A DNA stretch of 64,000 nt from positions 222,501-286,500 of the forward strand of contig JACEFZ010028312.1 in assembly GCA_014155875.1 (NCBI GenBank), in the 5' to 3' direction. The notes under the pieces were generated by a model, which was not told the origin of the DNA, ran no database searches, and saw only the letters and a list, made by a program, of their open reading frames with translations. The DNA comes from Cepaea nemoralis. Its lineage: Eukaryota; Mollusca; Gastropoda; Stylommatophora; Helicidae. Shown here piece by piece: positions 1 through 64,000 of the stretch (positions are counted from its first letter, which is position 1; every line of letters starts with the position of its first letter). The position numbers were made by a program, and so were the translations under genes.

Positions 1-17
1 TTGATTGATTGATTGAT

Positions 18-476
18 TTAGGAACCGACATCACATTATTCTGTGCATTCCCATAAGCGCTCCGTCCCCATCCTCAGCAGCCAGCGAAGGTTCCAACACC
101 AATAGTACCAGTAGCAATCTGATTATATGTCCGTCTCGCCTTTCCTCTGAGCGTCAAGCGTCGGCCAGATCCCATCGTCACTCCTCGCTGTTTCATTCTT
201 GCCAGACCATGGTGATCCATTTGCTCCTCCGAGGTGGACAAGTGCTCCCACAAAGCCGCAACCACGTCTGCCTTGTCATGCATCAATACTCCACCAAGTT
301 TTGCAGAGCCAGCCAATCTGTCCCCCTGTTCATTCCCCAGCACACCGGCATGCACCAGAGAAAAGATCCAGGCGATGCTTGCCACCCGTGACCTCCGAAG
401 CGAAGCAAGCCACTTTGCCCGAAGCTTGCCTGTCCACACCTTCCTCGGCATGCTTTCTGAGTCAGTTACAATCACG

Positions 477-521
<45 letters not shown>

Positions 522-1182
522 CGTGTGTGTGTGTGTGTGTCGCATTCTCCATCCAGTGGAAAGCTGCACTGACCGCCTCCACCTCCATTCTTAAGCTAGA
601 TGTTGTGGTATCATATGCCAGGCTCTCCTGCACCAAACCTCGACCATTAGCTTTTGCTAAGAACCCCCAGGAACTTCTCCTACATCTCAACACCGACCCA
701 TCTGTGCAGATAATAACATCACCCGAGCGAGCATTATCCTAAATTAGTTGCTGGATTTCCACTTCCGTGACCCCTGCTGGCCACTCCCTGCACTCCCGGC
801 TCAGTGTGATTATAACTCTGCACAAGTCTGACTGCTCCGCTGGCACTCTGACCCACTGCTCTCCACGCCTAATGTTCTCCAAGATGCACACCTGTCTGAT
901 AGTATCCTCAGCCTGAGCCATCCATGATTTCCCTCTTATCAGTCGCTGACCCTTAACTGCGTCCAGCACCTCATGCAGTGGGTGGTCTGTGTCTGCAGCT
1001 ACTCTGAGGTATGCCTTCGCCTGCATCACCTTGAGCCTACCAGCAACAGTCGGCAGACCAAGGATGTAACGCTTACATACTACTGGGGTGTCTCTAGTGC
1101 ATCCCAGAATGACCCACATAGCTTCGTTCTGTATGCGCTCTAATTTCACCACCTGACTCTTTGTCTGTTTTATAATTTGCAC
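18..1182 (-). mobile_element. Non-LTR retrotransposon remnant: RT C-terminus plus RNase H
   Basis: This is the 3' part of a LINE ORF2. From 1182 down to 742 the minus strand reads the region after the RT palm (motifs IQNEAMWVILGCTRDTP, then LPTVAGRLKVMQAKAYLRV). After a single in-frame TAG at 739-741 the same frame enters an RNase H domain. Catalytic-type residues are visible: TDGS near 700, the E of MEVEAVSAAFHW, TDSES near 465, and NEQGDRLAG. A (GT)n tract at 477-540 sits inside RNase H and shifts the frame, so the copy is dead. The 3' end runs into a (TTGA)n tail at 1-17. RNase H-bearing LINEs belong to the I/Jockey-type groups; I cannot assign the clade. Related fragments lie at 43003-43555 and 61850-62420. 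Confidence 0.85.
477..540. repeat. (GT)n microsatellite inside the LINE RNase H frame
   Basis: About 64 bp of almost pure GT. It separates two halves of the RNase H domain that are in different frames, so it expanded inside a formerly coding sequence. Confidence 0.95.
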
Positions 1183-1619
1183 TTAAGTTTGATCATCTGC
1201 ACATTAGTTTTGATTGTATTGCTAAGTTTAATAATAATTGGTGTGGCACAAAACTGTAGCTTGAAATACACCAGCGACACTATCTCACACATTGAAACTC
1301 CTGGCTAAAAAATTGCGAAAAATGGCATAAATTTCCATTTATTTCATGAATTATTTATGTAAAAGCAGCAAGGCAATTCGTTCATGTCACCTCGGGCTAT
1401 TCATTTGAAAGCTGGTATGGATTTGTTCTAACATGCCACTGCATTATAAATCTAGCCGTATAACTGCTCATAAATGTCTGCTTGGAAAATTAATGTAGTG
1501 GTTTCACCATGCCTTCCATATCTTCAAATGACCTGAACATGCTATAAATAATTTACTGCGCTCAGCTTTTCTAATGTTTACATTTATGTCAGGACAGCAT
1601 TAAGTCACGGTCTAATCTG
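1183..1619. other. No recognisable feature
   Basis: AT-rich sequence with no long open frame. I see no repeat shared with other parts of the window. Confidence 0.5.
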
Positions 1620-1880
1620 TAAGAGGCTGTGGTGGCATTGTGGTTAGTGCGCTTAACTGCCAACACAGTGGTCCGCGTTCAAGGGCACTATAGGCTGACC
1701 CGGCCTAATAGAAATGGGTACCAGAAAATTTCGGAAAGGGTTTACGAAGTAACAGCGACGAGGAAGGGAAGTGGCCACATCACCTCATATACCGTGACCT
1801 AGAATACGTGAAGCCTAACATATGATACATCAGCGGCCGTATCTGCTATGGGACTCTACCTTTACATGCATCATTTAGGC
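1620..1880 (+). mobile_element. tRNA-derived SINE-like element
   Basis: It begins with a tRNA-like head: box A-like TGGCATTGTGGTTAGTGCGC near 1630, then box B-like CGCGTTCAAGGGC near 1675. The body shares stretches with 46165-46365, such as the GGAAGGGAA..CCACATCACCTCAT block and the GCCTAACA block. No clear target duplication is visible. Confidence 0.5.
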
Positions 1881-1969
1881 AATCTGTATGATCTTCACTG
1901 TCGAGAGATCCTGGAGTTCGCCGACTTACACACGAGACGCATTCTGTATCTCAGAAACGAACCCATCTG

Positions 1970-2558
1970 GGAAATGGGTTGACAACAACCCATCTCAGTA
2001 CTGGGTTGACAACAGACTATCTGAGTACTGGGTTGACAACGACCCATCTGTGTACTCGGTTGACAACAGCCTATCTGAGTACTGCGTTGGCAACAACCCA
2101 TCTGAGTACTGGGTTGACAACAACCCATCTGAGTACTGGATTGACAACAGCCTATCTGAGCACTGTGTTGACAACAACCCATCTGAGTATTGGGTTGAGA
2201 ACAGCCTGTCTGAGTACTGGGTTGACAACAGCCTATCTGAGTACTGGATTGACAACAGCCTATTTTAGCACTGGGTTGACAACAACCCATCTGAGTACTA
2301 GGTTAACAACAGTCTATCTGACTACTCGATGACAACAACCCATCTGAGTACTAGGTTGACAACAGCCTATCTGAGTACTGGTTTGACAATGCCCCATCTG
2401 AGTACTGGGTTGACAACAACCCATCTGAGTACTGGGTTGACAACAGCCTATCTGAGTGCTTGGTTGACAACAACCCATCTGAGTACTGGGTTGACAACAA
2501 CCCATACGAGTACTGGGTTGACAACATCCTACCTGGATACTGGATTTGAGTCTGCTAC
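1970..2558. repeat. 27-bp minisatellite (about 22 copies)
   Basis: Units of the type GGGTTGACAACAACCCATCT followed by GAGTACT, with mild variation. Because 27 is a multiple of 3 and the unit lacks stops in several frames, it gives long repetitive reading frames on both strands (VDNNPSEYW-type units on plus). These are by-products of the repeat. Confidence 0.95.
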
Positions 2559-2584
2559 CAATGAAACACTGAAACACCTCCCGC

Positions 2585-2785
2585 CCATATTAGGCTGGGG
2601 TTAGGCTGGGATTAGACTAGGATTAGACCTACACTGGTCATGCTTAAAAAAGCCTAATCCCGACCTAATCCCAGCCTAATCCCAGCCTAACCCCAGCCTA
2701 ATCCAGGCCTAATCCCAGCCTAACCCCAGCCTAACCCCGTCCTAATCCAAGCCTAATCCAAGCCTAATCCAAGCCAGCCTACGTG
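2585..2785. repeat. Low-complexity CCTAATCCCAGC array with inverted start
   Basis: A degenerate 12-bp unit (CCTAATCCCAGC and CCTAACCCCAGC) runs from about 2650 to 2780. A short block of the reverse complement (GGCTGGGGTTAGGCTGGGAT) lies at 2592-2625, so the segment can fold back. Confidence 0.85.
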
Positions 2786-2972
2786 TGCTGTGTTGAATCC
2801 CCACCTGGTTACAGCCGATTATCTGTCCCCGGAGATGAAAAGCTGCAGTACCGGTCTTGTATACCCCGTTAGTTTCGGAGCTTGGAGAGGGGAAGGCGAG
2901 CTCTGCAATGCAGGTCCCGTGGAGACGGAACTTTGGTAGCCTGTATAACAACACCGTGTTCCCTATTATGTC

Positions 2973-3486
2973 GTGACTCGACGCTATAACGAGAAAAATT
3001 ATCGCCAAGTGATAGTGCAGAGGATGGCTCGCAGTAAGAATGCCGCAACGAGACACGCTAAGTGTGCAGCAGAGAAGAAGAAAGCAGAGGCGAAGAAGGC
3101 AAGTGGGACTGCTGATCTCAACCGAAGCAGATCCCAGCAGAAACGTACTTACACCAGAGATTTGAACAGCAGACATCAGCAACATACCAACACCGGAGAT
3201 CAGAACAGCAGTAGCCAGAAATAATGACCCAGAATTAGGAGGAGCCAGCCAAATCAACACCAAGCAGACGCAGCCAGGCAGCTCACTAAAGACACAGGAA
3301 GAGAACCCAACTGAGACCTCCGCAGACGTTATGCTTAAGCATATAAGCGATGGAAAGTCAAAGCTGTCGACTTTGCCAATAGACAAGATTACCAACCTGC
3401 TGGAATACGAACTGGGAAGACCCAGCGTCGTCCAGCTTCGCAAGTCGCCGGAGAGAGCAAGAATACTCATAAACAAGACCGTCTAA
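2973..3486 (+). pseudogene. Degraded coding segment of unknown function
   Basis: A lysine- and alanine-rich frame opens at 2973 (KCAAEKKKAEAKKASG) and stops at 3224. From about 3170 a second frame takes over and reads NIPTPEIRTAVARNNDPELG and later LPIDKITNLLEYELGRPSVV, ending at TAA 3484-3486. The second frame has coding-like composition and a TPEI motif repeated upstream across a TGA at 3166. The pattern fits one protein broken by a frameshift and a stop. I do not recognise the family; a retrotransposon ORF1 is possible but unproven. Confidence 0.35.
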
Positions 3487-3699
3487 ACAGTCGCACTAAC
3501 ACGAAAGATCGGCCAAGAGAGAACCGGCATCAAGCTACCATACGGCACATCTGTGGAAGCCACTCACCACCGCAGTATCAAAGGATTGGTGATCAAGCGA
3601 GTCAAAACCCATCTCACATCGAAGAAATCAGAGAGAAGATGCTGAAGGAGAACTCGACCATCTCGAACTTGGAAGGCTGTGGATTTATTTCCGAATTCC

Positions 3700-3788
3700 G
3701 CCATTCGGTTCACGGATAAAATTGTTTCGGAGCAGTCTGTGGGTCGTCGCTGGAACTACGTAGTTCATGCTCTGTACAAATTTTAGGG
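3700..3788 (+). repeat. Fragment of a short interspersed repeat also found at 53611-53787
   Basis: It shares blocks (TTCGGTTCACG, GGGTCGTCGCTGGA, GTTCATGCT) in the same order with the reverse complement of the 177-bp insert at 53611-53787. Confidence 0.55.
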
Positions 3789-4430
3789 TTAGGATTAGCT
3801 GCACTTATAATGTCATGAGCACAGTCAGACGAAGGTTCGGAGACTGAGCTCGTCACCTGCTAAGTGAAGGAAAGATTGGCCTACAAAATGTGATGGCTCT
3901 ATCAGTGACTATCATATGTTACCCATAGCAGTAAACTACTTCAGGGCCACTTATGTTTTTTAGGGTTCGGCGACTATCTGGGTAATGAACCAGAGTAATG
4001 AACCAGAGTAATGAATCAGAGCTGATCATGACTTTTACTTCAGCTGAAAAACCAGAGTCCTGAAAGCTGGCGGTGTGCCTGCCATCTGGCTGCAAGAGTT
4101 GGGACCGGAGGCAGAAGGCAAACTGGGTCACAGACAATGTGTTCCTGATGTTGCATGCGTTAACTAACTCTGGAATATGTCGCAGCTTTGGTTTGCATTG
4201 GTGTGCATTGGTGTCACGGTTAGACAAGAGCTTGAGCGTGGTCGGGCATGGGTTCTATACCAGCTCTCATAGTTCGCTACAGGAGAAAAAGCCTGACCAT
4301 CTATTCCCCGTGCACGCAGGCCATCAAATGTAAGGGTGATAACACTTCATGTACCCACAGCAAGGTCCTGCCACCCGACTCTGCGCTGTAAACGAACACA
4401 ACGCAGCCTCATTCGTCTTTTATTGGATAG
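3789..4430. other. No recognisable feature
   Basis: The short open frames here show no familiar motif. A small duplication (GTAATGAACCAGA) lies near 3985-4010. Confidence 0.45.
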
Positions 4431-4740
4431 AAGAAGAGGAGGAAGAGGAAGATGATGATGATAAAATGGAAGAGAAAGAAAAAAGAGCCTGCAGTACAGA
4501 TAGCTGATGGAAGCACCTGGCAGGAGGTTGAAAGGAGAGAGGGTTGGAAAAAGAAGAATGGATGGAAATTCAGAGACACGTAGAAAATAAAGGAAATAAA
4601 GAGAAGAATGAAGAGGTTGGGATAAAGGAATCCAGGAAAGGCAAATGTGGAATAAAAGGGAAGATGTAAGGAAAAAGAAGGACGCACGAAAGGAAGAAAG
4701 GTGAAGTTGAAGGAAGGAAAGGAGAAGAACCAATTTTGAC
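4430..4740. repeat. Polypurine (GA/GAA-rich) tract
   Basis: About 300 bp of strongly purine-rich plus strand. The minus strand is a pyrimidine run whose Ser/Leu/Phe-rich frames are composition artefacts. Confidence 0.8.
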
Positions 4741-5140
4741 CCAGACATTTCTAAAATGAAATAAATCTGTCTAGGTCACAATAAAATGAAATGAATAGTA
4801 TCAGGTCTGGAGATGGGCTCGTTAATTGCAATTTCATGAGAAACAAAAAACGCTAACTGTTGATGTTTACAAAGAGATTTCACTTGGAACAATGTTTAAC
4901 GATTATTGGACTTTGTAAACACAACCACATTAACGTAACTGGGTAAGTGGACGTTAAGGCGTCCCTTGGGAAATTAAAATGGGAGCAGCTCACGGTGAAT
5001 GTTTGTGACACCACAGGCATACTCCCATAAACGGCAGTAATGGCATCTGTCGTGGCCGGTAAAAATCAGATATATCAATGGCCATGGGAACCCTTAAAGT
5101 CGTTGAAATAGAAAGAAGTAAACTCGCAGGTATTGGTCAG
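4741..5140. other. No recognisable feature
   Basis: Unique-looking AT-rich sequence between the purine tract and the next minisatellite. Confidence 0.4.
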
Positions 5141-5144
5141 CAAC

Positions 5145-5395
5145 CCCCCTGTGTAGTGCGTTCACCTGGAACCCCCCCCCCCCCCTATGTAAAGCGTTCA
5201 CCTGGAAACCCCCCCCCCCCCCCCCCCCACTGTGTTGTGCGTTCACCTGGAACCCCCCTATGTAGTGCGTTCACCTGGAACCCCCCTGTGTAGTGCGTTC
5301 ACCTGGAACCCCCCTGTGTAGTGCGTTCACCTGGAACCCCCCTGTGTAGTGAGTTCACCTGGAACCCCCCTGTGTAGTGCATTCACCTGGGCGTG
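5145..5395. repeat. 28-29 bp minisatellite with poly-C cores
   Basis: About nine units of TGTGTAGTGCGTTCACCTGG followed by AACCCCCC. In the early units the C run expands to 10-20. Confidence 0.95.
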
Positions 5396-6085
5396 GTGCT
5401 ACGTATTACTGCGCGTTGCTGATGGGATGGCATTATAGATTCTAACCCTTGTCTTCATTATCAAGCAGCGTTGACTTGCACCTTGCCGTCTTAAAGACGA
5501 TTGTTTGTATAATGGAGTTATACCTCTCTACAGCACAAAGCCTGGGCTGAATTTAGAGACTATATGTTATCCATGCAGCATGATCCCTCTCTCGGCCTGC
5601 CGAGTTTACTTCAGAGGAAAGGTAACACTAATACGTCTGGAACAAGACAAGCTGCGGAAGCTGCCGGGTCGGCAAAGCAATACTCAAACTGTCCGCCGGT
5701 CGGAGCTTCCATCCTAGACCAGTTGCCGACCAAGGTTTTGGGCCTGGTCTGCTTTGCCATACTTAGTCATTATGTTGCATTTCCTCTCACTAGGGTAAGG
5801 CTTGCACCCTCCGAACTGCGCTCCTAGGCCCGAAGCCGTTGGCAGAATGTGGGGTGTCGGGTTTGGTGAGCGCCGCCCAACATTCGGCGCTAACAGAAAG
5901 CAGGTAGTACCGTCTACTTTCATACGGTAGCTCAGTCATATCTGACTAAGACCTGACTTTACAAGCAGCACTCGATTATATCTAATTCAGCTGAAAAGTA
6001 TCACACTAGTGAAAGGTTAGAGATCTAGAGGAATAAAAAGTGGTATGTTTACATTATATTAAGCTAAGATCGGTTGTGTATCCAC
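5396..6085. other. No recognisable gene
   Basis: Moderately GC-rich with short open frames on both strands. No family motif is visible. Confidence 0.4.
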
Positions 6086-6235
6086 CTTGTAGCGGTAGAG
6101 GGGCTTGCGTGTTTCAGTGACCCCAAGAGCTATGCCGACTGCAGCGCAACTACTAGTAGTGTCTCTCATGTCGGACAGGTCAAGGGAGAGGAACCAGACT
6201 AAGAGAGACACACACCTGCTGCTTTGTAGGTAGAC
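6086..6235 (+). repeat. Interspersed repeat fragment (shared with 28220-28325)
   Basis: The order of GGTAGAGGGGCTTG, AGTGACCCCAAGAGCTATGC, CGACTG and CATGTCGGACAGGT is repeated in diverged form at 28220-28325. The family is unknown. Confidence 0.55.
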
Positions 6236-6251
6236 TGGGGGAAGTCAAAGG

Positions 6252-7040
6252 GTCATCATCATCAAGTGTCGTGCCGACTGGCGTAGGCGTTCATGACTCT
6301 CCACAGATCTCTGTCTTTGGTTTTCTGGATCAACTCTGCCGTTGATATTCCTCCATGTCACTGTCGCAATCCATCCAGCATCATTTTTCGTGGTCTGCCT
6401 CTGCCTCTCTTCCCCTCAGTCTTTCCAGTTGTCACGATGTTCTCCATCGCCTCTCTTCTCATCACATTACCAAAAAAAGCAGTTTGTCTCTTTCTTAATG
6501 TTGTGTATAATGTTCTAGTTTCGCCAGCCTCTTTAAGGCATTCGTCGTTAGTTACTTTGGCAGTCCAAGGAATTCGCAACATTCGTCTAAGGAACTACAT
6601 CTCTGTTGCTTCCAGTCTCTTCCTAATTTGTTCATTTATATTCCAAAATTTACAGCCGTACAGCAAAACAGGTTCTATATAGCACCTCAGCACTTTCTTT
6701 CTTACATTCAATCATAGCGATTCATAGCATAAGATATTCTTCATTTTTTGAAATGCAGCATTTGCTTGCCCTATTCTGCTCTTGATCTCTGTTGTGCATC
6801 TTCAATCTGATGTTATAAATGTCCCTAGATATTTAAACCTATCCACTTGGTGAAGAATTTTCCCTTCTATCTCTATTTCACATTTGGGTGTCACCTGTTT
6901 CTTTGGTACCACCATTGTCGCTGTTTTCTTGATATTCAAGGAGAGTTACTACAAAGTACAATGTCCAACAATTGTTGTAGATCTGTTGCATTATCCGTTA
7001 TCAATACTGTGTCATCTGCATAGTCAAAGGCTAGGGAAAG
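6252..7040 (-). mobile_element. RTE/BovB-like LINE fragment (RT palm to 3' end)
   Basis: The minus strand shows the RT motif DYADDTVLITDN near 7020. At 6582-6358 it reads the conserved C-terminus (LRIPWTAKVTNDE, FFGNVMRREAMENIVTTGKT, GRGRPRKMMLDG). The element ends with a (GAT)n tail at 6252-6264. Frameshifts separate the blocks. The C-terminal FGH-MRR / GRGRPR-LDG layout matches the RTE/BovB group whose endonuclease is known as craniofacial development protein 2. Confidence 0.85.
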
Positions 7041-7290
7041 CAAAACTGAAAAAATGCATGATGAAGTCGGATGTACTAGTAAACAGGATTACGTTACAGT
7101 ACAACTCAACTCATTTGTTATAACGCATTGAAAGAAATAAGAACGGTGGTATCAATGATCCCCCGCCCCGAAGGGGTCCATCCCATGATACATATGGTTA
7201 TCTTCCTCTTTTCTATACAGCCATGGCACAGATGGGGGGTAGGGTGCGAGTTATTGACCAAACACTCCGGGCACTCAGCATACTTTTAAA

Positions 7291-7536
7291 TTTTTGTTGC
7301 GTGTCCCTTACGGGACGTTGTAGTCGACACCAGCATTTTTCAGCTGCTGTTGATGTACTAGGCAAGTGTTACGTTCAGTAGTTTGCCATTGCTTTCTGAA
7401 CGACCGTCTCCCATACCAGCACGTTATAACACAACGCGACACGGTCTGCTGCACAAATCGGTCGCAGCAGAGATTCGAACGCCTGGTACCCGGCTCACGA
7501 ACCGCTTTCGCAAGCCTTTAGCCACGGAGCCGGCTA
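7291..7536 (-). mobile_element. tRNA-headed SINE, main family, head type A
   Basis: Read on minus, it has a tRNA-like head (box A near 7525, box B at the GCGTTCGAATC near 7477). A body follows with AGAAAGCAATGGCAAACTAC, then the tail GTAAGGGACACGCAAC. The same element recurs at least ten times in this window. Confidence 0.85.
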
Positions 7537-7771
7537 CAGTCCCTTTAACAAATTGCCTTTATGAGGACAGAAATGATAGGGCATGCATCCACCAGGAGAC
7601 ACACCTCAATGTCCGTCACAGATTCAAAGTCAGATTATATCAGGCCACACGTTTCGAATGCGAAGGACGCAGGGGAGGAATTCTAATACTTACACGAAAT
7701 GTAATATCATGCAGCGAAGTATCTGTGAACTCTAACAACCAAATAGGAATTATTGTGGTTGATATAAGAGA

Positions 7772-8013
7772 AGTTAAGTTAGTTGCAAATCCCTTACAGG
7801 GCGTAGCAGTCAGGTCCAGCATTGTTTGGTTGTTTGTGATTCTTGGGCAAATTTAGGATCATTAGCTTGTCATAACTTTCTGAACGACCGGCACTCACAC
7901 CATTACATAGAAACCAACGCAAGGTGGTCGCTTCCAAATCGTCCGCAACTGTGTTTCGAACGCAGTATGCGGGCTTACGAATCGCATTCGTAACACCTCC
8001 GCCACAGAGCCGG
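7772..8013 (-). mobile_element. SINE (main family, head type A) inserted in the LINE endonuclease
   Basis: The 242-bp element is flanked by the perfect 9-bp duplication TATAAGAGA (7763-7771 and 8014-8022), so its borders are certain. The head is at 8013 and the tail (GGATTTGCAACTAACTTAAC on minus) at 7772. Confidence 0.92.
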
Positions 8014-8636
8014 TATAAGAGACTGGAAGTGAAAATCCGAATATACAAATATATAATCTATGCAGCCCGCAAAATAAAGATCGAACGCTTTCAAGCATGA
8101 ACACAGTTGACACAAACTGTATAATAGTCTTAGACTTTAATAGCCTCTCAGGAAGGTGGGGATATTCAGATACTGACAACAGAGGAGAGTAAGTGAAAAA
8201 CTGGGAAATAGACGCTAATTCCCATTTAATCAGCAAACTGGATGACAAACACAGCTAATGCTCTAGAAGATAGTGCAGTACTTGCACTCCAGATAGTGCA
8301 TTCTGCACAGACGACATCCACTACAAAACGTATCGCCGTGTGATAGATCAATTAGCACGCAGTAACCATAGACCCATAAATGTGGAGTGTGTTTACAGGA
8401 GCAGAAGCTGTTGCATAGCTAGAATTTCAAACTAGTTTTTATTTTTTTTTTTTCGCGACCTATTTGCTTTGCTAAATTTAATGCAACATGAAAATAATGG
8501 TGGAAAGTCTAAGCAAAGCAATACAGCAAGCAGTCACTGAGTCCATCTCAAGAGAGGCTAAAAGAAATTACAAACCATACCGACTTGAAGAACTGCAAAT
8601 TCTGGAGGACAACGTTTATGATGCTACGAAGACAGC

Positions 8637-8645
8637 AGAGAGAGA

Positions 8646-8738
<93 letters not shown>
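8637..8738. repeat. (AG)n microsatellite
   Basis: About 100 bp of nearly pure AG inside the LINE linker region. The Arg-Glu repeat frames here come from the repeat. Confidence 0.97.
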
Positions 8739-8741
<3 letters not shown>

Positions 8742-9303
8742 AAACAACTGAAGAGAATGTTTTGTTCAAAGTCTCAATAAAATACAAGTGAACATTAAAT
8801 TAAACAACAAGATATTATTGGAGACCAAAAAAAAAACACACAAAAAAACATAAAACCTGAACTTTGACAATGATTGAAAGAAACTATGAAAAGTAATGAA
8901 AGCCGTGATTAAAGGAGGACCCAATAACAAACAAATAAACATAAACAAGGAAATGTCACTCTTATGGGGAGGGGGTAGACTGCAAATGCCATGGTAGTGT
9001 ACTATGCTAGTGCAAACTACATTGATGTCACAGCAGAACAAGCAAACAAAAGCAATCAAAGACGAACAGACACGTCGTAATTATACTGATATAACAGAAG
9101 AATATATGGTGGCCAATTTTTAAATGGAAGAAATGAAACAACGAGTGCCCTAAAAACAAATTCGAAATTACAAGGAGAGGTTTGAATTTTAAGTGAAATA
9201 CTTACAGAGCTGGGTACTAAGACAAAACTGAAACTACTAGCAATCCTCAAGTACAGCTGGAAGAGAGGAATAGTCCCACTGGCATGGAAGGAAGCTATTC
9301 TTA

Positions 9304-9309
9304 TACCAG
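9304..9309. repeat. Target-site duplication, left copy (TACCAG)
   Basis: TACCAG directly precedes the palindromic element and recurs at 23506-23511, directly after its end. Confidence 0.9.
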
Positions 9310-9321
9310 AGTAGTTATATA

Positions 9322-9480
9322 TGATGCCTACTCCCCCCAAAATTGTGGTGCCGCGTGGTGCGCACCACGTGGTGCTCGTGGTGCTGGGACCACATGGTGC
9401 TGTGTGGTGTCTAGTGGTGGGAGTATGTGGTGCGGTGGTGCTGGGTGTATGTGGTGCCTGTGGAGTGTGTCTTTGGCTTG
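9322..9480. repeat. GTGGTG-rich subterminal block with small palindromes
   Basis: A dense array of GTGGTGC words with self-complementary pieces (GTGGTGCGCACCAC and CACCACGTGGTG). The mirror copy is at 23335-23493. Its position just inside the terminus would suit protein binding, but that is inference. Confidence 0.7.
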
Positions 9481-9897
9481 TTAAGCTCGTTGTTTTTGGC
9501 GGGTAAAATTTTTTTAAAAAAGAAAAAAGTCTGATCTAATGAGCTGGAGGCTCTTCATGTGTGTGCGCGTGTATCTGTGGCCAGGGTGGAGTGGAAGGAG
9601 CCGGCGTAAATAGTAAGCGCAAAGAAGGTGGTGTTGTCCCCCATGTAGTTGTCACCTGGCCGGTCAGCGCCCGAGTGACCACGAGTCCGGTCATGGGTCT
9701 AACGAGTAGCGGTGTATCTACTGGTGCTAACAACGGACAACCGACTGTGTCTTTAAAATGTCAAAACTTACAAAAACACACATAGTTGTACATGCACAAG
9801 GTGGGACAAAAAAATCAATACGCATCTTCATAACAACTAATCCAGGGTATTATCGTCGTCGTAATGAACTAGGTGGATTATTAATAATGCTTTATAT

Positions 9898-10003
9898 AAA
9901 CCGGGCGGGGTGGTCGGAGCCAGCGCGGGCGACGAACGCGGGGGCGACCACGACCGGGTGGTCGCGTGGGCGCGGGTTCGAACCCTCGAGCCGCTCCGGG
10001 TGT
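9898..10003 (+). other. GC-rich tRNA-like island with box B
   Basis: A sharply GC-rich block in AT-rich surroundings contains GCGGGTTCGAACCC, close to a Pol III box B. The T-stem pairs poorly and no convincing acceptor stem is present, so I do not call a tRNA gene. The mirror copy is at 22815-22920. Confidence 0.4.
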
Positions 10004-10261
10004 CGTATGAAAGTTGTAATAAGTAAAAATGTAAATAATTCGGATGTATGAGCTATAGTGGTTCGTAGTGGTTTATACATTATCATCATATAAATTACAC
10101 CGCTTCAAATGAAAACCTCAGCAAAGAAAAGATGGCCGCTAGTACGTGTTGTAGTGGTATGGCTTAGTGTTATTTGATGTTAAGGGGTGGGTGAGTGAAA
10201 GCGTATCTCTATAAATGCTTCCAAACAATATCAGCATACAGTGTCAGATCGTTAAAGAGAA

Positions 10262-10507
10262 ACCCTAAAGAAACATGTCAAGATGGCCGTCGATGTCCTC
10301 CGTAGGTGCCGGGTTCGAGTCCCAGTTGGGTGATCTAGTGGTAGAAGAAATATTGACTTAGTAACTTGTTACTTAGTTGTGATGGCGATAGCTGGTGGTA
10401 GTAACAGGCTATGTGTAGCAAAGGAGAGGTGGTATGCAGGGTGAGGAGTATGTATAGGGGGTACCCCAGACGAGATGACAGGTTCGAATCTCGGGTGCTG
10501 TGCTACA
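10262..10507 (+). other. Two further box B-like motifs (tRNA-like sequences)
   Basis: GCCGGGTTCGAGTCCCAG lies near 10308-10325 and ACAGGTTCGAATCTCGG near 10481-10497. The second is bracketed by GTAGCA near 10417 and TGCTAC near 10502, which could pair as an acceptor-like stem. Anticodon arms are not convincing. The mirror region is 22311-22556. Confidence 0.35.
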
Positions 10508-11162
10508 GGTAAGGGTAATAGGCGTCAGCGTGTGGGGTGTCTAGCTGGTCATACGGGTTATGATTAGAGACAGTCTGTCTCTCCGTGTCGCTGTGTCCAC
10601 AAGTCCAAGGGAAAAACAGGCATCCGACTTCACAGCTTAACTTAACATAACAAATTGGAGAACATAAGATACCCATACACGTCGCCAGCTGTTACAAAAT
10701 CAATAATAGCCAGATGTATATATGAATAATCCTGGGGGGATTATCGCCGTCGATAGAAAGGGATTGGGAAAGCAATAATACTCGTCATATCGTCAGGGAG
10801 GGGATTATAACATATGTCGTCTAAGCCCAAGGTATATCTCCTGTAATATAAGGTGGTCGGAAAACCAATATCACTAGGCCTCGATTCTTCTCATAATTGC
10901 GACTAGTGGCTTATAGATATAACCATTATTGCAGACGCAGCTGTGTGCAGACTAATCTACCAGGTCACGTGGTCTAGGCCATATCGACAAAAACGGGGTA
11001 TAAATGTTAAGGAATAGACGCTGTACGAAGCACTCTCTGCCAGCTCTCTGATCCTGATACATCAAGGGAAACTGACAGAACAACCTTTGCAGTCGGTGAG
11101 TATGATGTCTCGTTGGTAAACACTGCGCATGTGTGTGCATGTGTATGTCTGTATGTATATAG

Positions 11163-11163
<1 letters not shown>

Positions 11164-11202
<39 letters not shown>
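11164..11202. repeat. (GT)n microsatellite, left arm
   Basis: It is shorter than its mirror copy (CA)n at 21600-21652. This is one of the length differences that show the arms diverged after formation. Confidence 0.95.
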
Positions 11203-11204
<2 letters not shown>

Positions 11205-11757
11205 GTGTGTGTTTATGTCTATGTGTGCGTGTGTACATGTGAATAAGTGTAACGATGGTAGATATAACCAAAGGGTAATAGAGCGTGGGCTACTCTAGTG
11301 ATATGAAGATAACAAAAGAACCTCTCTCTTTCACATGGAAACGGCCGCTGTGATCATACTGTACTAAGGTGATGTTTTGCTGTTATACTCAAGTTGGGTC
11401 TATTTACCCTCTACCGGTTAACTTCACTCAGCCATATCATGTGGAGTTTCATATTCACTGTTAACAAACATGAGCCGGCAGTATAATTTCTAGACCAACC
11501 AATGTGTCAAACTATACTGACTTTGTCTTTTTTTTCCGTTAGATCAAATATGTCTTCACTTCATATTGCCACAAATATTAACTTTATATACATCACTGTG
11601 CTCATGGAGACTCAGTATGATATCATTCATAGATCATAAAAAATCTTCACAATTAAAAAAGTATTGCTGGTCACTAAAAGTTTTCTTGTTCTTGTTGTTT
11701 TTCCAGGTGTACGTTGTCAACGTGTTGAAAGAACCCATATTCTTGACTTCAATCTAC

Positions 11758-11765
11758 TATAAAAA
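11758..11765 (+). promoter_or_regulatory. Candidate TATA box of the left zinc-finger gene
   Basis: TATAAAAA lies 93-100 bp upstream of the likely start at 11858. A splice-acceptor-like pyrimidine tract ending in CCAG at 11706 lies just before it. The mirror copy is at 21045-21052. Confidence 0.35.
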
Positions 11766-11842
11766 TCAAAAGGAGGGCTGAAAATATAAAGACCTTGTAC
11801 CGAATTACTACTATCAACCTATAAACCTCAACTTTTACGGTA

Positions 11843-12289
11843 TTGTCAAACAGAATTATGTCGACTCAGCAAAAAGAAATCCACTTATGTGTCACATGTG
11901 GGAAAAGTTTCACAGAAAAGCGCAATCTGCTTCGTCATCTTTGCACAGTTCACAGCACTGAAACGCATGCATGTCACCTATGTGGCAAGCTATTCAACAG
12001 AAAAGACAACCTACAAAAACACAGACGAACATACCACAAGACACACACTTCATCAACAACTATGGACACTAAACCTTCAAACCCTGAACCCAGTCTACCA
12101 TCACTTTCATCACGCAAAAGGAGGACACCCTCGAACGCATATACCAATAAAAAACGTAGACACACTACTGATCAAATGGTAGCAAAGGAAGCGGACACCC
12201 AACAAACATATAGGGACAACTGGACAGCCCTTAGGACTTACTGCAAGGCGCTGTCGATCATGTTACCCAAGAATATAGTGGTATTATAA
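11843..12289 (+). CDS. Two-finger C2H2 zinc-finger protein, left-arm copy
   Basis: 148 aa from ATG 11843. An in-frame ATG at 11858 gives 143 aa starting MSTQQKEIHL and may be the true start. Two classical C2H2 fingers are visible: CVTCGKSF..LLRHLCTVH (about residues 17-38) and CHLCGKLF..LQKHRRTYH (about 44-65). A Ser/Pro/Thr-rich basic stretch follows (SSRKRR, NKKRRHT), probably a nuclear localisation signal, then a tail with no motif I know. Sequence-specific nucleic-acid binding is the family expectation; the target is unknown. The gene points toward the palindrome centre. The mirror copy lies at 20521-20967. Confidence 0.75.
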   Translation: MSNRIMSTQQKEIHLCVTCGKSFTEKRNLLRHLCTVHSTETHACHLCGKLFNRKDNLQKHRRTYHKTHTSSTTMDTKPSNPEPSLPSLSSRKRRTPSNAYTNKKRRHTTDQMVAKEADTQQTYRDNWTALRTYCKALSIMLPKNIVVL

Positions 12290-12898
12290 GAAAGCGCCGA
12301 CCAACACCACCTAGTGAGCATAGTAAATGTATAAACCTAACAATTTTACCTCCTCTGTCTTATAAGAAGTAGTATTCTGATATATTTGTATGATAGCCCT
12401 GAGTCACCCCAACTAATGTGCATGTCTTCATTCTGGCGTGGATCTGTTTAGCGTGCCTCCTATGCAAACGATGACAGAAGAGGGTTAGTGTGTGGAGATA
12501 CACCGGCTCACGGCTCTAGGAGCACCTGTGAGGATCTAGCGTCATGTCGTCTGCAGGCTGTACTACAATAACATTTCAACAAAGATGAAATAATCACGCT
12601 AAGCCACAGTAGTATCGCGGAGTGCCCCTTCAACTATAATCGCCAACACGAAAACTCGGAACCATCTCCAACCAACAGAGAGTGTTAACCACCACAGACA
12701 ACCTTATCTTTCAGTAAATCCACACTGGTCGATGGGTAGTAAGCAGCTACCTATAAAGAAAGAGAGGCAATATAATTACAGATAGGTCGTCAATACCTGA
12801 ATAAGTCTCAATATGAAGAAGCTTAGGGTGGATGTGAGGAGTCTTTTTATATAAATATACATAGGTGTTGTTATTTCTTCGCAGGTTGTATCCCATAG

Positions 12899-13093
12899 GG
12901 GTGGCTACAGAGTGGTATATCCATCGAAGGAACATCACTGGCGCAAACACCCCAGGCCACCACTGATGTCACTAGTGGTAAATCGCTGTGTCCTAGTGCG
13001 AAAAGAGTGAATAGCATTGCACAAGCTACCACAGTATTTGACCAAACACAATTGTCTGTCCCCCTAACAACCATTTGTATGATCCTAGTGTGA
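12899..13093 (+). CDS. Possible exon or gene fragment, left arm
   Basis: An open plus-strand frame without a start codon reads GTSLAQTPQATTDVTSGKSL and ends at TGA 13091-13093. A good splice-acceptor-like sequence (TTATTTCTTCGCAG) ends near 12884 and a second AG near 12910. Thr/Ser/Ala-rich composition makes it coding-like. The mirror copy is at 19718-19912. Confidence 0.25.
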   Translation, partial: GWLQSGISIEGTSLAQTPQATTDVTSGKSLCPSAKRVNSIAQATTVFDQTQLSVPLTTICMILV

Positions 13094-13115
13094 CGTCAAC
13101 AATCTGCTCAAGACC

Positions 13116-13607
13116 TTGTTATTATTCGTGAAGAACAGACTAAGCAATCTTTATAAGTTCGGTGACACTGGTGTCAATTCCACAAGAAAAAACATGTCTA
13201 CGCAACCAACAGAACTTCATCTGACTGCCATAAGACCGGTTGTCACTAAACAATATACACTGAACAAAGAAAGAGTGGTCAAAAACAATATCAACAGAGA
13301 TGCACACCCGACTGGTTTACTCGTTAAACGGACTAACTCAGGTCAATGTGTTACTATAACTTTCGACAGTACAAGTCACTATCAGTCGTTTCGAACCCGT
13401 ATGGTTAGTTATTACAAGCACCAGTGCATTGAATCCAGACAAGACCTGAACGGGGTACCCGTGGAAGACCTGTTTTCAACACCCCTGGTTAAGATACATA
13501 TGTATCACACGAAGATGAAACTTTTCGCCCAGGGAAAGATTGACAATATTAATTCTTGGTTAAAAATAGACTTTATCGAACTTGGAAACTTCGATACAGA
13601 CGAATAG
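13116..13607 (+). CDS. Unrecognised element-encoded protein, left-arm copy
   Basis: 163 aa from ATG 13116. An internal in-frame ATG at 13194 gives 137 aa starting MSTQPTELHL, strikingly like the zinc-finger gene's MSTQQKEIHL, and I favour it. The chain is soluble-looking with no signal peptide or membrane segment. The C-terminal half has a YHTKMKLFAQGKIDNINSWL motif with a DF shortly after; similar strings occur in proteins of unknown function in invertebrate mobile elements (from memory, unverified). Codon use looks protein-coding and both arms keep the frame intact. The mirror copy is at 19204-19695. Confidence 0.6.
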   Translation: MLLFVKNRLSNLYKFGDTGVNSTRKNMSTQPTELHLTAIRPVVTKQYTLNKERVVKNNINRDAHPTGLLVKRTNSGQCVTITFDSTSHYQSFRTRMVSYYKHQCIESRQDLNGVPVEDLFSTPLVKIHMYHTKMKLFAQGKIDNINSWLKIDFIELGNFDTDE

Positions 13608-13691
13608 ACACACAAAGCAACCTTCCTGGGTCAAAAAGGAGAAGAAACCCACAATAAGGCACAAATTCCAAGTTAGTATATTTGAGACTAT

Positions 13692-13874
13692 AAGCCTGTA
13701 TTTCCACAACTAATCAAAAATAGACAAAACTTTGACGCTTTTATCAAAACAGTACACGAACACGACGTTCTTACCTACGCTATGCAACAACGTCCAAATA
13801 CCAAATACACTACAGAGATGATTCCAGCTATATGTTTTTATCTCTATCATATCCCAGAATTCCGACTTGTTTAA
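13692..13874 (+). CDS. Coding-like continuation downstream of the unknown gene
   Basis: In the same frame as the 13116 gene, but after three stops, the sequence reads QNFDAFIKTVHEHDVLTYAM and later TEMIPAICFYLYHIPEF. It ends at TAA 13872-13874. It is either a separate exon or a decayed C-terminus. AATAAA overlaps the stop at 13873-13878. The mirror is at 18937-19119 with the same stops. Confidence 0.45.
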   Translation, partial: KPVFPQLIKNRQNFDAFIKTVHEHDVLTYAMQQRPNTKYTTEMIPAICFYLYHIPEFRLV

Positions 13875-13878
13875 TAAA
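13873..13878 (+). terminator. Candidate polyadenylation signal AATAAA
   Basis: It overlaps the stop of the frame at 13692-13874. The gene-free AT-rich satellite begins about 230 bp further on. Confidence 0.45.
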
Positions 13879-14109
13879 TAACCACCCTTTTATGACCCAC
13901 GTTAGGCATCACTGTGCATGATCATACTAGTTATAACATCCCATATTTAGCCAACCATTTTGTATACTGACATTATGCTTGCTCATTTTTTGTAAAATGT
14001 ACTGGAAATATTGTAAAATAAACAGTTTTATGTATTATAAGTGCGTTCACATGTTTGTTTTTAGTGTTGACGGTACATATGGGTGTCATGTGGTGAGCGG
14101 GTGTTACAT

Positions 14110-15056
14110 GTTGATGGCCAGGTAAAGAAATATCGCAACCAAACTTATAAAAATTAGGAAAATTTGTTAACCTAATGAGAAAAATATTGACCAAGTAAAG
14201 AAAAATTTACACAAAATTTACACAAATTAGGAAAATGTTACCCATATTAGGAAAAATATTGGCCAACGTATGAAATATCTCGAACAAATTTACAAAGAGT
14301 AGGAAAACATGTCGACCAAAGTAGGAAAATTGTTCGTCAAATGTGAAAAATATTGGGCAAGTAGGAAATCATGTTAACCAAAGGTGAAAACTATTGACCA
14401 AGTAAAGAAACTTCTCGTCCAAACTCATAAAAAGTAGGAAAATTTGTTAGCCAAATGGGAAAAATGGTGGCCAAATACAGAAATATCTCGACCAAACTAA
14501 TAAACATTAGGAAAATGTGCTAGCCAAAGGTGAAAAATATTGGTCAAGTAAAGAAATATCTCAGCCGATTTATAACAAGTAAGAAAAACATGCTAGTAAA
14601 ATCAAGAAATATGTCGACCGAAGTAATACAATAGGCAAAACGATGGACAAACTTATAAAGATGTCGACCGTTATAAAAATATGTGTTACCCAAATTAGGA
14701 AAAATATTGCCCAAGTGAAGAAATATCTCAACCATACTTATGAAAAGGAGGAAAATGTGTTAACCAAATGGGAAAAATATTGGCGAAGTGAAGAAATATC
14801 TCATCCATTCTTATAAAAATTAGGAAAATGTGTTAATCTAAGGAGAAAAAATATTGACCAAGTAAAGACAAATTTACACCAAACTTATGAAAAATAGGAA
14901 AATTTGTTAACCAAAGGGGAATAAATATGGGCTAAACTAAATATGTTGACCCAAGTAAGAAAATATGTTAGCCAAATGGGGGAAAATGTTGGCCAAAACA
15001 TGAAACATCTTAACCAAACTTATAAATATCTCGTGTAAACTTTTAAATAAGTAGGG
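14110..15056. repeat. AT-rich degenerate satellite, left arm
   Basis: About 80-bp units built from GTTAACCAAA..GGAAAAATATTG, CCAAGTAAAGAAATATCTCG and ACCAAACTTATAAAAA words. Unit divergence is high. Small open frames inside are repeat artefacts. The mirror array at 17476-18700 is 280 bp longer. Confidence 0.9.
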
Positions 15057-15223
15057 GGAAAAAAATATTGCTTCTGTAGTTATGTCAAAAGTATCTTGAA
15101 CTTTTATCTGAACAGACATTTCACAAGACATAATCATCAACGTCAACACTTTCCCTCTTTTTACATTACCGAAAACTTCAACTTACCATTCCAACGTATC
15201 TGCTAAAGACGCACTTATACATA

Positions 15224-15712
15224 CTAATCACCCATCTCTTCACACTCTTGGTTGTTGTTTTCTAACATAAAATATCTCTGTCTTTCGTAGCTGTCTTCCC
15301 AACTTTTCCATGTCACATCACCAAGATACTCCAAACATTCGTTGCACATGAGTTCTAATGAAACAGTCATAACAACATTTATGGTAATGCAATATGTGGC
15401 TCCACCTGGGATAGTTTCAATATCATCTGAGTATTCGTCAGCAAAGAGCTATTACCCATGGCTGACATCTTCAACTTTCTATACCACAATGACTTCTACA
15501 CTAACCTTCCATTGTTCCATCTTTCAACAATACAAAGGGTGGTCTCGAAGTTTAGCTAACATAACATTTTGTACTTTATCCACCTCTTTCACACGTTGTA
15601 ATTTCACAGCTGCAATAACGACAAGTCTGCAACCAACACTGTCTGTTATGAAGTCGACCATTCTTAAAACCACGTCTGTCTTAATGAGCCCTTGAATACT
15701 CTCTACCAGATC
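15224..15712 (-). pseudogene. Decayed reading frame, left arm
   Basis: This is the mirror of 16820-17308. On minus, one frame reads DFITDSVGCRLVVIAAVKLQ and, after four stops, ADEYSDDIETIPGGATYCI and LGDVTWKSWEDSYERQRYFM. It could be a lost element gene; no family is recognised. Confidence 0.3.
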
Positions 15713-15894
15713 TTATAACCGACTTTCAACTTTTCATACCAAATAACATTAACACTCTTTTTGATTACAGAACAACCGATTTTCTGCTGACTAGGCAGGT
15801 TTCTCAATCTAATGGAGATAAATCACCTGTCCTCCTAACATACTAGGCACTATTCTAGACAACGAATATGGTCATCAACCAGCACCCCTAAGAA

Positions 15895-16022
15895 GAACTT
15901 GAAAACAGCAACAGAGATTGGGTTCCTGAGACGAATTCCTTGGACTACCAGAGTAACTAACGCTGATCGCCTAAAAGAGCCTACAAAACATAGAGCCTTA
16001 TATACATCAACACAACAAACTC
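15895..16022 (+). mobile_element. RTE LINE scrap captured in the left arm
   Basis: It reads EIGFLRRIPWTTRVTNADRL followed by degenerate sequence equivalent to the TRTLYTT segment, matching the RTE C-terminus seen at 6358-6582. The mirror is at 16510-16637. Confidence 0.65.
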
Positions 16023-16029
16023 TTTCTTA

Positions 16030-16113
16030 CTAACCCTAACTATACATCATCTAACCCTAACACTAACCCTAACCCCTAACCCTAATTTTAACCCCTAACC
16101 CTAACCCTAACTA
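16030..16113. repeat. Telomere-like (CCCTAA)n block, left of centre
   Basis: Roughly ten imperfect CCCTAA/CCCCTAA units. The mirror TTAGGG block is at 16419-16502. Confidence 0.85.
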
Positions 16114-16218
16114 TACAGCAAACACAACAAACTCTGACATAGATACAAACCAGTGTCAGAAATGTGAAAAGTTAAAATTTAATAAAAATTTAAAACTAAT
16201 AAATCGCAATTTTATTGC

Positions 16219-16313
16219 CCGCTTCACTTAATATCCGCTTCACTTAATATACAGATATAGCCTAAGTATAGGTGTAAGTTAGGTATAGGACGTATATCGA
16301 GCTTACATCTTGC
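16219..16313. other. Central spacer of the palindrome
   Basis: 95 bp not mirrored between the arms. It contains a perfect tandem pair of CCGCTTCACTTAATAT (16219-16234, 16235-16250), then unique sequence with GTATAGGTGTAAGTTAGGTA. Confidence 0.9.
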
Positions 16314-16418
16314 GCAATAAAATTGCGATTTATTAGTTTTAAATTTTTATTAAATTTTAACTTTTCACATTTCTGACACTGGTTTGTATCTATGTCAGAG
16401 TTTGTTGTGTTTGCTGTA

Positions 16419-16502
16419 TAGTTAGGGTTAGGGTTAGGGGTTAAAATTAGGGTTAGGGGTTAGGGTTAGTGTTAGGGTTAGATGATGTATAGTTAGGGTT
16501 AG
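16419..16502. repeat. Telomere-like (TTAGGG)n block, right of centre
   Basis: Imperfect TTAGGG units running away from the centre, the mirror of 16030-16113. Confidence 0.85.
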
Positions 16503-16509
16503 TAAGAAA

Positions 16510-16637
16510 GAGTTTGTTGTGTTGATGTATATAAGGCTCTATGTTTTGTAGGCTCTTTTAGGCGATCAGCGTTAGTTACTCTGGTAGTCCAAGGAATTCG
16601 TCTCAGGAACCCAATCTCTGTTGCTGTTTTCAAGTTC
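16510..16637 (-). mobile_element. RTE LINE scrap, right-arm copy
   Basis: Mirror of 15895-16022. Confidence 0.6.
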
Positions 16638-16819
16638 TTCTTAGGGGTGCTGGTTGATGACCATATTCGTTGTCTAGAATAGTGCCTAGTATGTTAGGAG
16701 GACAGGTGATTTATCTCCATTAGATTGAGAAACCTGCCTAGTCAGCAGAAAATCGTTTGTTCTGTAATCAAAAAGAGTGTTAATGTTATTTGGTATGAAA
16801 AGTTGAAAGTCGGTTATAA

Positions 16820-17308
16820 GATCTGGTAGAGAGTATTCAAGGGCTCATTAAGACAGACGTGGTTTTAAGAATGGTCGACTTCATAACAGACAGTGTTGGT
16901 TGCAGACTTGTCGTTATTGCAGCTGTGAAATTACAACGTGTGAAAGAGGTGGATAAAGTACAAAATGTTATGTTAGCTAAACTTCGAGACCACCCTTTGT
17001 ATTGTTGAAAGATGGAACAATGGAAGGTTAGTGTAGAAGTCATTGTGGTATAGAAAGTTGAAGATGTCAGCCATGGGTAATAGCTCTTTGCTGACGAATA
17101 CTCAGATGATATTGAAACTATCCCAGGTGGAGCCACATATTGCATTACCATAAATGTTGTTATGACTGTTTCATTAGAACTCATGTGCAACGAATGTTTG
17201 GAGTATCTTGGTGATGTGACATGGAAAAGTTGGGAAGACAGCTACGAAAGACAGAGATATTTTATGTTAGAAAACAACAACCAAGAGTGTGAAGAGATGG
17301 GTGATTAG
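16820..17308 (+). pseudogene. Decayed reading frame, right arm
   Basis: One frame, open between stops at 16817 and 17308 except for four internal stops. Coding-like blocks include ADEYSDDIETIPGG and LGDVTWKSWEDSYERQRYFM. The family is unknown. It is the mirror of 15224-15712. Confidence 0.3.
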
Positions 17309-17475
17309 TATGTATAAGTGCGTCTTTAGCAGATACGTTGGAATGGTAAGTTGAAGTTTTCGGTAATGTAAAAAGAGGGAAAGTGTTGACGTTGATGATT
17401 ATGTCTTGTGAAATGTCTGTTCAGATAAAAGTTCAAGATACTTTTGACATAACTACAGAAGCAATATTTTTTCCC

Positions 17476-18700
17476 CCTACTTATTTAAAAGTTTACACGA
17501 GATATTTATAAGTTTGGTTAAGATGTTTCATGTTTTGGCCAACATTTTCCCCCATTTGGCTAACATATTTTCTTACTTGGGTCAACATATTTAGTTTAGC
17601 CCATATTTATTCCCCTTTGGTTAACAAATTTTCCTATTTTTCATAAGTTTGGTGTAAATTTGTCTTTACTTGGTCAATATTTTTTCTCCTTAGATTAACA
17701 CATTTTCCTAATTTTTATAAGAATGGATGAGATATTTCTTCACTTCGCCAATATTTTTCCCATTTGGTTAACACATTTTCCTCCTTTTCATAAGTATGGT
17801 TGAGATATTTCTTCACTTGGGCAATATTTTTCCTAATTTGGGTAACACATATTTTTATAACGGTCGACATCTTTATAAGTTTGTCCATCGTTTTGCCTAT
17901 TGTATTACTTCGGTCGACATATTTCTTGATTTTACTAGCATGTTTTTCTTACTTGTTATAAATCGGCTGAGATATTTCTTTACTTGACCAATATTTTTCA
18001 CCTTTGGCTAGCACATTTTCCTAATGTTTATTAGTTTGGTCGAGATATTTCTGTATTTGGCCACCATTTTTCCCATTTGGCTAACAAATTTTCCTACTTT
18101 TTATGAGTTTGGACGAGAAGTTTCTTTACTTGGTCAATAGTTTTCACCTTTGGTTAACATGATTTCCTACTTGCCCAATATTTTTCACATTTGACGAACA
18201 ATTTTCCTACTTTGGTCGACATGTTTTCCTACTCTTTGTAAATTTGTTCGAGATATTTCATACGTTGGCCAATATTTTTCCTAATATGGGTAACATTTTC
18301 CTAATTTGTGTAAATTTTGTGTAAATTTTTCTTTACTTGGTCAATATTTTTCTCATTAGGTTAACAAATTTTCCTACTTTTTATGAGTTTGGACGAGAAG
18401 TTTCTTTACTTGGTCAATAGTTTTCACCTTTGGTTAACATGATTTCCTACTTGCCCAATATTTTTCACATTTGACGAACAATTTTCCTACTTTGGTCGAC
18501 ATGTTTTCCTACTCTTTGTAAATTTGTTCGAGATATTTCATACGTTGGCCAATATTTTTCCTAATATGGGTAACATTTTCCTAATTTGTGTAAATTTTGT
18601 GTAAATTTTTCTTTACTTGGTCAATATTTTTCTCATTAGGTTAACAAATTTTCCTAATTTTTATAAGTTTGGTTGCGATATTTCTTTACCTGGCCATCAA
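17476..18700. repeat. AT-rich degenerate satellite, right arm
   Basis: Mirror of 14110-15056 plus one 280-bp duplication. Confidence 0.9.
18082..18641. repeat. 280-bp perfect tandem duplication, right arm only
   Basis: 18082-18361 and 18362-18641 are copies of each other. The left arm has a single copy near 14170-14450. Confidence 0.93.
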
Positions 18701-18936
18701 CATGTAACACCCGCTCACCACATGACACCCATATGTACCGTCAACACTAAAAACAAACATGTGAACGCACTTATAATACATAAAACTGTTTATTTTACAA
18801 TATTTCCAGTACATTTTACAAAAAATGAGCAAGCATAATGTCAGTATACAAAATGGTTGGCTAAATATGGGATGTTATAACTAGTATGATCATGCACAGT
18901 GATGCCTAACGTGGGTCATAAAAGGGTGGTTATTTA

Positions 18937-19119
18937 TTAAACAAGTCGGAATTCTGGGATATGATAGAGATAAAAACATATAGCTGGAATCATCTCTGTA
19001 GTGTATTTGGTATTTGGACGTTGTTGCATAGCGTAGGTAAGAACGTCGTGTTCGTGTACTGTTTTGATAAAAGCGTCAAAGTTTTGTCTATTTTTGATTA
19101 GTTGTGGAAATACAGGCTT
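18937..19119 (-). CDS. Coding-like continuation, right-arm copy
   Basis: Mirror of 13692-13874, including the stops that separate it from the gene at 19204-19695. Confidence 0.45.
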   Translation of the reverse strand, partial: KPVFPQLIKNRQNFDAFIKTVHEHDVLTYAMQQRPNTKYTTEMIPAICFYLYHIPEFRLV

Positions 19120-19203
19120 ATAGTCTCAAATATACTAACTTGGAATTTGTGCCTTATTGTGGGTTTCTTCTCCTTTTTGACCCAGGAAGGTTGCTTTGTG
19201 TGT

Positions 19204-19695
19204 CTATTCGTCTGTATCGAAGTTTCCAAGTTCGATAAAGTCTATTTTTAACCAAGAATTAATATTGTCAATCTTTCCCTGGGCGAAAAGTTTCATCTTC
19301 GTGTGATACATATGTATCTTAACCAGGGGTGTTGAAAACAGGTCTTCCACGGGTACCCCGTTCAGGTCTTGTCTGGATTCAATGCACTGGTGCTTGTAAT
19401 AACTAACCATACGGGTTCGAAACGACTGATAGTGACTTGTACTGTCGAAAGTTATAGTAACACATTGACCTGAGTTAGTCCGTTTAACGAGTAAACCAGT
19501 CGGGTGTGCATCTCTGTTGATATTGTTTTTGACCACTCTTTCTTTGTTCAGTGTATATTGTTTAGTGACAACCGGTCTTATGGCAGTCAGATGAAGTTCT
19601 GTTGGTTGCGTAGACATGTTTTTTCTTGTGGAATTGACACCAGTGTCACCGAACTTATAAAGATTGCTTAGTCTGTTCTTCACGAATAATAACAA
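19204..19695 (-). CDS. Unrecognised element-encoded protein, right-arm copy
   Basis: 163 aa (or 137 aa from the MSTQPTELHL methionine), identical in sequence to the left-arm protein. It points toward the centre, so the two copies converge. Identity despite SNPs elsewhere in the arms suggests either recent origin or constraint. Confidence 0.6.
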   Translation of the reverse strand: MLLFVKNRLSNLYKFGDTGVNSTRKNMSTQPTELHLTAIRPVVTKQYTLNKERVVKNNINRDAHPTGLLVKRTNSGQCVTITFDSTSHYQSFRTRMVSYYKHQCIESRQDLNGVPVEDLFSTPLVKIHMYHTKMKLFAQGKIDNINSWLKIDFIELGNFDTDE

Positions 19696-20520
19696 GGTCT
19701 TGAGCAGATTGTTGACGTCACACTAGGATCATACAAATGGTTGTTAGGGGGACAGACAATTGTGTTTGGTCAAATACTGTGGTAGCTTGTGCAATGCTAT
19801 TCACTCTTTTCGCACTAGGACACAGCGATTTACCACTAGTGACATCAGTGGTGGCCTGGGGTGTTTGCGCCAGTGATGTTCCTTCGATGGATATACCACT
19901 CTGTAGCCACCCCTATGGGATACAACCTGCGAAGAAATAACAACACCTATGTATATTTATATAAAAAGACTCCTCACATCCACCCTAAGCTTCTTCATAT
20001 TGAGACTTATTCAGGTATTGACGACCTATCTGTAATTATATTGCCTCTCTTTCTTTATAGGTAGCTGCTTACTACCCATCGACCAGTGTGGATTTACTGA
20101 AAGATAAGGTTGTCTGTGGTGGTTAACACTCTCTGTTGGTTGGAGATGGTTCCGAGTTTTCGTGTTGGCGATTATAGTTGAAGGGCACTCCGCGATACTA
20201 CTGTGGCTTAGCGTGATTATTTCATCTTTGTTGAAATGTTATTGTAGTACAGCCTGCAGACGACATGACGCTAGATCCTCACAGGTGCTCCTAGAGCCGT
20301 GAGCCGGTGTATCTCCACACACTAACCCTCTTCTGTCATCGTTTGCATAGGAGGCACGCTAAACAGATCCACGCCAGAATGAAGACATGCACATTAGTTG
20401 GGGTGACTCAGGGCTATCATACAAATATATCAGAATACTACTTCTTATAAGACCGAGGAGGTAAAATTGTTAGGTTTATACATTTACTATGCTCACTAGG
20501 TGGTGTTGGTCGGCGCTTTC

Positions 20521-20967
20521 TTATAATACCACTATATTCTTGGGTAACATGATCGACAGCGCCTTGCAGTAAGTCCTAAGGGCTGTCCAGTTGTCCCTAT
20601 ATGTTTGTTGGGTGTCCGCTTCCTTTGCTACCATTTGATCAGTAGTGTGTCTACGTTTTTTATTGGTATATGCGTTCGAGGGTGTCCTCCTTTTGCGTGA
20701 TGAAAGTGATGGTAGACTGGGTTCAGGGTTTGAAGGTTTAGTGTCCATAGTTGTTGATGAAGTGTGTGTCTTGTGGTATGTTCGTCTGTGTTTTTGTAGG
20801 TTGTCTTTTCTGTTGAATAGCTTGCCACATAGGTGACATGCATGCGTTTCAGTGCTGTGAACTGTGCAAAGATGACGAAGCAGATTGCGCTTTTCTGTGA
20901 AACTTTTCCCACATGTGACACATAAGTGGATTTCTTTTTGCTGAGTCGACATAATTCTGTTTGACAA
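20521..20967 (-). CDS. Two-finger C2H2 zinc-finger protein, right-arm copy
   Basis: 148 aa, same sequence as the left-arm copy: two C2H2 fingers near residues 17-38 and 44-65, then a basic Ser/Pro-rich stretch. A mirrored TATA-like box lies at 21045-21052. Two identical inverted copies could form one double-stranded transcript if read through, but no such transcript is evident from sequence. Confidence 0.75.
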   Translation of the reverse strand: MSNRIMSTQQKEIHLCVTCGKSFTEKRNLLRHLCTVHSTETHACHLCGKLFNRKDNLQKHRRTYHKTHTSSTTMDTKPSNPEPSLPSLSSRKRRTPSNAYTNKKRRHTTDQMVAKEADTQQTYRDNWTALRTYCKALSIMLPKNIVVL

Positions 20968-21599
20968 TACCGTAAAAGTTGAGGTTTATAGGTTGATAGT
21001 AGTAATTCGGTACAAGGTCTTTATATTTTCAGCCCTCCTTTTGATTTTTATAGTAGATTGAAGTCAAGAATATGGGTTCTGTCAACACGTTGACAACGTA
21101 CACCTGGAAAAACAACAAGAACAAGAAAACTTTTAGTGACCAGCAATACTTTTTTAATTGTGAAGATTTTTTATGATCTATGAATGATATCATACTGAGT
21201 CTCCATGAGCACAGTGATGTATATAAAGTTAATATTTGTGGCAATATGAAGTGAAGACATATTTGATCTAACGGGAAAAAAAGACAAAGTCAGTATAGTT
21301 TGACACATTGGTTGGTCTAGAAATTATACTGCCGGCTCATGTTTGTTAACAGTGAATATGAAACTCCACATGATATGGCTGAGTGAAGTTAACCGGTAGA
21401 GGGTAAATAGACCCAACTTGAGTATAACAGCAAAACATCACCTTAGTACAGTATGATCACAGCGGCCGTTTCCATGTGAAAGAGAGAGGTTCTTTTGTTA
21501 TCTTCATATCACTAGAGTAGCCCACGCTCTATTACCCTTTGGTTATATCTACCATCGTTACACTTATTCACATGTACACACGCACACATAGACATAAAC

Positions 21600-21605
21600 A
21601 CACAC

Positions 21606-21652
<47 letters not shown>
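21600..21652. repeat. (CA)n microsatellite, right arm
   Basis: Mirror of 11164-11202, but longer. Confidence 0.95.
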
Positions 21653-21655
<3 letters not shown>

Positions 21656-22310
21656 CTATATACATACAGACATACACATGCACACACATGCGCAGTGTTT
21701 ACCAACGAGACATCATACTCACCGACTGCAAAGGTTGTTCTGTCAGTTTCCCTTGATGTATCAGGATCTGAGAGCTGGCAGAGAGTGCTTCGTACAGCGT
21801 CTATTCCTTAACATTTATACCCCGTTTTTGTCGATATGGCCTAGACCACGTGACCTGGTAGATTAGTCTGCACACAGCTGCGTCTGCAATAATGGTTATA
21901 TCTATAAGCCACTAGTCGCAATTATGAGAAGAATCGAGGCCTAGTGATATTGGTTTTCCGACCACCTTATATTACAGGAGATATACCTTGGGCTTAGACG
22001 ACATATGTTATAATCCCCTCCCTGACGATATGACGAGTATTATTGCTTTCCCAACCCCTTTCTATCGACGGCGATAATCCTCCCAGGATTATTCATATAT
22101 ACATCTGGCTATTATTGATTTTGTAACAGCTGGCGACGTGTATGGGTATCTTATGTTCTCCAATTTGTTATGTTAAGTTAAGCTGTGAAGTCGGATGCCT
22201 GTTTTTCCCTTGGACTTGTGGACACAGCGACACGGAGAGACAGACTGTCCCTAATCATAACCCGTATGACCAGCTAGACACCCCACACGCTGACGCCTAT
22301 TACCCTTACC

Positions 22311-22556
22311 TGTAGCACAGCACCCGAGATTCGAACCTGTCATCTCGTCTGGGGTACCCCCTATACATACTCCTCACCCTGCATACCACCTTTCCTTTGC
22401 TACACATAGCCTGTTACTACCACCAGCTATCGCCATCACAACTAAGTAACAAGTTACTAAGTCAATATTTCTTCTACCACTAGATCACCCAACTGGGACT
22501 CGAACCCGGCACCTATGGAGGACATCGACGGCCATCTTGACATGTTTCTTTAAGGT
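22311..22556 (-). other. Box B-like motifs, right-arm copy
   Basis: Mirror of 10262-10507. Confidence 0.35.
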
Positions 22557-22814
22557 TTCTCTTTAACGATCTGACACTGTATGCTGATATTGTTTGGAAG
22601 CATTTATAGAGATACGCTTTCACTCACCCACCCCTTAACATCAAATAACACTAAGCCATACCACTACAACACGTACTAGCGGCCATCTTTTCTTTGCTGA
22701 GGTTTTCATTTGAAGCGGTGTAATTTATATGATGATAATGTATAAACCACTACGAACCACTATAGCTCATACATCCGAATTATTTACATTTTTACTTATT
22801 ACAACTTTCATACG

Positions 22815-22920
22815 ACACCCGGAGCGGCTCGAGGGTTCGAACCCGCGCCCACGCGACCACCCGGTCGTGGTCGCCCCCGCGTTCGTCGCCCGCGCTGGCT
22901 CCGACCACCCCGCCCGGTTT
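22815..22920 (-). other. GC-rich tRNA-like island, right-arm copy
   Basis: Mirror of 9898-10003, with GGGTTCGAACCCGCG near 22833. Confidence 0.4.
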
Positions 22921-23505
22921 ATATAAAGCATTATTAATAATCCACCTAGTTCATTACGACGACGATAATACCCTGGATTAGTTGTTATGAAGATGCGTAT
23001 TGATTTTTTGTCCCATATTGTGCATGTACAACTATGTGTGTTTTGTAAGTTTTGACATTTTAAAGACACAGTCGGTTGTCCGTTGTTAGCACCAGTAGAT
23101 ACACCGCTACTCGTTAGACCCATGACCGGACTCGTGGTCACTCGGGCGCTGACCGGCCAGGTGACAACTACATGGGGGACAGCACCACCTTCTTTGCGCT
23201 TACTATTTACGCCGGCTCCTTCCACTCCACCCTGGCCACAGATACACACGCACACACATGAAGAGCCTCCAGTTCATTAGATCAGACTTTTTTCTTTTTT
23301 AAAAAATTTTACCCGCCAAAAACAACGAGCTTAACAACCCAAAGACACACTCCACAGGCACCACATACACCCAGCACCACCGCACCACATACTCCCACCA
23401 CTAGACACCACACAGCACCATGTGGTCCCAGCACCACGAGCACCACGTGGTGCGCACCACGCGGCACCACAATTTTGGGGGGAGTAGGCATCATATATAA
23501 CTACT

Positions 23506-23511
23506 TACCAG
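23506..23511. repeat. Target-site duplication, right copy (TACCAG)
   Basis: It immediately follows the ACTACT end of the palindrome. Confidence 0.9.
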
Positions 23512-23850
23512 TCCCAAAGAAATTAAAAGATCTGCCAGAACCAAATGGCTATAGATATATAATTCTACTTAATTGCGTAGGAAAATTAATGAAACGCATT
23601 ATCAATGGCAGTCTAATGAGGTATCTGGAAGGAAAACAATTTCTTATATCCAGACCATAAAACAAAGTACAAATCTATTAGAGATAAAACCTATATTATA
23701 TAGCTTAGGAAAAAGAAGATATTTTTTTCCAGGAGATAAAATATAATTTAAAGAAAGCGAACATCTAATAAAGTATGGAAGGAGGAACTGAAAGTAAAAC
23801 AGCAAAAACTACAGATGTGTAGGAAGGTGTATAGATGGATCAGCCACTGC
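23512..23850 (+). mobile_element. Jockey-like LINE RT, continuation after the palindrome
   Basis: It continues the frame left at 9309: VPKKLKDLPEPNGYRYIILL then NCVGKLMKRIINGSLMRYLE, the finger region of a LINE reverse transcriptase. Decay sets in after 23660, though a block near 23830 (YRWISHCIL) still resembles the next RT motif. Confidence 0.8.
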
Positions 23851-24008
23851 ATTCTGCATTCGCCGCTTGGTTTCACATTAAGTTAAAGCCAGTTCTGTAA
23901 TCACCGCTTGGTTTTCATACCCAGCCTAAACTAGTTCTGTACGAGGTCTGCGTAGCTGAATTAAACTTTCACTTCTGACGGCGGCATAGTGGATTCATTC
24001 CATACACG

Positions 24009-24285
24009 GGTCATTCATTCATTCATTCAGTAGCATGTCCTTTGCAGAACCCCGCTCCCATAATAACCTCCCGGAAAACCTCTCGATTATAAGCAAGATG
24101 TCCGTTACACCCATCTAGAGACCATCTGCCACATCTTGCACCCATCTTCTCTTTGGGCGTCCTCTTCCTCTCTTCCCGGGCATATACCCCTCCACAATTT
24201 TCCTCTCCACAATGTCATGACGTTTCAAATGACCATAATATTTCAGTTTTCTTTGTTTTATCTAATTTAGTAGCCAACCTTCTTC
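24009..24285 (-). mobile_element. LINE 3'-end fragment with (GAAT)n tail
   Basis: The minus strand reads KYYGHLKRHD, ERKIVEGYMPGRE and KRRWVQDVADGL in slightly shifting frames, the C-terminus of an RTE-type ORF2. It ends in an ATGAATGAATGA tail at 24009-24030. Confidence 0.75.
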
Positions 24286-24296
24286 AATATTCAGTT

Positions 24297-24515
24297 CTTG
24301 TCGTACGGATTTCACTCGGATCAGATGGACTTAAATGTCGACTTCTCATCCTTGATCTGGGGACGCAAATTACGCATGATGGCGAGGGACACTGGTAATA
24401 GGGAAAGTAAACCCTCGCGCAAAATCAGTTCTGCACACTCATTAGTAGTAGCAACAAATAGTGCAGTAGTAGCATGTGGGTGGGTTGTGCTTAAATTCAA
24501 AGCCAGCCAAGGCAC
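24297..24515 (+). repeat. SINE body fragment (family of 27640-27930)
   Basis: It shares GTCGACTTCTCATCCTTG, GGGACGCAAATTACGCATGA and the GGGACACTGGTAATAGGGAA block with 27740-27840, but lacks the tRNA head. Confidence 0.6.
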
Positions 24516-24549
24516 AATTTAAATTTAAAAAAACATCTGCATTTACCAC

Positions 24550-24975
24550 TTGGCTTTAATATCCAGTTATGAGTGGTCTCGGGGTATGATATCCGCCTCG
24601 AGTGCTGTAGGTCTCGGGTTCAAGCCCCGGTGAGGACCGGGATTTTATTTAACGTGGGCTTCTAGTAACAAAATTTCCCCTGGTCTCTGGGCAGTTAGAT
24701 CGGATGCCCGTGTGTATTGTTGCGCAAGTAAAAAAAAAAAAATCCTTTGGCAGTTGGAAATCGAAAATAAGAGTAGCCTAACGGCGCTGCCCGGGCAAAA
24801 TTTCAAGTTAAAAATCTACCCAAAGTATTTTAGGATCCTCACCGGTGATACACAGTTCGTGCACTGAGCTGAGATTCTCCGGACTCAGACTTGAGTTAGG
24901 AGTAGAACGGGGCACTTATGGGTTACACTCGTGTGCCGTGATGTTGATCCGTCGACTAAACTAAACTAAACTATG
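24550..24975 (+). mobile_element. tRNA-Pro-like SINE with (CTAAA)n tail
   Basis: The head resembles tRNA-Pro: TGGTCTCGGGGTATGATATC (box A region) and GTCTCGGGTTCAAGCCCCGG (T arm). Acceptor strands do not pair, so it is a SINE promoter and not a tRNA gene. The 3' end reads GCCGTGATGTTGATCCGTCG followed by ACTAAACTAAACTAAACT. A tail-only relic sits at 61726-61762. Confidence 0.7.
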
Positions 24976-25046
24976 ACTGGAAATACGGTAAATATAGTCA
25001 AGTAAAATGTTTCTCTGAAGTTCAACAAACGAAAGGCATGCAAAAT

Positions 25047-25074
25047 CAAACGTTTCCATAAAAATCTTTGTCAA
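25047..25074 (-). other. Hammerhead-like core motif (degenerate)
   Basis: Minus strand TTGACAAAGATTTTTATGG followed by AAACG resembles a CUGANGA-stem-GAAA layout, with core changes. Confidence 0.25.
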
Positions 25075-25121
25075 CGAAAACAAGGAAACTTGTCTCGAAG
25101 CTAAATCATTACAGTTGAACA

Positions 25122-25131
25122 CGTGCGCGCG

Positions 25132-25173
<42 letters not shown>
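25122..25173. repeat. (GC)n(AC)n microsatellite
   Basis: GCGCGC run followed by about 19 CA units. Confidence 0.95.
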
Positions 25174-25177
<4 letters not shown>

Positions 25178-25179
25178 AA

Positions 25180-25850
25180 CACCACACACACGGGCGAACA
25201 ACGGGAATCAAAACATAGAACTGATACTGATAAAGCCACAGCAAAGATATATGTAACACGTTGTTACCGCTGGATGCGAACAATTTATGTGACCTAATCA
25301 AATTCAACAAGCGGTTCTGCAAACTCAGCACACAGCAACATTTTGGACAGCCGGTCTGCCTGGCACCACCGTGTCAACTACCGTGCTCATGTCAACTAAT
25401 GTGCTCATGCTAGGAGCTTGTATCCGTCTGTGTCGCGACTGTTTGCTCGGGGAGTCCCCCTACGTGTGGCTACATCGGATAAAAGACACAACAATCTAGT
25501 TTGGCTGGTTTATACAAACATGGTAGCGGCACCCGGCATGAATAATTAAACACGTTGTAAATATAACATATGGCACCATAGTTAATGCACGAGTTAGCCG
25601 TTGTCTCATACTGGTACAAAATAATAGAAAGGGCCATAAATCTAGCTCACAGCACGCCAGGGGAAGCAACTGCAATCATAGAGGATGTTAAGAGCATAGT
25701 TCGAGCAGTGATAGTCGGACAGAATAAGTTAAGCCATGGCTAGACAATACATATATAGGTCATTGTTAATCTCAACCTTTTCTTGATAACTCTAGGTCAC
25801 GGAACATTTTCTGGCGTTTTCGGAATGGCATGGCGAGAAAACTAATCACT
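25180..25850. other. No recognisable feature
   Basis: No family motif or shared repeat was seen here. Confidence 0.4.
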
Positions 25851-25854
25851 AATC

Positions 25855-27145
25855 CGTCATCATCACGTTTCGTGCCGATAGACGCGGGAGATCATGGTTC
25901 GCCATCTGGCACTATCACCAGGGCCTTGGATTAGGTCTATGTTCACATCCAAATTATCCACTATGGCCTGGCCATCCAGGAATTTATCTCTTCCCATCTG
26001 ATGTTTTCCCACCATATTTTCATATAGATATTCGTGTAGTTGTATCGGTGTGTGTTTGTTGTTTCTGTGTTGACGAAGGCTTTGTCCGCAACATCCATTT
26101 CCTTACTTGTGGTCGTTTTTAGTAAAGCTTACCGTCCACTACTCGATTTTTGGTGATTCATTCACTGTATCTTTTCCCGCCAAGTTTGCCAGTCACAACT
26201 CATTATTCACATTTATTCCTCCTCATAACTAATGGTTCACAAATCTTGACTGTCCAAGTCTAATTAATCTAATCCATTTTAATGTTTTGATTTGTTTCTT
26301 GAAGGACTAGTCTCGTTGGTTTTTCTGCCCTCCCATGGTATTCTGTGTATTTTCCTAAGAAACTACATTTCCACTAACAATATACATATCTCAAGCGTGC
26401 CTGCTTGTTGCTCTCAGTTTCACACGCATACAACAGTAATGGTTCAGTATGGCACGTTATCACTCATTTTCTCACTATTGTTGACAGCTTTTATTAGCGA
26501 GTATGTTCTCCATTTTTCTAAGTGGCTACTTTTATCATAATGGTTCTTATTCTACAAGGCACCTTCCATCAAATGTTATGACTGTTTCAAGATTGTTGTC
26601 CAGATTCACATGTTTAAGAATTGTCCCACTTACTTGGATGTTACATTATGCTATTTCTTCTTATTGGAAACGATCATAATTTCTTATTTCTATAATTTAA
26701 CCCCATCCCTAGTTGCTCAGGGCACAATAACCGCATCTACTAAACGATGCAGTTCTTTTTCATAGTCTGAAATCAGTATTATCTCATCTGGCTATCTTAC
26801 ATTGTTGGTATTATGTAAACAAATAGCGATTCCTCACATATCATTTTTTAAATTTATCATCAGTATTTTTTACTATATACTGAATAAAGGTCTGGAGAAA
26901 TTACGCGCCCCTGTATCACGTCCTCTCTTGTCTGGAGTTGACCTTCTTCATTGTCAACTTTTATTGCAGCAAATTGTTTCCATCTTTTATAGACACGTCA
27001 TCTATTTCATGTGTTCTTCTTCTGCAGTCTACTCCCAATGGAGTACAAGCCCTCAACCACCACTCCTTTCCATTCGAAAGCTTGTTCATGATTGGTTGAA
27101 TTTTGTAGCTAAGGTCTTCAACATGACAAAGTAGGCATTTCCCTG
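25855..27145 (-). mobile_element. RTE-like LINE fragment interrupted by another repeat
   Basis: A degenerate minus-strand copy collinear with the main RTE at 55535-56550. Matching blocks are the ATTCTACAAGGCACCTTCCA segment near 26550, the RT palm region near 26760-26800 and the finger block near 26890-26960. The 3' end starts in (ATC)n at 25858. A foreign repeat occupies about 26057-26200. Confidence 0.7.
26057..26200 (+). repeat. Hammerhead-like repeat family, copy 1
   Basis: TTGACGAAGGCTTTGTCCGC followed by AACATCC, then a conserved stretch (GTGGTCG..AGTAAAGCTTACCGTC..CTACTCGATTTTTGGTGATTC). Collinear copies lie at 27160-27335 (minus) and 41555-41690. Confidence 0.55.
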
Positions 27146-27159
27146 TCAACCCTTCTCAG

Positions 27160-27335
27160 TCGCTTTATACGACACTCTTGGTAGGTTACTACTCGTTGCT
27201 TCCTTTATGTCCTCCAGTAACACAGCAATGAATGAATCACCGAAAAACGAGAAGTAGACTGTCAGCTTTACTATAGCACGACTACAAGAAACAAAATGGA
27301 CGTTGCGGCCAAAGTCTTCGTCAGCACAGAACATA
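27160..27335 (-). repeat. Hammerhead-like repeat family, copy 2
   Basis: The minus strand has GCTGACGAAGACTTTGGCCG followed by CAACGTCC. That is an intact CTGACGA box, a short pairing stem and GCAAC where GAAAC would be expected. The TTTTTCGGTGATTCATTCAT downstream block matches copy 1. Confidence 0.55.
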
Positions 27336-27349
27336 AAAACAAAAATTAA

Positions 27350-27639
27350 CTAACAAATACGCGAAAGACACTACATGAAAGTATTAATTTCACTTATCTG
27401 TGTCTTTGCTTGAGTGGCTATCCGTGGATGGAATAATCCAGTAACACAGGAGCGATTATACTTGCTACTATAAATTATGATTTTGAGCCCAATTAATTTG
27501 CATTGGGTTGATATCTGCTCGGGTAGGTGACATTTGACCCCGGGAAAGTCGCCGAACAGACAGTAGCTTTAAGGTCATCATGCCGTAACGATAGTTCTTT
27601 TTAGACTGTGACAAATACACACTATTCCTGGAGGTCTGC
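27350..27639. other. No recognisable feature
   Basis: Unique-looking sequence with no motif. Confidence 0.4.
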
Positions 27640-27930
27640 ATGGCCGAATTGATAAAAACGCTTGTTCTTAAACACCCAATGTGCTGATGCGGAAGTAGCA
27701 GGTTCAAACCCTACACTAGGTCAGTTGGGCTAAAATGTTGACTTCTCGTCCTTGACTTGGGGGAGTAAATTACAAGTACCTCAAAAGTCGGAGTGGGTTA
27801 TCCTGATGACGAGAGACACCGGTAATAGGGAAAGCTAATCCACACGGAAAAACAGCCCAGTGCTGCTAGAAGTTGTAGCACAGTGTATGGCACTACGCTT
27901 AGGTTCAAAGCGAGCGAACGCCAAACTATC
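27640..27930 (+). mobile_element. tRNA-Leu/Ser-like headed SINE
   Basis: Box A-like TGGCCGAATTGATAAAAACG and box B AGCAGGTTCAAACCCTAC are separated by a long variable region, as in class II tRNAs. The body matches 24297-24515. Confidence 0.65.
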
Positions 27931-27960
27931 TTGTTTTGAGTCTCTAGTTTCGATTGGCAG

Positions 27961-28205
27961 GCTTCCTGGCCTAGAGGTTAGCGACTTTTCTCCGTAATCT
28001 CGTATACTCTCGTCAGCAACGTGACGACGGTGAGAATCAGCAGTGGTTCGAATCGCGTCGGTAACTTACGGGGTATGTGAGCCGGCCGCTCAGAAAGCAA
28101 TGGCAAACTACTGAGCGTAATTTTGCCAAGAAATCAATAATCAGCTGAAAGATGCTGATGTTGACAGCAATGTCCTTAAAGCATATGCAAACAATTTTTT
28201 GAACA
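27961..28205 (+). mobile_element. SINE, main body with head type B
   Basis: The 245-bp element is flanked by the perfect 14-bp duplication GTTTCGATTGGCAG (27947-27960, 28206-28219). Its head is class II-like (CTTCCTGGCCTAGAGGTTAG; box B AGTGGTTCGAATCGCG). The body and tail are the same as in the type A copies (AGAAAGCAATGGCAAACTAC, then GCATATGCAAAC). Confidence 0.93.
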
Positions 28206-28219
28206 GTTTCGATTGGCAG

Positions 28220-28325
28220 AGGGCCTAAGTCTGTTCCAATGACCCCGTGAGCTATACCGACTGTTGTATTAGTATTAGCTTACTGTCAGGGTCCCATGTC
28301 AGACAGGTGCTCTACTGGTCAGTTG
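28220..28325 (+). repeat. Interspersed repeat fragment (shared with 6086-6235)
   Basis: AATGACCCCGTGAGCTATAC and the CATGTCAGACAGGT block match 6086-6235. The family is unknown. Confidence 0.5.
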
Positions 28326-28329
28326 CATA

Positions 28330-28640
28330 ATCAACCTCGCAATTATTGGCTGCCTGTGATTTACTCAGCAATTGTCAGTCTTATTTTAGTAATTTGACTT
28401 TATTTTTTGAACGGCACACGTCTTATTATACCATTGAAATCAACGCAACGCGTTCAGCTTCCAAATCCCCCGCGGCAGATTTTGAGCCCTCCACTCGGTA
28501 TGTCGGGGAATTATGCAAAAACTGGCAGCCTGGCAAGTAGACGAGCAACGTAAAGAAGCCCAGGGTAAACACACTCTGACAAATACCTGTCGGCATTGCG
28601 TATACTGGGCAACAGGCTTGACGAAACCGCAACGTTTATG
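28330..28640. other. No recognisable feature
   Basis: Nothing supportable, apart from weak SINE-like phrases near 28440-28500 (CGCGTTCAGCTTCCAAATCC). Confidence 0.35.
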
Positions 28641-28645
28641 CTAAC

Positions 28646-28671
28646 CAAATCATCATCATCATCATCATCAT

Positions 28672-28707
<36 letters not shown>
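28646..28707. repeat. (ATC)n microsatellite
   Basis: About 20 ATC units with one interruption. Confidence 0.95.
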
Positions 28708-29015
28708 TATGCTATAGATCACGCAGTCTGAACATAATTGGAGGTAACTGTAATATATGAAGACAAGGCTCCGACCAAAGTGTATATGTGTCCGTTTATT
28801 AGTCCAGGTATAAAAACGTATACAGTAAGTTGAAACACTGCTGGCTAAGTTGAATGGTGAGTTGGGACTGCCCTATGTTTATCCTTGACGTCACGCGTGA
28901 GCTTCCCTAACAACTCGTTCAATTGAGCTCACGCGTGCATCATTTATCACTTATTCATTTCCCAAACCCTTTTCTATTTCGCACCAACTATCTCCCAAAC
29001 TACTAACAGAGATGG
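28708..29015. other. No gene; inverted CTCACGCGTGAG-like words
   Basis: TCACGCGTGAGCTT near 28893 and GAGCTCACGCGTGC near 28925 can pair. Nothing else is visible. Confidence 0.4.
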
Positions 29016-29369
29016 TGCTCTGTTATAATTATCATCATCCCGTATCTTGTCGGCTGGCGTGGGTGAGCATGCTTCTCCGCAAATTGGGATCTCCGATGAC
29101 ATGGATCAATTCGTGTCCTGGCTTCCTTCCGTGCTATGACACAAGACTCAAGAATCTTCTCACGCTGTCTTCCTCTATCTCTCTTTACACAAATATTTCC
29201 AGTTATCACGACATGTTTCAGTTTTTATCTTCTCGTAATGTGATAAAAAATGAAGATTCCCTCTTTTTGATGTTTGTGATAAGTTGTCTATGCTAGTTAG
29301 TTTGCTTCAAAATGTCCAAACTGCTCATTTTGGCTGTCCAATAAATTTTTAGCATTCTCCTATAAAGCC

Positions 29370-29600
29370 GTCTCCCTGGCCGAGGGGTTAGCAGCTTTCT
29401 CCGTTAACCCTGAATACTCTCGTAGTTTACGAGAATTGGAAGCGGTTCGAGTCGCGCCAGTGACTTATGAGAGTATGGAGCCGGTCGCTCAGAATGTCGT
29501 GTCGTGCTGATGAGCGTAATTTAGCCTAGGAATCAACATACAGCTTACAGATGCTGATATTGACCGCAATATCCTGAAACAGGATGGAAACAAAATAAAT
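29370..29600 (+). mobile_element. SINE, head type B, nested in LINE
   Basis: 231 bp between perfect 15-bp copies of TTCTCCTATAAAGCC (29355-29369, 29601-29615). The head is GTCTCCCTGGCCGAGGGGTT, box B is AGCGGTTCGAGTCGCG, and the tail ends in an A-rich stretch. Confidence 0.93.
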
Positions 29601-29683
29601 TTCTCCTATAAAGCCCTATCTCCAAGGCTTCAGTGGATTTTTTCACTTGTTTACTAATTGTTCTGGATTCGCAGCCGTATGTT

Positions 29684-30022
29684 GCTTGCTTGCTTGCTTG
29701 TGTTCGTTGGCTTGAGCTCCAACGCGAAGTCCTGTATGTCGGATGAAGGCATCCTGTTGTCCAACATCAGTGTGATGTCATACAGGACCTGAGGTTTGCG
29801 TGAGTATCCGTTGTCCCATGTCTGGCTTATTGGTGTGCAGAATGGTGGTTCCTCGCCATGCAGGCAGATACTCTCCGACTTCGGAGGAATCGGCGATCCT
29901 ATTGACTTTAGCCAGGACCCCGAAGGGACCTGTTGCCCAGGACGCTCGACGAGGACGCGTCAATAGGTCTTGGCCAGTATATAACCCAGCCCTGGTGCCT
30001 TGAAAACACCTCCGCGTCCCAA
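29684..30022 (-). mobile_element. Retroposon of unknown family with (AAGC)n tail
   Basis: A 339-bp insert flanked by the perfect 12-bp duplication CAGCCGTATGTT (29672-29683, 30023-30034). On minus it ends in AAGCAAGCAAGCAAGC, as expected for 3' end-primed insertion. A short open frame on minus (RGTTILHTNKPDMGQRILTQ) may be a LINE C-terminus remnant. Confidence 0.8.
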
Positions 30023-30430
30023 CAGCCGTATGTTAATATTGGTTCTATGTAACATGCAAGACTGTTTTTCTAACTTCCAAGGTATTTCATAAACTGTTCT
30101 TCATTTGATAGAACGCGGTTTTTGCTTGTTCTATTCTGTTGTTTCCCCCTCCCCCCTTTTTTTTAAATCTCTGTGATACATCTTCCATCTGATGTTATCC
30201 ATGTGCTTAGATATCTGAATTTCTGCACTTTCCCCAAAATAAGGTCATTTATTTTAATTGTACATTTAGGCACCATATTACCATAACTTCAGTCGTTCTA
30301 TTATTCAAGCTAAGGTCCATTTTTTTTTTCTCACTTTCTACAACCACTGTATTTCCTGTTGTTTCTTCTGACTTGCTGGCGAATTGTCTACTTGTTGAAG
30401 AAATAATGTTTCAAATTACAGTACTTAAAG

Positions 30431-31018
30431 TGTTTTGTAAATTATGAAATTGATTTGCAATAAGTATGTTCATAACTCTTACAGAATTCCAGAAATTTTT
30501 CAACATCCCCGTGGAGTCAAAACCTCAATCAAGCTCGTCATTGACTGACAAGGGGAGCCAACCCGTGATGTGATCCTCTTATCTGCAGTTGAAGATCGTG
30601 GGAACAGCCGCCAGAAAGGAGGGTCGAACTACCACACCAGACCCGTCACACCATCAAAACATGTTTGAATAACTATACAGTTCGTGTGTGTGTGCGTGTG
30701 TGTGAATATCGAAAGAGACCATTGTTTACATGCAGCCAAATAAGCAGATCTTTCATTTCTCCCAAAATAATTTACACCAACAATCATGTGACTGTCCGCC
30801 TTCACGACATTGTTGACCTCCTGTTATAAATCTGCGACATTTCTGTTTCTCTTTATAATGATGCAGGCTGACATCTTGTCTATCCTTCTGAGTGGCATCT
30901 TTCCATTCAAATCTTTGCCTTTATCTTGCACACTTAACGTGTCCATTATTATTTTTTTTCATTGAAAGTTTCTTTTTTTAATATAATGTCTAGTTATTTT
31001 TACTTTTAAAAGTTTAAT
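30431..31018. other. No recognisable feature
   Basis: No family motif. A short (GT) run lies near 30685. Confidence 0.4.
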
Positions 31019-31071
31019 TCATCATCATCATCATGATCATCATCATGTTCATCATCATGATCATGATCATG

Positions 31072-31126
<55 letters not shown>
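31019..31126. repeat. (ATC)n microsatellite with GATC interruptions
   Basis: About 108 bp, probably grown from a LINE tail of the same composition. Confidence 0.95.
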
Positions 31127-31224
31127 CATAATTTCCTAGCATTATACTAGAACCACATTTTTGGAACCATCTCAGTTATATCAAAGCTGAGAAAGCAGGT
31201 TGAACAAGAGGGACATTTTCTTTT

Positions 31225-31620
31225 CTTATATCGGATCATCATCATCAACATCATCAAGTGGTGTATGCAGTGCAGAACCTTGTCTCAGTAAAATGTTTTG
31301 CATATCCTTTACAGGACATCGCTGTCAACACCAGCATCTTTCAGCTGTATGTTGATTTCTTGGCAAGATTACGCTCAGTAGTTTGCCATTGCTTCCTGTT
31401 GTCTCAGTAAGTCTTTCTAAATGTATTTCTATCATAAATCAAGTGTTTTACCCCTCCTGCTGTCATGTATATATTCTAAATCACATCTTAAAGCTGCCTG
31501 CTCTTCACCACTTCCTCGGTAAAACTTCCTCGATACACCTCCCTTCATAGATAACTGTTCCAGCCTTGTACATGCCCAAAATATTTCAATTTCCTCAACA
31601 CATTTCATCTCTACCATCAT
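31225..31620 (-). mobile_element. LINE 3' fragment with nested truncated SINE
   Basis: The minus strand reads QAALRCDLEYIHDSRRGKT near 31500-31440, with an (ATC)n-type end near 31235. A SINE splits it at 31292-31398. Confidence 0.45.
31292..31398 (-). mobile_element. 5'-truncated SINE (main family)
   Basis: 107 bp holding only the body and tail, flanked by perfect 12-bp copies of TTGTCTCAGTAA (31280-31291, 31399-31410). The truncation therefore happened at insertion. Confidence 0.92.
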
Positions 31621-32045
31621 ATTTAATTTATATCATAACATTTAATCTCTTCATCAAATTTAATCTCTACGATCACATTTAAATTTTATCATAACATTTA
31701 ATTTATGTTATCACATTTAGTCGCTACCATCACATTTAATTTATATCATCACGTTTAATCTCTATCATCACATATAATCTCTACCATCACATTTAATTTG
31801 TATAATAATATTTAATCTCTATCATCAGATATAATCTCTAATATCACATTTAATTTATATCATAAAATTTAATCTCAACCATCTCGTTTAATTGCTATCA
31901 TAACATTTAATTTATGTCATAATATTTAATTAATATCACAACTTTTAATCTCTATCACCACATATAATCTCTACCATTAAATTTAATCTCTACCACCACA
32001 GTTAATCTCTGTCATCACACTGAATCTCTACCATCACATTTCCAT
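31615..32045. repeat. About 20-bp AT-rich minisatellite
   Basis: Units such as CATCACATTTAATCTCTAC alternate with CATAACATTTAATTTATAT. They are degenerate and there are about 21 copies. Confidence 0.85.
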
Positions 32046-32069
32046 CGCCTGTCTTCAGGAAACCTAGAT

Positions 32070-32440
32070 ATTCAAAATTTAAAATTCAAAACTGCTCACA
32101 TTCTGAAATTTCTCCAATGATAATTATATCAGTTGACATTTGTGTTTTACCGCTTGTCATTTATTTTGTTTTTATTGCATTAAAATTTGTATTTTATTGT
32201 TCACTTTGCCCTTCCACAAATATAACTTTCTCAATTTCCATGTCTTGCTGACAGTAATACGCCATGACCATATCAAAGTTCAGGTATTTCTATGGTTCCG
32301 ATAAATTCTATTCTTCCGATAACAAAGGAGTCACACTGTTCCTTGTCAATACTTTCTCAAACATTCCTTATGGTGTAAGTTAAACAGATGAGGGCGAGAA
32401 ATACAACCCTGTCTGGCTTCCAGTTTTATATCAAACCATA
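32070..32440 (-). mobile_element. Degenerate LINE RT fragment abutting an inverted LINE
   Basis: Near 32430-32345 the minus strand reads KLEARQGCISRPHLFNLH, an eroded RT motif B. Its partner at 32441 is on the opposite strand. Confidence 0.5.
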
Positions 32441-32960
32441 AATAAATAGATGAAAAACATACTGACCAATAAAAAGATGTCAATTGCAACGAAAAAAAGA
32501 GTGTTGAGATGCTACATAGAACCTGTACTTTTATATGGATGTGAAGCTTGGACAATGAGCAGTCAGGCTGAAAAACATCTGATGGCTATAGAAATGTGGT
32601 TTCTGAGGAAAATGCAAAGAATACCATGGACAGCCAGAAAGACTAATGAACAAGTCCTTCAAGAAACAAATGAAGATCGTAAACTGATTAGAGGCATTAG
32701 ACGTAGACAGTCACAACTTTTTGGGCATGTTATGAGAAGAAATGATTTGGAGAACTTGGTGACAACTGGTAAGATCGAAGGGAACAGACCAAGGGGAAGA
32801 CCTAGAAGCAAGTACCTGGATGGCTTGGCCTTGTGGTATGGTCGAGACAGAAACACGGAGCTGATCCACGACTCTGGTGATCGAGTGAGATGGCAGAACA
32901 TGACCGCCCACGCTTACCGGCATGGCACATGATGGATGGATGAATAAATAAATAAATAAA
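32441..32960 (+). mobile_element. RTE-like LINE, 3' end, 5'-truncated
   Basis: A well preserved 160-aa C-terminus (32450-32932): [60 protein letters not shown], then [13 protein letters not shown], ending HAYRHGT. The 3' UTR is almost absent and the tail is (GATG)n(AATA)n, typical of RTE elements. It is nearly identical to 36473-36787 and the minus copy at 55574-56030. Confidence 0.9.
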
Positions 32961-33560
32961 TGCACATGTATTGTTTGGCGCTGCTCATACAATCGAAAAA
33001 CGAAGGAGGGACTTGAGGATACACTAGACAACATAAAAAATATATACAACCAGTCTATTATATCATCACCGTTGTAAACAAAGTAATATATAAAGCAATG
33101 AAATTTCAGTGGGGCTAGAAAGTCGTTTGTGTATTCATTGTTACAAGCAAGGCCATGTTTGTTGCTGGTTGAATCACGTCTGATAATCATTTTTTCATCC
33201 CTTTGCTGCTTTCGTGCAACAAACCCTAAATAGAGACTTACAGAAAAACAGAAATAAACAAGTGTCCCATGTCCATGGCTTGTGTATATCTTAATCATAA
33301 ACAATGCGAGACTCAGTTTAGACACATCCCCACACACAAACATGAACATAACTATTTGAGATTATTTGCTGATGAGAATCATTGATGGGTTTCGATGGAA
33401 TTATTCTGTGGCCATCGAGGTCGTCTCTCAGTATGATTGAATGTGTACCAATGCTGTCTCTTGCCAAGTAGAAACACATGAACATGTTGCCATATGATAT
33501 TGTCTAGATGATATCACCTTACACAGGAAAACTAGTAAGCGTATTCACACACGTTATGTA
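32961..33560. other. No recognisable feature
   Basis: No supportable gene. Minus-strand frames here run into antisense LINE sequence. Confidence 0.4.
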
Positions 33561-33564
33561 CAGC

Positions 33565-33835
33565 TAGGGAACAGCAGGAGTACAGTGGTCAGCATGCTTA
33601 CCTGCCAGCCCGGAAGTTATATGTTCAAATCCCCATCAAGGCTGGAAGTTTTTAAAATCGAACATGGCTCCCAGTCTAAAAATGGCACCTGGAAATGTCC
33701 GGAAAAGTTCAGGCGGTCGCATGATTTAGACCACATTACCCACCGAGTGCTGATTGGTCTATAAAAATATGAAGCTAGCAGCACTTGGCCAATAAGTGTA
33801 AAGGCAGGAAAAGGAGTCCATTTTGATTTCATTAT
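33565..33835 (+). mobile_element. tRNA-derived SINE, second family
   Basis: The head is TACAGTGGTCAGCATGCTTA and box B is ATATGTTCAAATCCCC. The body blocks GAACATGGCTCCCAGTCTAA and GATTGGTCTATAAAAATATG are shared with 47330-47600 and (reverse) 49200-49400. Confidence 0.65.
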
Positions 33836-33837
33836 TA

Positions 33838-34040
33838 CCTGACTGTGGCTAAAAGGTAGTGATCGCGGGTTTCTTACTCCAGACACAATGGGTTTGAAGT
33901 CAGCAGATCATCGTGCGTTAATTTTCACAATGGTATGAGCGTCGGCCATTGAGAAAGCAATGGTAAACTGCTGAATACAAAATTGCCCGGTAAATATCAC
34001 ATATACATAAATTCTGATTAGGACATGCAACTAATGGTGT
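33838..34040 (+). mobile_element. SINE, main body with divergent head
   Basis: Head CTGTGGCTAAAAGGTAGTGA with ATGGGTTTGAAGTCAG as box B. The body (GAGAAAGCAATGGTAAACTG) and tail (GGACATGCAACTAA) are as in the main family. Confidence 0.65.
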
Positions 34041-34129
34041 ATCCTAATATCATACTGACTACAGAAAACACTCTTAGAATACAGTGGACATAGAAGACAA
34101 ATACTAACATGTGACAAGATCTGTACACA

Positions 34130-34420
34130 GAAGCAAACTAGCTCACAAACAGCCTAGTATCTTGGAAGCCGGAATCCCTTGACTGTATTAAACAGCACAC
34201 CGGTCTGGAAAGGACAGAGATGGAAGACATGTTTCCTGAAGGAAGATGCAAGAGATGACAAACACGGCGATGGACCTGGGACACTAAAGATATCCAGGGC
34301 ATGAACATACATTTTGTTGGGGAAGGATTGAGAATCTTTCTGGCTGGTGACGATGAGACAGACTTTCTTAAAAGGACTTGCTATATGAATATGTATATCT
34401 TAATTTTTCTTCTTTCGTTC
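34130..34420 (+). mobile_element. LINE C-terminus, second RTE-like subfamily
   Basis: Reads HTGLERTEMEDMFPEGRCKR and RRWTWDTKDIQG across one stop, the family ending GLERTVMEG..GRP-RRWT-DI. A related copy is at 51995-52370. Confidence 0.6.
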
Positions 34421-34589
34421 GAGATGACAAACACGGCGATGGACCTGGGACACTAAAGATATCCAGGGCATGAACATACATTTTGTTGGGGAAGGATTGA
34501 GAATCTTTCTGGCTGGTGACGATGAGACAGACTTTCTTAAAAGGACTTGCTATATGAATATGTATATCTTAATTTTTCTTCTTTCGTTC
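34252..34589. repeat. 169-bp perfect tandem duplication
   Basis: 34252-34420 and 34421-34589 are identical, starting GAGATGACAAACACGGCGAT. It duplicates part of the LINE fragment. Confidence 0.93.
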
Positions 34590-35045
34590 GCTTAATATAA
34601 TATTTCTTAATATAATTACCGATGAAATATTTGATGGATGCAGTAAAGTTGCTTCAACTATGAAGTTGAAAAGTATCTTATGCAATAAGTCACTATCATT
34701 GAATGTAAGAAAGAGAGTGTTGACATGCTATATAGAATCAGTTTTGCTGTATGGCATCTTGGAATGTAAATGAACAAATTAGGAAGAACATGGAAGCAAT
34801 AGAGATGTGGTTCCGGAGACGAGTTTTGCAAATTTCTTGGGCTGCCAGAATAACTAACAAAGATTACCTGAAAGAGACTAATGAAACTAGAATATTATAT
34901 ACAACAATAAGGGACAATCGGCTTTCTTTGTCATGTGATGAGGAGAGAGGCATTGGAGAACATCGTGATAAGTGGAAAGATCGAGGGGTACAGGCGCAGA
35001 GGCAGACAAAGAGAAATTATGCTAGATGGATTGAGACAGTGGCCA
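34590..35045 (+). mobile_element. RTE-like LINE fragment, plus part of an inverted pair
   Basis: Reads VRKRVLTCYIES, MEAIEMWFRRRVLQISWAAR and ITNKDYLKETNETRILYTTI, then frameshifts through the zinc/GRP region. It meets an opposite-strand fragment at 35046. Confidence 0.8.
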
Positions 35046-35130
35046 TCAGATGTTTTTTCAGCTTGATTGCTCATTGTCCAAGTTTCACATCCATACAAAA
35101 GTACAGGCTCTAAGTTGTACCTCAACACTC
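35046..35130 (-). mobile_element. RTE-like LINE fragment, inverted partner
   Basis: The minus strand reads LRYNLEPVLLYGCETWTMSN, collinear with 55885-55970. Confidence 0.8.
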
Positions 35131-35267
35131 TGTCTGTTGTTGTCTGACAACAATATAGTAAACATGTTAGTAAAGAAAGGAGCCGGAAATCACATAGACA
35201 TCCTTGAGGTCATTGAAATGAGGCTTTAAGAAATACATTCACGAGTACTGATATGGACACACACAAC

Positions 35268-35325
35268 CCCCCCCCCCCCACACACACACACACACAACCA
35301 CACACACACACACACACACATACAC
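35268..35325. repeat. Poly-C plus (CA)n tract
   Basis: C run at about 35269-35279 followed by CA repeats. Confidence 0.95.
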
Positions 35326-35334
35326 AGGAAAGAA

Positions 35335-35640
35335 TTAGGAATTATCTAAATATAAGTATTGGAAGCTGTGGGCTTACGGGAACTTGAGCTTATCACCTCA
35401 AAACAACAATTTGGGATGACCAAAGAAACACGCATACTTCCACACATGCTGGGAGGTGCCTATCTAGTCAGCATCAAAGTGGATATGTTTCTTCATTGGG
35501 GGTGCTTATGTCATTTGGACAAGACCAGTTCAAATTCTGGTAAATAAATTCTATATAGCTTTCAATTTTACTGTCATCCTCCGTTTTCTAATTCTTTCCC
35601 ATCGCTGAATGCTTATCAATACCTGCTGAATGAGTATCAT
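35335..35640. other. No recognisable feature
   Basis: No motif seen. Confidence 0.4.
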
Positions 35641-35654
35641 AAACAATGCACACT

Positions 35655-35695
35655 CTTGCACGCGCGCGCGCGCACACACATACACACACACATAT
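35655..35695. repeat. (CG)n(CA)n microsatellite
   Basis: CGCGCG run followed by CACACA. Confidence 0.9.
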
Positions 35696-35924
35696 GCATG
35701 TACACATAAGCACAAGTCTTCACACCCATTAACACCATCATTAAGTGCCATGACAAGAAGCCATCATAGGCAATCTCACGCTAGATAAAGATCACTACTA
35801 TCTACATTTGTGTTGTTGTTGTTGTTGAATGTACCCGTACTTTGTTGCCCAACACTTGATATGAGAATAAACAGTGTTACAGCAGTGCTGAAGTGTTTGA
35901 TTTATATCAAAATCAACTTGAGAG

Positions 35925-36030
35925 TGGCTGAGAGGTACACATGTTCACAACTTTAGAGTGAGTGAGTGGTACACACGTTCACAACTTTAGTGTGAGTGAA
36001 TTGTACACATGTTCACAACTTAAGATTGGA
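35925..36030. repeat. 37-bp tandem repeat, three copies
   Basis: TACACATGTTCACAACTTTA..GTGAGTGA unit repeated three times. Confidence 0.85.
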
Positions 36031-36472
36031 TTGAATGGCATTTGAAATCAAAGGTAATTCCCCACCGGTTAAGAAGCACTGTATTAGATAGAAACATGCT
36101 AGAGTGACAGACGAAAGGCAGACATGCACATACTAGATGGAAACATGCTAGAGCAGTGGCTCTCAACCGGTAGGGAATTCCCCCCTCCCCGGGAATTTAA
36201 GGGATTCGGGGGGGGGGGGGGGATTAAGACCCCTGATTGGCAGACTCAAACTGACTTCAGGACCACACAAAACGCGATAGTCCCCCTATCTTGAACTATA
36301 TGTGAGCATGTGGGTGCGCGCGCGCGCGCACACGCACACACATAGTTCAAGAAAGGGAGACTATCGCGTTTTGTGTGGTCCTGAAGTCAGTTTGAGTCTG
36401 CCAATCTGGGGTCTTAATTCTTTCCCCCCCCCCCCCCCCCCCCCCCCACCCCCAACACTAATATTTGTACAT

Positions 36473-36783
36473 AAAGAATACCATGGACAGACAGAAAAAC
36501 CAATGAACAAGTCCTTCAAGAAACAAATGAAGATTGTAAACTGATTAGAGTCATTAGACGTAGACAGTCACAATTTTTTGGGCATGTTATGAGAAGAAAT
36601 GACTTGGAGAACTTGGTGACAACTGGCAAGATCGAAGGGAAAAGACCAAGGGGAAGACCGAGAAGTAAATACTTGGATGGCGGCCACATGGCATGGCTGT
36701 GACAGGAACACAGAGCTGATCCATGACTCTGGTGATCGAGTGAGATGGCAAAACATGACCGCCCACGCTTATCGGCATGGCAC

Positions 36784-36787
<4 letters not shown>
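36473..36787 (+). mobile_element. RTE LINE 3' end nested in the hAT element
   Basis: It carries RIPWTDRKTNEQVLQETNED, then [20 protein letters not shown] and [20 protein letters not shown]. It ends CATGGCACATTATATATA, so the (TA)n array begins exactly at the LINE 3' end. Confidence 0.88.
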
Positions 36788-36869
<82 letters not shown>

Positions 36870-36890
36870 CATACATATATATACACATAT
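36786..36890. repeat. (TA)n microsatellite seeded at the LINE tail
   Basis: About 80 bp of pure TA, then interrupted TATACACATA. Confidence 0.95.
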
Positions 36891-36904
36891 ATATAAATGT
36901 TTGT

Positions 36905-37141
36905 TTTTTTTGCGTATCCTTTTACAGGACTTAGCTGTCAACAGCAGCATCTTTCAGCTGTCTGTTGACCTCTTGGCAAGATTACGCTCAGTAGTTTGCC
37001 ATTGCTTTCTGAGCGGCCGGCTCAGTATCCCGCAAGTCACGAGCGGGGGTCGAACCGCCTCAGCTCTCGCTCCGCTGCGAGACTCTGAGTGATAAACGGG
37101 ATTACAGAGAGAAAGTGTTGTAACCCCACAGCTAGAGAGAC

Positions 37142-37144
<3 letters not shown>
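36905..37144 (-). mobile_element. SINE, main body with head type B, inside the (TA)n array
   Basis: On minus the class II-like head is at 37144 (GGTCTCTCTAGCTGTGGGGT; box B GCGGTTCGACCCCCGC). Then body and tail; (TA)n lies on both sides, so it inserted into the microsatellite. Confidence 0.85.

Positions 37145-37213
<69 letters not shown>
37145..37213. repeat. (TA)n microsatellite, second half
   Basis: Continuation of the array beyond the SINE. Confidence 0.95.
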
Positions 37214-37215
<2 letters not shown>

Positions 37216-37326
37216 GTGTATGTAAAAGGGGAGGGGAATGACATTTTGGAAAGGGAGGGGTGACATTCTGGACATATGGTGAAATTGTGCATGGGCCAAA
37301 AAAGGTTGAGAACCACTGTGCAAGAG

Positions 37327-38095
37327 GGAAAGATGATAGGCAGACATGCACATACTAGAGGGAAAGGTGGATATTAATCACACATACACTAGTGGACAAG
37401 ATATAAGGCAGACATGTACATATTAGAGGGAAAGGTGGAAGTTAATCACACGTATACTAGAGGGAAAAGTGGAAGTTAATCACACATATACTAGAGTGAA
37501 AGGTGGAAGTTAATCACACATAAACTATAGGACAAGATATAAGACAGACATGTACATATTAGAGGGAAAAGTGGAAGTTAATCACACATATACTAGAGGG
37601 AAAAGTGGAAGTTAATCACACATATACTAGAGGGAAAAGTGGAAGTTAATCACACATATACTAGAGTGAAAGGTGGAAGTTAATCACACATATACTAGAG
37701 TGAAAGGTGGAAGTTAATCACACATATACTAGAGTGAAAGGTGGAAGTTAATCACACATAAACTATAGGACAAGATATAAGACAGACATGTACATATTAG
37801 AGGGAAAGGTGGAAGTTAATCACACATATACTAGAGGGAAAAGTGGAAGTTAATCACACATATACTAGAGTGAAAGGTGGAAGTTAATCACACATAAACT
37901 ATAGGACAAGATATAAGACAGACATGTACATATTAGAGGGAAAGGTGGAAGTTAATCACACATATACTAGAGGGAAAAGTGGAAGTTAATCACACATATA
38001 CTAGAGGGAAAAGTGGAAGTTAATCACACATATACTAGAGGACAAGATATAAGGCAGACATGTACATGTTAGCGGGAAAGGGGAAGTTAAATACA
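37327..38095. repeat. 34-bp minisatellite with higher-order units
   Basis: Units GGGAAAAGTGGAAGTTAATC plus ACACATATACTAGA. A longer variant carrying GGACAAGATATAAGACAGAC recurs every three to six units. Flank sequence at 36090-36153 is of the same kind, so the hAT element lies within the array. Confidence 0.93.
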
Positions 38096-38103
38096 CACAT
38101 ATA

Positions 38104-38255
38104 GGATGTATTTTTAATGACTGTTGGGGTGTTTGAAAATATTGCGGTTCCAAGTTTTGTATTTACCCTCTGTGGAGTTCATGTAACATAAAAGGTAAAT
38201 ACAAAAACTTGGAATGGCAATATTTTCAAAAACGCCAGTCATTAAAAATACACCT
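38104..38255. mobile_element. Foldback (MITE-like) element
   Basis: Arms of about 64 bp pair imperfectly. The left begins GGATGTATTTTTAATGACTG and the right ends CAGTCATTAAAAATACACCT. No coding capacity. The superfamily is not assigned. Confidence 0.7.
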
Positions 38256-38560
38256 TGTACTTTGCTGGAAGATGGCATGAGAACTAATCAACATTATGAT
38301 GCTCACTTGTAAAGCAATCCATCTCTATTCTGTCATATGACCAGTCAACACTAATTGTAGATGTACATCAGAGTGATTTATTTCAATAAACAACCAACAT
38401 TGCAATTCATTTTTAATAATAAACATAATTATAATGTTTAACAACAGAATGAAGCTTTACAATAATAATAATAATATGCATTGCCATACTATACCTTTGA
38501 GATATACTTAGGTAATCCTATAACAAATACTGTCAAAGATGGACTGCAGATATACTAAGA

Positions 38561-38966
38561 CAGTGGTTCTCAACCGGTGAGAATCCCCCCCCCCCCCCCC
38601 CCGGGGGAAATTTTGGGGTTTCCATGGGGGGGGGGGGGGGGGGGGAGGATTAAGATTATTTCAAGATCGCGTTAATACAAGAACCGATTATTTGATATTG
38701 CTTTTCCCTCCATACTTTACAGTTCTGCACTCCTCGCTCTTCTGAAATTCATTTCATAACGTGAGTAGACCTGCAAATAACGTTTTATGTAGGCGTCTAG
38801 ATGTGTTCTAGTATATGCTATTAAATTTAGCTTCCATTTTTACGTATACTGTGTAGTGGAGGGGGGAATTTATAGGGAGGAAATATGAAAAGGGGGGGGG
38901 GGGGGAAATGACATTCTGAACATATGGTGAAGGGGTGCATGGACCAAAACAGGTTGAGAACCACTT
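38561..38966. mobile_element. hAT-type MITE
   Basis: 406 bp. Left end CAGTGGTTCTCAACC, right end GGTTGAGAACCACTT, with 8-bp duplications TACTAAGA / TACTAATA (38553-38560, 38967-38974). Poly-C and poly-G blocks match the larger copy at 36154-37318. Confidence 0.88.
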
Positions 38967-38974
38967 TACTAATA

Positions 38975-40015
38975 GATCATGGCATGATGTAATTTGACCA
39001 TCCCCCTTTTCATAGAAATGTGCAGTACCCATTTTATGATAGAGGGTTAACTCTTCATAGCAGAAGTTTGAAACTGCACTACTGTGCTGGTTAGCCAGAG
39101 CACTGTCGCAGCCTAGACTATATATATAATTAGTTACAGATAGAATGTGTTTGAATGGCGAGGTATAAGTTTAACATGTTTATCAGTGCCAGTTACTGAC
39201 ATAAAAGGCCAGTTACTGGGCTTAGACTAAAAGAGTGAAGGGATTACACCTAGCTAGCTGTTTCAGCATAGTAGTCTTGTGTGCTGTGGGCAAAAGTTAA
39301 TATGTGTAATCACCAAAAGAATGTTTTTCCATGTGTGATGTGGGCTTGTTTAGCCGTTAAAAATTTAGAGGGATCTTTCTGTATAGTAGATTTCTGAATT
39401 GACTGGTGAAGAAAAGCATGTTATATGTTAAAATAGCCTGTGAACAAACAAAGCAATGACTGTAGTTGTTCTTCATAGTGATTGCTAGTGTAGAATAGAG
39501 TCATGACTAGCAAGGGCATTGTATTGCAGAGCTTGCAAAGAATGGGCCTGTACCTGGAGAACCATATATGATAATCCCTGGTTGCCAGTTATTGGTGACA
39601 GGTTCCTCATGCCACATCAGGGTTGTACAACATACAAGTGGTAAATACTGTGTGTGACTGAAGCTATCTTGACAGATGATGACTGCCATGAGCAAAATAC
39701 TGGGTGACTGAAGTTTGATACAAGAAGAAGGCATGGCTGTTTATATTTTGTGCCCATAGTGGACTGTAAGGCCTAGCCATATGTGTTGCTGATGTGGAGT
39801 TACCCACTAAACACAAACAGACGAAGACACATTAGAAATTAAATTCAACAATATCCTGGAAGTTCTCAATTAGCATGAAATAAGCCCGTAATCAAACATA
39901 TCTACCAGAACAGTTAATGGGTGCTTGTTTGGGAAGTTACTGGGAATGACAATTATCCAGTTTTTAAACAATTCTACAAAGAAAAACCACTTACACAGGA
40001 ACACAACATCTGATA
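38975..40015. other. No recognisable feature
   Basis: No shared repeat, no coding motif and no convincing tRNA-like sequence. Confidence 0.4.
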
Positions 40016-40019
40016 ACAA

Positions 40020-41135
40020 CAGAAGAGACTAATGCTACACTTGACTTTGATGGAAAACTTAATTATATAAAAGGGCATTAGAAATGGAAAGATTTGCAAG
40101 ATGCTAAGAGACACAGGAACAACAGTGGTTGGTGTGTGAAAATCTCTCACAGGTAATGATAAATATACTGGCAAACACATGGTATTCCACACTTTTAGCA
40201 GAAATAAAGAAAAGCACCCACTAATAAAAAGACTTCCAGCTTTGAGACAACAGCACCTGCCTGAGATGATAGAAAACATTCCTGGTACTGCAAAAAAGAA
40301 TACTAGGAATGAATTAGAAAGAAGACAAACAACAATAAACCACATATAAGAACATTACCTAAGCAGCACCTGGATTCACGCATAAACAGACGTATCAGCC
40401 AAAAATGAACAGAAAATGGAGGTGAAGGGATTCTCATCATTTTAAAAAATGGAGCAAAAAAGACAATCAGTAGCTACTGGAAAGTTCTCCTCTAACTTCA
40501 GAGCAGAGACAGAGGCCTTAAAAATTGTGGCAGAAATGTTGTTGAGAGATAGATCTCTTTAAGGATGCAAAGTCAGGTGTTTCAATAGTGAAAAGCAGAA
40601 ACAGTACAGAACTAGCAGACCTAAGGGTGGTACTATGTGAACTATGCCTGAAATCCTGAAGAATTGTGATACAATGGATTCCTTCTCATTGCAACATACC
40701 TGGAAATGAAGAAACCAACTGATTAGCAAAGGAAGGTGGAAAACTACCTTAGCCTGACATAGACATAACCCATGATGAGTCCAAGAGATTTATAAGAAGC
40801 AATTATAGAACCAAGTGGAAATCAGAGCATCCAGGTCACCAGAAAGATGATGCATATTACCAACTCAACCGAAAAGAACAAGTTACAATCTTCAGACTAT
40901 GGATGGAACACAACAAGATGAAATATTTAAATAACACATATTTAATAAACTAAAGAACTGGTAAAATGACAGATAAACATTTGATGCAGGAGTGTCCAAC
41001 GTAAGCAATACAACAAAAGTATTTTAGCCTACACCTACTTCAATAAGGACAAACTCTATGGGGATGTCAACAAGCTTAGGTTGACTGCTGCTTTCTTTGC
41101 ATTTACTCATGTAGACATCTGAAGTTGAACGAAGA
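40020..41135 (+). pseudogene. Decayed LINE RNase H domain and C-terminus
   Basis: Across many stops the plus strand keeps GKFSSNFRAETEALKIVAEM near 40480 (RNase H Glu region), IQWIPSHCNIPGNEETN near 40670 (the HC-GN segment) and LAKEGG. Downstream comes RLWMEHNKMKYLNNTYLIN and QECPT near 40990, the usual Cys-rich end. It is a different lineage from the RNase H copies at 18-1182, judged by these motifs. Confidence 0.75.
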
Positions 41136-41550
41136 AAAAGAAGAAACACAACATTCTGTCTAATCCCTGAAGTAATGTAAATGTCAGAACCTAGAAAAGC
41201 ATTAAAGACAGCACATATGGTGAAACTGAGCTATGAAATGTCAAATTTGTGACTTCCAATACAGTCACAAGACAGTAGGCAAAGGCAGAAGATGGAAAGA
41301 AACTCAAGGAAAGCATAAGATAATATCACTTACGATGTATCATCTACTAAACTACTAGGGGTAGATGAAATCAATCTAACCTTCACAATATGGCAAAATA
41401 TCATGTGGACAAATACATTAAAGCATTTCATCATTAGAAATGTCATAACATGAACAGATTCAATACCAGGATACTAAAAGATAGTGAATTATGAATTTCA
41501 TATTACACACATGAAACTGTCACACAGTTTCTTTTTTAAAATTTAGTTTA
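41136..41550. other. No recognisable feature
   Basis: AT-rich, no motif. Confidence 0.4.
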
Positions 41551-41554
41551 ATCA

Positions 41555-41690
41555 GTGTCTTTTTGTTTTTGTGTGCTGATGAGGGATTTCTAGCCACAAT
41601 GTCCATTCTGTCACTTGTGACTGTGTTGTTGTAAAGCTCATCAGTTTCACCAATGATTTTTAGTGATTAACTCATTGTAGTTATCTGTGC
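41555..41690 (+). repeat. Hammerhead-like repeat family, copy 3
   Basis: GTGCTGATGAGGGATTTCTA then GCCACAATGTCCATT, followed by the family block ending GATTTTTAGTGATTAACTCA. The box 1 sequence CTGATGA is intact and box 2 is eroded. Confidence 0.5.
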
Positions 41691-41691
41691 T

Positions 41692-41945
41692 GGCTACGTG
41701 ACGAAGGTGTTACGGGCGCAGTTCATAATCCCAAATACCCGTGTTCGAAACACAGTTGCAGGCGATTTAGCAGCAGATCGTCTTGCATTGGGTTTTTATG
41801 AAAAGGTATGGGTGCTGGTCGTTCAGAAAGCAAAGGCAAACTGCTGAACGTAAACTTGCCAAGAGATCACAACAGCAAAAAAATGCTGGTGTTGACTGTG
41901 ATGCCCTGTAAAGGATATGCAACAAACTTTTTTTAGTATCTTTGT
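41692..41945 (+). mobile_element. SINE, main family, head type A
   Basis: Full length: box A-like TACGTGACGAAGGTGTTACG, box B GTGTTCGAAACAC, body GAAAGCAAAGGCAAACTGCT, tail TGTAAAGGATATGCAACAAA. The flanks TAGTTATCTGTG / TAGTATCTTTG may be a worn target duplication. Confidence 0.88.
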
Positions 41946-41949
41946 AAAT

Positions 41950-43000
41950 ACAAGAAGTCCATTTCTAAAGTTAAAGATACTAATTATTACTATACAGTGC
42001 TGATATATTCACCATTTTAATAAAGGGAAGAGATCATTCTTAAATGTATCTCATGCCATACACATGACTGCTGTTGGCAAGGTATAGTTTAGAGGCTCAT
42101 CAGAGAGAATCTTTTTTCACCTATAATGTCAATAGATTTCACCTATTTCAAAACTGAATGAAAGAAAGACAAAATGCAGTCCCTCTTTGATATATGTCAC
42201 TAGTGAGGTGGCCATCTGTATGTTTCTACTGTGGCATCACATTGTTCATCTGCACCATCGTGCCAACTGCAGGACATTCTTGCTGTTTATAAACAATAGT
42301 GCCAATCTACAAGACATTGGTATATTATTTTGATTTTCTATGATCCTAATGCAAATGTAGGATTTTCATTTGAAGCTGCCTTGCAGATTAGACCACAATA
42401 TTTGTAACCCATACTGCTATTGTTGTCTTTAACTAAAGTCTTGTAAGGTATTTTTTACTGCAGATCTAGCACTGTTGCTATAAGAAGGGGAAAAAATACC
42501 ATAATTACAGCATATAATGTGTCAAGTAATATGATGACACACAATTTGGCCAGACATAAAAAGTGTCATCAGTTTCCAAAACTTAAAGAATAGATAACAC
42601 TCAAATCCATGTCTAACCAATTTGCTGTCAAATGTCACTATGCCAATTACAGAAGATATATGCACATTTGGATTTTGGAAATGTTGATGGTCGTATATAA
42701 CATCACAAACAACAATAGCCTTCACCTGTAACCTATGAAGAATGGACAAGTGATGGTAATGACATAGATATCAAAGACTGCAGACTTATCTGATAAGAGT
42801 GTAGTTTGGCTAAACTGTAACTTAAGTCTCTCTCTCTCACACACACAAACACACATACATCCACACAAAACCGCAGAAAGACACGAATAGATGAATAGTT
42901 ATTACATCAGATGAGCAATGTTTATGAATTATGAGTTCTTTATCAAAGGAAATATAAACATTTTATAAATAGAACATTTGACTTCAACTCAGTCAGAATA
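41950..43000. other. No recognisable gene
   Basis: Only a short CT/CA run near 42828-42865. Open frames lack family motifs. Confidence 0.4.
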
Positions 43001-43002
43001 AG

Positions 43003-43555
43003 TTGAGTTGAGTCAAGAACCAACATCATTGCACTCAGGGCATTCCCATAACAACAGACCAGTGAAGAGTTCCAATACTATTGTCCATCAATCTGATTAT
43101 ACGTCCATCTTGCTTTACTTCTGAGTGATGACTGTCAACCAGATCCTCTCACCATCCCCTGCTGCCACATTCTCTCTAGACCATGATAGTCTATCTGTTC
43201 TTCTGCATTATTCACATGCTCCCATCTGCCTTATCATGCATTAAATCACCCCTCAGTGATGCATCACTAGGCGATCTGTCTGCTTGTTCATTTCCAATCA
43301 CACCAGTGTCCCGGAGAAAAGATTCAGCAAATGCTTACAACCTGCGACCTCTGAATTGATGCATGCCATTCAGCATGAAGCATGCCAGTCCTCACCCATG
43401 TCAGCCACGCTTTGTGAATCAGTCACAATCACAACATGCGTATACAGTTTGTTCTCCAACCAGTAGGAAGCTGTAGTAACCACCTCCACCTCCATTCTCA
43501 GACTTGAAGTTGTGGTGTCATATGCCAAGCTCTTCTTTACTAAACATTGGCTCAG
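43003..43555 (-). mobile_element. LINE RNase H fragment (family of 18-1182)
   Basis: A diverged minus-strand copy collinear with 20-640: CAGGGCATTCCCATAACAA near 43035, the GATCC..CACCATC block near 43150 and the GCATGCCAGTCC..CACC block near 43380. It ends in a (TCAAC)-like tail at 43003-43018. Confidence 0.75.
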
Positions 43556-43789
43556 TCAGAATGGAAATATGAACATTTCTAAATAGGACATTTGGCTTGG
43601 GCCCCATCAAAATGTAATGAAATAGTGCTCTTTTATTTGAAACAGACTAATTGCTATCCTCACAGTGAAGGTCAATTATAATGGATTTCAAGCAATGTGC
43701 CTCTGGCCACGATGAAGCATCTGTGGATATTATCTTCCTAGTGAAACTATAGTTTTCCTCATGCAAGTCTTACTCTTTTCCCTCTAGCT

Positions 43790-44490
43790 TGGTGTTCATG
43801 ATAGTTTTGGATTGCAACAATAACTAAGGATTGTGTACACATTCAACAATTGTTTTCCTCACAGTTTTAGTTTGTGACAATAACTAAGGATGATGTACAC
43901 ATTCAACAAGTGTTTTCCTTATAGTTTTAGTTTGTGACAATAACTAAGGATTGTGTACACATTCAATAATTGTTTTCCTCACAGTTTTAGTTTGTGACAA
44001 TAACCAAGGATGATGTACACATTCAACAAGTGTTTTCCTTATAGTTTTAGTTTGTGACAATAACTAAGGATTGTGTACACATTCAACAATTGTTTTCCTC
44101 ACAGTTTTAGTTTGTGACAATAACTAAGGATGATGTACACATTCAACAAGTGTTTTCCTTATAGTTTTAGTTTGTGACAATAACTAAGGATTGTGTACAC
44201 ATTCAACAATTGTTTTCCTCACAGTTTTAGTTTGTGACAATAACTAAGGATGATGTACACATTCAACAAGTGTTTTCCTTATAGTTTTAGGCTGTGACAA
44301 TAACTAAGGATTGTGTGCACATTCAACAAGTATTTTCCTCAGTTTTAGGCTGGAACAATATCTAAGGATGGTGTTCACATTCAACAAGTATTTTCCTCAT
44401 AGTTTTAAGTTGTAACAATAACTAAGGATGGTGTACACATTCAACAAGTGTTTTCCTCATAGTTTTAGGTTGTGTCAATAATCTAGCATC
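43790..44490. repeat. 60-bp minisatellite with alternating A/B units
   Basis: Eleven to twelve copies of exactly 60 bp with CAGTTTTAGTTTGTGACAAT and AACTAAGGAT cores. In the middle, units alternate CTCACAG..ATGATG..CAAGT and CTTATAG..TTGTG..CAATT, so the real repeat is a 120-bp dimer. Confidence 0.95.
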
Positions 44491-44589
44491 ATGCACAGGT
44501 GCACCAAGTCTTATTTTTCTATTTTAAAAAAAAGAGCAGTGTGTGGGAATAAGTCTCTCAAATTGGGAGACAAGGATTCACAACCTCAG

Positions 44590-45400
44590 CATCATTATGA
44601 TCATCACATGCTCTGCCAACTGGCAGAGGCATTCATGCCTCGCCACAGATCTCAGTCCTCGGTGTTCTGGATCAACTCTGCAGATGGTATTCCTCCATAT
44701 CATCATCTTAGTCCATCAAGCATCATTTCTCTGTCTGCCTCTGCTACAACTAATCTTTCCAGTGGTCACTATATTTTCCAATGCCTCTCTTCTCATTACA
44801 TGACCAGAGCACGCTGTTTGTCTCTTTCTTATAGTTGTACTGAATACTTTCAATAGCCTCTTCCAGGCAAGTGTCATTAGTTACTCAGGAGACAGTCAAA
44901 GGTATTCACATCAGTCATCCCAACACTGCTGCCTCAAAGCTATTTCCTAATTCCTAATTTGTTCATTCACATTCCATGATTCACTGTCATACAGCAAAAT
45001 AGGTTCTATATAACATTTCAGTACTCTCTTTCTGACATTAAATGACAATTACATATTTTATAGTGTTTTCATTTTCTTAAATGCAGCATTTTTCTTGACC
45101 TAATCTGCTCTAAATCTTCCGTCTGATGTTATGATTGCCCATGAGTATTTAAATGTATCAACTTGGTTAAACATATTCCCTCCCATTGTTATATTACATT
45201 TTGGTGTTATACCTGTCTTTGATATAATCACTGGTTTCTGTTTTCTTGGTCTTCAGGGAAAGTCCTATTTTGCACTCTCTATTTCTTTACTGTCCACAAT
45301 TTTTAGATCTTTTGCTTCTTCAGCTATCAATTTCGTGTCATCTGCTCAGCATAGATTACATATATTATGACTTGTACTCATGTCCTCTTTTTTTATCTTC
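44590..45400 (-). mobile_element. RTE-like LINE fragment (RT palm to 3' end)
   Basis: Collinear with 6252-7040: the GGTGTTCTGGATCAACTCTG block near 44662, the AGGTTCTATATAACATTTCA block near 45000 and an eroded YADD region near 45345. It starts at an (ATC)-type tail. Confidence 0.8.
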
Positions 45401-45860
45401 TCATTATTTTATTGTACAACATAAGCAAGGAAAATAATTTTTAATCTCCAAGAAGTAATATTGACAGATTCAGTACTAAACAAAAAGTAGGATTGGACCT
45501 AACAAAATTGGATGGCGGAAAATGGGATGTAGGGGTGTGTCACAGTTATAACAGCTGTTAATATGGTAGCAGACATGTTATAATATATGTTAAATTAAAG
45601 CAGGTTGCTCAGAGAAAACTACTGTATTGATATTTTAACTGAAACAACATTTTGCATTGACAACATTTTGATGATATATAAGCCTATGGCAGATATGAGA
45701 CGTCGCTTAAGACGATTAATCATCCTATGGCAATTAATCAGTTCAAGCCTAGCCTGCAAGTTGTGTCAGCAATGCCCCGTGAAATGAGCCCTTACAAATC
45801 CCCACTGCAGCAGTCATTCTGTGTAACACCTGGGTTTATTCTGCAATGTTATGTTAAAAA
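45401..45860. other. No recognisable feature
   Basis: No motif seen. Confidence 0.4.
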
Positions 45861-45861
45861 T

Positions 45862-45960
45862 GTCGCATGTCCTTTGCAGGAGGTTGTGATCAACACCAAC
45901 CCTGGGTTGATTGCCTAGGCAAGTTTATGCCCAGTAGTTTGCCATTGCTTTCTGAACGGG
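45862..45960 (-). mobile_element. 5'-truncated SINE (main family)
   Basis: Contains the reverse of the body (GTAGTTTGCCATTGCTTTCT) and of the tail (GCATGTCCTTTGCAGGA). Confidence 0.75.
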
Positions 45961-46164
45961 AAGTCAATGCTGAAGTCCAAATGGCCAGTGAAACTGATTG
46001 GTTGAACCCTTTACATCAGAACCATCAGTGCACTGGAAGCTTGAGCGCAAGTGCATTAAGCCCCATACAGCCATGCAGACTGCCTAATGTTATGCTACAT
46101 TCTTCTCAGAATGTTACAAGTAATGTGTGTGTTTTCACAGATTGATCTGCAGAGTTATTTGTTA

Positions 46165-46365
46165 AGCGTGTGGCATCATGGTGCTGGGTTGTTTTAACAA
46201 GGTTAACATAAGTCAGATACTGGGCTTTGCTCTGGTTTTGGAAGAATGTCAGTGATGGAGAAGGGAATGTGTCACCACACCTCATGATGCCATGACCTTG
46301 TTTGTATGAAATCTATAACATGCCTAACACATTCACCAGCACGGCTAAAGGATTACTTATTTATC
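46165..46365 (+). repeat. SINE-like repeat related to 1620-1880
   Basis: GGAGAAGGGAATGTG, CACCACACCTCATGATGCCA and AACATGCCTAACACATTC align in order with 1760-1840. The tRNA head is eroded. Confidence 0.5.
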
Positions 46366-46757
46366 TTATTTTAACAGAAAACATTGACAGAATTGTAATC
46401 ACATTTCATATTTACATAACGGTACATTGCATCGGACTAGGTTAATACGTCTCAATATATAACTCATTCAAGCTACTACCAACCATACCTCAATTACCTT
46501 GCAAGAAATATATATGAAATGTATATAATAGCCTTTATTTATAACAACAAAGCAACAAATTCCAATAATAAATACATTGTCTGAGCATATTTGCATTGTG
46601 GTTGTTACTTACAGGTGTGATCAATGACCAAGTCAGTTCCAGCTTCTATCACATCAGGCTTCAACACAGGCTCTAGACAACAGAGCAACTGATCACTCTA
46701 CTTCACAACACTATCAGCAAACACATTCACAGACAGAAGTCTCTCACTTTCCACCTA

Positions 46758-47310
46758 CGAGGGGGCTTCACATGAAAACCTTAAAAGGGCGATAGAAATT
46801 ACAATAACCATGCCATTGTCTTGTCACCTGTCAGTATTGTTGTTAAGAATGTAAAGAGTGTTAAGCACATGGCATCACAGTGAAGATGCACACAGTGACG
46901 TCATAAGGACAGTTTAAAGATGGCCGCCCCAATTTTGACATGCACCAAAGAGGAGCAGCGTTCTGTTATCCGATTTTTGATCAGTGAAGAAGTGAAACCT
47001 ATAGAAATTCATCGGCGAATGAAGTTTCCAGTATGGTGATGCATGCCTGTCAGTCCAGCAAGTATGTGAGTGGAACAGGAAGTTTCAAAACAGTGTGACT
47101 TCTGTGACAGACTGTTCACGACCAGGTCAGGCACCGCAGAGTCGATTTTTCTACAGGAATCCAAGCACTTTATCAGCGCTGGAGGACATACACTGAATGC
47201 AGTGGTGACTACATTGAAAGATGACACATTTATTCTTTACTTTTTCAGAATATATTCACCAAATTAAAAAAAAAGAACATATTTAAGGTTTTCATTTGAA
47301 ATCATGAAAC
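46758..47310 (+). mobile_element. Internally deleted mariner transposon
   Basis: Inverted ends share ATGAAAACCTTAAA (46772-46785 and, reversed, 47284-47297). TA lies directly outside both ends (46756-46757, 47311-47312). Plus-strand frames give the mariner N-terminus (EEQRSVIRFLISEEVKPIEI, then HRRMKFP and the VEWNRKFQNSVTSV equivalent). They then jump to the transposase C-terminus (ALYQRWRTYTECSGDYIER). The catalytic DDD region is missing, so it could move only with outside help. Confidence 0.88.
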
Positions 47311-47329
47311 TACCTTTGTATTTAAGCTG

Positions 47330-47600
47330 TGGGAGCCGCAGTGGTGTGGTGATTAGATGCTCGCCTCCTGGCTCAGTGGTCATGGATTTGATCTGCATCG
47401 AGCTGGATTTACATTTTTAGAAAAACTGATCTTGGCTCCCAGTTTGACCCAGCCTAAAGTGAGTACCAAGAAATGTCTCAGAAAGTAAAAGAGGCTGGTA
47501 TGCTACTGACCACATCCCACACAGAGTTCCAATTGGTCTATAAAATTATGGGTCCGGCACCAAATGACCAATGAGCACTATAGCATGTACAAGGGTCCTT
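47330..47600 (+). mobile_element. tRNA-derived SINE, second family
   Basis: Head GTGTGGTGATTAGATGCTCG, then GGCTCCCAGTTTGACCCAGC and ATTGGTCTATAAAATTATG, as at 33565-33835. Confidence 0.7.
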
Positions 47601-47639
47601 TATTTACTTTACACTGTGCAAAGCTGAGAGCCATGGCCA

Positions 47640-47900
47640 CATCAATAAACATCTACACAGAAGAGATCCATTGTGTGAATCTAATTGTAGGCACTGCCTC
47701 CACAATGAGAAATCAGTTGAACACCTATTGCTACAGTGCCAAAGATTAGCTGACCTGAGACAAACTGTCTTCCCCACACATTATTATGGTTGCTTGAGAG
47801 ACCCCTGAGAGTCTTTGAGTTTTAGCTTTTAAAACTGGTGACTTAATCTTCTGGTCATCGGAGCCCTGAAAAGGGCTAACATCTAACAAGAGTCAAGCTG
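47640..47900 (+). mobile_element. LINE C-terminal Cys/His motif fragment
   Basis: Reads CRHCLHNEKSVEHLLLQCQR then LADLRQTVF, the Cys-His end typical of RNase H-type LINEs, followed by stops. Confidence 0.6.
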
Positions 47901-48440
47901 GTGTGGAGGCCTTCCTCTTAACCCGGTGCCTAAGAATGACCTGCACAGGAAATGTGTTGCAGAGCTTTTCTTTCTTCGCCTCTCAGGCCGGTTCAGAGAC
48001 TGGCATGGTATGCAGAATAGGCACTGGAACTTCACATCTGTGGTGAGGTTTGGTCATCCTGGATAGGTTAGTCAAACTGGATGGTCACACTACAAAAACA
48101 TGCTCCAAGGTCTTGGCTAGTGTCATACTGATCTGTCTGACAACCAGCACCTCTCCACACTACAATACACCCTACTCATCAATTCCTCCATACTACTATC
48201 AATAAAATACATTGTACCCATTCATTTTTCCACACACTAATATCAACAATACACTCTACCCATCAATTCCCCCCAACTATCAACAATACATTCTACTCAC
48301 ATTCTCCCTATACCAGTATGAAACTTAAACTTCTACCCATAATTGCCAGAACTGAATTAAACCTTAATTTTTTTTTCACAGAGGCAATGTACTTTAAAGA
48401 ACTACCTACTCTAAATGATTATGTCATCCTCATCATCAGT
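47901..48440. other. Possible LINE 3' remainder and degenerate ACTATCAACAATACA repeats
   Basis: The 48150-48330 part holds four to five loosely related units (CACTAATATCAACAATACAC, TCTACCCATCAATTCC). Nothing codes. Confidence 0.5.
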
Positions 48441-48444
48441 TGTG

Positions 48445-48640
48445 GTGGTTTACTGATTAATTCACTCACTTAACACCACAGAGGACCTAGGTTTAATACT
48501 CAGTGGTTGCAGGTCTGAATTCTCTTTTCCAACTAGTGCAGCCTCTGGGATTTACCCAGGCTCATAACATTCACAGCAGAGATTTCTCCACAGAAGTAAA
48601 GGCAGCAGACATAATGCCAATCATGTTACGTCAGCGTGTG
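48445..48640 (+). repeat. Possible worn tRNA-like SINE
   Basis: GTGGTGGTTTACTGATTAAT and CTAGGTTTAATACTCAG could be boxes A and B. No second copy confirms it. Confidence 0.25.
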
Positions 48641-49199
48641 ATTTAATACCTGTATCCCCAATATGTCTTGGTGGCATCTAAATCTGTCAGAGCAAAACTG
48701 ATAATACACCAGCTTACCAGAAAAGGAAGAATTTCTTTCTGACCCAAAATTCTTCTGGTGTTGATCCAGGTTAATAAACTGGACATCAGAGATTCTCTGG
48801 TAAGGAAATATGGTGAGAAGGGAACTGATGACCTAACCCCATAATATGATGCCCCAGTGCAATGTGACATCCTATCGCTATATACCCCAATGGAGTAACC
48901 ACAATTAACTTTCTACCTTGCATACATTGTTATCATATCCTCTATATTCAACCTAAAATCCTGTATTATAACCGACATCACAAGTAATTACAATGGAGAG
49001 GGTTCATATTGAAAGACAGCATCAACTACAAAGTAGTTGTTCTTTTGTTAGACAACTTTGAAGAAACATATTTGGCTTTCTGTCATCAAATTTCCAATGT
49101 AAACAATGGTCTGTGTATCATCAAGCTTCAATATCCCACCACCTTAAACACTGCTACATAAACAATAGCAGATAAGTAAATTAACAAGGACTCTTGTAT
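48641..49199. other. No recognisable feature
   Basis: No motif seen. Confidence 0.4.
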
Positions 49200-49400
49200 G
49201 GGCATTCAAGCACAGTGGGTATATGGCGCTTGCCCCATATTTTTATAGACTGATTGGCATTCAAGGGGTGATACGGTCAATACCATGTCGATCACTTTTA
49301 CTGCCCTGGATATTTTCTGGCAGCCATCTTAGGCTGGGTCAAACCATCTTAGGCTGGGTCAAACTGGGAGCCCAGTTCAATTCGAAACATCTACTTTGAT
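49200..49400 (-). mobile_element. Second-family SINE fragment, reverse
   Basis: Reverse of the TTGGTCTATAAAAATATG and GGCTCCCAGTTTGACCCAGC blocks. The ACCATCTTAGGCTGGGTCAA unit is tandemly doubled near 49325-49362. Confidence 0.6.
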
Positions 49401-50055
49401 TAGGATTTGACCACATTACCACTGGTAATGCTGGCGAATATGGTAATGCTGGCGAATATGCTACTGCGACTCCCCAGCACATATGATCTATTGTTAGTTC
49501 ATTATAAATCAAGCAAAGCATTGCACACTGTTCACTTACAACAGACATTATCAAAACACTTGAATTTATTTTGGTTCTTCAAAGACAGAGATCAATATTT
49601 GGGATTCTGGTGTCAAGCATCCATTACAACAGCCCATTATATATGTAATTATTACAAACGACTGTGTTTCAAATTATCATGATTATATTTGTTAAATATT
49701 CCCCTTAAAGTCATTATAATTTTGAAAGTTAAGGTTAAGATTAACTATGTGAGAATTCAGTCAGAGAGAATGCCATTATAGGAGAACATCTGTGTCCTTT
49801 AAGAATGAAGAAAGACATATCATGTATGGTGTTCACAATGGTGATTTGTCCCCGAACACAGTAAAAAAATGAGGTACTTGGTCACACAGTTACTATTCAA
49901 CTGATGTCTTGCTCAGTATTGAATGAATTAAAACACTACACTGCAGAATTGCAGCTCCTACTCTGCCTGACTCCAGTATACAGAAATCACAACAAAAAGA
50001 AAGAACAAGACACTTGAGATTCTTCCTTTATCCTTGAAGTAACAAAATGGATGGC
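49401..50055. other. No recognisable feature
   Basis: A small duplication (ATGGTAATGCTGGCGAAT) lies near 49423-49457. Otherwise nothing. Confidence 0.4.
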
Positions 50056-50059
50056 GATT

Positions 50060-50335
50060 ATAAATAGTCTCATATCATCTCATCATGTTCCTCTTGTACC
50101 TTGCGGTGCCGAGGTGAAGTATAAACCGTGGGAGAGTGTCCTGCTTATGGGCTTCATGTATCGATATTCCCATGGACTCTGTTATTCCCTGCATCCATCG
50201 TTTACGTGGTCGGCCTCTTCCTCTGTTTTCCTTCTGGTCTGTACATCATTGCTTGTTGTGGTATACTTGCATGGCCAAACCATTTGACTTGCTGCTTTCT
50301 AATAGTCACCAGAGTGTAATAGCTTCTTGAGTGTG
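50060..50335 (-). mobile_element. LINE 3'-end fragment, third RTE-like subfamily
   Basis: The minus strand reads GRPRKRWMQGITESMGISIH then EAHKQDTLP, the C-terminus of an RTE-type ORF2, ending in an (ATG) tail. A shorter copy is at 55250-55375. Confidence 0.75.
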
Positions 50336-50502
50336 AGCTCTTTTCCGAAGAAACCCGCTCAGTTTTCTTTGATCAATGGAGTCCAAATAATAACCAGATT
50401 ATGACTATAAAGCTCGATGAAAAGAAAACCACACACAGAAACAGGGGGTGTTTTTGCCTGTCGTAGAACTTTCTAGTCACATGTTGTGTGTTTATTTGGA
50501 CT

Positions 50503-50750
50503 TTAAGTCAGCGTCTGTGGCTTCAGGGTAGTGAAAACAGTTTCACAATCCCAACATACTGGGTTCAAAGTCAGTTACAGGCAATTTGGAGGCAGGTTGT
50601 TCTGTGCTGATTTTCAGACATATGAGCAATGGCCATTCACAAAGTAATTGCAAACAAGTGAACGTAAACTTGCCTAGAAAATCACAGTGGCCAATAAATT
50701 CTGAGGTTGATTGCAACATCCTGTAAAGGATATGCAACTAACCTTTTTCA
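50503..50750 (+). mobile_element. SINE, main body with divergent head, in the receptor 3' flank
   Basis: Head GTCTGTGGCTTCAGGGTAGT with box B ACTGGGTTCAAAGTCAG. Tail CTGTAAAGGATATGCAACTA. The head resembles that at 33838. Confidence 0.8.
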
Positions 50751-50933
50751 GACTCCAGTAACAGCTCTGCAGAAGCCAATCCCTTGTTTGAAACCTTCTC
50801 CAGTAAAAGTACGATGAATTGCTTGCAAAAGGACGAGTCCATAAACAAAGTTGTTGAATGTCTCATTTTTTCATGGCTGTATGATGAACTGCTTGGCATT
50901 GTAGAATGAGTTATAACAATATGCTGTGAAATA

Positions 50934-50939
50934 TTTATT
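50934..50939 (-). terminator. Candidate polyadenylation signal of the nuclear receptor gene
   Basis: AATAAA on minus, about 21 nt past the stop codon. Such a short 3' UTR is unusual, so a more distal signal may be used. Confidence 0.35.
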
Positions 50940-50960
50940 GAGGGCACAAACTTCACAATA

Positions 50961-51232
50961 TCACAAACCCAGACTTGAACCATCGCCTTCTGCTTTGTTA
51001 TCGCCTTTGAGAAGTTCAACAAGGAGGCCACAGGGCAGGCTGGGAGGCAAAGATTTAATCAGTATGTCTTTAGACAGGAAACTAATGCGTGAGAGTTCTG
51101 GTAGTCGCAGCAGAAGCTGTCCAAACTTGTCCTTCATCTGTGGATAATGTGACGTGGTGTATGCTAGCAGGGCTTCAGTCAACTTTTCCTGGAAGTCACG
51201 AATTTTCCGTGGTTCTTTGAGGCCTTTTACAT
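50961..51232 (-). CDS. NR6A1: NR6A/HR4-like nuclear receptor, last exon (LBD helices 9-12)
   Basis: The minus-strand exon begins after acceptor CCCCAAAAG (51233-51234) and ends at TAG/TAA-type stop 50961-50963. It encodes 89 residues: VKGLKEPRKIRDFQEKLTEA, LLAYTTSHYPQMKDKFGQLL, LRLPELSRIS and the AF-2-like CGLLVELLKGD. That layout is the end of a nuclear-receptor ligand-binding domain. The terminal LL-ELL-GD and the KFG-LLLR-P-L run match the HR4/GCNF (NR6A) group best; NR5 is the next candidate. The exon starts with two bases that complete the single base left by exon 58554-58806 (giving Asp), so the splice is phase-consistent. NR6A proteins are nuclear DNA-binding transcription factors. Confidence 0.85.
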
Positions 51233-51990
51233 CTTTTGGGGATAAAAATAATGAAAATGATAAATATATATTGTGTTGTTTGTTATTTAGGGGTGTCAGC
51301 CCTTTACTCCTGTAACCAATGCTCAGTAACTGCATATTTTGATATTAATGTAAAAATATTGATGAAATACTAGGCTTAAAAAAAGACAAAAAGGTACTTA
51401 ACTAAAGTGCTGAAACAGGTGATAAAAGATAATACACTTGAGACAATGAATAAGTGAGTGAAGCCCTGAGTTCTCAACAGCTTAAATTGATTTGATAGAA
51501 AACTTTGACAACTACCACTGGCAATTATGGCCATAAGGTCAAGGATGAAACACAACCTGAAACAGCCAGCAGATACAGGCAGGTAAAACAGGCATATAGA
51601 AAATAATGATTTTTCCCACCATCTCAGTAATAACAACCCTGAAAAGCAAACAGATTACACTATTAAAATAACTCACTAGAAAGTGTGGGCAAGTATTTTA
51701 ACACATCCACAATTTACTGCACACCAGCTCAAAATAATGTCCCAACGATGAGACAGACTCACCAAAGGTAGAAACTACTACAAAATGAGATATGGTTTTT
51801 AAACAAAGAAAAAGTAATATTCAAACCCAAATAGGAAAGAAAACATCTACACAAAAAACAATGCACATCATTAAATATTCAGGAAGACCAGTAATGTTTT
51901 TGTGTTGCTGTATACTGAGCTTTGAAAATAAATGTTACAGAAAAGGTCTTAGAATGTCATGGACCAAGAAGTAGAAAATACTGACATTTA
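51233..51990 (-). other. Intron of the nuclear receptor gene, 3' part without recognised repeats
   Basis: The intron spans 51233-58553, with acceptor CCCCAAAAG here and donor GTAAGACT at 58553. This first stretch holds no recognised feature. Confidence 0.7.
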
Positions 51991-51994
51991 ATCA

Positions 51995-52370
51995 GATCTG
52001 AACATGGAAGGGAACAGGCTCATAAACAGCGTTATTTCTCAGAAACTGAAATACTCTGACCATATCAAACATTGCAGTGGCTTGGAGAGAATGGACGGTG
52101 GAGGGCATGGTTCCTGGCAGAGGAGGCTGGGGTTAACCAACACAAAGCTGCACACAGGACACTGCAGACATCCTGGACACAAGGCTGCACAACTCAGTGG
52201 AACTGGCAAGGGATCATGAGACTTTGGCAGGGCTATGATGAGAATGATGTTTTACATAAAATCATCTTACATGATGACAGTAGACATAGGTTTCACAGGC
52301 AGATGATTGAAACAACAGATCTCTGTACCAATAGCACAGACCCTATGCTGAATATTTGCTGTAGTCCTGC
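51995..52370 (+). mobile_element. LINE C-terminus, second RTE-like subfamily
   Basis: Reads SQKLKYSDHIKHCSGLERMD then shifts frame through the GRP-RRWT region. Related to 34130-34420. It lies in the receptor intron, antisense to it. Confidence 0.6.
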
Positions 52371-52374
52371 CTAA

Positions 52375-52780
52375 CAGACAGTCAGCAGTCCAGAATATAG
52401 CAATCTATGACAGGGGAATATTTGCCACATTTCTGCCTAACATACTATTGTGGATTATAGCAATAATCACATTTCTGTCTGTGAAAAACTAGATAAATGT
52501 CGAGAATCTAGAGATGACTGCTGCCTTTGTTTGAGTTGAGTTGTGAAAATCAGAGTGAAAAAGGAAAAATACATTCAATTCTGAAGCTAATTATCTGAAT
52601 TTATTTGGACCTGCAAGGGAAAAACAGTTAGGAGAAAGTTAGTTGTTCACTCCTCATAAAAAATATGCCAATGCTGTTCTTATTAATTAAATGAAATGGA
52701 AACAAATAGGTATTTTAAACTCCTGCGAGAAAAAACGAACTAAACATCAACAAACGTTGCACATACCTTACAAGGAGATC
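52375..52780. other. No recognisable feature (intron)
   Basis: Two diverged copies of an AATATTTGC..TTCTGCCTAACA phrase lie near 52350-52450. No gene. Confidence 0.4.
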
Positions 52781-52782
52781 CA

Positions 52783-53185
52783 CGTGTCGCGAAATACAGG
52801 TGAAAAATCCGAAATCAGAAGCACTCAATAAATATAAAAATGAATAATAAAATAAGATAAAATACACACGAACGCATACAATACGACACACAGACGTTTC
52901 GATTCTCAGAATCTTTGTCAATGACAACACAGCTAACAACGAGATACAGCAAACGAAAGACCACAATACACTAAGTGTAGTATAGATCGTGTGTTAGTGT
53001 ATTGTGGTCTTTCGTTTGCTGTATCTCGTTGTTAGCTGTGTTGTCATTGACAAAGATTCTGAGAATCGAAACGTCTGTGTGTCGTATTGTATGCGTTCGT
53101 GTGTATTTTATCTTATTTTATTATTCATTTTTATATTTATTGAGTGCTTCTGATTTCGGATTTTTCACCTGTATTTCGCGACACG
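52783..53185. repeat. Inverted repeat with 192-bp arms, hammerhead-like motif
   Basis: Arms 52783-52974 and 52994-53185 appear to be exact inverted copies around a 19-bp spacer, and each arm ends at ACGTGTCGCG. Each arm holds TTGACAAAGATTCTGAGAAT followed by CGAAACGTC. This is a CUGANGA-like box (with two changes), a perfect GATTC/GAATC stem, then GAAAC. Open frames on both sides are copies of each other. It could be a head-to-head pair of retroelement ends or a foldback transposon. Confidence 0.85.
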
Positions 53186-53189
53186 TGTT

Positions 53190-53430
53190 AAAATGTCAAC
53201 ACTATCTACAAGAGGACTACCTTAATCTCTCATTTCTTCAGCCTAAAGCATCAATTATATGATAATGTGGGCACCCTTGTTACCAAGAACAAGTTGCCAT
53301 AGAGACCATCACTGCAGGGACACTGCTGGATCAGGTATAATATATAAAATAAAAGTTGCACGAAAGCCTTAAATGTGGGTGAGTGGCTGTACCCTGGAAA
53401 GCTCAGTGTATCTCTATTAATTTTAATTCA
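53190..53430. other. No recognisable feature (intron)
   Basis: No motif. Confidence 0.4.
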
Positions 53431-53433
53431 CAG

Positions 53434-53895
53434 CGCTTCTATATCAAATGCCGGCTTTGTTGCGAAGGGGTTACAGACGCAATTCATAATTCCGTATACC
53501 CGCGTTCGAAATAGCTTCGGGCAATTTGGCAGCAGACCACCTTGCATTGGTTTATTTTACAAAATGGTATGGCTGTGGGCATTCAGAAAGCAAGAAAGAA
53601 TGGCAAACTAAAAAAAAAGTCTCTTAAAAGTCGACAGGTCGACTTCATTGCACCGGGTTTTATCCTATATGGCTCAGCCTCTTTCCGCAGTGCGAAAAGT
53701 AATGCACAAAGCATGAACTCCATAGCTCCAGCGACGACCCTCAGGAGCCTCCGGAAAAATGCACTCGTGAACCGAAGGACGCAGCTCAATGGCAAACTAC
53801 TAAACGTAAACTTGCCAAGAGATCACAACAGCAAAATATGCTGGCGTTGACTGCGACGTCTTATAAAGGATATGCAACTAACTTTTTTGCAGGAG
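53434..53895 (+). mobile_element. SINE, main family head type A, split by a 177-bp insert
   Basis: Head TGTTGCGAAGGGGTTACAGA, box B GCGTTCGAAATAG. The body breaks at 53610 and resumes at 53800; the tail is ATAAAGGATATGCAACTAAC. Without the insert its length matches other copies. Confidence 0.9.
53611..53787 (-). mobile_element. 177-bp insert with 12-bp target duplication
   Basis: Flanked by perfect AATGGCAAACTA (53599-53610, 53788-53799). It starts with eight A residues on plus and shares blocks with 3700-3788. The family is unknown. Confidence 0.85.
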
Positions 53896-54290
53896 TTGAG
53901 GGAAATGAACGAGCCTGTAAACTTTTTGGCTCTGCATCACCTGCAGATGGCCAGCCCTTACATCGTGCTGATGTTAATAATGTCCTTAAAGAGATGTCAT
54001 GAGCGGAGGACTTTGAAGTCAGTGAATCCACATTGTTGTCCAGAATGAGAGACTCAGGAGTAAGAATTGGCACGGCTACACATGAGAGGCTATTAGGAGA
54101 CACACATGAGAGGCTATTAGGAGAATGAGGGGTCTTGCCAAGCAACACAGAACTGGCACTATTAGCCGCTGATGCACATGTTGGGGGGGGGGGGAGGATC
54201 TCAGCACAAATGGATTTTTCTGGGGTGCAAGGATGATACCCCAACAGATAACATGATAATAGTGGGATCATCACTCAATGGTCAGTCACT
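53896..54290 (+). mobile_element. RNase H-type LINE C-terminal fragment
   Basis: Reads EGNERACKLFGSASPADGQP and LHRADVNNVLKEM, then SRMRDSGVRIGTATHERLLG, the segment following RNase H in LINEs. A 24-bp unit (GAGACACACATGAGAGGCTA) is doubled near 54075-54120. Confidence 0.75.
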
Positions 54291-54309
54291 CATGCATTTC
54301 TGGCAAAGT

Positions 54310-54880
54310 AAAGGCATGTGAAGGACATGTAGCTTTTTAAGAAATCTTCAACAATGAGGGATGTTGAAGATCAATATGTGTGGAGTTCTGTTTCAAATTA
54401 GGTAAAACCTTTAATGAAACTATTCAAAAGCTGCAATAGACCTATGAAAACAACTGTTGCAATGTCACAAGTGGTGTCAATGCTTCAAGTGGAGAATTCT
54501 TCAAACATCAGACCATCACAAATCTGGAAGACCTACCACATCCATGGACGTTGATCACACTGGATAAGTGAGTTCTGAGACTTGTACAAATAAGCATCTG
54601 ATGACATTCAAGTAGAACTCATGATAATTTATGCCTTTCTGAGATCAATGAAGCCTTCAGAATTTGCTTTTTTTTTGTCATGATGTTCCCACCCACTGTG
54701 ATGTTTGCCTTTTTTGTTTTTACATCAAAGTAAAATACCAAGGATTCATCAGCTGTTATAACATTTTTTTAAAAGCAAATTTCAGTAAAAGCTTTACTGA
54801 ATTTGAGACGGAACTTTACACAAACCATTTTTTTAAATATCTTTCATTGCTGAATGCTTCCAAAAGCGCAATCTAACTAC
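54310..54880 (+). mobile_element. Mariner transposase remnant
   Basis: In shifting frames: IKFCFKLGKTFTETIQKLQQ then TYENNC and TNLEDLPHPWT, the N-terminal helix-turn-helix region of an irritans-type mariner. Past 54600 the match fades. Confidence 0.65.
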
Positions 54881-54889
54881 ACCTGCCTT

Positions 54890-55249
54890 CACTTTACCAG
54901 AAGTGCAGGAGTGACTAAGCATTGGGTCATGACCCTGCTATTATTAGACTAAAGGTATATATCACTGGTACACATATGTGTAATATATCTAGCTCTATGA
55001 CCAACTTACTTGCAACACTATTTTAAAAGTCTCTTTTCTTTTTGGGCAGTTTCACATCTCATAACTCTGTGAACCTCACTACACCTGCACCCCTAACTAA
55101 TTGAAAGGGACACATCCAAGCCAACAGCCCTGCTATTATAGAAAAAAAAAACATCCCATCATTCCTTTTGGGGTGAAAATGCCTAAACCACCAGCCAAAT
55201 ACTTTCAGTGCCATTCAACAACAATACAAACGGCACCCTTACTCTTATT
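54890..55249. other. No recognisable feature (intron)
   Basis: No motif. Confidence 0.4.
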
Positions 55250-55375
55250 CGTCTAATCTCATCATGTTCCTCTTGTACCTTGCGGTGTCGAGGTGAAGCA
55301 TAAACAGCAGGAGAGTGCCTGCATCAAGTTTCCCATGGGTTCTGTAATTCCCTCTGTCCTCTTATTACTTCTACC
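55250..55375 (-). mobile_element. LINE 3' fragment (family of 50060-50335)
   Basis: CATGTTCCTCTTGTACCTTG and GGTGAAGCATAAAC match 50090-50125. Confidence 0.7.
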
Positions 55376-55573
55376 TAATATCTACTTCTATTTAACACAT
55401 CGTAATATATGGGAAGTTTCACATCACACTCTTATGCCAGTTTCTGACACAGGATGTTTAATTAGTAAATAAAAACAATCAAAATCAAAACCCACTAAAA
55501 TTACACCCAGAGAAAACTCTGGAGATCAATCAATCAATCATGTGCCATGCCGGAAAGCGTGGGCAGTCATGAC

Positions 55574-55786
55574 TCACCATTTCACTCGATCACCAGAGTC
55601 GTGGATCAGCTCAGTGTTCCTGTCTCGATCCATGCCATGTGGCCAAGCCATCCAGGTATTTACTTCTCGGTCTTCCCTTTGGTCTGTTCCTTCGATCTTG
55701 CCAGTTGTCACTAAGTTCTCCAATCCATTTCTTCGCATAACATGTCCAAAAAATGTTGACTGTCTACGTCTAATTTCTCTAATCAA
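55574..55786 (-). pseudogene. RTE LINE ORF2 C-terminal segment
   Basis: RRRQSTFFGHVMRRNGLENL and [18 protein letters not shown], then HDSGDRVKW. A frameshift relative to the upstream RT frame lies near 55790, and a loss in the [10 protein letters not shown] block is visible against 32780-32830. Confidence 0.85.
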
Positions 55787-55796
55787 TTTACAATTT

Positions 55797-56730
55797 TCAT
55801 TTGTCTCCTGTAGTACTTGGACATTGGTTTTTCTGTCTGTCCATGGTACTTCTTTGCATGTTCCTCAGAAACCACATTTCTGCAGCCATCAGATGTTTTT
55901 TAGCTTGACTGCTCATTGTCCAAGTTTCACATCCATACAAAAGTACAGGCTTTATGTAGCACCTCAACACTCTTTTTCTCGTTTCAATTGACATCTTTTT
56001 ATTGGTCAGTATGTTTTTCATCTTGCTAAAGGCTACTTTCGCCATGGCGATTCTTGTTCTAATCTCTACAAGGCATCTCCCATCAGATGTTATGACTGTT
56101 CCGAGATAATTGTACCGATTCACTTGTTGAAGAATATTCCCATTTACTTGTATATTACATTGTGGTATTTCGTTCTTCCTAGTGACGATCATAATCTGTG
56201 TCTTTTTACAATTTAATTCTAATCCCTGTTGTTCATCTACTAATTGTTGCAGATCCTGCTCATTGTCTGCAATCAATACTGTATCATCTGCATATCTAAT
56301 GTTATTGATGTTTCGTCCTCCAATGCTGATTCCATTTATATCTTCTACATTTCTGAAAATATTTTCACTGTATAGGGAAAAAAGATCTGGAGACATTACA
56401 CATCCCTGCCTAACACCTCTCTTAATAGGCTGATATTGTCCCACTTCATTATCAATCCTTATGGCAGCTTGTTGTTTCCAATATATGTTTTTTATAAGTC
56501 TAATGTCTTTCCCATCAATTTGTAGATCTGCAAGCATATCTACCATGTCTTACTCTATCGAAAGCCTTTGTGTAGTCAATAAAGCAAAGATGTATATCTT
56601 TGTTTACTTCTATAGAACGTTCAATAACTGAAAGCAGCATATACACAGCATTTACTGTACCCTTTCCTTCTACAAACCCACATTGTTCTTCCCCTATTTC
56701 AGGTTGTATTTTCTTCCTCACTCTTTGCAT
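55797..56730 (-). pseudogene. RTE LINE reverse transcriptase segment
   Basis: Two overlapping frames: 56730-56515 (EEQCGFVEGKGTVNAVYMLL, then CFIDYTKAFDRVRHG) and 56546-55797 (RGVRQGCVMSPDLFSLYSEN, NNIRYADDTVLIADNEQDLQ, NRYNYLGTVITSDGRC, LLYGCETWTMSSQAKKHLMA). The catalytic aspartates (FIDYTKAFD and YADD) are intact. One frameshift near 56530 separates fingers from palm. Confidence 0.9.
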
Positions 56731-56981
56731 GATAATTCAGTAGCAAAATCTTTGTGATGTGACTCATTATACTAATTGTTCTATGTTGATCACATTCCAA
56801 GGCTCATGATTTCTTTGGGATTGCAATAAATTCAGAATTACATAATTCAGAAGGTATATGTCCGGTATCATATAATGAGTTCAGCAGTCTGGTGACTTGA
56901 TCTATTCCATATTCTTCTAAAGCTTTAATCATTTCTGTTGTGATGTTATCTGAACCGGGGGCCTTGCCAGCTTTCATATGT

Positions 56982-58397
56982 TTAAGAACATTTCGAACCT
57001 TCCATCTTCAAAATTGGCGGTCCTTCATTATTAAATCGAATATCATACTGTTCATCTCTGTTATCATCATAAAGGTTTTTCACATAGTCTGACCATACAT
57101 GTAGAATCTGATCTTTTTCTATTATGATTTTGCCATCTTTAGTTTTTAGACAGCCTGCTGATGTACTTGTTCTTTTATTAGTAAGTTCCTGAATTCTTTT
57201 GTGCACTAATTTGGTATTTTGACTGTTGTGTTGTTTTTCAATTTCTAAGCAATTTTTCTCAAGCCATGCTTCTTTTGCCTCCTTACATAATATTCTGACT
57301 TGTCTGTGAATTTCTTCATATTTGGCAGAATTATTTTTGTTGAGTCTTCTTGTTTCCATTAGTTGTAAAATTTCTTCAGTCATCCATTTCTTACGACCCA
57401 CCTTCTTTAATTTTGGAATAGTTGTTTCTGCAGCCAAACTGATTGAATTCTTCAACATTTCCCATTGATCATCCACATCCTGGAATAGGATCTCTAGATC
57501 AGACAATATATCAAATCTGTTCTGTACTTCTATGTTGAATTTGTTTTGTATTTCCTTGTCGTTACTCAATGTACACAAATCATATTTAGTGTTTCCTGTT
57601 TTATACTTGACTTTCTTTAACTTTATCCTCAATGTTCCTGTAAGTAATCTGTGGTCACTATAACAATCAGCACTGGGAACTGTTTTTGCTATTGTTAGCG
57701 CATTTCTAAATCTTCTGCTAATCAAAATGTAATCAATCTGGTTTCTAAACCTGCTATCAGGACTCCTCCATGTCCATAATCTTCTTGGGTGTTGCTTAAA
57801 CCAGGTGTTTCCTACAATCATTTCCTGCTCTTTTGCCCACTCTACAAGTCTGTATCCTCTTTCATTTCTCTCTCCTAAACCATAGTTTCCTACTGTGTAT
57901 CTATCACCTTGATTTCCTACTTTTGCATTGAAGTCCCCTATTATGATGTTTATTTCTGAATTTTTACATTTCTTTAAAGCAGACTCTATGTCATTGTAAA
58001 ATTCTTCTACACTATCTTCACTGGATTCTCCTGTTGGGGCATATACTTGAATAACATTTATGCCAAAAGGTCTGCTGCTTAATTTAACTAGTAATACTTT
58101 GTCTGACACGGCCCAATATCCTTGAACAGATTTTGATGTTTGCCGGTCCAAAATAATTGCTACCCCCCTTTGTCGATTTTCTCCTCCAGAATAAATAATC
58201 TTAAAATCTTCATCTATCTTGATGCCTGCTCCTGTCCATCTCATTTCGCACATCCCTAATGTATTAATTTTCTCTCTTTCCATTTCTTGTTTGATGTTAT
58301 CAAATTTTTCGTCGTCGTTTAACATCCTAACATTCCATGTTGCTAATTTTAATGTCTCTGTCCTTGTCTTGCGATGATCTGTCTTTAAGCGAATCAT
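56982..58397 (-). CDS. RTE LINE APE-type endonuclease ORF
   Basis: A 471-aa open frame from ATG 58397. The exonuclease-endonuclease-phosphatase fold is complete by motif: LKLATWNVRMLNDDEKFDNI, EMRWTGAGIKID, IQVYAPTGE, IIIGDFNAKVGNQGDRY, HPRRLWTWRSPDSRFRNQID and the catalytic SDHRLL. It nicks target DNA to prime reverse transcription in this group. The ORF should run on into RT, but a stop occurs just before HMKAGKAPGSDNITTEMIK. Known vertebrate relatives are annotated as craniofacial development protein 2. The frame is intact but the element as a whole is broken. Confidence 0.88.
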   Translation of the reverse strand: MIRLKTDHRKTRTETLKLATWNVRMLNDDEKFDNIKQEMEREKINTLGMCEMRWTGAGIKIDEDFKIIYSGGENRQRGVAIILDRQTSKSVQGYWAVSDKVLLVKLSSRPFGINVIQVYAPTGESSEDSVEEFYNDIESALKKCKNSEINIIIGDFNAKVGNQGDRYTVGNYGLGERNERGYRLVEWAKEQEMIVGNTWFKQHPRRLWTWRSPDSRFRNQIDYILISRRFRNALTIAKTVPSADCYSDHRLLTGTLRIKLKKVKYKTGNTKYDLCTLSNDKEIQNKFNIEVQNRFDILSDLEILFQDVDDQWEMLKNSISLAAETTIPKLKKVGRKKWMTEEILQLMETRRLNKNNSAKYEEIHRQVRILCKEAKEAWLEKNCLEIEKQHNSQNTKLVHKRIQELTNKRTSTSAGCLKTKDGKIIIEKDQILHVWSDYVKNLYDDNRDEQYDIRFNNEGPPILKMEGSKCS

Positions 58398-58553
58398 AAT
58401 GAACTAGGCACTTTTAAAGAAGGTAGTTTGCCATTGCTTTCCTTCCTGGCAGTGACCATACTGGCAGGGTGACCGAAGCCATTGTCTAGTGAAAGAGATC
58501 TACCGTCACGAAATTTGAGACTGGAAATGCTAGTCTAAATTTGGCAGTCTTAC

Positions 58554-58806
58554 CTGGGGTTATGAGTAGTAGCACTTTTAAAGCAACATATTCAAATTGG
58601 TCCATGTACAGTTTGCGGAACTTCTCTGCTATGCTGAGCAACCGGACCACCACATCTTCAAAGCCCAGATGTTGTGCCCATTCCGCTGTGATGTGGTGAG
58701 TTGAGGAGATGCTGATCTGATTCGGGGTGTCCACAGATCTCCAGCACAGACTTAAGGCTATCAGCTCAGACCAGCAATTTTGCAAAAGTAATATCTGGTC
58801 ATCTGT
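58554..58806 (-). CDS. NR6A1: NR6A/HR4-like nuclear receptor, middle LBD exon
   Basis: Acceptor TTCCATTGCATCAG (ending 58807) and donor CCCCAG|GTAAGA (58553-58552) bound 253 nt. It encodes 84 residues plus one base: TDDQILLLQNCWSELIALSL, CWRSVDTPNQ, LGFEDVVVRLLSIAEKFRKL and MDQFEYVALKVLLLITP. This is the nuclear-receptor signature (helices 4-5 with DQ-LLL-N-W-E, then helices 7-8). CWRSVDTP and DQFEYVA-KV are as expected for HR4/GCNF proteins. It joins the upstream exon in phase 0 (..PQFGAIS | TDDQ..) and the downstream one in phase 1. The open frame extends beyond the exon on both sides, so an ORF caller would overextend it. Confidence 0.9.
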
Positions 58807-59019
58807 CTGATGCAATGGAATACAAGAGAGATTTTTAAAAACTATGACTGGAAATATACTGGCAAGAGAAGGTCCACCAGAGAGACGAATGGAGACAGAT
58901 TGTATTTGCAGCAAAGAACCTCAATGGCTCGGAATGCTGAAGAAGAAGAAGATGACTGGAAATATAGAGTAAAATAGGAAATGTCACATAGATATCAGTC
59001 AGTCGAGAGAAGGCGATTT

Positions 59020-59935
59020 GGGACATAGATATCAGAAGAACATACAAGACAACAAACAGAAGACTTGGGACATAGATATAGAAGAACATACAAGACAGCA
59101 AACAGAAGACTTCGGACATAGATATAGAAGAACATAAAAGACAACAAACAGAAGACTTGGGACATAGATATAGAAGAACATACAAGACAACAAACAGAAG
59201 ACTTGGGACATAGATATGGAAGAACATACAAGACAACAAACAGAAGACTTGGGACATAGATATCAGAAGAACATACAAGACAACAAACAGAAGACTTGGG
59301 GCATAGATATGGAAGAACATACAAGACAAGAAACAGAAGACTTGGGACATAGATATCAGAAGAACATACAAGACAACAAACAGAAGACTTGGGGCATAGA
59401 TATGGAAGAACATACAAGACAACAAACAGAAGACTTGGGACATAGATATCAGAAGAACATACAAGACAACAAACAGAAGACTTGGGGCATAGATATGGAA
59501 GAACATACAAGACAACAAACAGAAGACTTGGGACATAGATATCAGAATAACATACAAGACAACAAACAGAAGACTTGGGACATAGATATCAGAAGAACAT
59601 ACAAGACAACAAACAGAAGACTTGGGACATAGATATGGAAGAACATACAAGACAACAAAGAGAAAACTTGGGGTATATATAAGAACATACAAGACAACAA
59701 AGAGAAAACTTGGGACATAGATATGGAAGAACATACAAGACAACAAACAGAAGTCTTGGGACATATATGGAAGAACATACAAGACAACAAACAGAAGACT
59801 TGGGACATAGATATGGAAGAACATACAAGACAACAAACAGAAGACTTGGGGTATAGATATGGAAGAACATACAAGACAACAAAGAGAAAACTTGGGGGTA
59901 TATATAAGAACAACACACTAGACAACAGACAGAAG
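59020..59935. repeat. 46-48 bp minisatellite in receptor intron
   Basis: About 19 units of AGAACATACAAGACAACAAA plus CAGAAGACTTGGGACATAGA and a TATC/TATGGA end. Variation between 46 and 48 bp leaves long repetitive frames on both strands (LSCMFFHIYVPSLLFVV-type on minus), which are artefacts. Confidence 0.95.
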
Positions 59936-59944
59936 ACTTGACAT

Positions 59945-60440
59945 ATCGAGCTTAGAAGAACACAAAACAGTCAGAGACTTAAGACATTGATATAAGAACA
60001 CAAGACAACAGACAGAAGACTTAATACATTGATATAAGAACACAAGACAACAGACAGAAGACTTAAGACATTGATATAAGAACACAAGACAACAGACAGA
60101 AGACTTAAGACATTGATATAAGAACACAAGACAACCGACAAAAGACTCGGGACATTGATATAAGAACACAAGACAACAGACAGAAGACTTAAGACATTGA
60201 TATAAGAACACAAGACAACAGACAGAACGACTTGGGACATTGATATAAGAACACAAGACAACAGACAGAAGACTTGGAACATTGATATAAGAACACAAGA
60301 CAACAGACAGAAGACTTAAGACATTGATATAAGAACACAAGACAACAGACAGAAGACTTGAAGACATGATATAAGAACACAAGACAACAGACAGAAGACT
60401 TGAGACACTGATATAAGAACACAAGACAACAGAAGAAGAT
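59945..60440. repeat. 42-bp minisatellite related to its neighbour
   Basis: About 11 units of AGAACACAAGACAACAGACA plus GAAGACTTAAGACATTGATA and TA. It is a shortened relative of the 46-48 bp unit. Confidence 0.95.
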
Positions 60441-60469
60441 TTGGAAAATAGATGTAATGTAGGGGAAAA

Positions 60470-60870
60470 CAGCATTAGTGTACTATATGGACTAATTAGC
60501 ATATGTGTGCTATATGGACAATTACCACCTTGTGTCTTGTACAGGAAATTACCATATATGTGATATATGGGCAATTACTATCTGTGCACTATATGAACAA
60601 TTACCATATGTGTGCTATACGGAACAATCACTGTATGTGTGCTATATAAGACAATTACCACCTGTGTGCTATATGGATGAATACTATCTTGTATGCTATA
60701 TGGATAATTATTATCTGTGTGCTATATGGACAATTAACATGCATGTGCTATTTGGACAATTAGCATCCTTGTACTATTTGGACAATTAGCATCTATGTAC
60801 TATATGGACAATTAGCAGCTGTGTGCTGTATGGACAATTAACATGTGTGTGCTATTTGGACAATTACCAT
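60470..60870. repeat. 26-27 bp minisatellite (TGTGCTATATGGACAATTA)
   Basis: Around 14 degenerate units, unrelated to the two arrays beside it. Confidence 0.93.
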
Positions 60871-61849
60871 GCAGACTCCTTGATATTTGCTGGTACAGTA
60901 TGGGATCTTCTTCACGCAGGTTGTGACATGAATATTTAATTAAGCATCAAGGGGACATAAAGTGTTTTTGTTTTAAACTTCCAATACTATATATGTTTAT
61001 GAATATTTTAATAATTTATATTTCAGTTTTAACTGATTCAGTGCCAAAGGATAATATATTGCAAAATGTGACCTCCTATTTAGACAGAAGGATGATATAC
61101 TGCCATAATAGTGTCATCGTGTTATTTGCTTTGTTTTGTTGTATCCTCCTTTAAAGCTCAATAAATGAAAATTTACATGATAATACATGTTCATTTGATT
61201 TTGTACCATGTTTGGTCCAAACTTACTGTTTGATTGGCACTGAATCAGTTGATAGCAACTGTTCCTGCTACTACATCCTTGCATCTCAAGGTGTATGACT
61301 GGAAATGTAAGTTTACATGAAGTCATCTGCAAAATCTATGTCTCTATGAAATACAATTTCCCCCCTCCCCCTCCTCCCAACCTTGTCTCAGAACATCCAC
61401 TTCAAATACCTGTACACAATTAAATGAGATGAAGTCCTATGAACCAGTTTTATCCTTAAGCATGTGGTTTATGTAAGGCCTATTCAGAGCAGCCTCATGC
61501 ATGCTGTCTGACCCTCAAGGCAAGGGTTGTGCTGTGTAGCACATAGGCATTCCTTGCCATCCATAGAGGCATCCAGCTACACAAAATTTATGAAAATATA
61601 CCCTTAAAAGAGAAAGCATTAGGCCAAAGGAGACTGGTTGAAGCCTTGTGCTCTTTTAAAGTCACTGACATCTTGCTAACCAATGTAGTAAACTGAGTAA
61701 TTTCCTTGAAAACAACAGATTAAGATGTGCCGTGATGTTGATCCATCAACTAAACTAAACAGATTAAGAATACTGTGAATTCTGTTACAGTCCACAAAAC
61801 TACCCTTTGTGCTAATTCAATAAATAACACTATTCTAGCATGTGTCTAC
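60871..61849. other. Intron sequence, one SINE-tail relic
   Basis: Mostly no feature. 61726-61762 (GCCGTGATGTTGATCCATCA then ACTAAACTAAAC) is the tail of the SINE at 24550-24975. Confidence 0.6.
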
Positions 61850-62420
61850 AAGTTGAGTTGAGACATTCCCAAACATGCTCTGTCCCCTCGTTCAACAGCC
61901 AGCAAAGAGTCATACTACTAATCGTTCCTACCGCTATCTGATTTAAAGTTCTCCTGGTCTTCCCTCTCAGTTTTGAGATTCTTCCAGAACCCCTGCCAAT
62001 CTCATTCCTTCCACATACGGGTTCCCAATCTGTTCCCCCGCCTTCTCCACCTGATCCCACAAGTGCACAACCACCTCCCTTTTGTCCATAGGCAATCTAC
62101 CACCAAAAGGTGCATTCCCTGCCAGCCTATCAACCTGTTCATTCCCCCAAACCCCCACATGGCTAGGGCAAAATATCCATACAATTCTCATAATCTGTGA
62201 CCCCTGAAGCGACGATAGCCATTCCACACGAAACATTCCTTTCTCTACCTTACTAAGCAAACGCTTTGAATCCATAATGAATACGTGTATTGCAGTAGTC
62301 TCCTCTAACCAATGGAATGCCGCTGTTACTGCTTCCATCTCCATTCTCATGCTGAAGGTCGTAGTCTCATATGCCAGGTTCTCCTTTGTCTGCAAATCAA
62401 GGCCAAACTTCTTTCTCTTC
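61850..62420 (-). mobile_element. LINE RNase H fragment with nested SINE upstream
   Basis: The minus frame reads AYETTTFSMRMEMEAVTAAF, IHVFIMDSKRLLSKVEKGMF, IVWIFCPSHVGVWGNEQVDR and LAGN, the RNase H domain of the 18-1182 family. TDS has become MDS and other positions have drifted. The sequence continues beyond the SINE at 62679. The tail is (GAGTT)-like at 61850. Confidence 0.85.
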
Positions 62421-62430
62421 AGCTCATAGT

Positions 62431-62668
62431 TAGTTGCATATCCTTTACAGAACGTTACAGTCAACACCAGCATTTTCTGTGGCTGTTTGTGATTTCTCGG
62501 TAGTTTACGTTAAGTAGTTAGCCACTGCATTCTGAACGACCGGCACTCATACCATTGCATGAAAACCAGCACAAGACGGTCTGCTTCCAAATTGCCCGCA
62601 GCTGTGTTTCAAAAGCAGTATGTGGGATCACAAATTACATTTGTAAGCCCTTCGCAACAGCACCAGCC
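62431..62668 (-). mobile_element. SINE, main family head type A, nested in LINE
   Basis: 238 bp between perfect 10-bp copies of AGCTCATAGT (62421-62430, 62669-62678). Box B (GTGTTTCAAAAGCAG) is slightly eroded. The tail GTAAAGGATATGCAACTAAC is complete. Confidence 0.92.
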
Positions 62669-62770
62669 AGCTCATAGTAACATTTTGAAAATACTTGCAA
62701 CTAATTTCTTTTGACAAGAAAATACAAACTACACAAACATGTGATCTTGATCAAGACAGTGTAAACTTAC

Positions 62771-62990
62771 AGATATTGCCCCAAACTGTGGAAGATTTCT
62801 TGCCCATCGTACTAGTTTATACAGCCTCAACTCTGCCAGTTGCATCATGTATGAGTATAGCGCCTGCTCATGAAAGGGAGCCTCCATCAGTGACTCAGCC
62901 GGCAGGTCATCATCACTTAACAAGGGTTCCAGGTTCATAATATCTCTCAGAAGTTCTGGGATTTGTGGAGTTCCAGAATTTGGAGTGGTC
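62771..62990 (-). CDS. NR6A1: NR6A/HR4-like nuclear receptor, LBD exon (helices 1-3) with frameshift
   Basis: Probable acceptor TTTTCCCAAAG (ending 62991) and clear donor ATATCT|GTAAGT (62771|62770). From the acceptor, phase 0 reads TPQIPELLRDI. One extra T at 62939-62941 then shifts to the frame MNLEPLLSDDDLPAESLMEA, PFHEQALYSYMMQLAEL and RLYKLVRWARNLPQFGAIS. IPELLRDI plus NLEPL is what HR4-type LBDs show, so the shift looks like a one-base insertion. An alternative acceptor near 62945 would avoid it but lacks a pyrimidine tract. LYKLVRWARNLPQF is the helix 3 signature. The upstream DNA-binding exons must lie beyond the window. Confidence 0.82.
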
Positions 62991-63515
62991 TTTGGGAAAA
63001 GGCAATCACAAAATGAACATAAAACAAATCAGTATTCTCAATTTTACTTTTGAACAATACTTGAAACCTAGATATTGTTCACATCAGCGGCTGACTGGTC
63101 TATGAATATATGTGGCTAACTAGTTGTGGATAAAAGGGTACCTTTTACTGATTTCAGACCTAGGCCAGTAATTATTCCTTATTGTATCGCATCCTCTAAA
63201 AGGCTGAAAGTGTAATATTACAAGCATTTGAGAACCATATTTCAGTTGTTTATTTACTTGAGAACTTCATTGAGTGACAAGAAATGCACAAGTGCTGACT
63301 ATGTCTCCACTTACTGACAAGACTTCATATGTGAAGCTGCTCTTATAGGAGAGATCAGAAAAGAAATAAACCTGAAAATTGAAATGATATGACTTCATCT
63401 TGTCGATTGCAAGCTGACTGTTTTCTGTGCCATCTTGCCATCCTGTTCATAATTTGCTTCCTCTGTCACCCTGTCTCTATTATGTCCATTCTTCCCTGTC
63501 CAGATTATATCTTCT
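62991..63515. other. Upstream intron sequence, no feature
   Basis: No exon-like frame with splice sites was found here. Confidence 0.45.
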
Positions 63516-63521
63516 CATAAT

Positions 63522-63742
63522 GTAGCCAACAAAGGGGTTATGACGCAATTCGCAACACATCCGAAACACAGCTGTGGGTGATTTGGAAGCAGACCACCTT
63601 GGCTGGTTTTCATTCAATGGTATGAGTGCCGGTCGTTCAGAAAGCAATGGCAAACTACTGAACGTAAAACATGCCCAGGAATCACAAACATAAAAATGAT
63701 GCTGGAGTTTTCTGCAATGTCCTATAAAGATAAGCAACTAAC
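63522..63742 (+). mobile_element. SINE, main family, head type A (worn head)
   Basis: CAACAAAGGGGTTATGACGC head, GATTTGGAAGCAGACCACCT, AGAAAGCAATGGCAAACTAC body, TATAAAGATAAGCAACTAAC tail. Confidence 0.85.
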
Positions 63743-63799
63743 TAATGCACCCAAAGAATGAAAACTATTTGTACTGATGTGGATAATATGTCTTTGTGA

Positions 63800-63910
63800 A
63801 TTTGCCTTCTCTAGTACTTGGATATTGGTCTTCTCAACCATGAGATTCTGAGCATTCTATGAAACAGCCACATCTCCATGGCCTCTTAATTTCTTTCTAA
63901 TCCAGGAATT
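63800..63910 (-). mobile_element. RTE LINE scrap
   Basis: CTAGTACTTGGATATTGGTC and GAAACAGCCACATCTCCATG are collinear with 55810-55890. Confidence 0.6.
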
Positions 63911-64000
63911 TAGGATTCTTCATTTACAGCAAGCAATATAGTGGATAGGTAGTATAAGCAAAATTAAGGACGCCTTTCCACACCATGAGGGCATATGGTA

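What the first reader, a model, noticed from the sequence alone, without database searches (positions are those of the whole stretch)
9310..23505. A 14.2 kb palindromic element with Polinton-type ends but no Polinton core genes
Seen: AGTAGT..ACTACT ends, 6-bp TACCAG duplication and two near-identical arms of about 7 kb. Known: Maverick/Polinton elements have AG..CT ends, 6-bp duplications and protein-primed replication. Inference: this could be a snap-back (hairpin-copied) derivative like the large palindromes formed by protein-primed linear genomes, or a parasite that borrows the enzymes of full elements. It keeps only a zinc-finger gene and an unknown gene, doubled.
Basis: partly seen in the sequence, partly recalled or inferred. 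Interest (0 to 1): 0.9.

Follow-up and report, generated by a model that had tools for sequence, protein, structure and literature searches.

The report
Palindromic satellite with Maverick-type ends
A 14-kb piece of mobile DNA in an animal-like genome is almost a perfect mirror image of itself, has the ends and target duplication of the virus-like Maverick/Polinton elements but none of their recognised enzymes, and looks like a defective copy that was doubled head to head before it was inserted, which would matter because such defective 'snap-back' genomes are known from viruses and would here be preserved in a chromosome.

Summary
Observation confirmed. 9310-23505 is a 14,196-bp palindrome: AGTAGT..ACTACT ends, TACCAG on both sides, arms of about 6.9 kb differing by 17 substitutions and a few indels, and a 95-nt asymmetric loop. 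Taking it out with one TACCAG restores an open frame weakly matching LINE reverse transcriptases across the junction, so the palindrome existed before one clean integration. AGTAGT//ACTACT with a 6-bp duplication is the commonest terminus reported for vertebrate Mavericks (PMC8097293). No Maverick core gene was recognised. Each arm carries a C2H2 zinc-finger ORF (143 aa) and an ORF without known relatives (137 aa), both pointing inward. New here: the inner arm holds a degraded LINE fragment also found at four other places in the window, and 16 of 17 substitutions lie in the outer 44% of the arm. Best reading: a non-autonomous snap-back derivative of one end of a Polinton-type element, joined to host DNA, doubled during replication, and integrated by an enzyme supplied in trans. 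Parentage, doubling and helper are inferred. No full-length relative was found: the host-genome search did not complete (13 attempts), other collections gave none. Not a Polinton by membership; it works like a satellite or defective genome of one. New variant of a known kind.

The parts
9304..9309 (.). target-site duplication TACCAG, left copy
23506..23511 (.). target-site duplication TACCAG, right copy
9310..16218 (+). left arm of the palindrome, terminus AGTAGTTATATATGATGCC
16314..23505 (-). right arm of the palindrome, same terminus inverted
16219..16313 (.). 95-nt unpaired centre (loop); holds a 16-bp tandem duplication
9345..9457 (+). subterminal cluster of GTGGTG(C) repeats; mirrored at 23358-23470
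   Evidence: 8 GTGGTGC in 9345-9457 (7 on +, 1 on -); 10 GTGGTG on both strands in the first 200 bp, at most 4 in 2000 mononucleotide shuffles
11858..12289 (+). ORF1, 143 aa, two C2H2 zinc fingers; preceded by TATAAATG at 10999, donor-like GTGAGTA at 11096 and acceptor-like TTTTTCCAG at 11698
   Evidence: the promoter and splice sites are motif matches only
20521..20952 (-). ORF1, right-arm copy; same translation (no arm difference falls in the ORF)
13194..13607 (+). ORF2, 137 aa, no recognised relative
19204..19617 (-). ORF2, right-arm copy; same translation
13686..13871 (+). 62-codon open piece after ORF2, possibly coding; no family match
   Evidence: the one viral-contig match was rejected as chance
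14115..15064 (+). AT-rich minisatellite region, period about 73 bp; the right-arm copy is 280 bp longer
15863..16018 (+). degraded LINE reverse-transcriptase fragment shared with four other places in the window; mirrored in the right arm
16030..16112 (+). degenerate CTAACC (telomere-like) microsatellite; mirrored at 16420-16502

Best explanation
It is a non-autonomous, palindromic derivative of a Polinton/Maverick-type element. During extrachromosomal replication one end of a parent element (the outer 4-5 kb: terminus, GTGGTG repeats, two inward-facing genes) became joined to host DNA with an old LINE fragment. [quoted passage not shown] Having two proper ends, it was integrated once as a unit by a Polinton-type integrase supplied by another element, duplicating TACCAG. 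Shown: the palindrome, ends, duplication, rejoined frame, absence of recognisable core genes, and LINE homology near the centre of both arms. Inferred: parentage, snap-back copying, the order of host-DNA capture and doubling, and the helper.
For: Termini and 6-bp duplication match the commonest vertebrate Maverick end type (PMC8097293); PMC10045372 also gives 6 bp as characteristic of Polinton, while the other 6-bp eukaryotic DNA-transposon groups seen in its passages, IS3EU and GingerRoot, end in TA..TA or TG..CA. The same duplication on both sides and the rejoined open frame mean that both ends entered together, so the palindrome is older than the insertion. Arms differ by 17 substitutions in 6,909 bp and meet in a 95-nt loop. 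At 14.2 kb the element fits the 12.7-24.6 kb range of intact vertebrate Mavericks, whose modules generally point inward and most of which carry accessory regions flanking the core. The fragment at 15863-16018 matches four other places in the window by blastn or tblastn (best blastn E 2.4e-14): repeat sequence of host type lies inside both arms. Snap-back genomes, symmetric or with a loop, are a major class of defective genomes in AAV (PMC8235507 passages).
Against: No full-length element with these ends was found: 0 matches of the 19-mer in viral contigs, 2 chance-level hits in genome contigs, no relatives of ORF1 or ORF2, and the host genome was unreachable. The arms differ in a skewed way (16 of 17 substitutions in the outer 44%), which plain snap-back followed by even decay does not predict. 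Vertebrate Maverick inverted repeats span 46-1,447 bp, far below 6.9 kb. The LINE fragment could have entered the element at another time, for example as an ordinary insertion before the arms were doubled. The Maverick termini cited are from vertebrates only, and the host here is not identified.
Confidence: 0.55

Rival explanations
1. A foldback-type non-autonomous DNA transposon of another, perhaps undescribed, superfamily that makes 6-bp duplications and happens to begin with AGTAGT. Its arms grew by unequal exchange of internal repeats, not by snap-back.
For: The arms hold a long minisatellite whose copy number differs between arms and a subterminal repeat cluster; long internally repetitive inverted repeats are stated for Galileo, resembling Foldback, in an abstract listed (PMC3573991). 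No Polinton gene was recognised.
Against: Six defined terminal bases and a 6-bp duplication both fit the commonest vertebrate Maverick end type; the other 6-bp groups seen in PMC10045372 have other ends. Repeat growth does not explain single-copy genes and a LINE fragment mirrored at near identity.
Confidence: 0.2
2. A stable palindromic satellite lineage of Polintons: the doubled form is the normal genome, propagates in many copies with its own zinc-finger and ORF2 proteins, and is kept uniform by repeated hairpin replication or conversion from the centre.
For: Both genes are open and identical in both arms. Differences avoid the inner arm: the longest run without a substitution is 3,420 bp, reached in 18 of 100,000 random placements, as expected if the centre is repeatedly homogenised.
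Against: Only one copy was seen; copy number in the host could not be counted. Conversion within the chromosome could give the same skew.
Confidence: 0.15
3. Two oppositely oriented full elements recombined after insertion and lost what lay between them.
For: It would give identical ends in mirror orientation (as seen).
Against: The flanks would then be expected to carry two unrelated duplications; here both are TACCAG and the flanks rejoin in an open frame.
Confidence: 0.02
4. Assembly artefact, for example a read that passed through a hairpin adapter.
For: Inverted duplications are a known artefact of long-read assembly (recalled).
Against: An artefact would mirror the flank too; the mirror stops at the element's ends and the flanks differ but rejoin. 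The arms also differ by 17 substitutions and a 280-bp indel.
Confidence: 0.03

Closest known systems
Maverick/Polinton elements (vertebrate Mavericks, PMC8097293; passages and section 7 seen)
   Same: 5'-(AGT)2//(ACT)2-3' ends, 6-bp target duplication, inverted termini, total size within 12.7-24.6 kb, genes facing inward
   Different: no recognised polymerase, integrase, ATPase, protease or capsid gene; inverted repeats of 6.9 kb instead of 46-1,447 bp; nearly the whole element is one palindrome
AAV snap-back defective genomes (PMC8235507; abstract and passages seen)
   Same: self-complementary molecules made from one part of a linear genome, doubled around a turn that may include a loop; need a helper
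   Different: AAV is a single-stranded parvovirus, not protein-primed (recalled); integration with a 6-bp duplication is not part of that picture
Adenovirus 12 SYREC symmetric recombinants (recalled; one search found no usable paper)
   Same: viral end on both sides of a palindrome with host DNA in the middle, in a protein-primed linear genome
   Different: packaged virus DNA, not a chromosomal insertion; the comparison rests on memory
Foldback / Galileo elements (search listings only: PMC3573991, PMC4168063)
   Same: long, internally repetitive inverted repeats
   Different: Galileo is placed in the P superfamily (listed abstracts); its duplication length (7 bp) is recalled

Membership tests
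Maverick/Polinton | AG-type termini, commonly (AGT)2//(ACT)2 | tested here: met
   motif from PMC8097293
Maverick/Polinton | 6-bp target-site duplication | tested here: met
   TACCAG both sides
[quoted passage not shown]
   longest open frame kept for the element is 172 codons stop to stop; no Pfam match
Maverick/Polinton | retroviral-type integrase | tested here: not met
   no Pfam match in the element frames scanned
Maverick/Polinton | ATPase, protease, major and minor capsid genes | tested here: not met
   no frame above 172 codons and no Pfam match; Pfam may miss divergent capsid proteins
Maverick/Polinton | inverted repeats of tens to about 1,450 bp | tested here: not met
   about 6.9 kb against 46-1,447 bp
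non-autonomous Polinton derivative | shares ends with a full-length element in the same genome | not testable with these tools
   The genome search unanswered in 13 tries
IS3EU / GingerRoot | 6-bp duplication with TA..TA (or TG..CA) termini | tested here: not met
   termini are AG..CT; criterion from PMC10045372
Foldback-type element | long inverted repeats built of tandem repeats | tested here: inconclusive
   the minisatellite fills under 1 kb of the 6.9-kb left arm
Snap-back defective genome | one genome end doubled around a turn, made by replication | tested here: inconclusive
   anatomy fits; the process cannot be seen

The most novel reading that the evidence does not exclude
A self-propagating palindromic satellite of animal Polintons: it keeps only the ends and two genes, is copied by the full element's polymerase through repeated snap-back (which homogenises the centre), and interferes with its helper, by competing for replication and integration and because convergent transcription of the two arms would give long hairpin RNA against the shared sequences.
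Probability: 0.2. Interest if true: 0.85.

Novelty: new variant of a known kind. Interest (0 to 1): 0.6.

Why it matters
Mavericks encode a protein-primed polymerase and capsid genes, but their viral particles had not been observed as of 2021 (start of the abstract of PMC8097293, listed; section 7). A palindrome made before integration is a product expected from strand displacement and snap-back, so it would be an indirect trace of extrachromosomal replication of such an element in an animal. It would also be a chromosomal counterpart of viral defective genomes, and copies of it could be counted and dated. My five searches for Polinton or Maverick with palindrome, foldback, non-autonomous or defective-interfering terms (20 of 21, 20 of 37, 11 of 11, 9 of 9 and 15 of 220 papers listed) showed, in titles and abstract starts, no such element; bodies were not read for this, except passages of PMC6431247, and most subscription papers are not held.

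Tried and rejected
Protein relatives: none for ORF1 or ORF2 in the large protein set (ORF2: 2 candidates; ORF1: 4 candidates; none at E 0.01) or viral contigs. How many eukaryotic proteins that set holds is not known to me, so this is weak. PDB sequence search with ORF2 gave E 0.52 or worse. AlphaFold2 on ORF2 alone gave mean pLDDT 34, so no fold search was run.

The 62-aa piece 13686-13871 hit L003. L003 encodes microvirus-type proteins by my reading of its ORFs, and the match lies where its longest ORF runs in another frame: rejected as chance. My impression that this piece belongs to the N-terminal part of a Polinton polymerase is recalled only and has no support from any call.

tRNA-like B boxes: GGTTCGANNC has 13 matches in the window against 0.51 expected (two self-complementary sites count twice), three sites clustered at 9975-10490 and mirrored. 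ARAGORN (bacterial code) and Rfam found no RNA gene; the only weak Rfam match in the arm lies on a GT microsatellite. Not pursued.

The terminal 19-mer in genome contigs: 2 hits in bacterial records, about what 257 billion bases give by chance (my arithmetic); not inspected.

Pfam over the window: one search kept 108 stop-to-stop frames of at least 85 aa after dropping low-complexity ones; 77 of the 108 were scanned at E 0.001. The 31 left out were my choice: ORF1/ORF2 frames (scanned as ATG ORFs) and mirrored copies, alternative frames in the element (11790-12179 and 21521-21808 scanned later, E 0.047 or worse), and frames in repeat arrays or overlapping others outside the element, not all of them of low complexity. 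Of the frames of 40-84 aa in the arm only a few were scanned.

Pfam did not recognise the rejoined flank frame; PDB sequences did, weakly.
Full report
What is there. 9310-23505 (14,196 bp) is a palindrome with exact boundaries. It starts AGTAGTTATATATGATGCC and ends with the reverse complement, and is flanked on both sides by TACCAG. The arms align end to end with 17 substitutions, five single-base indels, an 8-bp (GT)n indel and a 280-bp minisatellite difference, and meet at a 95-nt unpaired centre, 16219-16313. Chance is not an issue: among 17 AGTAGT sites in the window, 12 pairs have an inverted 12-bp partner downstream and 1 of the 12 has matching 6-bp flanks.

The insertion. Removing the element and one TACCAG gives an open frame across the junction. 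All five PDB sequences that match this frame at E up to 1 are reverse transcriptases, four of them LINE-1 ORF2, at E 0.0075-0.021 and over residues 8-63, which span the junction. Pfam gave nothing for it, so the match is weak but consistent. This is one integration event with both ends used together. It speaks against head-to-head fusion of two resident copies, and it means the palindrome existed before it was inserted. It also argues against an assembly artefact, since a false mirror would not stop exactly at the element's ends.

Which family the ends point to. A survey of vertebrate Mavericks gives 5'-(AGT)2//(ACT)2-3' as the commonest end motif, with 6-bp duplications, sizes of 12,723-24,620 bp, inverted repeats of 46-1,447 bp, gene modules generally facing the centre, and accessory regions flanking the core in most elements (PMC8097293; passages, section 7). 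The element agrees in ends, duplication, size and gene direction and disagrees in repeat length and gene content. IS3EU and GingerRoot also make 6-bp duplications but end in TA..TA or, occasionally for GingerRoot, TG..CA (PMC10045372, passages).

Genes. Per arm there is ORF1 (11858-12289, 143 aa, two C2H2 fingers, zf-C2H2 E 6.4e-10) and ORF2 (13194-13607, 137 aa, no Pfam match; two PHROG matches no better than E 0.06). No arm difference falls inside either ORF. In 500 dinucleotide shuffles of 9310-14110, 21 had an ATG ORF of at least 137 aa and none had two, so the pair is unlikely by chance. ORF1 has a TATAAATG box at 10999 and splice-like sites at 11096 and 11698 (motif matches only). The two proteins begin alike, MSTQ..E.HL, which I cannot explain. 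No core Polinton gene was recognised: the longest open frame is 172 codons, and Pfam matched nothing of that kind in the frames scanned.

Termini. Ten GTGGTG words on both strands crowd the first 200 bp, against a mean of 0.37 and a maximum of 4 in 2000 mononucleotide shuffles. I suggest, without a test, that they bind the zinc-finger protein or the helper's enzymes.

The centre. The inner arm differs in kind from the outer arm: a minisatellite region (14115-15064), then sequence holding a degraded LINE reverse-transcriptase fragment (15863-16018) and a CTAACC microsatellite. The fragment matches 6499-6625, 34780-34928 and 44854-44932 by blastn, and 6490-6651, 34760-34912 and 32549-32686 by tblastn: four places in all. 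When the LINE at 55001-58403 was used as query, 5 of its 10 other matches in the window ended at its position 2,867-2,876; the arm fragment itself was not among those matches. It therefore shows no sign of a LINE 3' end, which speaks against a recent ordinary LINE insertion. The plainest reading is host DNA carried in the element before the arms were doubled. This recalls adenovirus symmetric recombinants (recalled only; one search found no usable paper). AAV snap-back genomes, symmetric or with a loop, are documented (PMC8235507, passages).

A result against the simple model. The 17 substitutions are not spread evenly: 16 lie in the outer 44% of the arm (binomial tail 2e-5, cut chosen after seeing the data), the longest run without one, 3,420 bp, was reached in 18 of 100,000 random placements, and a Kolmogorov-Smirnov test gives p 5e-5 (all). 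Snap-back followed by even decay does not predict this. Repeated hairpin replication or conversion from the centre would, as would exchange of one outer arm with another element, or conversion in the chromosome.

What could not be done. The host genome search did not complete (13 identical requests, the last being). The terminal 19-mer had no match in viral contigs and 2 chance-level matches in genome contigs. Neither ORF had relatives. The host is not identified; a frame matching a nuclear-receptor ligand-binding domain points to an animal.

Verdict. The Polinton connection rests on ends, duplication, size and gene direction, and is likely (my estimate 0.75-0.8). That the palindrome preceded insertion is well supported. 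The snap-back origin and the helper are inference. It is not filed as a Polinton, because core features were tested and not met; it works like a satellite or defective genome of one.

Noticed in passing
58489-58920 (-): Open frame matching a nuclear hormone receptor ligand-binding domain (Pfam E 3.3e-9; best PDB match estrogen receptor, E 2e-9), probably an exon of a host gene. A second of the 77 scanned ORFs also matched this family and was not identified.
   Followed up: partly
55001-58403 (-): LINE with endonuclease and reverse-transcriptase frames (Pfam); 10 other matching stretches in the window, 5 of them ending at the same 3' point.
   Followed up: partly
52781-53187: A 407-bp near-perfect palindrome (96.6%) beginning CACGTG; no matching flanks were evident.
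   Followed up: partly
9975-10490, mirrored 22328-22843: Three sites (one self-complementary) matching the tRNA-like B-box GGTTCGANNC within 520 bp; 13 matches in the window against 0.51 expected; no tRNA or Rfam gene found.
   Followed up: partly
13686-13871 (+): A 62-codon open piece after ORF2 that looks protein-like but has no Pfam or PHROG match.
   Followed up: partly
15227-15448 (-) and 15527-15712 (-): Two protein-like open pieces in the inner arm on the opposite strand; Pfam no better than E 0.037. Possibly a decayed captured gene.
   Followed up: partly
5114-56611: A second pair with AG start, 10-bp inverted termini and identical 6-bp flanks (ATAGAA) turned up in the looser test; 51 kb apart and probably chance.
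   Followed up: no
43792-44525, 37323-38103, 59015-60457, 1956-2546: Long tandem repeat arrays; the 59-60 kb array is open in several frames.
   Followed up: no
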